Shown here piece by piece: positions 1 through 51,584 of a stretch of 51,584 nucleotides of DNA. Position 1 is the stretch's first letter; each line of letters opens with the position of its first letter. Below the pieces are notes generated by a model. That model was given only the letters and a program-made list of their open reading frames with translations. It searched no databases and had not been told where the DNA came from. The position numbers were made by a program, and so were the translations under genes. Location: NCBI GenBank assembly GCA_938027685.1, contig CALJAM010000019.1, forward strand, positions 1 through 51,584, given 5' to 3'. Source of the stretch: an uncultured Bryobacteraceae bacterium. GTDB lineage: Bacteria > Acidobacteriota > Terriglobia > Bryobacterales > Bryobacteraceae.

Positions 1-123
1 GTGCCCACCGGCCCGGGGCTGGGCATCGAGCTGGACGAGGAGGCGATGGCGGACAAGATCGGGCACGACTGGCGGAATCCGGAAACCTACGACCCCGACG
101 ACGGCTCGGTGGTGGACTGGTGA
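1..123 (+). CDS. Enolase-superfamily sugar-acid dehydratase, C-terminal end (partial)
   Basis: Only the last 40 codons are in the window. The frame opens at base 1 and stops with TGA at 121-123. The segment PTGPGLGIELDEEAMADK is the usual C-terminal signature of mandelate racemase/muconate-lactonizing enzyme family members, such as galactonate dehydratases, and is followed by a short acidic tail ending in DW. Such enzymes dehydrate aldonic acids to 2-keto-3-deoxy sugar acids. The KDPG/KHG-type aldolase 189 bases downstream would act on the product or its phosphate, which supports a sugar-acid role. The exact substrate cannot be read from this fragment, and the metal-binding and catalytic residues lie outside the window. 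Confidence 0.7.
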   Translation: MPTGPGLGIELDEEAMADKIGHDWRNPETYDPDDGSVVDW

Positions 124-312
124 AACCGGCCCCGCCGGACAACCCACCAAGAGGAGCGCCTGACCCACATATCGCTCCGCCACCGCGCTCCCGTGTTGTG
201 CCGAGCCCGCTAGCCGGAGGATGCGGTAAGGCGGGCCGGAGGCGAGCCGGCGCGGAAACCTCGGCCGCTCGGCCCGCCATGCCTGTCGCCGTGCTGCTAA
301 GATCGGAGCGTT

Positions 313-978
313 ATGACGAAGCAGGAAATTCTCTCTTCCATCATCGAAATCGGTATCGTGCCGGTGGTGCGCGCACCGAGCGCAGAAGCGGCGGTGCGGG
401 CCGTGGAGGCGATTTACGAGGGCGGCATCCGGGCCGCGGAAATCACGATGACCGTACCTGGAGCGCTGCGCGCCCTGGAGAGGGTGGCCGACGCTCTGGG
501 AGACAAGATCGTCCTCGGCGCAGGCACGGTGCTGGACGCGGAGACCGTGCGGGCCGCGATGCTGGCCGGGGCCGAGTTCTTCGTTTCGCCCGGCCTGAAA
601 CGGGAGACGATCGAATTGGCGCGGCGTTATTCCAAGGTGTCCATCCCCGGTGCCCTGACCCCGACCGAGGTGCTGGCTGCCTGGGACGCCGGCGCCGACA
701 TCGTAAAGATCTTCCCTTGCGGCAACGTCGGCGGACCGAAGTACATCAAGGCGCTCAAGGCGCCCTTCCCGCACATCGAGATGATACCCACCGGCGGCGT
801 CAACCTCGAGACCGCGGGTGAGTTCCTCAAGGCAGGAGCGTGCGCGGTGGCTGTAGGCGCGGAGTTGGTCGATGCCAAAACTCTCAAGGAGGGCCGCTAC
901 GAGGTGATCACAGAACGCGCCCGGCAGTTCCTAGCCGTCATCGCCAAAGCGCGGGAAGAAATGAAATCCGGCCGGTGA
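313..978 (+). CDS. eda: KDPG/KHG (2-keto-3-deoxy-6-phospho sugar acid) aldolase
   Basis: A 221-residue class I aldolase, normal length for the family. It cleaves 2-keto-3-deoxy-6-phosphogluconate or the galactonate analogue to pyruvate and glyceraldehyde-3-phosphate, and can act on 4-hydroxy-2-oxoglutarate. Visible landmarks are Arg20 (VVRA), Glu43 (AAEITMTVPG), the GAGTVLD strand at 69-75, and the Schiff-base lysine Lys132 in IVKIFPC. The GG of IPTGGV forms part of the phosphate-binding loop. The start is supported by GGAG at 305-308; a TAAGAT -10-like box at 298-303 implies a very short leader. An enolase-superfamily dehydratase precedes it, so this may be the aldolase of a DgoD/DgoA-like route. 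The kinase of that route is not in the window. Confidence 0.93.
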   Translation: MTKQEILSSIIEIGIVPVVRAPSAEAAVRAVEAIYEGGIRAAEITMTVPGALRALERVADALGDKIVLGAGTVLDAETVRAAMLAGAEFFVSPGLKRETIELARRYSKVSIPGALTPTEVLAAWDAGADIVKIFPCGNVGGPKYIKALKAPFPHIEMIPTGGVNLETAGEFLKAGACAVAVGAELVDAKTLKEGRYEVITERARQFLAVIAKAREEMKSGR

Positions 979-988
979 GGAGGGCGCG

Positions 989-2128
989 ATGAGGGCGGGG
1001 GGCACGGCGCGGCGCGCGACGGGAATCGCCCTGGCGCTGGCCCTGCTTTGCGCGGCACAGACGGGCGGCGCCGTTTATCCGGGCAGGGATTGGGAGCGGG
1101 TCCGGACACCCGAGTCCGCAGGGTTTTCGCGGGCTCGGCTCGAGGCGCTTCGTGCGTACCTGCGCGCGCTCGACACCACGGCGATGATGGTCGTCGCCGG
1201 CGGGCGCGTGGTCTTCGAGTACGGCGACATCGCCCGCCTCAGCTACCTTGCCAGCGTCCGCAAGAGCGTACTGGCGATGCTCTACGGCAACTATGTCGCC
1301 TCAGGCAAAATTCGGCTCGACATGACCCTGCGTGAGCTCGGCCTCACGGATCATCAGGGCTTGTTGCCCATCGAACAGGGGGCTACGATCGAGCACCTGC
1401 TGACCGCGCGCAGCGGCATCTATCATCCGGCGTCGAACCCCGGTGATTCCACCGCCATGGCGCCGCCCAGGGGCTCGCAAAAGCCCGGAACTTACTTCCT
1501 CTACAACAACTGGGACTTCAATGCCGCCGGGACCATCTTCGAAATGCTGACCGGACGCGATATCTACGACGCCCTCGAGACGGATCTGGCCCGGCCCATA
1601 GGTATGCAGGATTTCGACCGCTCCAAGCAGAAGAAGGCCGGCGATCTGAAACGCTCCATGCATCCCGCCTACCATATGTGGCTTTCGACCCGGGACATGG
1701 CCCGGTTGGGCTACCTGATGCTACGCGAGGGCAATTGGGCGGGCCGACAGGTCATCCCGCGCGAATGGGCGCGCAAGATCGTTTCCCTGGTGACGCCCCT
1801 GCGCGAGCTCAACCCGGTCGTGCAGCGCGAGACCGCCTACGGAACAGGGCAACTTTGGGGCTACGGTTACATGTGGTGGGTCTGGGACGCTCCCGGCCGA
1901 CGCGGTCCGATGGCAGGGGCTTATACGGGGATGGGAGCCTACGGCCAATACATAACCGTGCTCCCGGCCCTCGATCTCGTAGTGGTGCACAAGACCGACC
2001 CGCAGCAACCGCGCACCGTGGGGGCGCCGGACGCCGAGCACGTCCGTCCACGCTCCGTGACCGGCACGGAGTATTTCACCGCCTTGCAAATGGTGATTGC
2101 CGCGCATTGCGGCGACCGCTGCCCATAG
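989..2128 (+). CDS. Exported serine hydrolase, class C beta-lactamase family
   Basis: A 379-residue protein with an N-terminal signal peptide (basic start, then a hydrophobic stretch GIALALALLCAAQT). The fold is that of class C beta-lactamase/penicillin-binding esterases. The nucleophile motif SxxK is S89-V-R-K92 in YLASVRKSVLAM, and the YxN motif is Y172-N-N174 in YFLYNNWDFN. Family members hydrolyse esters, amides or peptidoglycan-type D-amino acid bonds; most such environmental proteins are not antibiotic resistance enzymes. It begins 10 bases after the aldolase stop, so the two are probably cotranscribed. It ends 20 bases from the convergent rhamnose mutarotase gene. The substrate is unknown. 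Confidence 0.85.
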   Translation: MRAGGTARRATGIALALALLCAAQTGGAVYPGRDWERVRTPESAGFSRARLEALRAYLRALDTTAMMVVAGGRVVFEYGDIARLSYLASVRKSVLAMLYGNYVASGKIRLDMTLRELGLTDHQGLLPIEQGATIEHLLTARSGIYHPASNPGDSTAMAPPRGSQKPGTYFLYNNWDFNAAGTIFEMLTGRDIYDALETDLARPIGMQDFDRSKQKKAGDLKRSMHPAYHMWLSTRDMARLGYLMLREGNWAGRQVIPREWARKIVSLVTPLRELNPVVQRETAYGTGQLWGYGYMWWVWDAPGRRGPMAGAYTGMGAYGQYITVLPALDLVVVHKTDPQQPRTVGAPDAEHVRPRSVTGTEYFTALQMVIAAHCGDRCP

Positions 2129-2148
2129 GACGATCCGGAAACTCGAGC

Positions 2149-2478
2149 TCAGTCCGTGTGAAATACCTCCTCCATCTCCGCCCACCACTCGCCGGGACGG
2201 CGAGTCGGCAACGGGCGCTGCATGGGCTTCATAATGGACCACCACTCCTGCGTCTTCGGATCGGCGGCCATCTTGGCCATATCGGCCGCGAAATCTTCCC
2301 CCACGTACTCGAAGTAACTGAACAGCAGACCATCCTTATAGAAGATGGAATAATTGCGTATGTTGCACCGCCGAATCGTCTCCAGAACCTCCGGCCAGAC
2401 GTTTCGGTGGTACATTCTGTATTCCTCGAATTTCTCCGGTTCGAGACCGATGACCATGCCGTAGCGTCGCATGGCCAC
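2149..2478 (-). CDS. rhaM: L-rhamnose mutarotase
   Basis: A 109-residue protein of the RhaM/DUF718 family, which interconverts the alpha and beta anomers of L-rhamnose so that the isomerase receives its preferred form. The family pattern is clear: RRYGMVIGL at the N-terminus, the YHRNVWPEV segment carrying the catalytic His24, RNYSIFYKDGLLFSYFEYVG, and a C-terminal segment with WW pairs (TQEWWSIMKPMQ). Length fits the usual 100-110 residues. Translation may start at Met1 or at Met3 (MRRYG). It lies 113 bases downstream of the URO-D-like gene on the same strand. No other rhamnose genes are present, so it may serve a pathway encoded elsewhere. Confidence 0.92.
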   Translation of the reverse strand: MAMRRYGMVIGLEPEKFEEYRMYHRNVWPEVLETIRRCNIRNYSIFYKDGLLFSYFEYVGEDFAADMAKMAADPKTQEWWSIMKPMQRPLPTRRPGEWWAEMEEVFHTD

Positions 2479-2591
2479 AGTGTACTTCAGGCGGCAGCGA
2501 GGTCAGAAGCGGCGTTCCGGGTTTGCCGGTCGCATAGGTTGGGCGGCGTCGCCCGCGCTGACGGCCTGCGGGCGTTGTTGCCGCTCCTACA

Positions 2592-3827
2592 TCAGTACCG
2601 CCCGTACTCTGAGACCGCTTCGGCCAACGCCAGTACGTTCTCGGGCGGGACATCCGCCAGAATGTTGTGAACGGGCGCCCAAACGAACCCCCCGCCGGGC
2701 ATGAAGACTTCCAGCCGGCGCCGGACGTCCTCGCGGACCTCCGCCGGAGTGGCGCGCGCCAACAAGTGCTGCGTGTCGCAGCCGCCTCCCCAGAACGTGA
2801 TATCGCGGCCGAATTCGCGCTTCAGACGTTCCGGCTCCATGTAACTGGCGCTCGTCTGTACGGGGTTGAGTATTTCCACGCCTGCTTCGATCAGATGCGG
2901 GATCATTTGATAAATGCCGCCGCAACTATGAAGGAAAATGTGCGCTCCGGTAAGGCGTTTCGCATATTCGTAAATTCGCTTGTGGCGCGGCAGGAACAGC
3001 TCCCGATAAGTGGCCGGCGACATCTGAGGGCCTCTTTGCGTCCCCAGGTCGTCGCCGAAGACGAGGATCTGAACGTAACCTCGTACCTTAGGGAGTAATC
3101 GGCTCAGTTCCTCCAGGTGAACTTCCGTCAGCCGGTCGAGGAAACGCGCCATCTTGCGTTTCTCGCTCGCCAGGTAATGGAAAGTATTCTCCATGCCGAA
3201 GAGAAACTGGGACCACTCGAGCAGGTTGCAGCCCACCGACAACGAGATGGCGTAATCGGTGGTTTCGTAGAGACGCCGGGCGAGCACGCCGACGGCCTCG
3301 CGGCGGGCCTCGTCCACGGGAGGGTGGAACGGCGCCGTCGGCAGGGCGGCCCACGTGACGAACTTCATTTTCTCTTCCAGGGGTTCGTAGTTATCGAGCC
3401 CGTCGGGCCCCGCCAGCGGCCAGTAACACTGCTCCAGATAAAGACTCGAAGGCGGCATGCGGCCGATGACGACGCCGCCCGGACCGCGCACGATCAGTTC
3501 GCCGTTGCGGTGCTCGGGCTCAAACCACGCCGGCGCCAGCGCCGGCGAGCCGTCCGGTAGGCGCCAGGCACGCCACTCCAGGGGAAAGGCGTGGCCCAAA
3601 TCCACCGCATCCACGCGGAAAAGGTCCAGGTACCAGGGATCCGGTTGAGCCAATTGCTGGATGAGATCGTACAGGCGGGTGGGCGGCTCGGCGATCCCCA
3701 GATAGCTCTTCAACCGGTTGTACGCAATGGCCATGATGCCGGTGGAACGCATAGAGCCCTGATCTACGGGCACGCGGTCGGGTTCCTTATGGGCGATGGC
3801 GGCCAGTACGCGTTCACGGGGAGACAT
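2592..3827 (-). CDS. Uroporphyrinogen decarboxylase (URO-D) domain protein, methyltransferase-like
   Basis: A 411-residue protein starting at MSPRERVLAAIAHKEPDRVP, the standard opening of URO-D-superfamily proteins. An open frame continues upstream to 4010 but that extension is Arg/Gly-rich and unlike the family, so the start at 3827 is chosen. HSCGG (near residue 300) followed by NPVQTSA is typical of the corrinoid- or demethylation-associated branch of the superfamily (MtaA/MtbA-like), not of HemE; the heme-enzyme RQAGR motif is absent. A plausible role is methyl transfer or O-demethylation. No corrinoid protein lies next to it. Its neighbour is rhamnose mutarotase, so a link to sugar or methyl-sugar metabolism is only an inference. 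Confidence 0.8.
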   Translation of the reverse strand: MSPRERVLAAIAHKEPDRVPVDQGSMRSTGIMAIAYNRLKSYLGIAEPPTRLYDLIQQLAQPDPWYLDLFRVDAVDLGHAFPLEWRAWRLPDGSPALAPAWFEPEHRNGELIVRGPGGVVIGRMPPSSLYLEQCYWPLAGPDGLDNYEPLEEKMKFVTWAALPTAPFHPPVDEARREAVGVLARRLYETTDYAISLSVGCNLLEWSQFLFGMENTFHYLASEKRKMARFLDRLTEVHLEELSRLLPKVRGYVQILVFGDDLGTQRGPQMSPATYRELFLPRHKRIYEYAKRLTGAHIFLHSCGGIYQMIPHLIEAGVEILNPVQTSASYMEPERLKREFGRDITFWGGGCDTQHLLARATPAEVREDVRRRLEVFMPGGGFVWAPVHNILADVPPENVLALAEAVSEYGRY

Positions 3828-4057
3828 AAGCTGATGTCGAGTGTACCAGGGCTTTCCGTGCGTGTCACCGTCCCCTTTGCTCCGGCGCCGCTGCCGTTCC
3901 CCGAGCCGCAAATGTGAGGGTTTCGCCCCCGAACCAAGCCGCCGCGCGCACCGGGACGGATCGCATTCGGCCCGTACGCAGGCTGCGCCCGGTGGAACGA
4001 ACCCTCGCACCGCGACGGCTCCTGTCCGGCCGGTTCTGATACACTGAAAGGCCGGCT

Positions 4058-4231
4058 ATGGCGATCAGCAAGGAGCTGCTGGAGATCCTGGTCTGCCCGC
4101 TCTGCAAGCAGCCGGTGGAACTGAAGCCCGACGGAAGCGGGCTGAAGTGCGTTGCCTGCAAGCGCGTCTACCCGATTCGCGACGACATCCCCGTGATGCT
4201 GGTGGATGAGGCCGTAATCGAACCGGAGTGA
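4058..4231 (+). CDS. Trm112 family small zinc-ribbon-like protein (YcaR-like)
   Basis: A 57-residue protein opening MAISKELLEILVCPLCKQPV. CPLC and CVAC give two CxxC pairs for a zinc-ribbon fold, and YPIRDDIPVMLVDEA is the characteristic Trm112/UPF0434 tail. In eukaryotes and archaea Trm112 activates methyltransferases; in enterobacteria the homologue YcaR lies in the msbA-lpxK-kdsB lipopolysaccharide cluster. The same association is seen here, with an MsbA-type exporter two genes on. Its stop codon overlaps the GTG start of the next gene (GTGA), so the three genes are probably translationally coupled. A TACACT box at 4040-4045 lies 12 bases before the start. The partner is not known. Confidence 0.9.
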   Translation: MAISKELLEILVCPLCKQPVELKPDGSGLKCVACKRVYPIRDDIPVMLVDEAVIEPE

Positions 4232-5151
4232 AGTCGCGGGGCCAGGTCCTGGACAGGTTGCCGGCCGGATCACGGCTGCTGGTGATCCGGCTGCGCTCAC
4301 TGGGAGACTGTGTGCTGACCACGCCGGCGCTGCAGCTGCTCAAGCGCAGCCGGCCCGACCTGCAAGTGGCGGTGATGGTGGAAAAGCGCTGGCGAGCGGT
4401 TTTCGAGGGCAATCCGGACGTCGACCAGCTGCTGCCCCCGGAGCCCGCCGCTGCGCTCAGATGGCGCCCCCGCCTGTGCCTGAATCTGCACGGCGGCCCG
4501 CGCAGCGCCTGGCTGACCGCAGCCTCGTTGGCGCGCTGGCGCGCCGGATTCGCCCATTTCCGCTACCGCCGGCTTTACAACCTCCGCATTCCCACGGCGC
4601 AGCAGATCCTTAGGGTCACCAGGAAGGTCCACACGGCCGAACATATTGCGTCGGCAGTGTTCTTTCTGGGCGTCCCCGCCGGCGAGGTTCCGCCCGCACG
4701 CTTGTTCGCGCAGCCTGCGCCTCGGGGGGAGCGCGAGTACGCGGTGATTCATCCGCTGGCTTCCAAGCCCTCCAAAACCTGGCCCGCGGAGCGATTCCTC
4801 TCCCTCGCCCGACGGTTGGAAGATGAATGGGACATGGAGCCGGTGTTCATCGCCGGCCCGGGCGAGGATCTGGGAGCCTTTTCGGCCTATCGCTGCGTGG
4901 TGGGCGCGCCCTTGGAGGAGGTAAAGTCGCTGCTGGCCGGTGCAGCCCTGTTCGTCGGCAACGATTCCGGCCCTGCCCACATGGCCGCCGCGCTGGGACG
5001 TCCCGTGCTGGTCATCTTCGGAGATTCCGATGTCGACGTGTGGCGGCCCTGGCGCACGGTCTCTGAGGTCATCGTCGCACGCGCCGGCATCGAGCGGGTC
5101 AGCGAGGCGGAAGTGTTCGGAGCACTATTGCGGCTGAGGATGGCGGCATGA
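4228..5151 (+). CDS. Glycosyltransferase family 9 (ADP-heptose:LPS heptosyltransferase-like)
   Basis: A 307-residue GT-B enzyme of family GT9, close to WaaF/WaaC in layout. It has the opening LLVIRLRSLGDCVLTTPALQLLKR, the central HPLASKPSKTWP segment, and the C-terminal donor-site motif GNDSGPAHMAAALGRPVLVIFG near residue 245. These enzymes transfer heptose from ADP-heptose to the inner core of lipopolysaccharide at the cytoplasmic face of the inner membrane. The GTG start overlaps the previous stop codon, and the gene ends in an ATGA overlap with the exporter. The length is slightly short for the family (usually 320-350). Sugar specificity is not certain. Confidence 0.87.
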   Translation: MKSRGQVLDRLPAGSRLLVIRLRSLGDCVLTTPALQLLKRSRPDLQVAVMVEKRWRAVFEGNPDVDQLLPPEPAAALRWRPRLCLNLHGGPRSAWLTAASLARWRAGFAHFRYRRLYNLRIPTAQQILRVTRKVHTAEHIASAVFFLGVPAGEVPPARLFAQPAPRGEREYAVIHPLASKPSKTWPAERFLSLARRLEDEWDMEPVFIAGPGEDLGAFSAYRCVVGAPLEEVKSLLAGAALFVGNDSGPAHMAAALGRPVLVIFGDSDVDVWRPWRTVSEVIVARAGIERVSEAEVFGALLRLRMAA

Positions 5152-6977
5152 AAGACCTCTGGCGGCTGCTGGGCTACGCACGGCCTTACTGGGCGGCGCT
5201 GCTGGGTTCCGTGCTCCTGATGGCGCTGGCGGGAGCCGCCCACGCCATGATCGCGCTTCTGGTCGGTCCGGTCTTCGACCGCGTGCTCAACCCCGCCTCG
5301 CCCAATGTGCCCGTGCAGCTTTTCACCATCCCAGGGCTCGGCGTCCCCATCTACCTGCACCAGCTCGTCCCGCCCGGGATCCGCAACGTGTGGACCATGG
5401 TGGCCTTCGCCATCCTTAGCACCTTTCTGATCAAAGGAGCCGCCGATTACGCAGGTAACTACCTGGTCAATTATGTCGGCCTCTCCGCCGTCACCGACCT
5501 GCGCCAGCGCGTCTTCGACAAGGTGCTCCGCCACGGCTTCGAGTTCTTCGAAGCCCACTCCACCGGAAGGCTGATCTCTTCGATCATGAACGACATCGAA
5601 AAGGTGCAGGTGGCGACCTCCCACATGTTGGCCGATTTCCTGCGTCAGTCCTTCGCGGTCGTCTGGTTGATGGCCGTCCTGATTTACAACGACTGGAAAC
5701 TGGCGCTGGTCAGTCTGACCCTGCTGCCTTTCGTGCTGCTGCCCACGGCACGGATTGGGCAACGGATTCGGCGCACTACACGTCGTGCCCAGGACGCGGC
5801 GGCCGAGCTCACCCATATCCTGCAGGAGGCCCTGGCGGGCTACCAGGTGGTCAAGTCCTTTGGAGCCGAGCAGTATGAATCGAGGCGGTTTCGCGCGGCG
5901 GCTCGCCGCTTGCGATCCGATAATCTGCGCTACGTCGCCCAGCAGGCGCTCGCCTCGCCCCTGATCGAATTCTTCGGGGCGGTCACCATCGTGGGTCTGC
6001 TCACCTACGCACGCAACCAGATCAAGGCCGGCGCAATGACGACGGGTCAGTTCACCAGTTTCGTCATCGCCCTGCTGATGCTCTACGAGCCGGTGAAACG
6101 GTTGACGGGGATTCACAACATTTTCCAGCAGGCGCTGGGCGCCTCGCAGAAGGTCTTCGAGTATTTGGCCCGGTCAGAGCCCATCCGAAACAGGCCCGGC
6201 GCCCAGCCCCTCACACGCTTCGAGCGGGCCATCGTTTACGACGGGGTGAGTTTCCGATATCCGGGCTCGACCAACGGATTCCTGCTCGATAACATCCGGC
6301 TCGAAGTGCGGCGCGGCGAGGTGCTGGCCGTCGTCGGACCCAGCGGCGCCGGCAAGACCACGCTCGTCAACCTGCTCCCGCGCTTTTACGATGTGACCGC
6401 CGGCGCCGTGCTCATCGACGGTCGCGACGTGCGCGACATCGAACTGTCCTCCTTGCGTCGGCTGATCGGGATCGTCGCGCAGGACACCTTCCTGTTCAAC
6501 GACACCGTGGCCAACAACATCCGCTACGGTAGACCCGACGCCGGCATGGAGGAAATCCGCGAGGCCGCCCGCAACGCACTGGCCGAGGACTTCATTCTGG
6601 GGCTGCCCCACGGCTATGACACCGTGATCGGCGAGCGGGGAGTGAAGCTCAGCGGAGGCCAGCGGCAGCGGATCGCCATCGCACGCGCGTTGCTCAAGAA
6701 CGCGCCCATCCTCATCCTGGACGAAGCCACCTCACACCTCGACGCCGAATCCGAGTTGCTCGTGCAGCGGGCGCTGGCCAACCTGATGGCGGGCAGGACG
6801 GTCATCGTGATTGCGCACCGGCTCTCCACCGTGCGCCGCGCCGACCGCATCGTCGTGCTCGAGCGGGGCCGGATCGTGGAATCCGGCCGGCACGAGGAGC
6901 TGGTGGCGGCGGGCGGCGTCTACCAGCGGCTGCACGAGTTGCAATTCCTGGAACCCGATCCCCTGGTGAATCCATGA
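5148..6977 (+). CDS. msbA: MsbA-type ABC exporter (lipid A-core/lipid flippase)
   Basis: A 609-residue half-transporter with an N-terminal six-helix membrane domain (roughly residues 1-330) fused to a nucleotide-binding domain. The ATPase motifs are Walker A GPSGAGKTT near 397, the Q-loop in IVAQDTFLFNDTV, the LSGGQRQRIAIARALL signature near 501, Walker B ILILDEATSHLD near 521, and the switch histidine in VIAHRLSTV near 554. It probably flips lipid A-core or a related lipid across the inner membrane, consistent with the glycosyltransferase it overlaps by four bases. It also overlaps yicC downstream (ATGA). Other lipid or multidrug exporters of the same family share this architecture, so the substrate is inferred from context. 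Confidence 0.88.
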   Translation: MKDLWRLLGYARPYWAALLGSVLLMALAGAAHAMIALLVGPVFDRVLNPASPNVPVQLFTIPGLGVPIYLHQLVPPGIRNVWTMVAFAILSTFLIKGAADYAGNYLVNYVGLSAVTDLRQRVFDKVLRHGFEFFEAHSTGRLISSIMNDIEKVQVATSHMLADFLRQSFAVVWLMAVLIYNDWKLALVSLTLLPFVLLPTARIGQRIRRTTRRAQDAAAELTHILQEALAGYQVVKSFGAEQYESRRFRAAARRLRSDNLRYVAQQALASPLIEFFGAVTIVGLLTYARNQIKAGAMTTGQFTSFVIALLMLYEPVKRLTGIHNIFQQALGASQKVFEYLARSEPIRNRPGAQPLTRFERAIVYDGVSFRYPGSTNGFLLDNIRLEVRRGEVLAVVGPSGAGKTTLVNLLPRFYDVTAGAVLIDGRDVRDIELSSLRRLIGIVAQDTFLFNDTVANNIRYGRPDAGMEEIREAARNALAEDFILGLPHGYDTVIGERGVKLSGGQRQRIAIARALLKNAPILILDEATSHLDAESELLVQRALANLMAGRTVIVIAHRLSTVRRADRIVVLERGRIVESGRHEELVAAGGVYQRLHELQFLEPDPLVNP

Positions 6978-7864
6978 GCGTGCGAAGCATGACCGGCTAC
7001 GCTGCAGTGCGGCGGAACCTCGAGGGAGCCGAGTTGACCATCAGCGTGCGATCGATGAACCATCGCGGTCTGGACCCCCACCTGCACCTGCCGCCCGAGC
7101 TCGAGCGTTTCGAGCCGGCGCTCCGCGCGCTCATCAGGCGCTACGTGGTCCGCGGGCACTTGCAGATTCACGTGCGCCTCGTCAACTGGCGGCGCCACAC
7201 GCCGGTGGTCCTCAACCTGACACTGCTCGACGCCTACCTGACGGCCTTCCGCCGCGCGGCCGCCGTCCACGGCCTCCAGGGCGAACCCGATCTGAACGCC
7301 GCCCTGCGCTTGCCGGGCATGTTCGAAATGATCGAGGAGGAACCGCCGGTCGAAATGGAAGCCTGCCTGGTGGAGGCGCTCGAGGCTGCCCTGACGGCCC
7401 TCAACGAGCAGCGGGAACGCGAGGGCGAAGAGATCGCCGCCGAGCTGAGAGCCCGGAACGCCGCGGTGGCCGAGTACGCGGCGCGCATGGAGCAGTTGCG
7501 CAAAGAACTCCTCCCGGCTTGGCAAGCGCGGCTGCGCCGGCGACTCGATGAGCTGCTCGACGGCGCGCCGCTCGACGAGCAGAGACTGGTGCAGGAAGCG
7601 GCGTTCCTGGCCGAACGCAGCGACATCAGCGAGGAAATCAGCCGACTGAAGATCCACGCGCAACAGGTCGAGGAACTGCTGACCGACGGAGGCGAGATCG
7701 GCAAGAAGCTGGATTTTCTGCTGCAGGAAATGCAACGGGAGACCAACACCATCCTTGCCAAGACCGCGGGCGCCGGTGAGGCCGGCCTAGCCGTCACCGA
7801 CCTCGCGCTGGCCGCGAAGGCCGAGATCGAGAAACTGCGCGAGCAGGCGCTGAACCTGGAATGA
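6974..7864 (+). CDS. yicC: YicC/YloC family endoribonuclease
   Basis: A 296-residue protein with the family opening MSVRSMTGYAAV and the early SVRSMNHRGLDPHLHLP segment. The C-terminal half carries the DUF1732-type region ending in ERSDISEEISRLKIHAQQ, GKKLDFLLQEMQRETNTI and AEIEKLREQALNLE. Family members are endoribonucleases; YicC of Escherichia coli promotes decay of the small RNA RyhB. Gene order yicC-gmk-rpoZ is widely conserved in bacteria and is seen here with ATGA overlaps on both sides. The family usually has SKA in the conserved TxxSKA region, where this protein reads TILAKTAG. That is a modest divergence. Confidence 0.92.
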   Translation: MSVRSMTGYAAVRRNLEGAELTISVRSMNHRGLDPHLHLPPELERFEPALRALIRRYVVRGHLQIHVRLVNWRRHTPVVLNLTLLDAYLTAFRRAAAVHGLQGEPDLNAALRLPGMFEMIEEEPPVEMEACLVEALEAALTALNEQREREGEEIAAELRARNAAVAEYAARMEQLRKELLPAWQARLRRRLDELLDGAPLDEQRLVQEAAFLAERSDISEEISRLKIHAQQVEELLTDGGEIGKKLDFLLQEMQRETNTILAKTAGAGEAGLAVTDLALAAKAEIEKLREQALNLE

Positions 7865-8583
7865 ACGCGGGTGCTCCGATGCTGGGACGAGCAGACCCAC
7901 GACGCCCCATCGTCTACATCGTTTCGGGTCCCTCGGGCTCGGGCAAATCGACGCTGGTGCGCGCCGTGCTCGACAGCGTCCCCGACCTCCTGTTTTCGGT
8001 CTCCTACACTACCCGCGCCCCGCGCGGAGCCGAACGGGAGGGCGAGCACTACCATTTCGTAAGCCGCGACGAGTTTGAACGACGCGCCCGAGGCGGGGAA
8101 TTCCTTGAATGGGCTGAGGTTTTCGGCCACTACTACGGCACGCACCGCAGCTACCTGGAACGGGCGGCCAGCGAGGGGCGCGACCTCGTGCTGGACATAG
8201 ACGTCCAGGGTGCGCGACAATTGAAACGTAGCATACCGGACGCAGTTTCCGTCTTCGTGCTCGTACCCTCGCGAGAAGAGCTCGAGCGGCGCCTACGCCG
8301 GCGCTCAGAGGATGCCGAGGAGGCGATCCGCAGGAGGCTGGGCGAGGCGGCGCGCGAACTTGCCGCCTACGAGAGCTACGACTACCTGCTGGTAAACGAC
8401 GAGCTGGGATCGGCGACGCGGCGGCTCGCCGCCGTGATCGAGGCCGAAAGGCTCAGGCGCAGCCGGATGGAGCCGGTGGCCCGGGCCATCCTGGCGGAGT
8501 TCGCTGCCGGCGCAGGCACGCAGGCGGAATCGCGGGAGGAAGGAAATCAGTATCCCGATGACCAATCGCACCACTCGCGATAA
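7861..8583 (+). CDS. gmk: Guanylate kinase
   Basis: A 240-residue enzyme that phosphorylates GMP to GDP with ATP. The P-loop GPSGSGKST is at residues 23-31, followed by the GMP-binding segment SVSYTTRAPRGAEREGEHYHFV and FLEWAEVFGHYYGT. DIDVQGARQLK and the LID region RRLRRRSEDAEE are also clear. The N-terminus is about 15 residues longer than usual and the C-terminus runs 26 bases into rpoZ, which is a longer overlap than elsewhere in this operon. An internal Met7 is an alternative start. The position between yicC and rpoZ is the classic arrangement. Confidence 0.95.
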   Translation: MNAGAPMLGRADPRRPIVYIVSGPSGSGKSTLVRAVLDSVPDLLFSVSYTTRAPRGAEREGEHYHFVSRDEFERRARGGEFLEWAEVFGHYYGTHRSYLERAASEGRDLVLDIDVQGARQLKRSIPDAVSVFVLVPSREELERRLRRRSEDAEEAIRRRLGEAARELAAYESYDYLLVNDELGSATRRLAAVIEAERLRRSRMEPVARAILAEFAAGAGTQAESREEGNQYPDDQSHHSR

Positions 8584-8830
8584 CGTGATCGCCATTCCGG
8601 ACGATCCCGAACAAAGCACTTACCGTTTCATCATCGTGGCCGCCAAGCGCGCGCGCCAGCTTCAGGGCGGACAGCGTCCCATGCTCCCGAACCCTTCCAA
8701 GAAGCCCACGGTCATCGCCATGGAGGAGGTGCGCCGCGGACTGGTGAAGTGGGAGGATCCCGCGCGACGAGCGAAGGCGTCGCCCGACACATCCGAGGAG
8801 CGCCTGTTGGGTAGTCTGGAGTCGTCATGA
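8558..8830 (+). CDS. rpoZ: DNA-directed RNA polymerase omega subunit
   Basis: A 90-residue omega subunit, which helps fold and assemble the beta-prime subunit. The core helices are recognisable in STYRFIIVAAKRARQLQGG, and the conserved KPTVIAMEEVRRGLVKWE follows. The start lies inside the end of gmk; a GGAGGAA ribosome-binding sequence at 8536-8542 is somewhat far upstream, so translation may depend on coupling with gmk. The gene overlaps coaBC by four bases (ATGA). Its placement between gmk and coaBC is common in bacteria. Confidence 0.93.
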   Translation: MTNRTTRDNVIAIPDDPEQSTYRFIIVAAKRARQLQGGQRPMLPNPSKKPTVIAMEEVRRGLVKWEDPARRAKASPDTSEERLLGSLESS

Positions 8831-10029
8831 ATCTGGTCCTGGGCGTTGGCGGAGGCATCGCCGCTTACAAGGCGGCCGAGCTGGCACGCGCCCTGTTGGA
8901 ACGCGGCCACAACGTGCAGGTCGTGATGACGCGCGCCGCACGTCAGTTCGTGCGGCCGCTCACCTTCGCCGCGCTCACCGGTCGCGAAGTGATCACGGAC
9001 CTTTTCCCGCGCGGCTCCCAACCCGCGCTGGCCAGCGCCACCGAACACATCCGCCTCGCTCAGGAATGCGAGTTGCTCGTTGTGGCGCCGGCGACGGCCG
9101 ATCTGCTGGCTCGCTTCGCGCACGGACTGGCCGACGAATTCCTGACCGCTCTTTACCTGGCCTTTCCCGGTCCTGTGGTGCTGGCGCCCGCCATGAACGC
9201 CAATATGTGGCGGCACCCGGCGACACAAGCGAACGTCGAAACGCTGCGGCAGCGCGGCCACCTCATCGTCGAGCCGGAGGAAGGGCCGCTGGCCTGCGGC
9301 ATGGTCGGCCCAGGCAGGTTGGCCGAGCTCTCGCGCATCGTGCAGGCGGTCGAAGCCGCGGCCGCGCGCAGACGGGATCTGGAAGGCGAATGCGTCCTGG
9401 TCACGGCCGGCCCCACGCTGGAGCCGCTCGATCCCGTGCGCTTCATCTCGAATCGCTCCAGCGGCAAGATGGGCTATGCCCTGGCCGAAGCGGCGCTGGC
9501 GCGCGGCGCCCGCGTGATCCTGATCTCCGGCCCCGTCCACCTGCCTCCCCCGCCGGGCGCCGAGCTGGTGCGCGTCGAAACCGCAGCGGAAATGCGCCAG
9601 GCCGTCCTGGACAGGCTCAGCGAAGCCGGCATCGTCATCAAGGCGGCCGCGGTCGCCGACTACCACCTCGCGGACGTCCCCCGGCAAAAACGCAAGAAAT
9701 CCGCCGCCCGCTGGTCCCTCGAGCTCGATCCCACCCCGGACATTCTGGCCGAAATCGGGCAGATCAAAGGCGACCGCATCCTGGTGGGATTCGCCGCCGA
9801 GACCGAGAACCTCATCGCCGAGGCCCGCCGCAAGCTGCTCGCCAAGAACTGCGACATGGTGGTCGCCAACCGCGTGGAAGAAGCTTTCGGCGCCGACGAC
9901 AACGAGGTCACCCTGCTGCTGCGCACGGGCGAAACCATCGAGCTCGGCCGCGCCTCCAAGCGCGAGTTGGCGGATCGGATCCTCGATGCGGTGCTCCGCT
10001 TGCGCTTGTCCCTGCACGCGGCGCGATGA
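8827..10029 (+). CDS. coaBC: Bifunctional phosphopantothenoylcysteine decarboxylase/synthetase
   Basis: A 400-residue two-domain enzyme making 4'-phosphopantetheine for coenzyme A. The N-terminal flavin-dependent CoaC half includes [20 protein letters not shown], the PAMNANMW motif, and the active-site cysteine in [14 protein letters not shown]. The C-terminal CoaB half begins near residue 185 with [20 protein letters not shown], continues with [14 protein letters not shown], and carries [12 protein letters not shown] and [18 protein letters not shown] with the conserved lysine cluster. Length is normal for Dfp. It overlaps rpoZ upstream and the uracil-DNA glycosylase gene downstream, both by ATGA, so the block is one transcription unit. 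Confidence 0.95.
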
Positions 10030-10775
10030 GCCGGGAGCTCCTGCGGCGCTACCTTGAGTACTTCCGCGACCTGGGCATCCGCGAGCTCTATCGCAGGCCG
10101 CCGCGGAACGACGCCCCCCAGGGCCGAGACGCCCGCCGGTTCGAAGAACCCTCCGAAGCGCCCGCGGCCGCGCTCCTGGTCCACGCCCCCACGGAAGGTC
10201 GGACAGAAACGCTGGATGAGATCCGCGCCGATCTGGGCGACTGCACGCGCTGCCGACTGCACCAGGGCCGCACCCAGATCGTCTTCGGTGACGGCAATCC
10301 GAAAGCCAAGCTCGTGTTCGTGGGCGAGGGGCCGGGCGCGGACGAAGACGCTCAGGGCATCCCTTTCGTAGGCCGCGCGGGTCAGTTGCTCACGCAGATG
10401 ATCGAGAATACCGCCCGCCGCGAGGGGATCTCGCTGCTGCGATCCGACGTTTACATCTGCAACGTCGTCAAATGCCGCCCGCCCAACAACCGCACCCCGG
10501 AGGCCGACGAAATCGAAACCTGCAGTCCGTTCCTGTTCCGGCAGCTCGCCGCAATCCGGCCCAAGGCGATCTGCGCGCTCGGAGCTACCGCTGCCCGCGC
10601 CCTTCTGGGCACGCGCGAGGGCGTCACCAAGTTGCGCGGCCGCTGGTACCGGTGGCGCGACATCCCCGTCATGGTCACCTACCATCCCTCCTACCTGCTG
10701 CGTCCCTACAACCAGAACGCCAAGCGGGAAGCCTGGGAGGACCTCAAGAAGGTCCTGCACTATGTCTACGATTGA
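10026..10775 (+). CDS. Uracil-DNA glycosylase, family 4 (Fe-S)
   Basis: A 249-residue glycosylase that removes uracil from DNA. Residues 1-60 are a charged, low-conservation extension; the catalytic domain begins at LDEIRADLGDCTRCRLHQGRT. GEGPGADEDAQGIPFVGRAGQLL is the family 4/5 active-site motif and TYHPSYLLR the second motif. Cys73 and Cys76, with Cys150 (VVKCRPP) and Cys166 (ETCSPFL), fit the four ligands of the [4Fe-4S] cluster. The gene begins within the coaBC stop (ATGA) and overlaps tmk by 14 bases. A uracil-repair enzyme next to thymidylate kinase makes sense for keeping uracil out of DNA, and the Fe-S cofactor links it to the suf operon that follows. Confidence 0.93.
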   Translation: MSRELLRRYLEYFRDLGIRELYRRPPRNDAPQGRDARRFEEPSEAPAAALLVHAPTEGRTETLDEIRADLGDCTRCRLHQGRTQIVFGDGNPKAKLVFVGEGPGADEDAQGIPFVGRAGQLLTQMIENTARREGISLLRSDVYICNVVKCRPPNNRTPEADEIETCSPFLFRQLAAIRPKAICALGATAARALLGTREGVTKLRGRWYRWRDIPVMVTYHPSYLLRPYNQNAKREAWEDLKKVLHYVYD

Positions 10776-11403
10776 GCGCCGCCCGGGCCGCTTCATCAGC
10801 TTCGAGGGAGTGGATGGCAGCGGCAAGACCACCCAGGCTGCGCTGCTGGCCGAGTGGCTGCGCGGGCAGGACTTCGACGTCGTCGTCACCGTCGAACCCG
10901 GCGGCACCGCCGTCGGCGAGCAGATCCGCTCCATCCTTCTCGATCACCGCAACCGTGAGCTGGCTCCGGAAGCGGAGCTGCTGCTCTACTTCGCCTCTCG
11001 TGCCCAGAACGTCGTGGAAGTGATCCGCCCCGCCCTGGCCCGCGGCGCGATCGTCATCAGCGACCGCTACACCGACTCGACTATCGCCTACCAGGGCTAC
11101 GGCCGGGGGCTGGGCGAGCCCGTCGTTCGTCAGTTGCACCGGATCGCATGCGGCGACCTCTGGCCGGATCTCACCTTCCTGCTCGACATCGAGCCGGAAT
11201 TGGGGCTGCAGCGGGCACGCCGCCGCGGCGCCCTCGACCGCATGGACGATCAGGCCCATGAGTTCCACCGCCGCGTGCGGCAGGGCTATGCGGAGCTGGC
11301 TGCCCGGGAACCCTCCCGCTTCCGCGTCATCGACGCACGAGCCGACGTCGCCTCGGTGGCCCAAGCGATCCGCGCGGCGGTCCGCTCCTTCCTGTCGCTT
11401 TGA
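10762..11403 (+). CDS. tmk: Thymidylate kinase
   Basis: A 213-residue dTMP kinase of normal length. The P-loop [10 protein letters not shown] is at residues 16-25. The substrate-binding segment [15 protein letters not shown] corresponds to the DR/E-P-GGT motif, and [18 protein letters not shown] contains the catalytic DR-Y element. The LID follows [19 protein letters not shown]. The start lies 14 bases inside the preceding glycosylase gene. It is the last gene of the plus-strand housekeeping block; the next 154 bases carry the promoter of the suf operon. Confidence 0.96.
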
Positions 11404-11456
11404 TGGGTCAGGCAGGCTCCGCGCGAACGACGCTGCATTTTTCCTGCGCGCCAATG

Positions 11457-11485
11457 TTGACTTTTTCGTACACATTCGCTATTCT
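11457..11485 (+). promoter_or_regulatory. Sigma-70-like promoter of the suf operon
   Basis: TTGACT at 11457-11462 and TATTCT at 11480-11485 are separated by exactly 17 bases. Both match the consensus at most positions (TTGACA, TATAAT). Transcription would begin near 11492, leaving a leader of about 66 bases before sufB. The spacer and flanks are AT-rich relative to the surroundings. The Rrf2 regulator at the end of the operon may bind here; no perfect inverted repeat was found, so the operator is not defined. Confidence 0.6.
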
Positions 11486-11557
11486 GAAGGCAGATCGCGC
11501 CCCGGGCGAGCTCGCACCGCCGCCGACGGGCGCCATCGGCAGAGCAAGGGAACATCA

Positions 11558-13006
11558 ATGAGCACTGCATTCCAGGAAATCCAGGCCCTCACCGAACAGG
11601 AATACAAGTACGGCTTCGAGACGCCGGTCGAAACCGAGACGTTTCCGCCCGGCTTGAACGAGGACATCATCCGCGAGATTTCGCGGCGCAAGCACGAGCC
11701 CGAATTCCTGCTCGAGTGGCGCCTGAAAGCATATCGCCACTGGCTGACCATGGAGGAGCCGCGCTGGGCCAACGTGAAGTACCCCCCGATCGACTACCAA
11801 AGCATCGTCTACTTCGCGGCTCCCAAAGGCTGGAAGAAAGGTCCCAAGAGCCTTGACCAAGTGGATCCCGAGCTGCTCCGAACCTATGAGAAGCTGGGCA
11901 TCCCCCTCCACGAGCAGGAAAGGCTGGCGGGTGTGGCTGTGGACGCCGTCTTCGACAGCGTCTCGGTGGCCACCACCTTGCAGGAGCAGCTGAGCAGACT
12001 GGGCATCATCTTCTGCTCGTTCTCCGAGGCGGCCGAAAAGTACCCCGAGCTGGTCGAGCGCTACCTGGGTTCCGTGGTTCCTTACACGGATAACTTCTTC
12101 GCCGCACTGAACTCGGCGGTCTTCAGCGACGGTTCGTTCTGTTACGTACCCAAGGGAGTGCGCTGCCCGGTCGAGCTTTCCACGTACTTTCGCATCAACG
12201 CGCGCAATACCGGACAGTTCGAACGCACGCTGATCATCGCGGACGAAGGAGCGTACGTAAGTTACCTCGAGGGCTGCACCGCCCCGATCCGGGATTCCAA
12301 TCAGTTGCATGCCGCCGTGGTCGAGCTCGTGGCCCACGATTACGCCACCATCAAATACTCCACCGTGCAGAACTGGTATCCCGGCGATAAACAGGGCCGC
12401 GGCGGCATCTATAACTTCGTAACCAAGCGCGGTAAGTGCCTGGGCAAGTACTCGAAGATTTCCTGGACGCAGCTTGAAACCGGCTCCGCCATCACCTGGA
12501 AATACCCGAGCTGCCTGCTGATCGGCGAGGGCTCGGTCGGCGAGTTCTACTCGGTGGCGGTGACCAACAACTACCAGCAGGCCGACACCGGCACCAAGAT
12601 GATTCACATCGGACGCAACACGCGCTCCACCATCGTGAGCAAAGGCATTTCCGCCGGCCACGGGCAGAACAGCTATCGGGGCATGGTCAAGATCCTCAAG
12701 AGCGCCGAGGGCGCCCGCAACTTCTCCCAGTGCGATTCCATGCTGCTCGGCAACCAGTGCGGAGCCCACACCTTCCCCTATCTGGAGGTCAAGAACCCCA
12801 CCGCACGCGTCGAGCACGAAGCCTCCGTGTCGCGCATCGGCGAGGAACAGATTTTCTACTGCCGGCAAAGGGGCCTCTCCACTGAGGACGCCGTCTCCAT
12901 GATCGTCAGCGGTTTCACCCGACAGGTCATCCAGGAGCTGCCCATGGAGTTCGCCGTGGAGGCCCAGCGGCTGCTCAGCGTCAGCCTCGAAGGCAGCGTA
13001 GGCTGA
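11558..13006 (+). CDS. sufB: Fe-S cluster assembly protein SufB
   Basis: A 482-residue scaffold subunit of the SufBCD complex, which builds [4Fe-4S] clusters using sulfur from SufS. It has the classic opening [30 protein letters not shown] and [14 protein letters not shown], and the beta-helix region with [38 protein letters not shown] and [20 protein letters not shown]. Near the C-terminus is [25 protein letters not shown]. The start ATG was preferred over an in-frame upstream Met near 11258, which lies inside tmk. It is the first gene of the operon, 72 bases downstream of the -10 box, and is followed after 46 bases by sufC. Confidence 0.97.
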
Positions 13007-13052
13007 CCCCGCAAGGCCGGCACATTCGGTGTTGAGAACGCAAGGACCAATT

Positions 13053-13819
<767 letters not shown>

Positions 13820-13823
<4 letters not shown>

Positions 13824-15148
13824 GCGCTGCGCTTGCCGAGACGTCCGCGGGACAGGATTCCTGGCTGGCCGCCTTCGCCGCGCGCGAGCGGCGCCTCGCC
13901 AACGACTGCCCCAGGTGGCTGCACGGCTTGAAGCGCACTGCGCTGGCCCGCTTCGCCGAACTGGGCTTCCCGACCACGCGGGTGGAGGAGTGGAAGTATA
14001 CCAATCTGGCCCCTTTGGCTCGCACGGTCTTTGCGCCGGCCGCCTACTTCCCACACGCTGCTCCGCAATCGCCCTGCTGGGTGGAGACGCTCGGCGGCGT
14101 CGTGGTCCGGACCCTCAACGGCGCCCCCGTGACGGCGGCAGGTGAACGTCGCTTCACCATCGGTTCGCTGCGCACCGCTTGGCAGCAGACGCCCGAGCTC
14201 GTCGAGCGCCACCTGGGTCGCTACGCCGCCTTCGATCGCCACGCCTTCCTGGCGCTCAATACGGCCTTCTTCGACGACGGCGTCCTGATTCGCATCGCCG
14301 ACGGGGCCGTGCTGGATGAACCGTTGGTGTTGGTCCACTACCTGTCCCCGTACGATGAGGCGCCGCCCGCTTCGCATGTGCGCACCCTGGTGCTGGCCGG
14401 CCGCAACAGCCAGGCCGGAATCGTAGAGGCATGGACGGGCCCCGACGGCCGCCTGTATCTGGCCAACTCCGTCACCGAAGCGGTCCTCGGTGAGGGGGCG
14501 GTCCTCGACTACGTCCGCCTGCAACTGGAGGGCGATCAGGCTTACCATTTCTCCGCCCTGCACGTGCACCAGGGGAGGGCGTCCTCGTTGGCCGTGCACA
14601 CCGTGCTGCTCGGCGGCCGGCTGACAAGAGCCGAAATCGGGGCCGTGCTCGCCGGAGAGGGCGCCTCCACGGCGCTCAACGGACTTTACGTGGCCCGCGC
14701 CGAACAGCACATGGACAACTTCACCACGCTCGATCACGCACAGCCGCACTCCACGAGCGTCGAGCTCTACAAAGGCATCCTCGACGACCGCTCCTCCGGC
14801 GTCTTCCACGGCCGCATCATCGTCCGTCCGGAGGGACAGAAGACCGACGCCGTCCAGCGCAACAAGAACCTGCTGCTCAGTCGCGACGCAACGATCAACA
14901 CAAAGCCCCAGCTGGAAATCTACGCCGATGACGTCCGCTGCACGCACGGAGCGACCGTGGGTCAGGTGGACGCCGACGCCATCTTCTACCTGCGCTCGCG
15001 CGGCGTGGGCTACCGCGACGCGCGGCGCCTGCTCACGCTGGCGTTCGCGCAAGAAATCACCGAACGCATTAACCCTCCCATGCTGCGGGAGCGACTCAAC
15101 GCCGAACTTCTGGCCCGGCTGGATGCGACGCAAGGAGGTGTGCCGTGA
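13820..15148 (+). CDS. sufD: Fe-S cluster assembly protein SufD
   Basis: A 442-residue paralogue of SufB that completes the SufB-SufC2-SufD scaffold. The N-terminal helical part contains [23 protein letters not shown], the usual SufD marker. The C-terminal beta-helix includes [47 protein letters not shown] (residues about 293-339) and [21 protein letters not shown] with the conserved cysteine and histidine near the SufB interface. The final region [22 protein letters not shown] is typical. It overlaps sufC (ATGA) and sufS (GTGA). Confidence 0.97.
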
Positions 15149-16404
15149 GCCCGCAGGCTGCCGTCGCCGCAGGATGTTCGCTCAGCTCCGGCTTCAACGT
15201 GTCGCGCGTGCGAGGAGACTTTCCCGCCCTCGATCAGCTTGTCCACGGCCGCCCCCTCGTCTATCTCGACAACGCAGCAACCACCCAGAAGCCGCGTGTG
15301 GTGCTGGACGCCCTCTTCAACTTCTACACCCGGGACTGCGCCAACGTGCACCGCGGCGTCCACGAGCTGAGTCGGCGCGCCACCGAGGCCTACGAGGGCG
15401 CGCGGCGCACGGTGGCCCGCTTCCTGAACGCTGCGCCCCACGAGATCGTTTTCACGCGAGGCGCCACCGAGGCGATCAACCTCGCAGCGCAGGCCTTCGC
15501 TCGCAGCATCCTCCGCGAGGGTGACGAGATCCTCCTGACGGAGCTCGAGCATCACTCCAACATTGTTCCCTGGCAGTTGCTCGCGGAGCAGACCGGCGCC
15601 CGGCTGGTGGTCGCGCCGATTAACGACCGCGGCGAACTGCTGATGGAGGAACTGGAGCGGCGGCTCAGTCCCCGCACGCGACTCATCGCCGTCGCTCACG
15701 TCTCGAATGCACTCGGCACGATCAATCCGGTGGCGGAAATCTGCCGGATGGCGCGGGCCCGCGGGATCCGCGTGCTGGTCGATGGCGCCCAGGCCGCGCC
15801 GCACGTCCGCATCGATGTGCGCGCCCTGGATTGCGACTTCTACGCCTTTTCCGGTCACAAGCTCTACGGACCGACCGGAATCGGCGTGCTCTACGGCAAG
15901 GCCGAGCTCCTTGAGCGGATGCCGCCTTATCAGGGCGGCGGCGACATGATCCGCTCGGTCAGCTTCGAGAAAACTCTGTTCAACGATCCGCCCTACCGCT
16001 TCGAGGCCGGTACCCCGCACATCGCCGGCGCCATCGGGCTGGCCGCGGCGATCGAGTACCTGACCGGCCTGGGACTCGACGAGATTGCACGCCATGAGTA
16101 CGAATTGCTCTCAGCAGCCACACGCGCCCTCTCGGAAATCCCCGGAGTGCGACTGGTGGGAACCGCCTCACACAAAGCCGCCGTGCTCTCCTTTGTACTG
16201 GACGGGATCCATCCGCATGACGTGGCCACCGTACTGGACCACGAAGGCGTGGCCGTGCGCGCGGGACACCACTGCGCCCAGCCGCTGATGGAGCGCCTCG
16301 GCCTGCCGGCCACCACGCGCGCGTCCTTCGCCCTGTACAATACGCTGGAGGAAGTAGAGGTCCTGGCGCGGGCAGTGCGGCGCGCCCGGGAGCTCTTCGG
16401 CTGA
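15145..16404 (+). CDS. sufS: Cysteine desulfurase SufS
   Basis: A 419-residue group II cysteine desulfurase that releases sulfur from cysteine as an enzyme persulfide. The PLP-binding lysine is in YAFSGHKLYGPTGIGVLYG, and the active-site cysteine is in VRAGHHCAQPLMERLG. Other family segments are YLDNAATTQKP, RGVHELSRRATEAYEGAR and LTELEHHSNIVPWQ. The start is GTG with a strong AAGGAGGTG ribosome-binding site at 15131-15139, overlapping the sufD stop. The first 20 residues are a low-complexity extension. The partner acceptor is probably the SufU encoded two bases downstream. Confidence 0.97.
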   Translation: MSPQAAVAAGCSLSSGFNVSRVRGDFPALDQLVHGRPLVYLDNAATTQKPRVVLDALFNFYTRDCANVHRGVHELSRRATEAYEGARRTVARFLNAAPHEIVFTRGATEAINLAAQAFARSILREGDEILLTELEHHSNIVPWQLLAEQTGARLVVAPINDRGELLMEELERRLSPRTRLIAVAHVSNALGTINPVAEICRMARARGIRVLVDGAQAAPHVRIDVRALDCDFYAFSGHKLYGPTGIGVLYGKAELLERMPPYQGGGDMIRSVSFEKTLFNDPPYRFEAGTPHIAGAIGLAAAIEYLTGLGLDEIARHEYELLSAATRALSEIPGVRLVGTASHKAAVLSFVLDGIHPHDVATVLDHEGVAVRAGHHCAQPLMERLGLPATTRASFALYNTLEEVEVLARAVRRARELFG

Positions 16405-16406
16405 CG

Positions 16407-16850
16407 GTGGCGCTCGAGAACCTTTACCAACAACTGATCATGGATCACGGCCGCAGGCCGCGGAACTTTCGTGCCATCGAGCAGCCTACCCATCAACTGG
16501 AGGGCTACAATCCTCTGTGCGGTGACCGCGTAACCGTTTATTTGAAGGTGGAGAACGGCCGCGTGACGGATGCGGCCTTCCAGGGCGTCGGCTGTGCGAT
16601 TTCCACGGCGTCGGCCTCGCTGATGACCGAGACGATCAAAGGCAAGACCGAGGCGGAAGTCGAACAGCTCTTCGAAGCCTTCCATGCCATGGTGACGGGC
16701 AAGCCCGTACATCCCGGCGTGACCTTGGGAAAACTCTCGGCCTTAGCCGGCGTCGCAGCTTACCCGGTGCGGGTCAAATGCGCCACCCTGCCGTGGCACA
16801 CTATGAAAGGAGCGCTGGCTGGAGCCGGGCAGCCGGTCACTACGGAGTAA
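16407..16850 (+). CDS. sufU: Sulfur-transfer/scaffold protein SufU
   Basis: A 147-residue IscU-like protein of the zinc-containing SufU type. Conserved ligands appear in NPLCGDRVTVYL, GVGCAISTASASLMTE and RVKCATLPWHTMKGAL. The residues between the second and third cysteines are longer than in IscU (the insertion KGKTEAEVEQLFEAFHAMV and following), as expected for SufU. SufU accepts sulfur from SufS and passes it to SufB. The start is GTG (VALENLYQQLIMDH), two bases after the sufS stop, with no obvious Shine-Dalgarno, so coupling is likely. SufT follows after three bases. Confidence 0.95.
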   Translation: MALENLYQQLIMDHGRRPRNFRAIEQPTHQLEGYNPLCGDRVTVYLKVENGRVTDAAFQGVGCAISTASASLMTETIKGKTEAEVEQLFEAFHAMVTGKPVHPGVTLGKLSALAGVAAYPVRVKCATLPWHTMKGALAGAGQPVTTE

Positions 16851-16853
16851 GTC

Positions 16854-17162
16854 ATGAGCGCCGATCTGAGAGAGCAGATCATCGACACCTTGAAGACGAT
16901 TTACGATCCGGAAATTCCGGTTAATATCTATGACCTCGGCCTTATCTACGACGTCCAGGTCGACGAACAGGGCGCCGTCCGCATCGCCATGACTCTGACC
17001 GCCCCCGCCTGCCCCGTGGCGGCCATGCTGCCCAGGCAGGTCGAGCAGCGCGTCAGAGAGCTGCCCGGAGTCAAGGAGGCCTCGGTCCAGCTGGTGTGGG
17101 ATCCGCCGTGGACCCCCGACCGTATGTCGCGGGAAGCACGCATGCGACTTGGCTTTTTCTGA
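16854..17162 (+). CDS. sufT: SufT-like DUF59/MIP18 family Fe-S maturation factor
   Basis: A 102-residue protein of the DUF59 family. It has the conserved core DPEIPVNIYDLGLIYDV and the reactive-cysteine segment LTAPACPVAAMLP, followed by VQLVWDPPWTPDRMS. Related proteins (SufT, PaaD, eukaryotic MIP18/CIA2) help deliver or mature Fe-S clusters. It sits between sufU and the regulator within the operon, only 3 and 6 bases from its neighbours, as in many SUF operons. The C-terminus REARMRLGFF is also typical for the family. Confidence 0.93.
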   Translation: MSADLREQIIDTLKTIYDPEIPVNIYDLGLIYDVQVDEQGAVRIAMTLTAPACPVAAMLPRQVEQRVRELPGVKEASVQLVWDPPWTPDRMSREARMRLGFF

Positions 17163-17168
17163 GCGGCA

Positions 17169-17636
17169 ATGAAGATCAGCGCCCAGGAGGAATACGGGAT
17201 CCGCTGCCTGCTGCAACTCGGCAAGGCGCGGGGGGGCAGCCTCACCATCTCCGAGATTGCCCGCGCCGAGGGCCTCTCCCGCGAGTACGTGGCCAAGCTC
17301 ATGCGAGTGCTGCGGCGCGCCGGGTTGGTTCGCAGCGTTCGCGGTCAGGCCGGAGGCTATATGCTCGCCCGCCCGCTCGAAGAGATCTCGGTGTCCGAGG
17401 CCCTGGCGGCGCTGGGCGGCAAGCTCTGGGATCCGTCGTTCTGCCGACAGCATCCCGGTCTGCGCAGTTGTTGCTCGCATACGCCCGACTGCAACGTTCA
17501 GCTTCTGTGGCGGCGCCTGCAGAATGCCGTGGATGGCGTGCTCGACCGCGTCAGCCTGAAGGATCTTCTGGCCTCCTCGGCGCCGGAAGCGACTGTCCCG
17601 CGCAGCGACATTGGCGTCCCCATCCTTGGCGGATAA
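17169..17636 (+). CDS. Rrf2 family transcriptional regulator with Fe-S-type cysteines
   Basis: A 155-residue Rrf2/IscR-like DNA-binding protein. The winged helix covers residues 1-70: KISAQEEYGIRCLLQL, the recognition helix SREYVAKLMRVLRRAGLV, and the wing SVRGQAGGYMLARP. Cysteines 92, 101, 102 and 108 lie where IscR carries its [2Fe-2S] ligands (92, 98 and 104), but the spacing is wider here. It probably senses Fe-S status and represses the suf promoter, an inference from its place as the last gene of the operon. The C-terminal 25 residues look disordered. RsrR- or NsrR-type sensing is an alternative. Confidence 0.9.
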   Translation: MKISAQEEYGIRCLLQLGKARGGSLTISEIARAEGLSREYVAKLMRVLRRAGLVRSVRGQAGGYMLARPLEEISVSEALAALGGKLWDPSFCRQHPGLRSCCSHTPDCNVQLLWRRLQNAVDGVLDRVSLKDLLASSAPEATVPRSDIGVPILGG

Positions 17637-17783
17637 GCGCCCGTCCCCTATTGCTCGGCCGCACAGGCCCTCGGCGGCCTGCCCTCGCACGCCCCGCGCG
17701 CTTGCGCCCCATCTTGCATCTCTGTTACACCGCAGCCGTCGGCGTGGCAAATGCTCTGCCGCCGGTATACATTTGAGAGAAGC

Positions 17784-19454
17784 ATGAGCGAGCAGAAGCT
17801 GCTGGTCGTTCCGCTGGGCGGCCTGGGCGAATTCGGCATGAACTGCCTCGCCCTGCGCTATGGGGACGACATCATCGTCATCGATGCCGGCATGATGTTC
17901 CCTGAGGACGAGCTGCCCGGCATCGATCTGGTTACGCCCGATTTCACCTACCTTCTGGAAAACCGCGAGCACGTCCGCGCGCTCATCCTGACGCATGGAC
18001 ACGAAGATCACATCGGCGCCGCCCCCTTTCTTCTCGGTGAACTGGACCTGCCGGTCTACGGAACCGCCTTCACTCTGGCCCTGGTCGAGCGGCGATGGGA
18101 GGAGCACGAGCGCGAGCAACCCGTGCGGATGCACGAGGTCGAACCCGGCGACATCCTCGAGATCGGGCCTTTCCGCATCGAATTCGTCCACGTGACGCAC
18201 TCGATCGTTCAGGCGACGGCGCTCGCCATCACCACGCCGCTAGGAGTCATCATCCACAGCGGCGATTTCAAGGTCGACCCGACGCCGCCGGACAACTGCC
18301 ACTTCGACCTCCACACGCTGGCCGAGTACGGCCGCCGCGGCGTCTTGCTGCTGCTTTCCGATTCCACCAACGCCGACCGCCCCGGTTACACCGAAAGCGA
18401 ACAAGCCACGCGTCCCCGCCTGGAAGATGTCTTCCATCGCGCCGAGCGCAAGGTGGTCGTCTCCTGCTTCAGTTCTTCCGTGCACCGTATCCAGCAGATC
18501 GTGGATCTGGCCGAAGAATCGGGCCGCAAGCTGGCCTTTGTGGGTCGAAGCATGGTCACGGTGACCGAGATCGCACACTCGCTCGGGTTGCTGCGCCTGC
18601 CCGAAGGCCTGCTGCTGCGCCCCCAGGAGATCATGCAGATGCCGCCGCGCAAGGTCGCCGTCGCGATCTCGGGAAGCCAGGGCGAGCCGATGTCGGCTCT
18701 GGCCCGGGTCGCCGTGAACAGTCACCGGCATCTCGAGATCCAGCCCGGCGATACGGTGGTCCTGAGCTCGCGGATCATCCCCGGTAACGAGAAGGCCATC
18801 TACCGGATGATGAACCACCTGGCGCGCCAGGGCGCCGACGTGATCTACGGACCGATGAACCCGCCGGTCCACGTGTCCGGACACGCCAGCGCCGAGGAAT
18901 TGCGGCTGTTGCTGAACCTCATCCGCCCGCGCTACTTCGTGCCGATCCACGGCGAATACCGCCAACTTGCCAAGCACGCCGCCTTGGCCTCCCACCTGAA
19001 GGAGTCGGGCCTGGAGGAAGTCTTCGTGTTGGAGGCCGGCGAAACGCTGGAGCTGGATCGCTGGGGTGCCCGCAAGGGCGAACGGGTGCCGGTGGGCCGC
19101 GTCTGCATCGATTCGGGCGCGGTCGATGAAGTCGTCGAGGACGTCGTGATTCGCGACCGCCGCCACTTGGCGGAGGAAGGCATCGTACTGCCCGTCCTCG
19201 CCATCGACAAGCGCACCGGCAAGCTCGAGGGCACGCCCGAAATCGTGAGCCGCGGCTTCGCGCCGGCCGGCGACGGATCGGAAGTCATCGAACAGGCGCG
19301 GCAGGTCGTACTTCGCACCCTGGAGACCTCCACGCCCGAGGAGCGCACCGACTGGGGCGTCATGAAAGAAAAGATCCGCACCGACCTGAGGCGGTTCCTG
19401 GTCAGGCAGACTGCGCGCCACCCGCTGATCGTCCCCGTGATCCTCGAACTTTGA
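17784..19454 (+). CDS. rnj: Ribonuclease J
   Basis: A 556-residue metallo-beta-lactamase/beta-CASP ribonuclease with 5' exonuclease and endonuclease activity in mRNA decay and rRNA maturation. The zinc motif is THGHEDHIGA (H71, H73, D75, H76), with HSGDFKVDPTP and the beta-CASP elements LLSDSTNADRPGYTESE and SGSQGEPMSALARV. YGPMNPPVHVSGHASAEEL and YFVPIHGEYRQLAKHA complete the active site. A C-terminal RNase J domain follows, ending RQTARHPLIVPVILEL. The start MSEQKLLVVPLGGLGEFGMN fits the family; an upstream in-frame ATG at 17751 gives an atypical extension. A TATACA box at 17766-17771 is close to the start. Confidence 0.95.
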   Translation: MSEQKLLVVPLGGLGEFGMNCLALRYGDDIIVIDAGMMFPEDELPGIDLVTPDFTYLLENREHVRALILTHGHEDHIGAAPFLLGELDLPVYGTAFTLALVERRWEEHEREQPVRMHEVEPGDILEIGPFRIEFVHVTHSIVQATALAITTPLGVIIHSGDFKVDPTPPDNCHFDLHTLAEYGRRGVLLLLSDSTNADRPGYTESEQATRPRLEDVFHRAERKVVVSCFSSSVHRIQQIVDLAEESGRKLAFVGRSMVTVTEIAHSLGLLRLPEGLLLRPQEIMQMPPRKVAVAISGSQGEPMSALARVAVNSHRHLEIQPGDTVVLSSRIIPGNEKAIYRMMNHLARQGADVIYGPMNPPVHVSGHASAEELRLLLNLIRPRYFVPIHGEYRQLAKHAALASHLKESGLEEVFVLEAGETLELDRWGARKGERVPVGRVCIDSGAVDEVVEDVVIRDRRHLAEEGIVLPVLAIDKRTGKLEGTPEIVSRGFAPAGDGSEVIEQARQVVLRTLETSTPEERTDWGVMKEKIRTDLRRFLVRQTARHPLIVPVILEL

Positions 19455-19466
19455 CCCGATCCGTCT

Positions 19467-22022
19467 TCAGGGCCGAATGACCAAGTCCGGCCAGCACGAA
19501 AGACTCGCCGGCTCTTCCTCCCACGACGGCCGTTGCGGTTGCCCGGCCCCGGCCGTGGCAGGCGTCGGCGGCAGGAACTTGGGGTCCAGCGCACGGTGGG
19601 CCTGGTCGCGCAGGTCCTCCAGGTGCGCGCGCGTCGTGCGGTCGGCGGCCCTGGGCAGTGCCCGCGCGGCCTCGGACGCGATCGTGCGCAGTTCGGCTCG
19701 GAACAGCGGCCGCTGATCGTCCGCGACCGGCGTGCGGCCGTTGAGGCGATCCGCCATCAGCTCCAGGTACAGGCGCTGCACGTTGCGCCGGGCCGCGTCC
19801 ACACGCACTTCGGGCCCTGCCAGTTCCGCGAAAATGCCGCGCCGCAAATCGGCCAGAAATTCCGCGGGCCGATATGCCTGCGGCCCGTCCAGCGTCTCCT
19901 GCTCGACCAGCCGAGCGAAACGACGCCCGTCCAGCAAGTTGTTGAGGATCATGCGCTGCGCGTTGCGGATGCGCTCCAGCGCGCCCTGCGGCTCGATGCG
20001 GCGCAGGATCTCGGGCCTCAGGAAAAGCTGTGGCGTGCGAAAGGCGTTCTCATTGAGAAACTTCACCGCCGCGGCCTGCCGCTCACGCTCGACCGGCGTA
20101 AACAGCACGCCCTCCTGGCCCGCATGTTTCTGCTGCGAGTAGAACCCCCCTACCAACCCCACGACGTGGTTCATCTCGCGCGTCCATTGCGCCAGCACGC
20201 GGCCGTAGACCTCTTCCAGGTCGTCGTAAGGCTTGCCTTTTTCCGGCACGGCTTCCAGCAGCATGTCCATCACCCTGCGCAGGTTCCGCAGCCCCAACTC
20301 GGTGGCGCGCACCGCATCCGCGTCGCCCACGGCCTCCGTGTTCTCCCCCGGATCGGAGCCGGCCGCCTTCGCCGTCGAGAATCGCAGCCAGGGCGTCTTC
20401 TCCTGAGCCGCCAGGATCCACTCATCCAGCACCGGTTTCTCCTCGTCCGGCGTACGAGCCTCCGGGATCGGCTTGTAGCCCCAACTGATGGAAAAGTAAT
20501 CGTACGGGCCTATCTTGGGGATCAGATCTTCCGGATCGATCTTGTCTTCGGGCTGCGCCACATAGTTGAAGCGCGCATAGTCCATCAGCGTGGGCGTATG
20601 ACCCATCTTTTTCACCCACTCCCGGTCCCGAATTTTCTCCAACGGATAAAGCGAGCTGGCCTTCATGTTATGGGGCAGGCCCAGAGTATGCCCTACTTCG
20701 TGGGCCACCACATACTCCAGCAGCCTCCCCATCAGATCGTCGGGCAGCGGAAGCTTGCGGGCGCGCGGATCGAGCGGGCCCACCTGCGTGAAGTACCAGT
20801 GGCGCACAAGGTTGAGAACGTTATGCCAGATGACGATGTCGGCCTCCAGAATTTCCCCCGTGCGCGGATCGTGCACGTGCGGTCCCATGGCGTTCTCTAC
20901 CGTCGAGGGGGCCCACCGGATGACGCTGTAGCGCGCGTCCTCCGCGCTCCAGTCGGGATCCTCCTGCGGCGAGGGCGGATCTTTCGCCAGAATCGCATTG
21001 CGGAAGCCGGCCTGCTCGAAAACCGGCTGCCACTGCTCCACGCCTTTCTTGATGTACGGGATCCACTTCGGCGGAGTGGCCGGGTCGATGTAGAACACGA
21101 TCGGTTTGACGGGCTCGGACACGGCCGCCGAAGGATCCTTCTTTTCCAGCCGCCAACGTGCAATGTAAGTCCGCCTCGGTGCGCGGTGTTCGTCGCGTGA
21201 GTAATCGTATTGCCGGATGTTGAAGTAACCCACGCGCTCGTCGTACAGGCGCGGCCGCATGGGCTGTTCGGGCAGCTTCACCATGCTGAAGTGCATCAGC
21301 AGACTGGCGCTGCCGGGACGCATGGCCGTGGACATCGGCGAAGGCGGAGCCGGCGGCGACGGTGTCGCCCCGGCGGCAGGCGCCTCGACCGGGGAGGTGT
21401 AGGTGTGTGTCGCCTTCACCTCGATGTTCAGGGGGAAGGCCTTCACGTATTCCAGAAAGCTGCGCGAGGCGTCGAAACCGCGCGCCCGCAGCATGGCGCG
21501 CGGCGTGAACTCGGCCACCTCCGTGGTAAACAGGCGCGTTACGTCGATCACCGGCGCCCCCTCCGGCCCCAACGCTTCGATGGGAAACGCCATGATGATC
21601 GTCTCGTTGCTGACGCTGCGCACCGCGAGCGAAATCGGGTGATTGTTGTCCGCCACGACCTCGTAGGAAACATTGCGCAGCAGCACGCGATGGTCCTTGC
21701 GTTCCCAACGCACCACCCGGTTGCCCACGCTCATGCCCCCGTAGCCCAGGCCCGGCGTCCGCTCCACCTTCGTCACCCAGAGAAACTCCTTGCCCAGCTC
21801 GGCAGGCGGGATCTCGTAATAGAGGCGGCTCTTGATCCGATGCACCGTGAAGACGCCCCGCTGCGTCACCGCCTCCTTGGTGATGACCTTCTCGTAAGGC
21901 CGAATCTCCGGCTCCGCCGCGCGGACGGTCGGGCGCTCCTGAGCCGGAGCCGCAGGACTCTCCTGAGCAGGCTCCTGGCCCAGAGCAGTCGTTAGAAACA
22001 ATAAGGCTGCCCACCAACGCAT
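19467..22022 (-). CDS. Exported zinc-dependent metalloprotease (DUF5117/DUF5118-type)
   Basis: An 851-residue secreted or periplasmic protein with a signal peptide ([18 protein letters not shown]) and a Pro/Glu-rich linker. The zinc motif [17 protein letters not shown] lies near residue 440 and follows the extended HExxHxxGxxH pattern. The N-terminal region (about 55-220) resembles DUF5118/5117 parts of these proteases, with [22 protein letters not shown]. The C-terminal region (after about 480) corresponds to the DUF4953-like helical part. These proteins are abundant in Acidobacteriota and Bacteroidota; their substrates are largely unknown. It ends 12 bases from the convergent RNase J stop. 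Confidence 0.85.
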
Positions 22023-22049
22023 AGTTCGAATATAACGGACCGGCCGTGC

Positions 22050-22235
22050 TCAGCGGTGGCCTAGAAACATCAGCCAGCCCAGTCCGAACAAGGCCGCCAG
22101 GAACCAGGCGAAGCAGTAAAGGCCGTAGCGCAGGCGATCCCGATCGTTCGTCTTGCTGACCACCCCGAAAACAATCGACGTGAAGAAAGCAAACAGCAGG
22201 GCGGCTTCGAAGTGCGAAAGGGAGACCTTGGGCAT
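22050..22235 (-). CDS. Small two-helix membrane protein
   Basis: A 61-residue protein opening MPKVSLSHFEAALLFAFFTS. Two hydrophobic segments (about residues 10-26 and 38-58) flank a charged loop NDRDRLRYG, which suggests an integral membrane hairpin. Its ATG overlaps the stop codon of the preceding gene by one base (TGATG), so the two are almost certainly co-translated. A longer reading frame extends upstream in the same phase but runs antiphase through the neighbour and is Arg/Gly-rich, so it is not used. The function is unknown; no family was recognised. Confidence 0.75.
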   Translation of the reverse strand: MPKVSLSHFEAALLFAFFTSIVFGVVSKTNDRDRLRYGLYCFAWFLAALFGLGWLMFLGHR

Positions 22236-22651
22236 CAGTCCTTTCTCCCCGCCGCGATTTCGAAAGCGTCCACCATCGCGAGAATGTTCAGCAGCCCGGC
22301 CGTCACTAGGAATTTCGCGCCGTAATCGTGCACCGCCCCCGGCGCCTCCGGCTGCGAATACCCCAGCCACACCGTAAGCAGATAGAGCACGCCCGCGCAC
22401 ACGTTGCCCACGAAGCCCCCGTAGTTCATTAGGGTGCTGAGGAAATCGGGCCCCTTGACCGGATGGAAAAGGTAGCCCCGCATCATCAGGCCGAACAGAT
22501 ACATGCCCGTGATGGCGAAGGCCAGCAGTCCTGCCCGCCCGTAGCGCTTCAGCAGGAAATGTCCGCCGCCCGGGATCAGCCATGCTAGGGCCACCGCCGG
22601 TCCCCAGACGTTCGCCGGCGGCAGCGGTTCCTTGGCGCGGAGCGCACACAT
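22235..22651 (-). CDS. DUF6677-like membrane protein
   Basis: A 138-residue protein with four probable membrane segments. The first two contain ALAWLIPGGGHFLLKRYGRAGLLAFAI, which resembles the TM2/DUF6677 pattern of a Pro-Gly-Gly-Gly-His turn between helices. Later hydrophobic parts are YGGFVGNVCAGVLYLLTVWLG and FLVTAGLLNILAMVDAFEIA. Such proteins are frequent in Acidobacteriota and have no known function. It begins a two-gene unit with the 61-residue membrane protein, which it overlaps by one base. The family name is from recall of the pattern. Confidence 0.75.
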   Translation of the reverse strand: MCALRAKEPLPPANVWGPAVALAWLIPGGGHFLLKRYGRAGLLAFAITGMYLFGLMMRGYLFHPVKGPDFLSTLMNYGGFVGNVCAGVLYLLTVWLGYSQPEAPGAVHDYGAKFLVTAGLLNILAMVDAFEIAAGRKD

Positions 22652-22718
22652 ACGTCTCAGCCGAAACCCTCAGTGTAGCATGCGGTGCGCGCCCGGCCCC
22701 GAGGACGCACCCCGACGC

Positions 22719-23591
22719 TCAGCCCTGCTGCATCTGCCGGATCAGTCCCCGAATGTAGGCCAGATTCCGGCGCATGTCCTCCTCGACCGAGCCCGAGGGC
22801 GACGAGGTCTCCAGATTGGCGAACCCTTCGAAACCGATATCCGCGATCGCGCGCAGCACGGCCACGAAGTCGATGCTTCCCTCGCCGAGGTACCCCTTGT
22901 CCTTCAGGTGGATCTGACAGATGCGCTCGCGGCCCAGCCAGCGTATCTCCTCGTAGATGTCAAAGCCGCGATTGGTCGAGTTGCCGACGTCGTAATAGAC
23001 GCGCACGGCCCGCGAACGCGCCCGCTCCAACATGCGCGCGTTCTCTCGCGCCGAGCAGGTGTTTTCCAGCGCCAGGATCACACCCGCCTTTTCGGCCTCC
23101 GGCGCCAGCTCGCGCAGCACGTCCGCCACGTAATCCATCTCCTGCTGCGTCTCCAGCGCCCCCTTGCCGAAAAACGGCAGCAGCATGACACGGGCTTGCA
23201 GCCGCTGCGTAATTGGAATCCCGGCCGCCACCCATTTCTGCCCCAGGGGATCGTTCTTCAGATAATTCACGTGAAGGATGTCGAGACAGGTGCCGGCCAG
23301 GGCGATCTTGTGCGCGCGGGCTTCGGCAAGGTAGCGGTCTTGCAGGGCTGCGTCATCGAGCGGGAGCTTGCCCTCGATAGGTTTGCGCCCGAGGCTGACC
23401 TCGACGCCCTCGAATCCCAGGCGCGCCGCCAGCTCGACGGCTTCCACTCGGCCCGCCATACGCAAATTCCAGTCGGTGACCCCGATGCGCAGGCCCGCCA
23501 GCGGCTTCCCGGGAGCGGACCCTCCTCTATTCGCCCACGCGAGCGCCCCCATCGTTGCCAGGAACTGTCGCCGCGATGACTCCACCGCCAA
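22719..23591 (-). CDS. Sugar phosphate isomerase/epimerase-like TIM-barrel protein, Tat-exported
   Basis: A 290-residue member of the xylose isomerase-like TIM-barrel superfamily (AP endonuclease 2-like). The N-terminus ESSRRQFLATMGALAWA is a twin-arginine signal, so the protein is probably exported folded with a metal bound. Barrel landmarks are LGFEGVEVSLG, VILALENTCSAR (metal-binding Glu), VRVYYDVGNSTNRG (Asp), ICQIHLKDKGYLGEGSIDF (His and Lys) and FEGFANLETSSPSG (Glu). These fit the divalent-metal site of sugar isomerases and 3-keto-sugar epimerases. The substrate is unknown. It stands alone between ClpS and the small membrane protein genes. Confidence 0.85.
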   Translation of the reverse strand: MAVESSRRQFLATMGALAWANRGGSAPGKPLAGLRIGVTDWNLRMAGRVEAVELAARLGFEGVEVSLGRKPIEGKLPLDDAALQDRYLAEARAHKIALAGTCLDILHVNYLKNDPLGQKWVAAGIPITQRLQARVMLLPFFGKGALETQQEMDYVADVLRELAPEAEKAGVILALENTCSARENARMLERARSRAVRVYYDVGNSTNRGFDIYEEIRWLGRERICQIHLKDKGYLGEGSIDFVAVLRAIADIGFEGFANLETSSPSGSVEEDMRRNLAYIRGLIRQMQQG

Positions 23592-23666
23592 CCTCCTTTC
23601 CTTTCCTTAGCGCGAATCACTGGCATTATACGCCCGCGCAGCCCCGCACACAGTCGCGCTGCGCAC

Positions 23667-23999
23667 TCAGGTCTCACCCTCGCCGCCCGCCGGTTCGATG
23701 ATGGCTCGCATCGATCCGGGCGAATCCGGAATGCGCCAGTCCGGGCCGTAGGCGAGAATCTGATCCCGCGCGAACTCCGCCTCGGCCAGCTCGCAGGTAA
23801 TGACCACCGTGCGCCCGGTGGTGTCCACCTCGACCGCGTGCGCGAAGGCTTCGGCCTCCGAGAACAGGAACAGGCGCATCAGCATTTCGACGACGTAGTC
23901 GTAAGTGTGCTTGTCGTCGTCGAGCAGGACTACGTTATAGAGCGGCGCCAGCCGATCCCTTTGCCGAACCTTGGTCTCCGACAATACCTCAGTGGCCAT
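23667..23999 (-). CDS. clpS: ATP-dependent Clp protease adaptor ClpS
   Basis: A 110-residue ClpS adaptor, which brings N-degron substrates to the ClpAP protease. The core NVVLLDDDKHTYDYVVEMLMRLF contains the acidic pocket residues and the helix with the specificity Met. The conserved His in EAFAHAVEVDTTGRTVV follows, and CELAEAEFARDQILAYGPDW completes the domain. The first 20 residues form the usual flexible N-terminal extension that enters the Clp pore. No clpA or clpC is adjacent. The gene lies near ssrA, another protein-quality element, but the two are 1.7 kb apart and oppositely oriented. Confidence 0.94.
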   Translation of the reverse strand: MATEVLSETKVRQRDRLAPLYNVVLLDDDKHTYDYVVEMLMRLFLFSEAEAFAHAVEVDTTGRTVVITCELAEAEFARDQILAYGPDWRIPDSPGSMRAIIEPAGGEGET

Positions 24000-24076
24000 G
24001 GCACCATCCCCGCCTTTTTCTTTCCTTTTCCATCCTATAGCATGCGCGGCGCGCGAGCGCGCACGCCCGGCGTTTT

Positions 24077-25556
24077 TCAGCGCACCTGGAACCTCGCGCT
24101 CCAGTCCGCCTTCGACTCAGCCACATTATCCGTGGCTTCGAACCTGAGCGTATAAGTGCCTTTGGGGGCTCCTGAAGGAATGTTGAGCCGACCCGAAATA
24201 GGTAGGAAAAATCCCCGCGGATGATAAGCTACCGTTTCACGTTCGGAGACAAAGTCCGGCTTGTCGAACAGGAGTTGCCCTCCGGGGCCGAAGACCTTCA
24301 ACCCGACCCGCACGTCCATGTCGTCGCCGCGGAACGCGATCCCGACCATTTTCCAGCGCAGGTAGACCCTTCCGCCGCCCTCGAGCACGAGCGGACTTAC
24401 CGCGGGTCCTTCCTCGGAGACCGCCACCTCGAAACCGCGAACCTCGAGCTGGGAGGCCGGCGCGATCGCTTCGCCGACCACCTCGAAGCTTACACGGTAG
24501 TCGAGTCGGGCCTGGCTCACCTCATCCTGAACCGTGATCTCGATCTCATAAGGTCCGGGCGGGGCAAAGCCGGGCGGTTCCGTGCTCACCCAAGCACTAA
24601 TCGGCTCATCGGCGGGAACCGGCTGATCGAATGTCCTGGACCAGCGATGCAACGCCAGCCCGTCGGGATCCTTGATTGCCCCGTTGATTTCCAATTTGGC
24701 CTTGCCGTCCGGCCCTCGCCCGAAGCCCAAAATTTGGTACCTGAAGTAGACCAATTCGCCGCGTCGATACGGACCTTGTGGGCGGGGTGGACCGTCCTGA
24801 CGTTCCAGAAAACCCGGGTTGACCAGCCGCAGGTTCCCGCCGGCCGCCGCCCCCAGCCCCGCCGATATGCTCACGGCGGCCGGAGCCGACCCGGGTGCGC
24901 GGTGCAACATCACGGCCGCGGCCACCCCAGCGGTGACGGCGACTGCCCAGATGACGGCGAGCACTATTCGCGCGGGCACGGCCAACGGCCGCTCGATCAC
25001 CACGGTCCGAGCGAGCCTGTCGCCCAGTCTCTGGCGGGAGCGCGACACCAAAGCGGCCACCAGGCCAACCAGGTAGACCCCGATTCCGTCCACCACGCGC
25101 AGCAGGTTGCGGACCAGCGACGCGCCCAATCCGCAGCGGCCCCCGCTGGCGCGCTCGACGGCGATACCGATGAGAGCCTTGCCCAGCGTGGCTCCGAAGA
25201 GCCCTTCGGCAAGCCAGTGGTACAGGAACGCAAAAGCCGATCCGGCGGCAAACGCGAACAAAAGCGGGCCGACCCTCCAGCGAGAAGCCGGTCTGGGTGA
25301 AACCGCCCCAGCGCGACGCCGGCCACATGCCGGCTGACAAGAAAGCCGCGGCCGCCACAATGCTATCCAGCACGAGCGCGAGGAAGCGGTCGCCCAGGCG
25401 GGCAAGACAGCGTCGAGGCCCCGCGTGAACCGGTTGTTCCGGGGCGACCGGTTTCCCGCCGGGCTCGATCGGCGGCGCGGTGGTCAGAGGCGAGCCGCAG
25501 GAAGCGCAGTATTGGGCGCCGGCGGCGTTGGGGAAACCGCAGTGAATGCATAACAC
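24077..25556 (-). pseudogene. Zinc-ribbon/RDD-domain membrane protein, interrupted by a +1 frameshift
   Basis: Two overlapping reading frames make one protein of about 492 residues if a single base is removed from the GGG (CCC on plus) at 25273-25275. The first part has a zinc ribbon (CIHCGFPNAAGAQYCASCG) and the start of an RDD membrane domain (RRCLARLGDRFLALVLDSIV). The second part continues the RDD domain (GPLLFAFAAGSAFAFLYHWL, GATLGKALIGIAVERASGG, RQRLGDRLARTVVIE), then one more membrane helix. It ends in two tandem beta-rich repeats of about 120 residues. The proposed start is GTG at 25556 after a GGTGGAG; GTG at 25562 is an alternative. Whether the shift is real, an assembly error or programmed cannot be told here. 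Confidence 0.72.
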
Positions 25557-25675
25557 AGGCTCCACCCCCCACCCCTGGGCGGCCGCCGTCGGCTCGAGGA
25601 GCGGGCTCGGCTGGGACCGGGCGGAAGTGAGTGCGCTGGCTTTTATAACCTTAGGCCCGCCCGCAAGCTTTCCTA

Positions 25676-25705
25676 TTGGCTTGCCGTGACTGGGTGCGCT
25701 ACAAT
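25676..25705 (+). promoter_or_regulatory. Probable ssrA promoter
   Basis: TACAAT at 25700-25705 is a near-consensus -10 box that ends 11 bases before the mature tmRNA 5' end. TTGGCT at 25676-25681 is a fair -35 box, with an 18-base spacer. A start site near 25712 would need only light trimming by RNase P to give the mature end. Confidence 0.5.
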
Positions 25706-25716
25706 CGAAATCGAAA

Positions 25717-26068
25717 GGGGGCGTAACGGATTCGACGGGATTGATCCCGTGGACGGAAGGCGTGCCGGGTTCCGAGCTCCCGTAAAACGATCGGAAAACA
25801 AAAACTGCCAACGCGCAGTTTGCCTACGCTGCCTAATTGACAGGCAGCCGTCCTCGCCGGCAGGCCTGCTGGCCGGCGTAAGGGCGTCATCAGTGCAGGC
25901 TGGGCGATAGGCTTCAGCCCGGAGCCGAACGCCGAGAGCAATCGGGCCAGGCCGCTCGAAGGCTTGCCGGTTCCCACCGGGCGGCTGGAATTGCTGAACC
26001 GGCTACGCACGTAGTCTTCCGTCGGCGGGCTTTCTCGGACGCGGGTTCGACTCCCGCCGCCTCCACCA
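25717..26068 (+). ncRNA. ssrA: tmRNA (transfer-messenger RNA)
   Basis: A 352-base tmRNA. The 5' end GGGGGCGTAACGGATTCGAC is diagnostic, and the 3' end reads TTCGACTCCCGCCGCCTCCACCA with encoded CCA. The acceptor stem pairs GGGGGCG with CGCCTCC, including one G-U. The tag reading frame is GCC at 25807 to TAA at 25834-25836, giving the peptide ANAQFAYAA, which ends in the Ala-Ala protease signal. The arms around the tag contain the stretches expected to form pseudoknots. tmRNA rescues stalled ribosomes together with SmpB and marks the nascent chain for proteolysis. SmpB is not in the window. Confidence 0.96.
25807..25836 (+). other. tmRNA proteolysis-tag reading frame (ANAQFAYAA)
   Basis: The resume codon is GCC and the frame ends at TAA, encoding nine residues after the alanine carried by charged tmRNA. 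The short length and AYAA end match tags that I recall from Acidobacteriota. The sequence just upstream (AAAAACT) is A-rich, as is common before the resume codon. Confidence 0.85.
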
Positions 26069-26386
26069 GCTCCTCCCAAGTCAGACCCCCACGGCCGCAT
26101 GCATTTCCGTTTCCCGAACTGATGGGCCCCTTGCCGCTGCTTGCGTAGGCGACCGGCTGTTGTGCATCCCCGCGTGCGCGCCGCCTTCGAGCCCCGCCCG
26201 GGCGAACCAAAGCAAGAGGATCGTCGATCGCCCCAGCGACCGACCTGGCCTTCCGGCGCACGGGCGAGCTGCTCTGAGGCAATCAGCCTTCACCGTGGCT
26301 GGGTTTGGCGTGAGTCCCCTCAACACCCCACCCCGACCAACCGCCTCGCTCGGGCCGTGCGACAATCAGCGCCAGGTACCCACACT
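26069..26386. other. Non-coding gap between ssrA and the sulfatase gene
   Basis: This 318-base stretch has open frames on both strands, but their translations are Arg/Pro-rich and resemble no family. The in-frame upstream extension of the sulfatase crosses it. No strong terminator hairpin with a T tract follows ssrA. Nothing else was recognised. Confidence 0.6.
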
Positions 26387-27769
26387 ATGCTCAGGCGACG
26401 CGACTTATTGAAATCCACGAGCCTCGTGTTCGCTCCCCGACGCTACAGGCGGCCCAATATTGTCTTCCTCTTGGCCGATGACCAGCGCTTCGACACCCTC
26501 CACGCCTTGGGCAACCCCGAAATTCGCACGCCCAATCTGGACGCGCTGGCGCGCCAAGGAAGCGCCTTCACGCACGCTTTCATCATGGGCAGCACGATGG
26601 GCGCCGTGTGCGTGCCCAGTCGCGCCATGCTGTTGAGCGGCCTGACGCTCTTCCGTGCCCACCGCGACCTGATCGACAAGAATGCACCCCAGCGCTCCGT
26701 CACCCTCCCCGAGTGGTTCAGGCAACAGGGCTACTACTGTTTCGGCGTCGGCAAGTGGCACAACCGGCCTAGCCTTTTCAGCCGCAGCTTCTCCCACGGC
26801 GCCAACATTTTCTTCGGCGGCATGAGCGACCACTGGAAGGTGCCGGTGGCCGATTACGATCCCAGCGGCGAGTATCCCAAGGCCAAGCGGCGCGTAGCCG
26901 AGAAATTTTCGAGCGAGCTCTTCACCGACTCCGCGGTCAGCTTCCTGCGCGAGTACAAGGAGGACAGGCCGTTCCTGCTCTATGTCGCCTACACCGCTCC
27001 CCACGATCCGCGCACGCCGCCGAAGCAGTACCTGGACTTGTATCCGCCCTCCAGGATCGCGTTGCCCCGGAACTTCCTACCCGAGCATCCCTTCGACAAC
27101 GGCGAATTGAAGATTCGCGACGAGCAGCTCGCACCCTGGCCCCGCACGCCCGAGGCGATCCGCGAGCACATAGCCGCCTACTACGCCATGATCACGTCGC
27201 TCGACGCCCAGATCGGCCGCATCCTCGAAACCCTGCTCGAAACAGGACGCGCTGCGGACACCATCGTCGTGTTCACCTCTGATAACGGCTTGGCCGTCGG
27301 CCGGCACGGGCTGATGGGCAAGCAGAACCTTTACGAACACAGCGTGCGCGTACCCCTGTTGATGCGCGGACCGGGTCTGCCGCGAGGTCGCACGATCGAC
27401 GCCCTGTGTTACCTGCTGGATCTGTACCCCACGCTCTGCGAACTGGCCGGGCTGCCGGTCCCCGAGGGTGTAGAGGGCAGGAGCCTCGTGCCGCTGCTGA
27501 AAGACCCTCGCGCGAGGTTCCGCGACACACTGTTCTTCGCTTACCGCGACTTCCAGCGCGCTGTGCGGACCGAACGCTGGAAGTTGATCCTCTATCAGGT
27601 CGGTGGCCGGCGCACGACGCAACTGTTCGATATCCGTAACGACCCCTGGGAATTGAACAATCTTGCGGCTGACCCTTCGCAGGTCGGCCGCATCGCGAAT
27701 CTGACCGCGATGCTCAGGAAGTGGATGGCAGAAACCGAGGATCCTCTCGATCTGGACAAGACCGGCTGA
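26387..27769 (+). CDS. Sulfatase (formylglycine-dependent), Tat-exported
   Basis: A 460-residue arylsulfatase-family enzyme that hydrolyses sulfate esters, probably of polysaccharides. The catalytic cysteine is Cys75 in the CxPSR signature (AVCVPSRAMLLSG), to be converted to formylglycine by a maturase not seen here. Metal ligands are in NIVFLLADDQR (D31, D32) and TIVVFTSDNGLAVGRHGLMGK. The N-terminus MLRRRDLLKSTSLVFA is a short Tat-like signal. An open frame extends 82 codons upstream but shows no domain, so the ATG in front of LRRRDLL is chosen. It faces the TonB-type receptor gene across 95 bases; together they suggest glycan use. Confidence 0.9.
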   Translation: MLRRRDLLKSTSLVFAPRRYRRPNIVFLLADDQRFDTLHALGNPEIRTPNLDALARQGSAFTHAFIMGSTMGAVCVPSRAMLLSGLTLFRAHRDLIDKNAPQRSVTLPEWFRQQGYYCFGVGKWHNRPSLFSRSFSHGANIFFGGMSDHWKVPVADYDPSGEYPKAKRRVAEKFSSELFTDSAVSFLREYKEDRPFLLYVAYTAPHDPRTPPKQYLDLYPPSRIALPRNFLPEHPFDNGELKIRDEQLAPWPRTPEAIREHIAAYYAMITSLDAQIGRILETLLETGRAADTIVVFTSDNGLAVGRHGLMGKQNLYEHSVRVPLLMRGPGLPRGRTIDALCYLLDLYPTLCELAGLPVPEGVEGRSLVPLLKDPRARFRDTLFFAYRDFQRAVRTERWKLILYQVGGRRTTQLFDIRNDPWELNNLAADPSQVGRIANLTAMLRKWMAETEDPLDLDKTG

Positions 27770-27864
27770 CGCTGCCCCGGCGCCGTCCGCCAAAAAGAAC
27801 CGTCGTTGCCCGCGAAGCCGGTACCTCCGGATCTGGCGCCCTTCGCCCCCCAGTGAGCCGCTTC

Positions 27865-30800
27865 TCAGAAACTTAGTTTCGCCGCCATGCTGATACGCCG
27901 CTGCTCCGGAAATTGAGTGGCGCTGACTTGTCCGAACAGCGTGCTGGTCGGCGTCGTGTTGGGCGCGGCGAACATGGCGTGGTTCAGCGCGTTCTGCGCT
28001 TCCGCGCGTAACTGCAAACGCAGACGTTCCCGGATGCGGATGTTCTTAAAAAGCGAAAGATCCCACTGATTGAAGCCGTCTCCGCGGATGTCGTTGAAGC
28101 GCGGCGGAAAGGCGCGAATGTTGTTGGCGAGTTGTTTGGCGCTGTCGCGTTCGAACCCGGCGTCGATGTTGAACCAGCGTTCGGCCTTGCGCCGGCCCAC
28201 GGGCAGAGTCACGTCCTTAATGTTGCCGTAAAAGATGATATTGCCGAAGCCCAGGGGCGGGCCGCTCTGTCCCTGATAAATCGCTTGCACCTGCCACCCG
28301 CCGACCAGGTGTTCGAGCCAGCCGCGAGCCCCGGAAAGCAGCGCCCGGCCGCGACCGAAGGGTAACTCGTAAATAGCCGTCAGGGCTATGTGCTGGGGAC
28401 GATCCTGCGGCGAAATCACCTCGTAGGGCACAGGATCCGAATCGTTCAGGAATTCCACCGCCTCCATGAATTTCGACCACGTGTAGGAGACGTGCATGGT
28501 AAATCCTCTTGCGAAGCGCTTCTCCAAACGTACTTGCAGAGAGTGGTACCAACTGTAGCCGACGTCGTCCAGCGTGGATAGGTCCACGAAGTGCGGGAAC
28601 GGCCTTAACAATTGTGAGCGCGGCACGTTGGCCCCGGCCAGCGCGCTGCCCGCGAACTCGGCAATGCCCGCAAAGGGATTGCGAACATTGGCGGTGAGGA
28701 AATCGATCACCGGCTGATCGCGTACGGGCGAGCGGCTCAACCAACGCGCCGGGACGAAGTTGACGGCTCTGGTGAGGTTCAGCAGCGAACCTCGGTTGCC
28801 GACATAACTGGTCTCGAGCATCCACCGCCAGGGCAACTCGCGCTGCAAACCGAGGCTCCAGCGCTGCATGTAGCCATTGCGCAGGCTGGGCGGGGAAAAC
28901 GAGGTGGATCGCCCCAGAAAGGTCCGCAGGCCGTTGGCCGCCCCGGCCGGCTTGAGGAAGCCGTCGGGGAAAGGATCCGCCAGCGTAGCGCGGAATGTGA
29001 GCCCGTTATCGAGGCTGGGATTGAGGTTCGTCCGCTGGGCAAATCCTTGCTGCCCCACGTCGTTACGCGTAGCCCCGTTCAGCTCGTAGAAAATTCCGTA
29101 GCCCCCGCGCCAAACGGTCTTCGGCGTCATCTGCCAGGCGATACCGAAGCGCGGCGCGAAGTTCGACTTGTCCGTGTCCCAAAGCCCTCTCGGAACGCCT
29201 CCCACCCCCGCGAAAAGCAATCCGCCCAGAGTCCGGAACTCGCTCACCGGCAGCTCCGGAATGGGACTGCGCGCATAATTGGCGCGGGCCTGCTCCTCGA
29301 TGGGATTCGGAGTGTGGAAGTCAAAGCCCCGGGTGGAACGGTTGTAGCGCTCGGTGATGGGGGTTTCCAGCTCGTAACGCAGCCCGAGGTTCAGCGTCAG
29401 CCTCGACGTCAGCTTCCAGTCGTCCTGAAAGTAAAGGCCCGCGAAGCGGGATTGCTGCGCCACGCTGGGATTGTCATCGCGCCCTCCCCCCGTGGGCAAT
29501 CCCAACAGAAAGGACGCCAGCCCTTGGCCGATGGGTGCCGCCGGAGAGTTATCCAACGGGCCCCGCGTCCACGTGGTTTGGAAGTCTATCGCCGGCGTGT
29601 AATTGCCCCAGGAGTAGCGGTTCTCCTGGAATACCCGTGTCTCGCCGCCGAACCGCAGCGAGTGGTTGCCGCGCGTATGCGTCACGTTGCCCGTAAGGAA
29701 ATGATAGTTGGTGACCGTGGAATAGCCGTTGTCCCGGCTCAACGCCTGCAATCCCTGAATCGTGATGTTGGGAATGATGGTCTGTTCCCGCTCGAGCAAC
29801 GCTACGAAACGGGGCGCAAAGCCCAGCGACGCCAGATCGTAGCCGAGCGAGTCCGGCCGCTCGGCCGTCGGGAACCTCGTCATCCCGTAGCGGACGTTCA
29901 GGAACGTACGCGGCGAAAGCACGTAGACGTCGTCCAGCGAGACCCCGCGGTGATCGCGAGACTGTACGTGTCCAACGGCGATGATGCCCGGGAAACGCCG
30001 ATTCGCCGGCTCCTCCAGGTCGGACCATGAGAACGACACGAAAAGACGATGCTTTTCGCGGAACACATGGTCGACCCGTACCGAGTGCGAGTAATAGTCA
30101 ATCTTGGTTCCGACCGGGGCAATGAAATTGTTCCGCCCCTCGGGATTCTCCGTCGAGTTAGGCAGGGGATAGAAATCCAGCAAGCGCTTCGCTACCGGAT
30201 CTATGCGACTGGCCGGGATGATGTTACCCGGCAGCGGCTGGCGCGAAAAGCGCCCTCCCGGAGCCGGCGCAATCGTGGCCGGATCGTAAATCTGGTAACG
30301 GCTCCCCAACGCCAGAAGTTCGCTGAAGTCGCCCGCCCGCTGACGCACGGTGGGAACAGTGTTCGTTCCCGTCACCGGCCGCTTGCGAAACAGCTTGTCC
30401 CAGCCGTAAATAAAAAAGGTCCGGCTCCGCACGATCGGTCCGCTGACGGTCGCCCGATAGCGGTTCGTCTGAGTCGGCGGCCATTGCGAGTTCTTCTTCT
30501 CCTCGGTGATGGGGCCCGTGTTGGGATCGAAGATGAATCGATTGACGAAGAAATTGCGCGTCATCAGCGGCCGTGAGTAGTGGCTGAACCATAAGTCGCC
30601 GTGCCACTCGTTCGTGCCGCCGCGGGTGACGATGTTGAACGTCGCGCCGGAAAAGCCGCCCTGGCTGGCGTCGAACGGCGCGGTCTGGATCTTCATCTCC
30701 TGAACCATCTCGGGCGGCGGCGAATAAGTAGCCATCCCGTTCTGGGTCATGATGGGATTGCCGTCCAGGGCAAACTGGTTGGACCTCGAGCGTGTGCCCA

Positions 30801-31362
30801 CGGCGGCGATGTTGCTCCAGGAGTCGTGCGCGTGCGGAAACCACCCGTGCGTGGATGCGTTCAGCGAAATGATGCCGGGCGTCAGCTGGAGCAGATAAGC
30901 CGGGTTGCCGCCCGCCAAAGGCAGATCCGCCAACCGGCGGCGGTCGACCAATTGCCCGACCGACGCTTCGCTGGCTTCCAATAGCGGTGTCTCAGCCGTC
31001 ACCGTGATGCTCTCGGTAATTTGGCCGGGCTCCAGCGTGATGTCCAGCGTGATGGCGTCGCCCACGCGCACCTCGATGTTGGGCCGCTCGAAGCGTTTGA
31101 AGCCCGGATGCTCGACTACGATGCGGTAATAGCCCGGATTCAGGTATAGCAACTGGTAGTTGCCGAGCTCGTTGGCCTCCGCGCCGATGTTCACCTCGGT
31201 TTGCGTGTGGATGGCGGTAACGCGCGCACCCGGCACCACAGCGCCGGATACGTCCCGCACCCGCCCTAGTATCCGCCCCCGCGGATCCTGCCCCAAGGCT
31301 GGATTGATTCCCAGAAGAATAACCGGCAGAAAGATAACCAGGACACCGCCCCCTTTCCTCAT
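27865..31362 (-). CDS. TonB-dependent-receptor-like outer membrane protein with CarboxypepD_reg domain
   Basis: A 1165-residue protein with a signal peptide (MRKGGGVLVIFLPVILLGINPALGQ). Residues about 28-110 form a carboxypeptidase-regulatory-like domain (GRILGRVRDVSGAVVPGARVTAI). A plug domain follows (VGQLVDRRRLADLPLAGGNPAYLLQLTPGI and TPLLEASEAS), then a long beta-barrel rich in aromatic/glycine strands. It ends in phenylalanine (SMAAKLSF), as outer-membrane beta-barrels do. Such OmpA/TonB-type proteins are a hallmark expansion in Acidobacteriota. The ATG at 31362 was preferred over one 14 codons upstream because it gives a clean signal peptide. The ligand is unknown; the adjacent sulfatase suggests a sulfated glycan. 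Confidence 0.9.
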   Translation of the reverse strand: MRKGGGVLVIFLPVILLGINPALGQDPRGRILGRVRDVSGAVVPGARVTAIHTQTEVNIGAEANELGNYQLLYLNPGYYRIVVEHPGFKRFERPNIEVRVGDAITLDITLEPGQITESITVTAETPLLEASEASVGQLVDRRRLADLPLAGGNPAYLLQLTPGIISLNASTHGWFPHAHDSWSNIAAVGTRSRSNQFALDGNPIMTQNGMATYSPPPEMVQEMKIQTAPFDASQGGFSGATFNIVTRGGTNEWHGDLWFSHYSRPLMTRNFFVNRFIFDPNTGPITEEKKNSQWPPTQTNRYRATVSGPIVRSRTFFIYGWDKLFRKRPVTGTNTVPTVRQRAGDFSELLALGSRYQIYDPATIAPAPGGRFSRQPLPGNIIPASRIDPVAKRLLDFYPLPNSTENPEGRNNFIAPVGTKIDYYSHSVRVDHVFREKHRLFVSFSWSDLEEPANRRFPGIIAVGHVQSRDHRGVSLDDVYVLSPRTFLNVRYGMTRFPTAERPDSLGYDLASLGFAPRFVALLEREQTIIPNITIQGLQALSRDNGYSTVTNYHFLTGNVTHTRGNHSLRFGGETRVFQENRYSWGNYTPAIDFQTTWTRGPLDNSPAAPIGQGLASFLLGLPTGGGRDDNPSVAQQSRFAGLYFQDDWKLTSRLTLNLGLRYELETPITERYNRSTRGFDFHTPNPIEEQARANYARSPIPELPVSEFRTLGGLLFAGVGGVPRGLWDTDKSNFAPRFGIAWQMTPKTVWRGGYGIFYELNGATRNDVGQQGFAQRTNLNPSLDNGLTFRATLADPFPDGFLKPAGAANGLRTFLGRSTSFSPPSLRNGYMQRWSLGLQRELPWRWMLETSYVGNRGSLLNLTRAVNFVPARWLSRSPVRDQPVIDFLTANVRNPFAGIAEFAGSALAGANVPRSQLLRPFPHFVDLSTLDDVGYSWYHSLQVRLEKRFARGFTMHVSYTWSKFMEAVEFLNDSDPVPYEVISPQDRPQHIALTAIYELPFGRGRALLSGARGWLEHLVGGWQVQAIYQGQSGPPLGFGNIIFYGNIKDVTLPVGRRKAERWFNIDAGFERDSAKQLANNIRAFPPRFNDIRGDGFNQWDLSLFKNIRIRERLRLQLRAEAQNALNHAMFAAPNTTPTSTLFGQVSATQFPEQRRISMAAKLSF

Positions 31363-31858
31363 GGCTGGCTTCCCCTGTCCCAATTGTTTGCCCCCTGTGC
31401 GCATTTGTCAATCCCCCTACGGCCCGATCCGCTAGCGCCGGGGACTCGATATGCTCCGGCGTCTGCCGGCCTAAGTGTTTCTCGACGCCCCCTGGTACCG
31501 CATCCGCCCGTTCCCGACCGCGCCGGGCCGGACACGGCAGCGCCTTCCCGCTCCCGTTTGCCCGAGTGACATTGCCTCACGGCCAACCCGGAAACCTAGC
31601 CCTTTCCACAAGCCTCTGTGCCGCGCAGGGTAGGGGCATCCTCTTGAGGGTTGCCAGTCAAGCAAGCCGGGCCAGCGGCCGTAACCTCACGGAGTGGAGC
31701 TGAAAGCCGCTTGCGAACCCGTAAGTTTGTTGACAGTAAATTCTTTCACCTACACCAAAACCTGCCGAGATCAAAGCTCGATAAATTTCTCGGCTTTGGC
31801 GTGCGGGTCGGCTCGATGCTCGGGTCTTCTCTGCCGAGCACTATGAGCGCCTCTTAAC
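31363..31858. other. Non-coding gap between the receptor and helicase genes
   Basis: This 496-base gap lies upstream of the receptor gene and downstream of the helicase gene, both on the minus strand. It must hold the receptor promoter. It also contains a pair of interleaved inverted repeats at 31765-31798. TTGACA on the plus strand at 31730-31735 has no good -10 partner. No convincing gene was found. Confidence 0.6.
31765..31798. repeat. Two interleaved inverted repeats
   Basis: CCGAGA (31765-31770) pairs with TCTCGG (31788-31793), and CAAAG (31772-31776) pairs with CTTTG (31794-31798). The two stems cannot easily form together because their 3' arms adjoin directly, so they look like alternative hairpins. 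The location is about 60 bases beyond the helicase stop codon. Confidence 0.4.
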
Positions 31859-34800
31859 CTATGAGCGCGGTGCGCATGCCGCCCACCCGCGTGAACGAAA
31901 CACTCGCAGGATGACTTGCAGAAACGCTCGCCGATTCTTGGTTAACCTGTCGAAGCCGTAGTGCTCGAGCACGGCGTGCATCAGCGCCTCGTCAGGGTCG
32001 GCTTCGCCTCCCTGCCGCTGAGCGAGCCCGCGCAGAACCTCCAGCAATTCCGACGGCGGGATTTCCAGCAGATCGCGCGATCCCCTTTCGCGCACTGCTA
32101 CGCGCGATGCCCCCGCCGCACGGATCTCCACGAACTCCGGCGATTCGACGCCGGTGAGGTTTTCGATCTCGATCTCGCCGGCTCTGCGCAATTGCATCAA
32201 TCCCCTGTCTAGCGCACGCCGGACTAGTTTCCCGGCTCGCTGCAGGCTCGGGCAGCTCCGAACGTACAGACGCACCAGCCGCCGCTTGTTCATGGGGCCC
32301 TCCTGTTCGATCAGGGCGCGCAGCGCCTCCCGGACGGCCGCAGCAGGTGCCTCTCGGGGATCCGGTAGCCCCCATCCTGCCTCCTCCTCAACCAGCCTTT
32401 CGTCAGCGCTGGCTTCTTCCGGTTCGTCCTCGGCCGCCACCTCCCCCTCTCCCTCGTCGGCTGCTTTCGCGGTTACGAAGACCGCGGGGCTGGTTAAAGT
32501 GGGACCCACCGCGGGCCGTATCCCCTGTTCCTCGCACGCCTCCACGATGCGCTGGATCGCTTGACTCCGATCCGCGTAGAACTCCGAGGCTCGCAGCCGC
32601 ACGAATCGCCAGCCGGCGCGCTCCAGCTGCCGCTGCCGCTGCAGATCGTACTCGTACCTCTCGGGTCCGTGCCATGCGTCCCCATCGCATTCCAGCGCCA
32701 GCCGGCTCTCTTCCCCCTCGATCACGAAATCGATGCGGTAACCGGCCACCTCGTACTGGGGCAGCAGCCGGTAGCCGAGCCGCAACAAGGCCAGCGCGAC
32801 GTCCACTTCGAACCAGCTCTCGTAGGGCTCCGGTTGCCTCCCGGGCTGACGTCCTCTCCGCAGCGCTTCCTGCTCGAGCCGCGCCGCATCCTCGTGCCGC
32901 TCCCGCAGTACTTGCGGTTCATTGAAGAAGTTCAGCAGACGGTAGCGCAGATCCTCCCGGCTTAAATCATGCAGTTGCACGCTGTGGAACAACCAGACCT
33001 GGTCGCGGGCGCGACTCATGGCCACGTTGAAGCGGCGTTTGGCCTCGATTTCGGTCAGCGCCCGGAAGGAATGGTTCGGCGCGATGACCAAGGATAGGAA
33101 TATGACGTCTCGTTGATCGCCCTGAAAGGTCGCCGGAACCCCGCACCGGAGCTTCCTTTCCTGTCGCACCGAAGCTGGAATGCGACGCGCCAGCTCTCGC
33201 TCGATCCGCTCCGCCTGAAGATGACCCTGTAAGACGATCACGCCCATGGTTTTGTCTTCGTAAGCCTCGTCCGCCAGGCACCGCTCGATAGCGTCCACAA
33301 TCGCCTCCGCTTCGGCCGGATTCTCGATGCGCCCAGCCTCTCCTCGGCACCAGCCGCCTTCCACGAAGACCGCCTTCAGGGGCTGCAATCTCTGCGGAGG
33401 CGGCTGACGCAGGGGGATCAGCGGCGCCTCGTGGTAACACAGCTCGTTGCTGAACCGGATGATCTCCGGCACGCAGCGGAAATGCTCGCGCAAGGTGATA
33501 AGTTGACCGAAGGCCCTGTCCGCCTGATCGTACAAACTGCAGTCCGGTCGAAACTCCTCCCGGAAGTGGAAACCCCACAGGTGGTCCCGCGTCAGGCGTG
33601 CAATGTCGTTCTCGGGGATTCCCACGGCCTCGGGGCTGTTCTGCATGTCATCCCCTACCACCACGATGCGTTTGGCCAACAGCAACAGCAGCAGGGATTC
33701 TAGACCGGCCTGCGAAGCCTCGTCCACTATGACCGTATCAAAGATGCCCGGCTGCGCCTCGCTCATTTCCCAAACCCGGTACAAGGGCATGATCCACGCC
33801 GGAATTTGCGGCAAGCACTCCAGCAAATAGCGCTGTGCCGCCCGACGATGGAGCCACGCGTAGGCCCCGGTTCCTCGACCCATCCTTCGCATGGCCTGTC
33901 CCCAGGCAATCAGGTTCTGACGCGTCCGGTCGTCCAGCCGCTGGAAAAACGCCGTCCAAGCCTTCAGCGATGCCAGCTCCCCCACCTTTTCTTCGATCCG
34001 AATCTGCACCTCGCGCCGCTGCTCCGCAAGGGCTTCCGCGTATCCCGGCTCCGTCACGCGGGCCAGCCACGCCCGAGCGTAAGCCCACACCCAAGCCTCT
34101 TTTAGCTCCCTGATTCGTTCCCCCCATCCGGCCTCTCCCTCTTTCGCCCGCAGCAGGGTCGCCAACTCGGGGCAGGAGGACTCAATTCGTCGCAACAGCC
34201 CCTCGTAGCGGACCAACTCAGGCTGTTCCTGGCGCAGCCTTTCGCGTACCGCCCACGCCGCCGCATACAGCCCGAGATCCCGGTCCCGGATGGCCTCTTC
34301 TAATTGGTGCACGCATGCATGGACACCACCCGACGCCAGTGCCGCCGAAACCCGATCCCGCCAGTCCGCTAGCTGCTTGCGGGCCCCCTCCAGTCGGCGC
34401 CGCGACAACTCCGCATGCACGCAGCGGATCCAGCGCGCACGATGGTCCTCTCGCCACAGCTCCAGTTGCTGCGCAACCGGAAGCAGCCTCAGAGATGCTG
34501 CGGCCGGCTGCGCGAAAACACCCACCAGGCCCTCCACTCCCTCGATCGCCCGCCGAACTTGCAAGACTAGCAACCGCCGGTTCTCCCTCGGCGCTTCCAT
34601 AGGCGCGGGCCAAAGCTGCCGGAACCGCTCGTATGCATGCTCGAACTCATAGAAAGCGACCACCTTGCGGAGATCTTCGGGCGAGCGCGGCGCTCGGCCA
34701 TCGATGCGGAAGATCTGCTCAATGTAAGCGGTCTCACGAATGACTCGCGGCGCCAAAATCCACCAGCCCCGCCACCCCCCTCCTTGAAGATGCTCCAATC

Positions 34801-36928
34801 GTCTCTGCGCGTCCGGGAACAACCTCGCCCGCACCTCCTCAGCACGGAACCTCGCCGGCATTGCTTCTTCCGGCATTAGTTCGATTCGCGCCTCACCCAA
34901 ACGTTCGACCGCGTCCTGCATGCTGCGGAACGCCTCTCGCGCCTGATCCAACCACGCCGCCCACAACGTCCTCCTTCCGGCTAGACAGTCAGCCAGCACT
35001 TGCTCGGCGACCTCGCGTAGCGCGGACGACGCACGCGCGGCCTCTGCGTCCATCCCTTCCAAAAAGCTCTTCAGCGCTTCCAGCTGCTCGTGGTTGCAAT
35101 GCTCGAGCCGACCAAGCTGTTTGGCCTCGACGTCCGCCGACGCCTCTTGGAATTCCGCTTCCGCATCCAACAATTTGTTCACCGCTGCCTGGAATTCCTC
35201 TGGTGCGGGAAGCTCGTCGGGACCGCTATCTAAGCTCAATTCCTGCCTTCTCTCCTGAGTCAACCTCGCATGAAAGTCCGCCAGGAACCTGGTCTCGGCC
35301 TCATCCAACGGCCACTCCCCCTGCCGAAAGCTGGTTCTCGGAAACCAGTCGAATCTCGCCGCCTCTTGTTCGACCCGCTGCGCGATCTCGGCTGCCGTAC
35401 CCTCGTAACCACCGGGAAGGCGATGGGTATACGTCTCGGCTTCGCGCGCCTCTCGAAGCTTGCGATCCAGCGCGGCGGCCTCCTCCTCCAGGCGCTGTAA
35501 TTGCTGCTCTAGACGAGCCGCCTCCTGCCCTGCCCAGGCGACTCCCCTCCAGCGATCGTGCTCTGCCAGTATGCGGCGCACGCTCTCCTCCAGCCGGAGC
35601 AAGTGCTCGCGCCCCGACCCTAACAGGGTTACGCAAAGCGCCTCGATGTTCCTCGGTAGCAAGCCCAGCAGGACCTCCAGCGCCTTGGGCGCCTGAGCGG
35701 TCACCAGCACCCGTTCACCGCTCGCCAGCAGGTGGCAAATTAGGTTCGCTATGGTGTGGCTCTTGCCCGTTCCAGGAGGCCCCTTGACTAGTACGCAATC
35801 GTGTGCCCGCAGACGCTCCGCGATGCTGCGCTGCTCCTCGTTAGTGGGAAGCGGGTAGAATAGCCGCCCGTCCGCCTCAGTTTGTCCTCGATCGTTCGCC
35901 TCTCGCTCGGCTACCGCCGAGTTCCCCTCGTAAATGATCCTTAGCCAGGGACGCGTCAGCAACCGCTCTGCGTCCTCGCTCATTCGCTCGAGCAGTTTGT
36001 CCACCAGTTCCTCGTAGGCTCGCAGCCGACGTTCGCGCAAGACCAGGGCCGGCGCATAGTGAATTCGCGGCACTGCATCCGCCTCACCGTCGGCTCCGAA
36101 CTCCTCTGCGTGGACCGAGCAACGCGGGTCGAGCTGGTTACCCAGCCAACGCAGGATCTCGCCCAGCTTGACCGTGTCCCAAGCCCGCATCCCTAACTCC
36201 GCCAACGCCTCCTCGAGTTCGCTCCCTTTCCAACGCGGCTGATGCTGGGGCCCCAGCATATCCAGCTCCACACGGAAGGCATCGACGGTCGCGTCCGGAA
36301 CTACCCTGAGTCTGCCTCGCCGCGCGTCTAAAATGATCTCCGCCCGTGCCGTCAGAAGGTGGCGGCGCACAGTCTGATTTGCCGGATCCCGCCAAATCAA
36401 AAGCCCCGCCGCAAGGACGAGTTCATAGCGCTCCTCTGCTTCCTCGATCCGGCGGCGCATGTAATCGAGCTCCTCGTAAAGCCGCAGGACCTCCTCAACA
36501 CGCCTCTGCTTCTCCGCCCATGGCCTCCATGCCTTCTCCAAATACTCTTTCCAGGCTATTTTCGCGTCCCGCAGCACATTCCACGGTAGGTTGACGCCGC
36601 CCAGGGTCGCGCCGGCGCTCTTCGGCTCTGTGGTGGGTTCCTGCTTGGGCTCGCGCCAGCCCGAGATGTGAAAATAACGCCCGACCGGCTCAGGGACCTT
36701 CGGCGGATCTTCCGGCGTAGGCTTCTGCACTTCCAGCCAGGTCGTGAGCTCTTCGTCCCTGCGAGGAGACAAAAGCGCCGAGATGACTTCATCGGAGAGA
36801 TTCTGTAGGTCCGCGAACCAGATCACTTTGTCGTTCGGCCCGTACGTGACCGGCCGGTGCCGTCGCAGTTTGCTAAATTCGCGTAAAAACTCCAATAAGC
36901 CACGGGACTTAATCAGCTCATCGGACAT
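31859..36928 (-). CDS. Giant SF1 (Upf1-like) helicase with DUF559/Vsr-like nuclease domain
   Basis: A 1689-residue protein. Walker A GPPGTGKS lies near residue 382, in an AAA_11-type setting (VKGPPGTGKSHTIANLICHL). Walker B DEASQAG is about 680 residues later, near 1067, after a long helical, coiled-coil-rich insert (LEQQLQRLEEEAAALDRKLREAREAE). Motif VI is NVAMSRARDQVWLFHS near 1307. Around 1380-1470 is a restriction-endonuclease-fold domain with ALECDGDAWHGPERYE and RAGWRFVRLRASEF, like DUF559/MTES_1575/Vsr. A further C-terminal region (1530-1689) resembles the DUF3320-type tail. Such helicase-nuclease fusions are associated with phage defence. It is a single gene with large gaps on both sides and a tRNA nearby. 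Confidence 0.85.
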   Translation of the reverse strand: MSDELIKSRGLLEFLREFSKLRRHRPVTYGPNDKVIWFADLQNLSDEVISALLSPRRDEELTTWLEVQKPTPEDPPKVPEPVGRYFHISGWREPKQEPTTEPKSAGATLGGVNLPWNVLRDAKIAWKEYLEKAWRPWAEKQRRVEEVLRLYEELDYMRRRIEEAEERYELVLAAGLLIWRDPANQTVRRHLLTARAEIILDARRGRLRVVPDATVDAFRVELDMLGPQHQPRWKGSELEEALAELGMRAWDTVKLGEILRWLGNQLDPRCSVHAEEFGADGEADAVPRIHYAPALVLRERRLRAYEELVDKLLERMSEDAERLLTRPWLRIIYEGNSAVAEREANDRGQTEADGRLFYPLPTNEEQRSIAERLRAHDCVLVKGPPGTGKSHTIANLICHLLASGERVLVTAQAPKALEVLLGLLPRNIEALCVTLLGSGREHLLRLEESVRRILAEHDRWRGVAWAGQEAARLEQQLQRLEEEAAALDRKLREAREAETYTHRLPGGYEGTAAEIAQRVEQEAARFDWFPRTSFRQGEWPLDEAETRFLADFHARLTQERRQELSLDSGPDELPAPEEFQAAVNKLLDAEAEFQEASADVEAKQLGRLEHCNHEQLEALKSFLEGMDAEAARASSALREVAEQVLADCLAGRRTLWAAWLDQAREAFRSMQDAVERLGEARIELMPEEAMPARFRAEEVRARLFPDAQRRLEHLQGGGWRGWWILAPRVIRETAYIEQIFRIDGRAPRSPEDLRKVVAFYEFEHAYERFRQLWPAPMEAPRENRRLLVLQVRRAIEGVEGLVGVFAQPAAASLRLLPVAQQLELWREDHRARWIRCVHAELSRRRLEGARKQLADWRDRVSAALASGGVHACVHQLEEAIRDRDLGLYAAAWAVRERLRQEQPELVRYEGLLRRIESSCPELATLLRAKEGEAGWGERIRELKEAWVWAYARAWLARVTEPGYAEALAEQRREVQIRIEEKVGELASLKAWTAFFQRLDDRTRQNLIAWGQAMRRMGRGTGAYAWLHRRAAQRYLLECLPQIPAWIMPLYRVWEMSEAQPGIFDTVIVDEASQAGLESLLLLLLAKRIVVVGDDMQNSPEAVGIPENDIARLTRDHLWGFHFREEFRPDCSLYDQADRAFGQLITLREHFRCVPEIIRFSNELCYHEAPLIPLRQPPPQRLQPLKAVFVEGGWCRGEAGRIENPAEAEAIVDAIERCLADEAYEDKTMGVIVLQGHLQAERIERELARRIPASVRQERKLRCGVPATFQGDQRDVIFLSLVIAPNHSFRALTEIEAKRRFNVAMSRARDQVWLFHSVQLHDLSREDLRYRLLNFFNEPQVLRERHEDAARLEQEALRRGRQPGRQPEPYESWFEVDVALALLRLGYRLLPQYEVAGYRIDFVIEGEESRLALECDGDAWHGPERYEYDLQRQRQLERAGWRFVRLRASEFYADRSQAIQRIVEACEEQGIRPAVGPTLTSPAVFVTAKAADEGEGEVAAEDEPEEASADERLVEEEAGWGLPDPREAPAAAVREALRALIEQEGPMNKRRLVRLYVRSCPSLQRAGKLVRRALDRGLMQLRRAGEIEIENLTGVESPEFVEIRAAGASRVAVRERGSRDLLEIPPSELLEVLRGLAQRQGGEADPDEALMHAVLEHYGFDRLTKNRRAFLQVILRVFRSRGWAACAPRS

Positions 36929-36933
36929 TTTTA

Positions 36934-36964
36934 CTGACCCGTCAGCGCAGTTTTATTTATTCTA
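36934..36964 (-). promoter_or_regulatory. Possible promoter and operator of the helicase gene
   Basis: A perfect inverted repeat, CTGAC-GG-GTCAG on the minus strand (36934-36945), ends five bases before the helicase start codon. Just upstream is an AT-rich stretch with TAGAAT (36964-36959) as a possible -10 box. No good -35 was found. A repressor site between promoter and start is an inference; the repeat could also be a hairpin over the ribosome-binding region. Confidence 0.35.
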
Positions 36965-37722
36965 TAACCGATCTTCTCGGCCGCCGATTCCTCGCAAGGT
37001 TGCGGGCTACCTGGCTTGGCTCCGAGCATGCTTCGCGCCCCGACGGGTCGGGCGGACCACCCACGGACGACGAGCAGATCCTGGCACGGCAGGCGACTCC
37101 TGAGGGAGCTGGGCTGCAGCGAGGTCCGCTTGGCTCGCTTGCCGCCTCCCTCGCACTCGGCGCGTCAGAGAACTCCTTCCGATCCGACCGGGTTTCCTTT
37201 GCCGCTCGGTCCGCCGCGCTAGTCGGCCTCATTCTGCCCACGTAAAGTCCAGCGTGGGCCGCGATAGCGCGGCGGCCGGGCAACAGCTCGACCTCGGCCC
37301 TCCGAAAGTCACTGAGAACGCCGCACGAGTCCGCTGCTGGTGGGCGGGCTCCCCTTCGGGTGGCCCCCGCATCGGCGCTCCGTGCCCTTAGTCCCGATGC
37401 CCGACGCCGAACTCGCGTCCGGGTCGTGGTCCAGCGTACCGACACGCGCGGCTGGCGCTCGCTCGCGCGCGCCGAACTCAGGTGCGGGGAAAACAATCGG
37501 GGGTGAGTCGGTAAAGATTGCTGTTTCGCCGCCCGCCCTCCAACCGCTTTGGCGCTTGTCGATCGTCACGCCGCAAGGCGGCTTGTGGGGCGACGGCAAA
37601 CTATTGCCGCCTGGAAGACGTTTCGCCTTGCGAAGGTGCGGTTCATATCGTAAGGAACGGTCCTGCTGGCGTCTCTGGCTGGCGTCGCCCCCCGCGAGGA
37701 CACCCTCTGAACTGCGGATCAC
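36965..37722. other. Long non-coding gap between the helicase gene and tRNA-Asp
   Basis: About 760 bases hold no convincing gene. Open frames on both strands are low-complexity, and one runs into the tRNA, a common false gene. Several hairpins are present: GCCCACG/CGTGGGC at 37236-37259, an 8-bp stem with one bulge and a CTTC loop at 37346-37366, and GCCGC/GCGGC at 37570-37582. No RNase P, SRP or 6S signature was recognised. The gap may be the remains of an integrated element. Confidence 0.5.
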
Positions 37723-37799
<77 letters not shown>

Positions 37800-37848
37800 G
37801 GTCGTTCGCGGGATTCCTCCTGTATGTTACCACGCCGCGCGCCTGCGG

Positions 37849-37854
37849 TACAAT
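37849..37854 (+). promoter_or_regulatory. Possible -10 box of a leaderless transcript
   Basis: TACAAT lies six bases before the start codon of the SMP-30-like gene. A start site at the usual distance would fall on the ATG itself, giving a leaderless mRNA. There is no Shine-Dalgarno and no good -35 box. Confidence 0.3.
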
Positions 37855-37860
37855 TCCGCC

Positions 37861-38856
37861 ATGAGCCGTACCTCCGCGCGCACACTTTGCCTCCTGCTGC
37901 TTGCCATCGCGCTCGCCGGCGAAGCGCAAACCGGCGCCGGCCGCATCCGTCGCCTCGACCCCGCCCTGGACGCGATCGTCCCGCCGAACGCAGTCATCGA
38001 AAAGGTAGCCGGAGGGTTCGCCTTCACTGAAGGACCGGTCTGGTTGCCCGACGGTTCGCTCCTGTTCAGCGACATCCCCAACAACGCCATCCACCGCTGG
38101 ACGCCCGACGGCAAGGTAACCGTCTTCCGCAAGCCTTCCGGGTACGAAGGGACCGACGCGCCGCCAGGCGCTTCTCTCGGCTCCAACGGCCTTACCCTGG
38201 ACCGGCAGGGCCGCCTTGTCATCTGTGAGCACGGCAACCGCCGAGTGACGCGCCTCGAAAAGGACGGCAGACTCACCGTCTTGGCCGACCGTTTCGAGGG
38301 CAAGCGGCTCAATAGCCCCAACGACGCTGTCTTCCGCTCCGACGGTTCGCTCTACTTCACCGACCCACCCTACGGCCTGCCCAAGCAGGATCAGGACCCC
38401 GCCAAAGAACTCCCGTTCTCGGGTATTTACCGGCTCGCCGGCGGCAAGCTCCAGCTGCTGTCCAAAGACCTTACCCGCCCCAATGGCTTGGCCTTTTCCC
38501 CCGACGAGAAATACCTCTACGTGGCCAACTCCGACCCCCAGCGCAAGATCTGGATGCGATTCGAGGTCCGCCCCGACGGCACGCTCGGCGCATCGACCGT
38601 CTTCTATGACGCAACGGCCGATACCGCTCCCGGGTTGCCCGACGGACTCAAGGTGGACCGCAAGGGCAACGTCTACGCGACCGGACCCGGCGGCGTCTGG
38701 ATCTTTTCGCCCCAGGGCAAACACCTGGGAACCATCGAACCGCCCGAGGTCCCCGCCAACTGCGCCTGGGGCGACCCCGACGCCAAAACCTTGTACATGA
38801 CCGCACGCACCAGCGTCTACCGCATCCGGCTCAACATCCCCGGTACCCGGCCGTGA
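37861..38856 (+). CDS. SMP-30/gluconolactonase/LRE family lactonase, exported
   Basis: A 331-residue six-bladed beta-propeller protein with a signal peptide (TLCLLLLAIALAGEAQT). Family motifs are FTEGPVWLPDGSLLFSDI with the calcium-binding Glu, LNSPNDAVFRSDGSLYFTDPPYGL with the Asn/Asp ligands, RPNGLAFSPDEKYLYVANSD, and GLPDGLKVDRKGNVYATG with the catalytic Asp. Members open sugar lactones such as glucono-1,5-lactone to the aldonic acid, in the periplasm in this case. It overlaps the phosphotriesterase-like gene by four bases (GTGA), so both probably act together. Sugar-acid enzymes at the start of the window could use its product. Confidence 0.88.
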   Translation: MSRTSARTLCLLLLAIALAGEAQTGAGRIRRLDPALDAIVPPNAVIEKVAGGFAFTEGPVWLPDGSLLFSDIPNNAIHRWTPDGKVTVFRKPSGYEGTDAPPGASLGSNGLTLDRQGRLVICEHGNRRVTRLEKDGRLTVLADRFEGKRLNSPNDAVFRSDGSLYFTDPPYGLPKQDQDPAKELPFSGIYRLAGGKLQLLSKDLTRPNGLAFSPDEKYLYVANSDPQRKIWMRFEVRPDGTLGASTVFYDATADTAPGLPDGLKVDRKGNVYATGPGGVWIFSPQGKHLGTIEPPEVPANCAWGDPDAKTLYMTARTSVYRIRLNIPGTRP

Positions 38857-39773
38857 TCCGACGCCGCGACCTGCTGCTGGCCTTACTCGCCAAGGCGCCC
38901 GAGCTCCGGCTGCCCGGCAGCATCCTCGTCCACGAGCACATCTTGGTCGACTTTATCGGCGCGGACGCCATTCATCCCGGTCGCTACGACCCCGACGAAG
39001 TCTTTCAGGTCGCACGCCCGAAACTCGAAGAACTGCGCGCGTACGGTTGCCGCCGCCTACTCGAGTGCACGCCCCAGTACATCGGGCGTGACCCGCGCCT
39101 GCTCGCCCGCCTCAGCCAAATCGTCGGCATCGAAATCTGGACCAACACCGGCATCTATGGCGCTGCCAAACACCGCTACGTGCCCGCTTGGGCCCGGCAG
39201 GCAGACGCCGAGGATCTGGCGCGGCGCTGGATCCGCGAAGTGCGGGACGGTGTGGATGGAGTGCGCCCGCGCTTCATCAAGACCGGCGTGAGCGGCGCGC
39301 CCCTGGACGAACTCGACCGCAAGCTCATCCGTGCAGCGGCCCTGCTCTCGCGCGAAACCGGCCTGACTATCGCCTCTCACACCGACGGCGGCGGCCCCGC
39401 CGCAGCCGAACAGCTCGAGATCGTCTCCGCCCTCGGAGTGAAGCCGGAAAAGTTCGTCTGGGTTCACGCCCAGAACGAGAAAGACCACACCTGGCACCAG
39501 CGGCTCGCGCGCGCCGGTGCATGGGTGGAGTTTGACGGCATCCGCGAGAAGACGCTGGAGTGGCACCTCGTCTGTGTCCAGACCATGGCCAAGACCGGCC
39601 TGCTGCATCGCGTGCTCGTCAGTCAGGATGCAGGCTGGTATCACGTGGGCGAACCGGGCGGCGGCGCCTTCCGCGGATACACCTACATCTACACGCACTT
39701 CCTGCCCCGACTCCAGCGCGGCTGGGCCAGGACGCTCCTGGTGGATAACCCGCGCGCAGCCTTCGGGAATTGA
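38853..39773 (+). CDS. Phosphotriesterase-family amidohydrolase (lactonase-like)
   Basis: A 306-residue TIM-barrel metal hydrolase. Metal ligands are visible: His27 and His29 in LVHEHILVDF, the likely carboxylated Lys143 in RFIKTGVSG, His in LTIASHTDGG, His in VWVHAQNEKDH, and Asp in VSQDAGWYH. Family members include phosphotriesterases and, more often in nature, lactonases. The N-terminus IRRRDLLLALLAKA is basic then hydrophobic and may be a short export signal. Start is GTG, inside the stop codon of the lactonase gene. Pairing with an SMP-30 lactonase suggests sugar-lactone turnover rather than organophosphate breakdown. Confidence 0.87.
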   Translation: MIRRRDLLLALLAKAPELRLPGSILVHEHILVDFIGADAIHPGRYDPDEVFQVARPKLEELRAYGCRRLLECTPQYIGRDPRLLARLSQIVGIEIWTNTGIYGAAKHRYVPAWARQADAEDLARRWIREVRDGVDGVRPRFIKTGVSGAPLDELDRKLIRAAALLSRETGLTIASHTDGGGPAAAEQLEIVSALGVKPEKFVWVHAQNEKDHTWHQRLARAGAWVEFDGIREKTLEWHLVCVQTMAKTGLLHRVLVSQDAGWYHVGEPGGGAFRGYTYIYTHFLPRLQRGWARTLLVDNPRAAFGN

Positions 39774-40034
39774 ACTGCACGGGAAGAACCCGCCGCTCCT
39801 GGATCGCGAACCCTTGACAGAGCCCCGCGAAAGCCGCTAACGAGCGTCCCCGGACCAGGCGCCTTTCGGGATTGCTGCTTCCCACAGAATCCGATGGCGA
39901 AAGCGCGAGGATCCGCTCCGGCCACTGGGCCCAAACGATTGCCCCTCCTCCGGAGATCTTCTCGAACTTCTGCTGAGGGCGCCCTCGTCGCGGCGCCCCA
40001 GTCCTCGTGGGGACTCCGCACCCCGGCCGACCCG

Positions 40035-41105
40035 TTAGAGCAAGAGCGGGTGATCGCGCCGCCGCAGAGGGAAGTACACGCGCCCGCCCGTGCGCTGCGA
40101 TTCGTACACGGCCATCGCCATCTCGATCGTCCAGCGTGCTTCCCGGCCGCCGGCGCGCGGCTCGCGATCCTGCTCGATGGCCTCCAGCAGATCCGTCACC
40201 AGCGCCAGATTCGCCTGATTGTCGTCCCGCGGCGGCGGATCCCCAGGCAACCGCAGGCGCTCCCACGGTCCATCGGTCCACTTCTCGCCCCGGCAGATGT
40301 GAACCACCGGCTCCATGCCCGCCCGGATGGTCATGATGCCGCGGCTGCCGTATAGATCCAGGCCCCACCGCGCCCCGCTGGTATCGTCGCTGCGCCGCGA
40401 ACCGAAGTACCCGATCAAGCCCCCTTTGAAGGCGAACATCGCCGCCACGCAATCGCCCGCAATGGGCCCCAATCCCTCCGGGCCCTCCCGCACATCGCGC
40501 CGCCGGATCTCTTGACCGTCCGCCGTCACCCGCGCCGCGGCCCACACCGGATCGCCGGCGAACTGCCGCATCAGGTCGAAAACGTGCGTGCCGAGCACCA
40601 TCAGATCCTCGCCGCCCGCACGCCTGTCCTCTTTGCCGCGCCCGCGCAGCTCCAGCAGCTCGCCGATGACGCCCTCGGCCAGCTTCTCTCGCGCCAGCTC
40701 CAGAATCGGGCAGATCCTCATCTGATGCGCCACTGCCAGCTTCACGCGCGCCCGATCGCAGGCTTCGATCATGCGATCGCACTCCTCGGGCGTCCGCGCC
40801 ATCGGCTTCTCGAGGTAGATCGAAGCGCCCGCCTCCGCGGCAGCCAGCACCATTTCCAGATGACAGTCAGCCCAGCGAGGCGCGATCGAAACCACATCCG
40901 GCCGCTCTTTGCGCAGCATCTCGCGATAGTCGGAATAGCCCTTGGCGGCGCCCAGACGCTCCACCGCCTTCTTCAGGCCTTCCGGATTCTCGTCCGCTAC
41001 GGCCACGATCCGTGCGTTCGGTACGAACTTCCACACCGTATCCAGCATGTGCCCGTACCCCCCGCGGCCCGTTCGACCGATCACCGCCACCCGCCAGCTC
41101 CTCAT
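40035..41105 (-). CDS. Gfo/Idh/MocA family oxidoreductase
   Basis: A 356-residue NAD(P)-dependent dehydrogenase-like protein. The N-terminal Rossmann fold opens with VAVIGRTGRGGYGHML and ARIVAVADENPEGL. The conserved EKPMARTPEECDRMIEA carries the catalytic-site lysine region of the family, and the C-terminal alpha/beta domain includes GGEDLMVLGTHVFDLMRQFAG with a likely catalytic His. Members oxidise or reduce sugars and inositols. The start ATG overlaps the ackA stop (ATGA), so it belongs to the pta-ackA unit; a longer reading frame upstream lies inside ackA and was rejected. Its substrate is unknown. Confidence 0.87.
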   Translation of the reverse strand: MRSWRVAVIGRTGRGGYGHMLDTVWKFVPNARIVAVADENPEGLKKAVERLGAAKGYSDYREMLRKERPDVVSIAPRWADCHLEMVLAAAEAGASIYLEKPMARTPEECDRMIEACDRARVKLAVAHQMRICPILELAREKLAEGVIGELLELRGRGKEDRRAGGEDLMVLGTHVFDLMRQFAGDPVWAAARVTADGQEIRRRDVREGPEGLGPIAGDCVAAMFAFKGGLIGYFGSRRSDDTSGARWGLDLYGSRGIMTIRAGMEPVVHICRGEKWTDGPWERLRLPGDPPPRDDNQANLALVTDLLEAIEQDREPRAGGREARWTIEMAMAVYESQRTGGRVYFPLRRRDHPLLL

Positions 41106-42325
41106 GCCGTCTTCCTCCCGCCTTCGCGCAGCGCCCTGAAAGCCTCCCGCGCGATCAGCAGCTCCTCGTTGGTCGGAATCACCCACACGCGCGTCCGCGC
41201 GCCCTGCGCCGAGAGATCCATCTCGCGGCCCACGGCGGCGCGATTACGCTCCTCGTCCAGCCGAATGCCCAGCGCATCCAGCCCGCGGCACACCCGGGCA
41301 CGGACCTCCGGCGCGTTCTCCCCGATGCCGCCGGTGAAGATCACCGCCTCGGCCCCGTTCAACACTGCCCAGTAAGCCCCCAAGTACTTCCTGATCCGGT
41401 AACAGAAGACCTCGATCGCCAGCTCGGCCCGCTCGTCGCCGCGTGCCGCGTGCTCCAGCAACGTGCGCATGTCGTTCGAGATCCCGGAAATGCCGTAAAG
41501 CCCGCTGCTCTTGTTCAGCAGAATGTCCATGCGCTCCGGAGTCAACCCCTCCCACTGCATGAGTTGAAGGATGGCCGCTGCGTCCACGTCTCCCGAGCGC
41601 GTGCCCATGACCAGGCCTTCCAGCGGCGTCATCCCCATCGAAGTGTCTACGCTGCGCCCGCCCTCGATGGCGCACATCGAGCAGCCGTTGCCCAGATGGC
41701 AGGTGATCAGCCGCAATTCGCTCACCGGACGGCCTTCCAGTTCGGCGTAGCGCTCAGCCATCCAGCGATGCGAAGTCCCGTGGAACCCGTAGCGCCGCAC
41801 GCGATAACGCGCGCACAGCTCGTGCGGCAACGCGTAGGTGTACGCCCGCGGCGGCATGCTCTGATGAAACGCCGTGTCGAAGACCGCCACGTGAGCGGCC
41901 TGCGGCAACAGACTCAGGCTGGCGAAATAGCCGCTCAGATTGTGCGGATTGTGCAGGGGCGCCAGGATCGCGCATTCGGCGATCGCGGCCGCCACCTCGC
42001 GCGTCATGAGCACCGGCTCGTGAAAGCGGTCGCCTCCGTGCACCATGCGGTGGCCTACGGCCTCGATCTCCTGCCAATCCCCAATGACGCCCACATCCGG
42101 CTCGACGAGCAGTTCGAGCGCCGCCCGAATCGCATGATTGTGATCGGGCAGCGCGACCGTCCTCACGTGCCGATCGCCGCCCGGCAGCTCGCAGCTGGCC
42201 GTGCCCTTTATCGAACCCACCGGCTCCAGCAGTCCCCGCGCCACTATGCGTTCGTCACCGCCGCCCGCTTCGATCAACGCGAACTTCACGGAAGAGCTGC
42301 CGCAGTTGAGCACCAGGATCTTCAT
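41102..42325 (-). CDS. ackA: Acetate kinase
   Basis: A 407-residue enzyme interconverting acetyl phosphate plus ADP with acetate plus ATP. Motifs are NCGSSSVKFAL at the start, GHRMVHGGDRF, YGFHGTSHRWM, LGNGCSMCAIEGGRSVDTSMG, GLVMGTRSGDVD and FTGGIGENAPEVR. All belong to the ASKHA fold. The start at MKILVLNCGSS overlaps the pta stop by ATGA. With pta it forms the acetate-producing route that yields ATP from acetyl-CoA. The final residues are somewhat basic and overlap the Gfo/Idh start. Confidence 0.96.
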   Translation of the reverse strand: MKILVLNCGSSSVKFALIEAGGGDERIVARGLLEPVGSIKGTASCELPGGDRHVRTVALPDHNHAIRAALELLVEPDVGVIGDWQEIEAVGHRMVHGGDRFHEPVLMTREVAAAIAECAILAPLHNPHNLSGYFASLSLLPQAAHVAVFDTAFHQSMPPRAYTYALPHELCARYRVRRYGFHGTSHRWMAERYAELEGRPVSELRLITCHLGNGCSMCAIEGGRSVDTSMGMTPLEGLVMGTRSGDVDAAAILQLMQWEGLTPERMDILLNKSSGLYGISGISNDMRTLLEHAARGDERAELAIEVFCYRIRKYLGAYWAVLNGAEAVIFTGGIGENAPEVRARVCRGLDALGIRLDEERNRAAVGREMDLSAQGARTRVWVIPTNEELLIAREAFRALREGGRKTA

Positions 42326-43287
42326 GACCCCCGCCCCGCCGACGCGCCCGCGGCCTGCAATGCCGTCACGATCGCCACCGCGTAGACGTCCTCCGCCGTG
42401 CACGCGCGGGAAAGATCGTTGGCCGGCTTCGCCAGCCCTTGCAGAAAGGGCCCGAATGCCGCAGCGCCTGCCAGCCGCTCGACCAGCTTGTAGCCGATGT
42501 TGCCCGCGTTCAGATTCGGGAAGATCAAAGCATTCGCGCCCGCGTCCACCGCCTCCGCCGCATCCCCCGCGCAAAGCGTCGCGATCCCCGCGCCCCGGGC
42601 TTCCAACTCCGCAAGCGCTCGCGCGACCTTGGCCGCCTGCTCGTCGTCCCCCACCGCCTCTCGCGAGCAGGCCAGCAGCGCCACCTTAGGCTCGGCCTCG
42701 AGCAACGTGCGCACTGAATCGGCCGCCGCCAGCGCGATCTCGGCCAGCTCGCGCGGCCCCGGGTCCACTACCACCGCGCAATCCGCAAACACGAACAGAC
42801 CGCGCGCGCCGCAATCGCTGCGCGGCAGGGCCATGACGAAGAAACCGGACACCGTCCGCACACCCGGCGCCGTGCCGATCGAATGCAGCGCAGCCCGTAC
42901 GGTCTCCGCCGTACTGTTGGCCGCGCCGCCCACCGTCCCGTCGGCATCGCCCGCCGCCACCATTAAGGCGGCAAAGTAAAGCGGCCGCCGCGCGATCCGC
43001 GCCGCTTCGCGCTCGCTCAACCCGCGCCCTTTCCGCCGCTCCCAGTAAAGGGCCGCGTAGCGGGCCGTCTCCGGATGCGTCTCCGGATCGACGTACCGCG
43101 CTGCCTCGCTGCGCCCGCGTCCCACCAGCACGGGCTCGGCCAGACCTTCGCGCGCCAACCGCTCGGCGGCCGCGCGAATTCGCGGATCTTCGCCTTCCGG
43201 AAAAACGATGCGCATCCGCCGCGGAAACCGGCGCAGCCGCTCGATTTGCGTTTCCAAAAAGCGCTGAGCCGGACCCGCCTGCTGCAC
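42322..43287 (-). CDS. pta: Phosphate acetyltransferase (PTA/PTB family)
   Basis: A 321-residue short-form phosphotransacetylase that converts acetyl-CoA and phosphate to acetyl phosphate. Family features are RIVFPEGEDPRIRAAAERLAREG, the GRGLSEREAARIARRPLYFAALMVAAGDADGTVGGA block (about residues 89-124), VSGFFVMALPR, FADCAVVVDPGPRELAEIAL and LIFPNLNAGNIGYKLVERLAGA. The long regulatory N-terminal domains of Escherichia coli Pta are absent, as in most bacteria. A butyryl-specific relative is possible, but coupling to acetate kinase favours acetate. Confidence 0.92.
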   Translation of the reverse strand: MQQAGPAQRFLETQIERLRRFPRRMRIVFPEGEDPRIRAAAERLAREGLAEPVLVGRGRSEAARYVDPETHPETARYAALYWERRKGRGLSEREAARIARRPLYFAALMVAAGDADGTVGGAANSTAETVRAALHSIGTAPGVRTVSGFFVMALPRSDCGARGLFVFADCAVVVDPGPRELAEIALAAADSVRTLLEAEPKVALLACSREAVGDDEQAAKVARALAELEARGAGIATLCAGDAAEAVDAGANALIFPNLNAGNIGYKLVERLAGAAAFGPFLQGLAKPANDLSRACTAEDVYAVAIVTALQAAGASAGRGS

Positions 43288-43320
43288 AAGCCGATTATTG
43301 TAACGTCTGGCCCGTGCCCC

Positions 43321-44733
43321 TCAAGCGCGGACCCGCGCCACCGCCAGCGTCAGGTCGTCCTGCGCCTCGGACTTCCCCATGAACGCTTCCACCCGCCGCA
43401 GGATCTCATCGCGGATCTGCGCGCAGGAACGATCCGCATGCTCCAGAATCGCTGCCTTCAGGCGCTCCAGGCCGAAGTCCGCGCCCGAGCCGTCCTGTGC
43501 CTCCACCACGCCGTCCGAGTAGATCACAAGCAGATCGCCCGCCCGAATGGGTACGCAGCCCTGCCGGTACTCGGGTTCTTTCAGCACGCCCAGCAGCGGT
43601 CCGCCCTCCTCCAGCAGTTCGATCTCATATGCTCCGTCCGAGTTCCGGCGCACGATCAGCGGCGGTACATGGCCCGCATTGATGTACCGCAGCAGACCGC
43701 TGCCCGGCTCGTAGTAGCACCAGAACAGGCTGGCGAACCGCTCGGGCGCCGTCCGCGTGCGCAGCAGCTCGTTGAGCCGGTGAGTCGCAGCCTCGTGCTC
43801 CGCCGGCCCCGCCACCCAAGAGCTGAACCGCACCGCGCCGAGCAACAGACCGGCCACCACCGAAGCCGGCAGGCCCTTGCCCGATACATCGCCCAGCGCC
43901 AGCCCGATCCGCCCGCTCTCATCGAGGTAAACGTCGTAAAAATCCCCGCCTACCTGCCACGCCGGCGTGCACCCCGCGGAGAACTCCAGTGCTTCCAACT
44001 GCACGTCTGGCGCCGGCAGCAGATCGCGTTGCACCCGCCTCGCCAACTCCGTCTGCTGTTCCAGTTGCTTGCCGCGCACGTAATCCGGGAATCGGAGCCA
44101 CAGAATGACCATCGAAGCCACCAACCCCAGCGCGGCCGAAGAGTTGATCACCAGGTTGGTCAGCAGGCGCCCGAAATTGGCTCTGCCGCCCGCAACATAC
44201 AGGCCCACTTCGACGAAGCGCGGCCCCACCCGCGGGCCCGTCGGTCCCGCAGGCCGTGGCACGCTCTGCGTCAAAGCTTGAACCGGCGGCCGGCGCGGCA
44301 GACGCAACGGTAGCACCGTCACCAGCACGTTGCCCCTGGGCGTCGGCCGAATCTCGGATATCGGCGTGGCCAGCTCGAACGCAGCCCAGAGCCGCTCGGC
44401 CGAAAACGGTTCACCTACAGGCTCGCCGTCCTGCACGATCGTCCTGCCGGCTGCATCTATCACCCGAATCCATGCGATCCGTTGCGGCGCCTCCTCACGT
44501 AATTCGCGCAAAACCGCCAGCAACTCCAGGGGATCGCCGACGTTCTGCCTTCGCGCCTCGCGCTCGAGCGCCGTGACGTGGCGCTGCGCCTCGCGTCTCA
44601 GTTCCGCCTGGATCATGAAACGCGAGACCTGATAGTACGTCACGATCGATTGCGCCAGCAACAGCAACCCCAGCAGAGAGCCCAGAGCTAGCGAAACGTA
44701 AAACCACAGGTATCGCGGGCGAAATCGCACCAT
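43321..44733 (-). CDS. SpoIIE-family (PP2C-type) serine phosphatase with membrane sensor
   Basis: A 470-residue regulator. A membrane helix (YLWFYVSLALGSLLGLLLLAQS) is followed by an extracytoplasmic segment and a second helix near residues 190-210 (SSAALGLVASMVILWL). The C-terminal PP2C/SpoIIE domain begins near 225, with QRDLLPAPDVQLEALEFSAGCTPAWQVGGDFYDV, the metal-binding GLALGDVSGKGLPAS near 276, and DLLVIYSDGVVEAQDGSG. Such phosphatases act on anti-anti-sigma factors (partner switching). The ATG at 44733 was chosen over a TTG at 44769. It is divergent from the histidine kinase gene with about 110 bases between them. Confidence 0.88.
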   Translation of the reverse strand: MVRFRPRYLWFYVSLALGSLLGLLLLAQSIVTYYQVSRFMIQAELRREAQRHVTALEREARRQNVGDPLELLAVLRELREEAPQRIAWIRVIDAAGRTIVQDGEPVGEPFSAERLWAAFELATPISEIRPTPRGNVLVTVLPLRLPRRPPVQALTQSVPRPAGPTGPRVGPRFVEVGLYVAGGRANFGRLLTNLVINSSAALGLVASMVILWLRFPDYVRGKQLEQQTELARRVQRDLLPAPDVQLEALEFSAGCTPAWQVGGDFYDVYLDESGRIGLALGDVSGKGLPASVVAGLLLGAVRFSSWVAGPAEHEAATHRLNELLRTRTAPERFASLFWCYYEPGSGLLRYINAGHVPPLIVRRNSDGAYEIELLEEGGPLLGVLKEPEYRQGCVPIRAGDLLVIYSDGVVEAQDGSGADFGLERLKAAILEHADRSCAQIRDEILRRVEAFMGKSEAQDDLTLAVARVRA

Positions 44734-44844
44734 ACCCCATTGATTGGCCCCCCTACTCCGCTTTGTCAACTCGATTCCGCATGCTCTTCCATCGGTCCAC
44801 TAGCAGGACCGTGCGCCTGTTAGCATGAAGACAAAGGCGCTCCC

Positions 44845-46095
44845 ATGGTGACTGGCGCCCGGCGGCTGCCCAGGCTCCTCTGGCCCCTGCTCGCCCTCTT
44901 GCTGCCCGTGATCCTTGTCGTCAGCTCGTTGACCACTCTGGCAAGACTCGCCCAGTTGCGCGACCTCTACTTGCGAAGTCGGGCTGCCGCCTTGGCTGCG
45001 CGACTGGAAGTGCTGGGCGCTTCGCTCGGCACTGACCTGACCGAGGCGCTGGCCGACGAGGAGCCTGCGTTGCTCGACCTCCTCGTTTTGGATGCGGACG
45101 AGCCGGGCCCCGACCGCGATGTGCTCGCCGCCATCCGCGACGGTCGCGAACTCTTCCGCGTCGAGAAACTGCAACTGCAGGGCGCCGACGCCTTCCGCGC
45201 TTACATCCCCTTCCACGCCCAAGGCCGCCTGCGCGTGGCGCGCCTGGATCTGGCGGCTTCGGCGGCAGATTTCCTGCTGGCCCCCGCCCGCCGCAACGTC
45301 CTGGTCGCTTCCCTCGGCGGCCTGGCGCTCCTCCTGCTGTCCCTCTATGCGCTTTGGAGCACAAGCCGCACCGCGGAACTCCAGCGGCGGCAGCTCGAAC
45401 TCGAACACCTGGCGCAATTGGGCCGCATGGCCGCCACGCTGGCGCACGAAATCCGGAACCCGCTGGCCACCATCAAAGGCTTCGTCCAGTTGGCCGCCGA
45501 AAGTGCCGACACACGAACCGCCGCCCTGCTGGCGCCCGTCGTCCCGGAGACCGAAAGGCTCGAGCGCTTGGTCAGGAACCTGCTCGCTTACGGACGCCCT
45601 GTCGAACCCCGCCCTCGCTGGATCCCTTGGGACGCGCTGGCGGCCGAACTGGAAGTCAATGCCCGACAGGTGGCGGCCGACCGCCCGATACGGCTCGAGA
45701 TCGCGCGCAACGGACTGTGGATCGAAACCGATCCCGATCTGCTCAAGAGCGCCCTGCTCAACCTCGTGCGTAACGCCGTGGAGGCCGCCGGCGACGACGG
45801 CCACGTCCGCGTGACCGTTCAGACGTCCGGACAGGCCGTGACCGTGGCCGTCGAAGACGACGGGCCCGGCCTTTCCGAAGAGACACGGCGTCATCTCTTC
45901 GAGCCCTTTTACACCACCAAGGCCTTCGGCGCTGGCCTCGGCCTGCCCACCAGCCGGAAGCTCATCGAAGCCTTGGGCGGCCGCCTCCGCCTGACCGCAC
46001 TCCAGCCCCGCGGCACGCGCGCCGAGGCGCACTTCCCCGCCATGCCCTGGCGAATGGCTCCCGTCGAGGAGGCGCAACCATGGCCCACCTCCTAG
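44845..46095 (+). CDS. Membrane sensor histidine kinase (NtrB-like)
   Basis: A 416-residue kinase with two membrane helices (about residues 13-33 and 150-172) around a periplasmic sensor segment. The phosphorylated histidine is in LAHEIRNPLATIKGF near residue 203. The ATPase domain shows the N box LLNLVRNAVEAAGDDG, the G1 box VEDDGPGLSEETR, the F box LFEPFYTTKAFG, and the G2 box GAGLGLPTSRKLIEALGG. The gene overlaps the response regulator by 16 bases, a sure sign that they form a pair. The signal is unknown. Confidence 0.93.
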   Translation: MVTGARRLPRLLWPLLALLLPVILVVSSLTTLARLAQLRDLYLRSRAAALAARLEVLGASLGTDLTEALADEEPALLDLLVLDADEPGPDRDVLAAIRDGRELFRVEKLQLQGADAFRAYIPFHAQGRLRVARLDLAASAADFLLAPARRNVLVASLGGLALLLLSLYALWSTSRTAELQRRQLELEHLAQLGRMAATLAHEIRNPLATIKGFVQLAAESADTRTAALLAPVVPETERLERLVRNLLAYGRPVEPRPRWIPWDALAAELEVNARQVAADRPIRLEIARNGLWIETDPDLLKSALLNLVRNAVEAAGDDGHVRVTVQTSGQAVTVAVEDDGPGLSEETRRHLFEPFYTTKAFGAGLGLPTSRKLIEALGGRLRLTALQPRGTRAEAHFPAMPWRMAPVEEAQPWPTS

Positions 46096-47393
46096 TCGTG
46101 GACGACGATCCCGGATTTCGCAAACTGCTGGAAACCATCCTTTCCGCCGAAGGCTACCAGGTCACAACCGCCGGCGCCGTGGCGGAAGCCGTCCGTGCGG
46201 GCGCCGCTCAGCGCTTCGATCTGGTTCTGTGCGACCTTCGCCTGCCCGACGGTGACGGCTTGCAGATCCTCCGCCGCTACCGCGAGCTGTCCCCGGAAAC
46301 CCCTTTCGTGATGATCACCGCCTACGGAACCGTGCCCACGGCCGTGGAAGCCATGAAGCTGGGTGCCGTGGACTTCCTGGAAAAGCCGCTGCGCAGCCCC
46401 GACGAACTTCGTCAGATCGTCCGCCGCGTACTCTCCGCTGCGCCCGCCGCCCCCCAGCCGGAAGCGCGCCCGCCCGCCGCCTTCGCCTGTCCGAACCTCA
46501 TCGTCCACGATCCGCTCATGCGCGAGGTCGTCGAGCTCGCGCGCAAGGTGGCGCCCACCAACGCCACCGTCCTCCTCACCGGCGAAAGCGGCACCGGCAA
46601 AGAAGTACTCGCCCGCTGCATCCATGCGAACAGCCGTCGGGCGCACGCTACGTTCCTTGCCCTCAACTGCGCCGCTCTGGCCCCCACCCTCATCGAAAGC
46701 GCGCTTTTCGGCCACGAGAAAGGAGCCTTCACCGGGGCCGTCTCGCAGCACCAGGGCGTCTTCGAGCGGGCTCATGGCGGCACCCTCTTTCTGGACGAGG
46801 TCGCGGAGCTGGATGCAGCCTCCCAGGCCAAGCTGCTGCGCGTGCTCCAGGAGCGCACTTTCGAACGCCTGGGCGGCACGCGGACGATCCAGGTCGACGT
46901 CCGGCTCATCGCCGCCACCAACCGCGACCTTAGAAAGCTCGTCGAGGAGGGCAGGTTCCGCGAGGACCTCTATTACCGTCTCAGCGCCTTTCCGCTCGAG
47001 ATCCCGCCGCTCCGGCAGCGGCCCGCCGATATCCTGCCCCTCGCGCGGCATTTTTTGGCGCGGGCCGCCCGCGCCCTTGGCAAGCCGCCCCTCGAGCTCG
47101 AAGAGGACGCAATCAGAGCCCTGCTCGCCTATTCTTGGCCGGGCAACGTGCGCGAGCTCGAAAACATGATGGAGCGCGTGGCCATCCTCTGCGAAGGGCG
47201 CGTGCGCGCCGCGGATCTGCCCCTGCCCAAGTCCGAAAGCAAAGAACGCCCTGTCCGCTGGAAAGAAATCGAAAAGGAGGCCATCCTGGAAGCCCTGCGT
47301 CGCAACGGGGGCAACCGCACCCGCGCGGCGCAGGAACTCGGCATCAGCGTGCGCACGCTGCAGTACCGTCTCAAGGAATACGGCATCCGCTGA
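46080..47393 (+). CDS. Sigma-54-dependent NtrC-family response regulator
   Basis: A 437-residue activator with three domains. The receiver has the acidic pair in LVVDDDPGF and the phosphoacceptor Asp52 in [12 protein letters not shown]. The AAA+ domain contains Walker A GESGTGKE (about 167-174), the sigma-54 contact loop [11 protein letters not shown] near 215, and [26 protein letters not shown]. The C-terminal Fis-type helix-turn-helix reads [25 protein letters not shown]. It therefore activates sigma-54 promoters when phosphorylated by the overlapping kinase. No clear GG-N10-GC promoter was seen in the intergenic regions here, so its targets are probably elsewhere. Confidence 0.95.
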
Positions 47394-47399
47394 GCGCGC

Positions 47400-49361
47400 T
47401 CACGCCCGCATCTCCACGATCGCTTCCGTCACCTGCCCGAGGTATCTCTCCTCCCGCACCACGTCCGCCGTGATGGCCAAGCGCGGGGCCGGAGGTCGCC
47501 AGTCCTTCGGTATCGCGAACGTTACCTTGCACGCGGTCGTAACACCCGGGGCGGCATCGAAGCGCAGAACCTCCGGTTCCACCGTCCACTCGGCCGGCGT
47601 CACCAGCGCGACCTCCATCCGCATCGCATGCGCCTTGTAGTTCCTCACGCGCACTTCCACGCTCGCCCGCTCGCCGGGCCCGGCTTGGGCCTGATACGGG
47701 TAAATGCTGATCCAGCTCGGGTTCAGTCCAAAATTCGTCTCCCCCTCGGGCAGCAGCTCTTCGAAGAGCTGTTGCTGCCGTAGCATCTTCTTTTCGGTTG
47801 CCTCCAGCAGCGCGCGGTCCACCGGGAAGGGACGGCCGTGGCCCGGACAGATCAGCGTCGGCTCGTGCGCCGCCAGATTGCGGATCGATTGGACGTGGCT
47901 GTCGCTCTCCACCCAGTTGCGGAAGATCAGGTTATGGCGCATCGTGCCGTCGTTGCGCGGGTTGGGCATGAAGAAGGCGTCGCCCGTGAAGGCCACGCGC
48001 TCGCCGTCCAGATTCACGTAGAGCGCCATCTGGTACTCGGTGTGCCCGGGGTTGTGAGTGACCTCGAACTCGAAGCCCTCCCAACGGAACTTCTCCCCGT
48101 TGCGGAAGGCGCGCGCCACCTTGACCGGCTCTCCCAAAATGCAGCCCAGGTTGTAGCCCCGCGGATTCTCCAGCACGTCCGCCATGTTCTCGTAGCACCA
48201 GATGCGCGTGCCGTAGTGGCGGATCAAGTGCGGGAAGCCGTTGATGTGATCGTCGTGCATGTGGCTGGGCATGGCCGCGTCGATCGCCTTCATCCCGAAG
48301 CGGCGACGCAGCAGATCCAGGTTGTGCTCGATAAAGCGGATGCGGTCGTTGACGGCCGTGGCGCGCTCGAAGCTCGAAAAGTGGACCCCCGAAGGCGCTC
48401 CGTAATCCACGAACAGCGCTTTCCCGCTATCAGCCAAGATCACGTAAAAGCTCGAGGTGGTCTGATGGAAGGCGATCAGGTGCGGACTCACCGCCAGCGG
48501 CTGCGCCGCGATCGTGGGCTCTCCCACCTGGAAACGGTAGTACTCCCACAGACCTTCGATGGTCAGTCGGATGGCCTCGTCGGGATCGCGCAGCGGCTCG
48601 CCGTGAGAAGAGCAAAGCCACTCCGGCTTCTGTTCGCGCAACTGGACCAGGGAGTAAAGGCTCAGGTCGATGCCCTCGCTGCCGCCGTAGTTGAACTGCG
48701 TATCGTAGAGATTCAGGATCTTGCCCGCGCCGTACATCAGATCGCCCGAAAAGGCCGCCTTGCGGCCGTCCACTCGCGCCAGGAGCGTGATCGAACCCGG
48801 CGTATGCCCGGGCGTAGGTAAAACAAAAAACTCGTTTTTGTTCCATCGAAAGACCGTATAGTCGGCCAGACCCCGCGCGACGCGGATGTTTTCGGCCGCG
48901 GTGTTGAAGTCGTTGCGCACGTAGTAAAGGTGAAAGACGCGCCGGTTCCGCCAGAAATTGGTCGCATCTTCGAACAGATGCCGCTCGTGGCGGGGCACGG
49001 CGATCGGGATGCCGCGCCCCAGGGCTCTCCAGTCCCCCTGGCATTGGTCGCGGTGATGGTGCGTGTGCAGAATCCAGTCCACCCGGGAAATCCCCAGTTC
49101 GCCCAGGTAGTCCAGGATCTTGCCCGAACCGAAATCTACCAGCACGCAGGCGCCGCCCTCGCGCACCACGTAAACGTTGCAGGTGTCTTCGAACAGAAAG
49201 AGGTTCTCGCTGAGCTTGCGGGGCCGCCCCCGCGGTGCAAAGCCGGTCCGTCGCCGGCCGCCGGCCTGCTGCGCTTCCCCGCCGGGGTTCTGCGCGGCGC
49301 CCCTCGAGACTGCCAGGGCGCCGGCCGATTCCAGAAACGTGCGCCGTGTCGGTTCGTTCAT
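47400..49361 (-). CDS. Two-domain metallo-beta-lactamase-fold protein, Tat-exported
   Basis: A 653-residue protein with a Tat-like N-terminus (TRRTFLESAGALAVSRG). Two metallo-beta-lactamase folds follow. The first (about 50-270) has ILHTHHHRDQCQGD, PGHTPGSI and FSGDLMYGAG; its HxHxDH motif reads H-H-H-R-D-Q, with Gln replacing the last His. The second (about 300-540) has the intact motif in MPSHMHDDHINGFPHL, plus HNPGHTEYQ and FTGDAFF. The last ~100 residues form a beta-rich domain (VEVRVRNYKAHAMRMEVALV). The start follows from the signal peptide; an ORF 17 codons longer is less likely. It lies six bases from the convergent regulator gene. The substrate is unknown. Confidence 0.82.
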   Translation of the reverse strand: MNEPTRRTFLESAGALAVSRGAAQNPGGEAQQAGGRRRTGFAPRGRPRKLSENLFLFEDTCNVYVVREGGACVLVDFGSGKILDYLGELGISRVDWILHTHHHRDQCQGDWRALGRGIPIAVPRHERHLFEDATNFWRNRRVFHLYYVRNDFNTAAENIRVARGLADYTVFRWNKNEFFVLPTPGHTPGSITLLARVDGRKAAFSGDLMYGAGKILNLYDTQFNYGGSEGIDLSLYSLVQLREQKPEWLCSSHGEPLRDPDEAIRLTIEGLWEYYRFQVGEPTIAAQPLAVSPHLIAFHQTTSSFYVILADSGKALFVDYGAPSGVHFSSFERATAVNDRIRFIEHNLDLLRRRFGMKAIDAAMPSHMHDDHINGFPHLIRHYGTRIWCYENMADVLENPRGYNLGCILGEPVKVARAFRNGEKFRWEGFEFEVTHNPGHTEYQMALYVNLDGERVAFTGDAFFMPNPRNDGTMRHNLIFRNWVESDSHVQSIRNLAAHEPTLICPGHGRPFPVDRALLEATEKKMLRQQQLFEELLPEGETNFGLNPSWISIYPYQAQAGPGERASVEVRVRNYKAHAMRMEVALVTPAEWTVEPEVLRFDAAPGVTTACKVTFAIPKDWRPPAPRLAITADVVREERYLGQVTEAIVEMRA

Positions 49362-49538
49362 GGCCGCTAGTCTACACCCCGCGCAAAAAAGGCGAGAGTA
49401 CTCGCCGGCCAATCGTACTAACGATGTGGAACAGAGCTAGTACCGTGGCGAGACCGGGTTCCAGCGGCCGTTCTCGAGCCGGGCGCGATCGCGCGCGCCC
49501 GCAACGCCTCCGGCGTATTCGCGCTCCGGATTCCGGCC

Positions 49539-51014
49539 ATGCCACCGTTCGAAGCCGCGGGAATCACCCCGCATACCCTGCTCCGGGCCCTCTGGCGCCA
49601 GAAAGCCCTCGGAGCGCTGCTTTGGCTGCTGGCCACAGCCGCCGTGCTGGCCGCAGTCTGGTCGCTGCCACGGCGCTACAGAGCCGAAGCCATTCTCATC
49701 GCCGAGCCCGTCCACCCGCTCGCACGCAACGCGGCGCTGCCGTCCGACGCCGAGCTGCGCGCACACTTGCAACTGGCCCGCCTCAAACTGCTGCAGCGCG
49801 ATCGCCTGCTGGGGTTGCTCCGTCAGACCTGGCCCGAGCTGGTTACCCAGTGGAAGCCCGCCGACGCCCCGCGCGAGGCTGAAAACCTGCGCCGGCGCAT
49901 CAGCATCGCGACCATGCCCGAATCCCGCGGTCGCTTCGTCGCCGTGCGAATCGTTTTCGAAGCCTCCGATCCGGCGCGCGGAGCCGCGGTCACCAATCGC
50001 CTGGCCGCCGAACTGGTCGAGGAATTCGACCGGGTCTCGCACCTTCCTTCGCCTCTCCAACCGCCCGAGGCGAAGGCTGCTTGGGCGCGGATGAACGAGT
50101 GCCAGGCCGCCCTGGCGGCTTTCGAGCGCAAACACGGTAGCGATCTCGTCTCCAGCGAGATGGAGACTCGGGGCCGCCTCGCCTTGCTCCGTGCGCAGCT
50201 GGCAGCCAATACTCATGCGCTCCAGCGCGCACAGACGGAAGCCGTGCGACTCGAAGCAGCCCTCGCGCAGTCAACGCCCCTCCCAACACCCCGTCCGCCC
50301 TACTCGGCACTCCGGGATCAGCCGTCTGCTGAGTCACCGGTCGTCCGTCAGCTTCGCGAGCGCCTCGCTCTGCTGCTCGCGCGCTACAGGGACGCCCACC
50401 CCGACGTTCGCCGCCTCCGCGAGGAACTCCTTCGCGCTCAAGCCGAAATCGCGTCGCAAGCGCTTGCGGCCGAACCGGACGCCCTCAGTGGCGACGAAGC
50501 TGCCACGGACGGCTCCCTCGACGCTGCCGGTAGCGAGGACTTGCGCGCCCGACTGGACCGCGCACGGCGCCGCGTCCTCGATCTCGAGCAGCAGGACATC
50601 CGACTGAATGCGGAGATCGCCGCGCAGCAGGAAACTCTCCGAGCGACCGCCGATCTCCGCCGACAGCATGAGGCGCTCCGCCGCGAGTGCGAAGTGGCTG
50701 CAGCCGCGTACCGTGCTGCCGCCTCCAAAACCGACATAGGCCGCCCGCGAGGCGCCTCGCTCCGTTTGGTCGTTCTCGAACACGCCCTGCCGCCGGCCAA
50801 GCCTGAAGCACCCAACCGCCGGCTCCTGGCGATCCTCGGAGCATTGTTCGCCCTCCTGCCTTGCGCCGCCATCGCCGCCGGTCGCGAGATCGGCGCTCGT
50901 CCCGTCCTGACCTTGCTGGGCCTCGCGCCGCCAATCAACGGCCATAGCAGCCCGTCCGCCGCCACGGCCGCCGCTGGCCGCGTCAACGGCGGCAGCGCCG
51001 CGGCCGCCCGCTGA
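49539..51014 (+). CDS. Wzz/GumC-like chain-length determinant protein
   Basis: A 491-residue polysaccharide co-polymerase. The first membrane helix is at about residues 25-45 ([21 protein letters not shown]), followed by the Wzz-type [14 protein letters not shown] long periplasmic coiled-coil section (about 180-400) includes [27 protein letters not shown] and [21 protein letters not shown]. The second helix is at about 430-450, after the Pro-rich motif [18 protein letters not shown]. There is no C-terminal tyrosine kinase domain. Members control length of exopolysaccharide or O-antigen chains. No other polysaccharide genes are close, and the start has no strong Shine-Dalgarno. Confidence 0.87.
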
Positions 51015-51053
51015 GCTCCACCCAGCCCGCACTGGCCGCTCCCGGCGAGCGGT

Positions 51054-51059
51054 TACAAT
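51054..51059 (+). promoter_or_regulatory. Possible -10 box of ftsY
   Basis: TACAAT ends 13 bases before the ftsY start codon, which would leave a leader of about seven bases and no room for a Shine-Dalgarno. No clear -35 box was seen. Confidence 0.3.
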
Positions 51060-51072
51060 AAGACCAAACCGC

Positions 51073-51584
51073 ATGATTCAGACGTTGTTCGGCTCTGTCC
51101 AATCGCAGCCCAGCCTGCTCGAACGTCTCAAGAGCGGCATCCAGAAGACGCGGGCAGGCCTGGTCGCGCGACTGGAAGACGCCCTGGCGGGGCGCAAGGA
51201 AATTGACGCGGCTCTATTGGAGGAACTCGAGGCGACCCTGCTCGCTGCCGATATCGGCGTGCGTACGACCACCGAAATCCTCGAGCGCGTCCGACAACAG
51301 GTCGATCGGCGCCTGTTGGCCGACGCAAGCGAGCTCCGCCAGCTCATCCGCCAACACCTCATCGAGGTCCTGCGCGCCACTGAACGCCCGCTGCCGCGCG
51401 TCAGCGAACCGCCCGCCGTCATCCTCGTCGTGGGCGTCAACGGAACCGGCAAGACCACGACCATCGGCAAGCTCGCGCACCTGTTTCGCAGCGAGGGCCG
51501 TTCGGTGCTGCTGTGCGCAGCCGATACCTTCCGTGCCGCCGCCATCGAGCAGTTGGAGATCTGGGCCCAACGCGCCGGTTGCGA
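51073..51584 (+). CDS. ftsY: Signal recognition particle receptor FtsY, N-terminal part (partial)
   Basis: The first 170 residues are in the window and the gene runs off its end. It shows the FtsY N domain ([44 protein letters not shown]) and the start of the GTPase domain, with the P-loop [10 protein letters not shown] at residues 121-130 and the G2-like [14 protein letters not shown] at about 156-169. FtsY docks SRP-ribosome complexes at the inner membrane. The acidic A domain is nearly absent. The N-domain start is close to Met1, so the ATG at 51073 fits. Confidence 0.95.

Follow-up and report, generated by a model that had tools for sequence, protein, structure and literature searches.

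The window analyzed here, one entire contig (51,584 nucleotides) of the genome of an uncultured Bryobacteraceae bacterium, contains a gene that, judging from its sequence, probably encodes a horizontally mobile helicase-nuclease, complete in itself, that serves as an effector of defense against phages (or plasmids), either alone or embedded in BREX systems. The general kind of protein is known, whereas the family is probably so far unnamed. Relatives of this gene are found in unrelated bacteria, in phages, and in antiviral gene clusters, so that it is probably a mobile antivirus device. The features discussed below are the following:

31859-36928, minus strand: helicase-nuclease gene with an ATG start, 1689 aa (Pfam AAA_11, AAA_12, MTES_1575)
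35864-36928, minus strand: N-terminus, residues 1-355, with a stalk helix (116-164) and a beta-rich 1B-like part (168-299) in the AlphaFold2 model
35747-35782, minus strand: Walker A GPPGTGKSHTIA, residues 383-394, with G383, K389, and S390 in 18 of 18 aligned proteins
33809-35611, minus strand: helical insert, residues about 440-1040, separating motif II of RecA1 from the Walker A part (AlphaFold2 model)
32987-33742, minus strand: motif II (D1069 E1070 ASQ) to motif VI (R1306), RecA2, residues 1063-1314, from conservation and structure match
32519-32818, minus strand: Vsr/MTES_1575-type nuclease, residues 1371-1470, from Pfam and fold match (E1374, D1400, E1413, H1420, D1428)
31862-32344, minus strand: C-terminal DUF3320-like winged-helix region, residues 1529-1689, from a weak DUF3320 match and the model
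37723-37799, minus strand: tRNA-Asp (GTC), ARAGORN and Rfam; the variable interval is bounded on one side by its 3' end
25717-26068, plus strand: tmRNA, ARAGORN and Rfam; the variable interval is bounded on the other side by its 3' end

Domain architecture of the helicase-nuclease

The frame of 1689 codons is uninterrupted, with every motif residue intact, and the gene is single-copy, with one match in its own genome at E <= 0.001. A large SF1 helicase fused to a DUF559/Vsr-like nuclease, as proposed in an earlier note made from the letters alone, is real: Pfam finds the two halves of a split helicase, AAA_11 (residues 363-514) and AAA_12 (residues 1131-1314), and behind them the MTES_1575 restriction endonuclease (REase) domain (PF18741; residues 1373-1464, 8.6e-28, 96.7 bits, above the cut-off of 38.2), and DUF559 itself is matched at 7.9e-8.

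Two RecA domains, a DEASQ-type motif II, a stalk, and a 1B part characterize the motor as a UPF1-like SF1 helicase. In the conservation alignment of 18 proteins, the window protein included, D1069, E1070, D1093, D1094, and R1306 are kept in all 18, as is the DEASQ motif. The AlphaFold2 model of residues 1-1150, made from an 18-sequence alignment (mean pLDDT 84.5, pTM 0.57), was superimposed by VIA-align, over residues 3-1150, on residues 294-702 of human UPF1 (9qwn_A; Z 19.7, rmsd 5.8, 364 aligned); plain Foldseek, in which long coiled coils dominate, retrieved UPF1 with this model at a mere E of 6.5e-3. The VIA-align matches of this model also include Dna2. Because the UPF1 alignment starts at residue 3, the N-terminal part is better read as stalk and 1B part of a UPF1-like motor than as a separate sensor domain. 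The model of residues 1050-1689 (mean pLDDT 69.7, pTM 0.35) resembles UPF1, Sen1, and Aquarius over RecA2, with Z scores of about 13 to 16.5. The insert between the helicase halves, originally put at about 680 residues, is nearer 600 (about 440-1040); apart from two strands of at least three residues, it is helical in the model. Its identity is 16-44% per 40-residue block over residues 521-1000, and a Foldseek search of the insert yielded nothing reliable. By its position, the insert appears to be an enlarged version of UPF1 domain 1C.

The best fold match of residues 1371-1470 is the catalytic domain of the homing endonuclease I-Bth0305I (3r3p_A; Z 12.3, rmsd 2.0, 95 aligned). E1374, D1400, E1413, and D1428 are present in 18 of the 18 aligned proteins, and D1415 and H1420 in 17 of 18 each; the stretch ALECDGDAWHGPERYE, quoted originally as the nuclease, corresponds to residues 1411-1426, inside the REase domain. 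Read from these conserved residues and those of the motor, both the ATPase and the nuclease are likely to be working. At the C-terminus, the model contains a helix-helix-helix-hairpin with high pLDDT, in a part that the listed fold-search matches of the 1050-1689 model do not cover. The proposed affinity to DUF4011/DUF3320-type helicases holds in its second half, weakly: DUF3320 is matched in the piece from the window at E 0.0013 (19.1 bits against a cut-off of 25) and, at E <= 0.05, in 8 of the 28 family pieces scanned (10 C-terminal and 18 N-terminal). DUF4011 is absent both from the Pfam matches of the window protein (E <= 0.01) and from the five families that the 28 terminal pieces hit at E <= 0.05.

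A variable interval between tmRNA and tRNA-Asp

The interval that holds the gene runs from the 3' end of tmRNA to that of tRNA-Asp, a setting that the earlier note missed. It did place a tRNA gene about 800 bases upstream, and tRNA-Asp is indeed 794 bases away; this upstream gap holds stop-to-stop frames, the longest of 202 codons. On the downstream side, at a distance of 454 bases, is a TonB-type barrel gene (OMP_b-brl_4; 27865-31404). This barrel is one of a very large set, with 58 matches at E <= 1e-50 in the same genome. At this locus, the gene is isolated, as had been stated; the family is not. The whole interval from tmRNA to tRNA-Asp spans 11.65 kb and encompasses a sulfatase, the TonB-type barrel, and the helicase-nuclease.

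Both congeners examined (G002, 98% complete, and G001, 81%) lack the gene. To the right of the interval, starting from tRNA-Asp, G002 and the window are 78-79% identical up to 44753; the similarity ends at 37722, beside the tRNA 3' end, and past this break, G002 carries metabolic genes (read by eye). On the tmRNA side, the two genomes share the blocks 21496-23989 (77%) and 25713-26068 (91%), with about 1.6 kb extra between them in the window, and the similarity stops at 26068, the 3' end of tmRNA. Beyond this point, G002 carries genes for a tyrosine integrase and a TmtA-like protein, as well as HmaA, HmaB, and the beginning of HmaC. Since synteny with G002 ends at the 3' ends of both tRNA-Asp and tmRNA, the gene resides in a variable interval; the G002 anchors lie on two contigs, and the comparison covers the edges of the interval. 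The 11.65-kb interval is variable, with a known island border. The defense island of G002 at tmRNA occupies positions 2639-19999 of locus L107 (G002:C147). In G010, from the same taxonomic family, a C-terminal fragment of a tyrosine integrase (by eye) is located just downstream of tmRNA (L050 2143-2418).

Profile scans detected no defense gene or integrase among the scanned neighbors in the window, which counts against the defense reading, and no core BREX genes among the scanned adjacent genes. A search for att-like repeats, direct or inverted, of the 3' ends of tmRNA and tRNA-Asp found none, which likewise counts against it; the sole repeat-like signal is the resemblance between the 3' ends of these two RNAs themselves. 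Rfam, run over the whole window, detected tRNA and tmRNA and nothing else, and blastn of both flanks against the comparison loci gave no match for either flank. We also considered a foreign composition of the gene and rejected it: neither GC3 (0.741 vs 0.785-0.826 in four neighbors) nor the codon-usage distance (0.435 vs 0.256-0.492 for six window genes, which are included in the reference pool, flattering their distances) gives a clear signature.

Patchy distribution of the family

A scan of genome contigs identified 17 loci at 44-51% identity. The 17 contigs, which come mostly from MAG bins, so that stray contigs are possible, are labeled as Acidobacteriota, Aminicenantes, Chloroflexi, Planctomycetota, Verrucomicrobia, Tectomicrobia, Clostridia, Proteobacteria, Kapabacteria, and Spirochaetia, that is, ten groups. 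The samples overlap: L059, L064, and L066 are the contigs of G022, G030, and G642, respectively. Within the order of the window, the gene is patchy, with matches at E <= 1e-40 in 13 of the 257 genomes, from 13 genera; at E <= 1e-60, it was detected in 15 of the 396 genomes of the phylum sample (the own genome included in both counts) and in 7 of 387 genomes of the phylum of G262 (the centre genome included). Among 61 relatives of the window genome, 22 have matches at E <= 0.001, mostly distant, at about 30% identity; near full-length copies (50-51% identity) are present in G022 and G030 alone.

The tree of the family (22 rows) does not follow taxonomy. The taxonomic family of the window is scattered: G178, G030, and G022 are found among rows of other phyla, G174 groups with G133, and G154 groups with the viral contigs L109 and L110 (support 100). 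For the window protein itself, the position in the tree is poorly supported, and in such a quick tree, these patterns are no proof of transfer. Seventeen relatives are uninterrupted, and several of these are solo and come from other phyla; broken copies were also encountered, one extending over several frames (L065) and one in two frames (G031).

A search of phage records produced one weak partial match. Among plasmid records, 128 contain matches, one of which spans 80% at 35% identity. On a Variovorax plasmid (L117), a relative with 35% identity over half its length is located near DUF4194 and AAA ATPase genes, presumably, parts of a Wadjet system.

Genomic neighborhoods of the relatives

Several relatives are embedded in BREX loci. 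In L066, brxF (8.3e-55) overlaps the gene upstream and brxC (6.9e-135) lies directly downstream, in a BREX-3 locus; the gene in L065 is likewise placed between brxF and brxC, and in L063, brxF is upstream (1.3e-41), with no brxC downstream. The single-contig genome G591 carries the helicase gene between pglX and pglY of a BREX-2 system. The upstream gene in G591 is 41-55% identical to six places on plasmids, five annotated as BREX-2 PglX and one unannotated, and a frame further upstream was read by eye as PglW; the downstream gene shows 43-68% identity to six places (DUF6079 in two, phage resistance protein in one, hypothetical in two, and unannotated in one). This DUF6079 gene we take to be pglY. 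The relatives in L065, L066, and G591 are thus directly adjacent to core BREX genes. On two of the matched plasmids, other genes lie between pglX and the DUF6079/pglY gene, namely, a KAP NTPase and an AAA ATPase in one, and ParA with hypothetical proteins in the other, which suggests that this slot accommodates accessory genes. The stretch from pglX to the DUF6079/pglY gene varies by record: L140 (6232-19717) carries the helicase-nuclease, and L141 and L142 carry different accessory genes. Clear brxF or pglX/pglY company was found at four loci only, which counts against the defense reading.

Other members neighbor type I methylase and specificity genes (L061), Cas10 and Csm3 (L044), or SspB, SspC, SspD, and PbeA (L111). 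In two viral, phage-like contigs, a tail sheath gene is located beside the helicase-nuclease, together with the major head gene (L109) or the portal gene (L110). In G166, complementary parts of the gene are found at two contig ends (L103 and L104), with integrase, capsid, and portal genes near one part and a gpA terminase gene near the other; these halves appear to be one gene split by an assembly gap, in what looks like a prophage. No defense gene was recognized by eye in other loci, for example, L058, L062, L067, L068, L070, L071, L073, and L076. The member in L073 (8314-17148) is flanked by dnaA and dnaN (identified by eye), a position near the replication origin, and that in L059 is beside a gene read by eye as argS; several homologs are solo among ordinary genes, as in the window, which counts against the defense reading. 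Consistent housekeeping company, which the earlier note considered to be incompatible with defense, was not observed: several homologs are in or near BREX-2, BREX-3, Ssp, type I restriction-modification (R-M), and type III CRISPR loci or phages, and others are alone.

The neighbor count used nine of the 17 loci, each on a contig longer than 55 kb. The cases were 96 ORFs lying within 8 kb of the gene; as controls, 103 ORFs were taken from stretches chosen arbitrarily elsewhere on these contigs, the closest of them some 20 kb away. The ORFs came from a simple picker, not a gene finder. At 1e-20, 76 PADLOC families were matched among the cases and 4 among the controls, a difference that overstates the enrichment because one methylase matches many models. 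Counted by ORF at the same threshold, at least 12 of the 96 cases and at most 3 of the 103 controls (AbiEii, C3a156, and mad3) have matches (p = 0.014), but ORFs of one operon are not independent. The 12 case ORFs, counted from the first 25 of the 76 families, are two BrxF, two type I MTases, two HEC-01A (one of these matches without ORF assignment), HEC-01B, BrxC, HsdS, RmrA, and Cas10 and Csm3, the latter two scored on identical copies of L044; the SoFic and PDC-S02 matches were left out as not assignable to ORFs. The case matches lie in L061, L063, L064, and L065. Counted by locus, 4 of 9 compare with 1 to 3 of 9 (p 0.15 to 0.5), which is not significant and counts against the defense reading. 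A lack of enrichment near defense genes had been named as an argument against a defense role; an enrichment is seen by ORF, but by locus it is not significant.

Probable function and alternative explanations

The case for defense combines the conserved catalytic residues, the combination of a UPF1-type motor with a Vsr-like nuclease, the patchiness, and the variability of the locus with phage-like carriage, embedding in BREX-2 and BREX-3, and the defense island of the congener at the same tmRNA border. The suggestion of the earlier note that this is a candidate single-gene defense system is supported: the gene does not occupy the same locus in all close relatives, given that both congeners lack it and the G002 locus differs, and the homologs are not confined to housekeeping surroundings. 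As a possible mechanism, the UPF1-like motor would load on exposed single-stranded nucleic acid of the invader, such as replication or injection intermediates, or on the processed invader genome, and move along the strand at the expense of ATP; the motor might be gated or positioned by its long arm of helices and by the winged helix at the C-terminus, and the Vsr-like domain, once activated, would cut the track. In BREX loci, the protein would serve as an added effector, and in the window genome, it would act alone.

The most substantial alternative, albeit a rather unlikely one, is an RNA-targeting enzyme like CoCoNuT CnuH, in which motor and nuclease would act on invader or host RNA and cause abortive infection instead of cutting DNA. 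UPF1 and Sen1, the top structure matches, are RNA helicases, and CnuH of type III-B is described, in the available parts of the source, with the same helicase, insert, and fused Vsr-like nuclease (PMC11090510). However, no McrC/CnuC (PF10117) was detected on the contig of the helicase in the 14 helicase-bearing genomes of the 16 searched, mostly drafts (PF10117 is over the cut-off in 5 of the 16 genomes, two of them without the helicase, and the own genome has a sub-cut-off match on another contig); moreover, the nearest structural match of the nuclease is a DNA homing endonuclease, and the relatives are embedded with DNA-modifying BREX or are near type I R-M genes.

The solitary position of the gene in the window, the embedding of some relatives in multi-gene systems, and the broken copies in L065 and G031 would also fit a degenerate, functionless leftover of a larger defense system (such as BREX) that lost its partners, an explanation made improbable by the intact frame of the window gene with all motif residues and by the 17 uninterrupted relatives, which include several solo genes of other phyla. 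A helper of DNA repair or replication that merely travels with islands is very improbable: Dna2 is among the structure matches, and some members are beside dnaA/dnaN, argS (both by eye), or other ordinary genes, but the patchy presence, the absence from the congeners, the departure of the tree from taxonomy, and the members in phage-like contigs and BREX operons all argue against such a role.

If the defense reading is correct, a broadly spread single-gene immune effector (17 contigs from ten named groups) is added to the known repertoire, and the gene, found with and without BREX around it, offers a clean case for how accessory effectors join BREX. A further, tentative possibility is that this unnamed family of solo helicase-nucleases leads three lives, as a stand-alone immune gene, as a BREX add-on upstream of brxC/pglY, and as phage cargo; if so, one effector would plug into different BREX systems via the shared BrxC/PglY ATPase.

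Comparison with known systems

The window protein passes no named NCBIfam cut-off. Hhe (NF042953; 114.8 bits vs a cut-off of 2000, with DUF4011 not among the matches) and ProA (NF058533; 204.1 bits vs a cut-off of 1500) were considered and rejected. Both have a helicase core and an REase in common with the window protein; the ProA model aligns over window residues 322-1661, with its first 604 positions outside the match. No account of what ProA is was found in the open-licence PMC literature. The best PADLOC match is PDC-S37, a candidate single-gene system (1.7e-60, 203.1 bits, in two stretches); the best stretch, positions 938-1530 of 1550, comprises the second helicase half, the REase, and the C-terminus. 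Against this model of 1550 positions, the window protein and four of its relatives reach only 197-230 bits, and the window protein appears to be a distant relative of PDC-S37.

Accessory genes inside BREX core loci, including an REase fused to a helicase, have been described as BREX auxiliary nucleases (PMC12839542). Those named in the available parts of that paper are SF2 helicase fusions, and an SF1/Vsr gene between brxF and brxC or pglX and pglY is not mentioned there; nor did we find, in the open-licence PMC literature, a description of the window subfamily or of an SF1/Vsr gene inside BREX.

The build most like that of the window protein is that of CnuH from type III-B CoCoNuTs, as given in PMC11090510. 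According to the portions of that description available, this CnuH is a UPF1-like SF1 helicase in which a large helical insertion follows Walker A and to which a Vsr-like nuclease is fused directly; it has an N-terminal wHTH and a CnuA partner and is without the CnuE-type wHTH (PMC11090510). The UPF1-like helicase, the large helical insert, and the fused nuclease are shared with the window protein, as matched by description; in contrast, 10 of the 18 aligned proteins of the window family end in a DUF3320-like region. The MTES_1575-type proteins, as outlined in the accessible part of PMC3710099, combine an SF1 helicase, a Vsr REase, and a wHTH overlapping DUF3320; the prototype adds HEPN and transglutaminase domains, whereas the window protein starts at the helicase stalk. 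Given the CnuH-like build without McrC on the contig, we place the window protein, which would be mobile and not tied to any one system, among the SF1 helicase-Vsr nuclease conflict proteins of the MTES_1575 type, as far as these are described there (PMC3710099).
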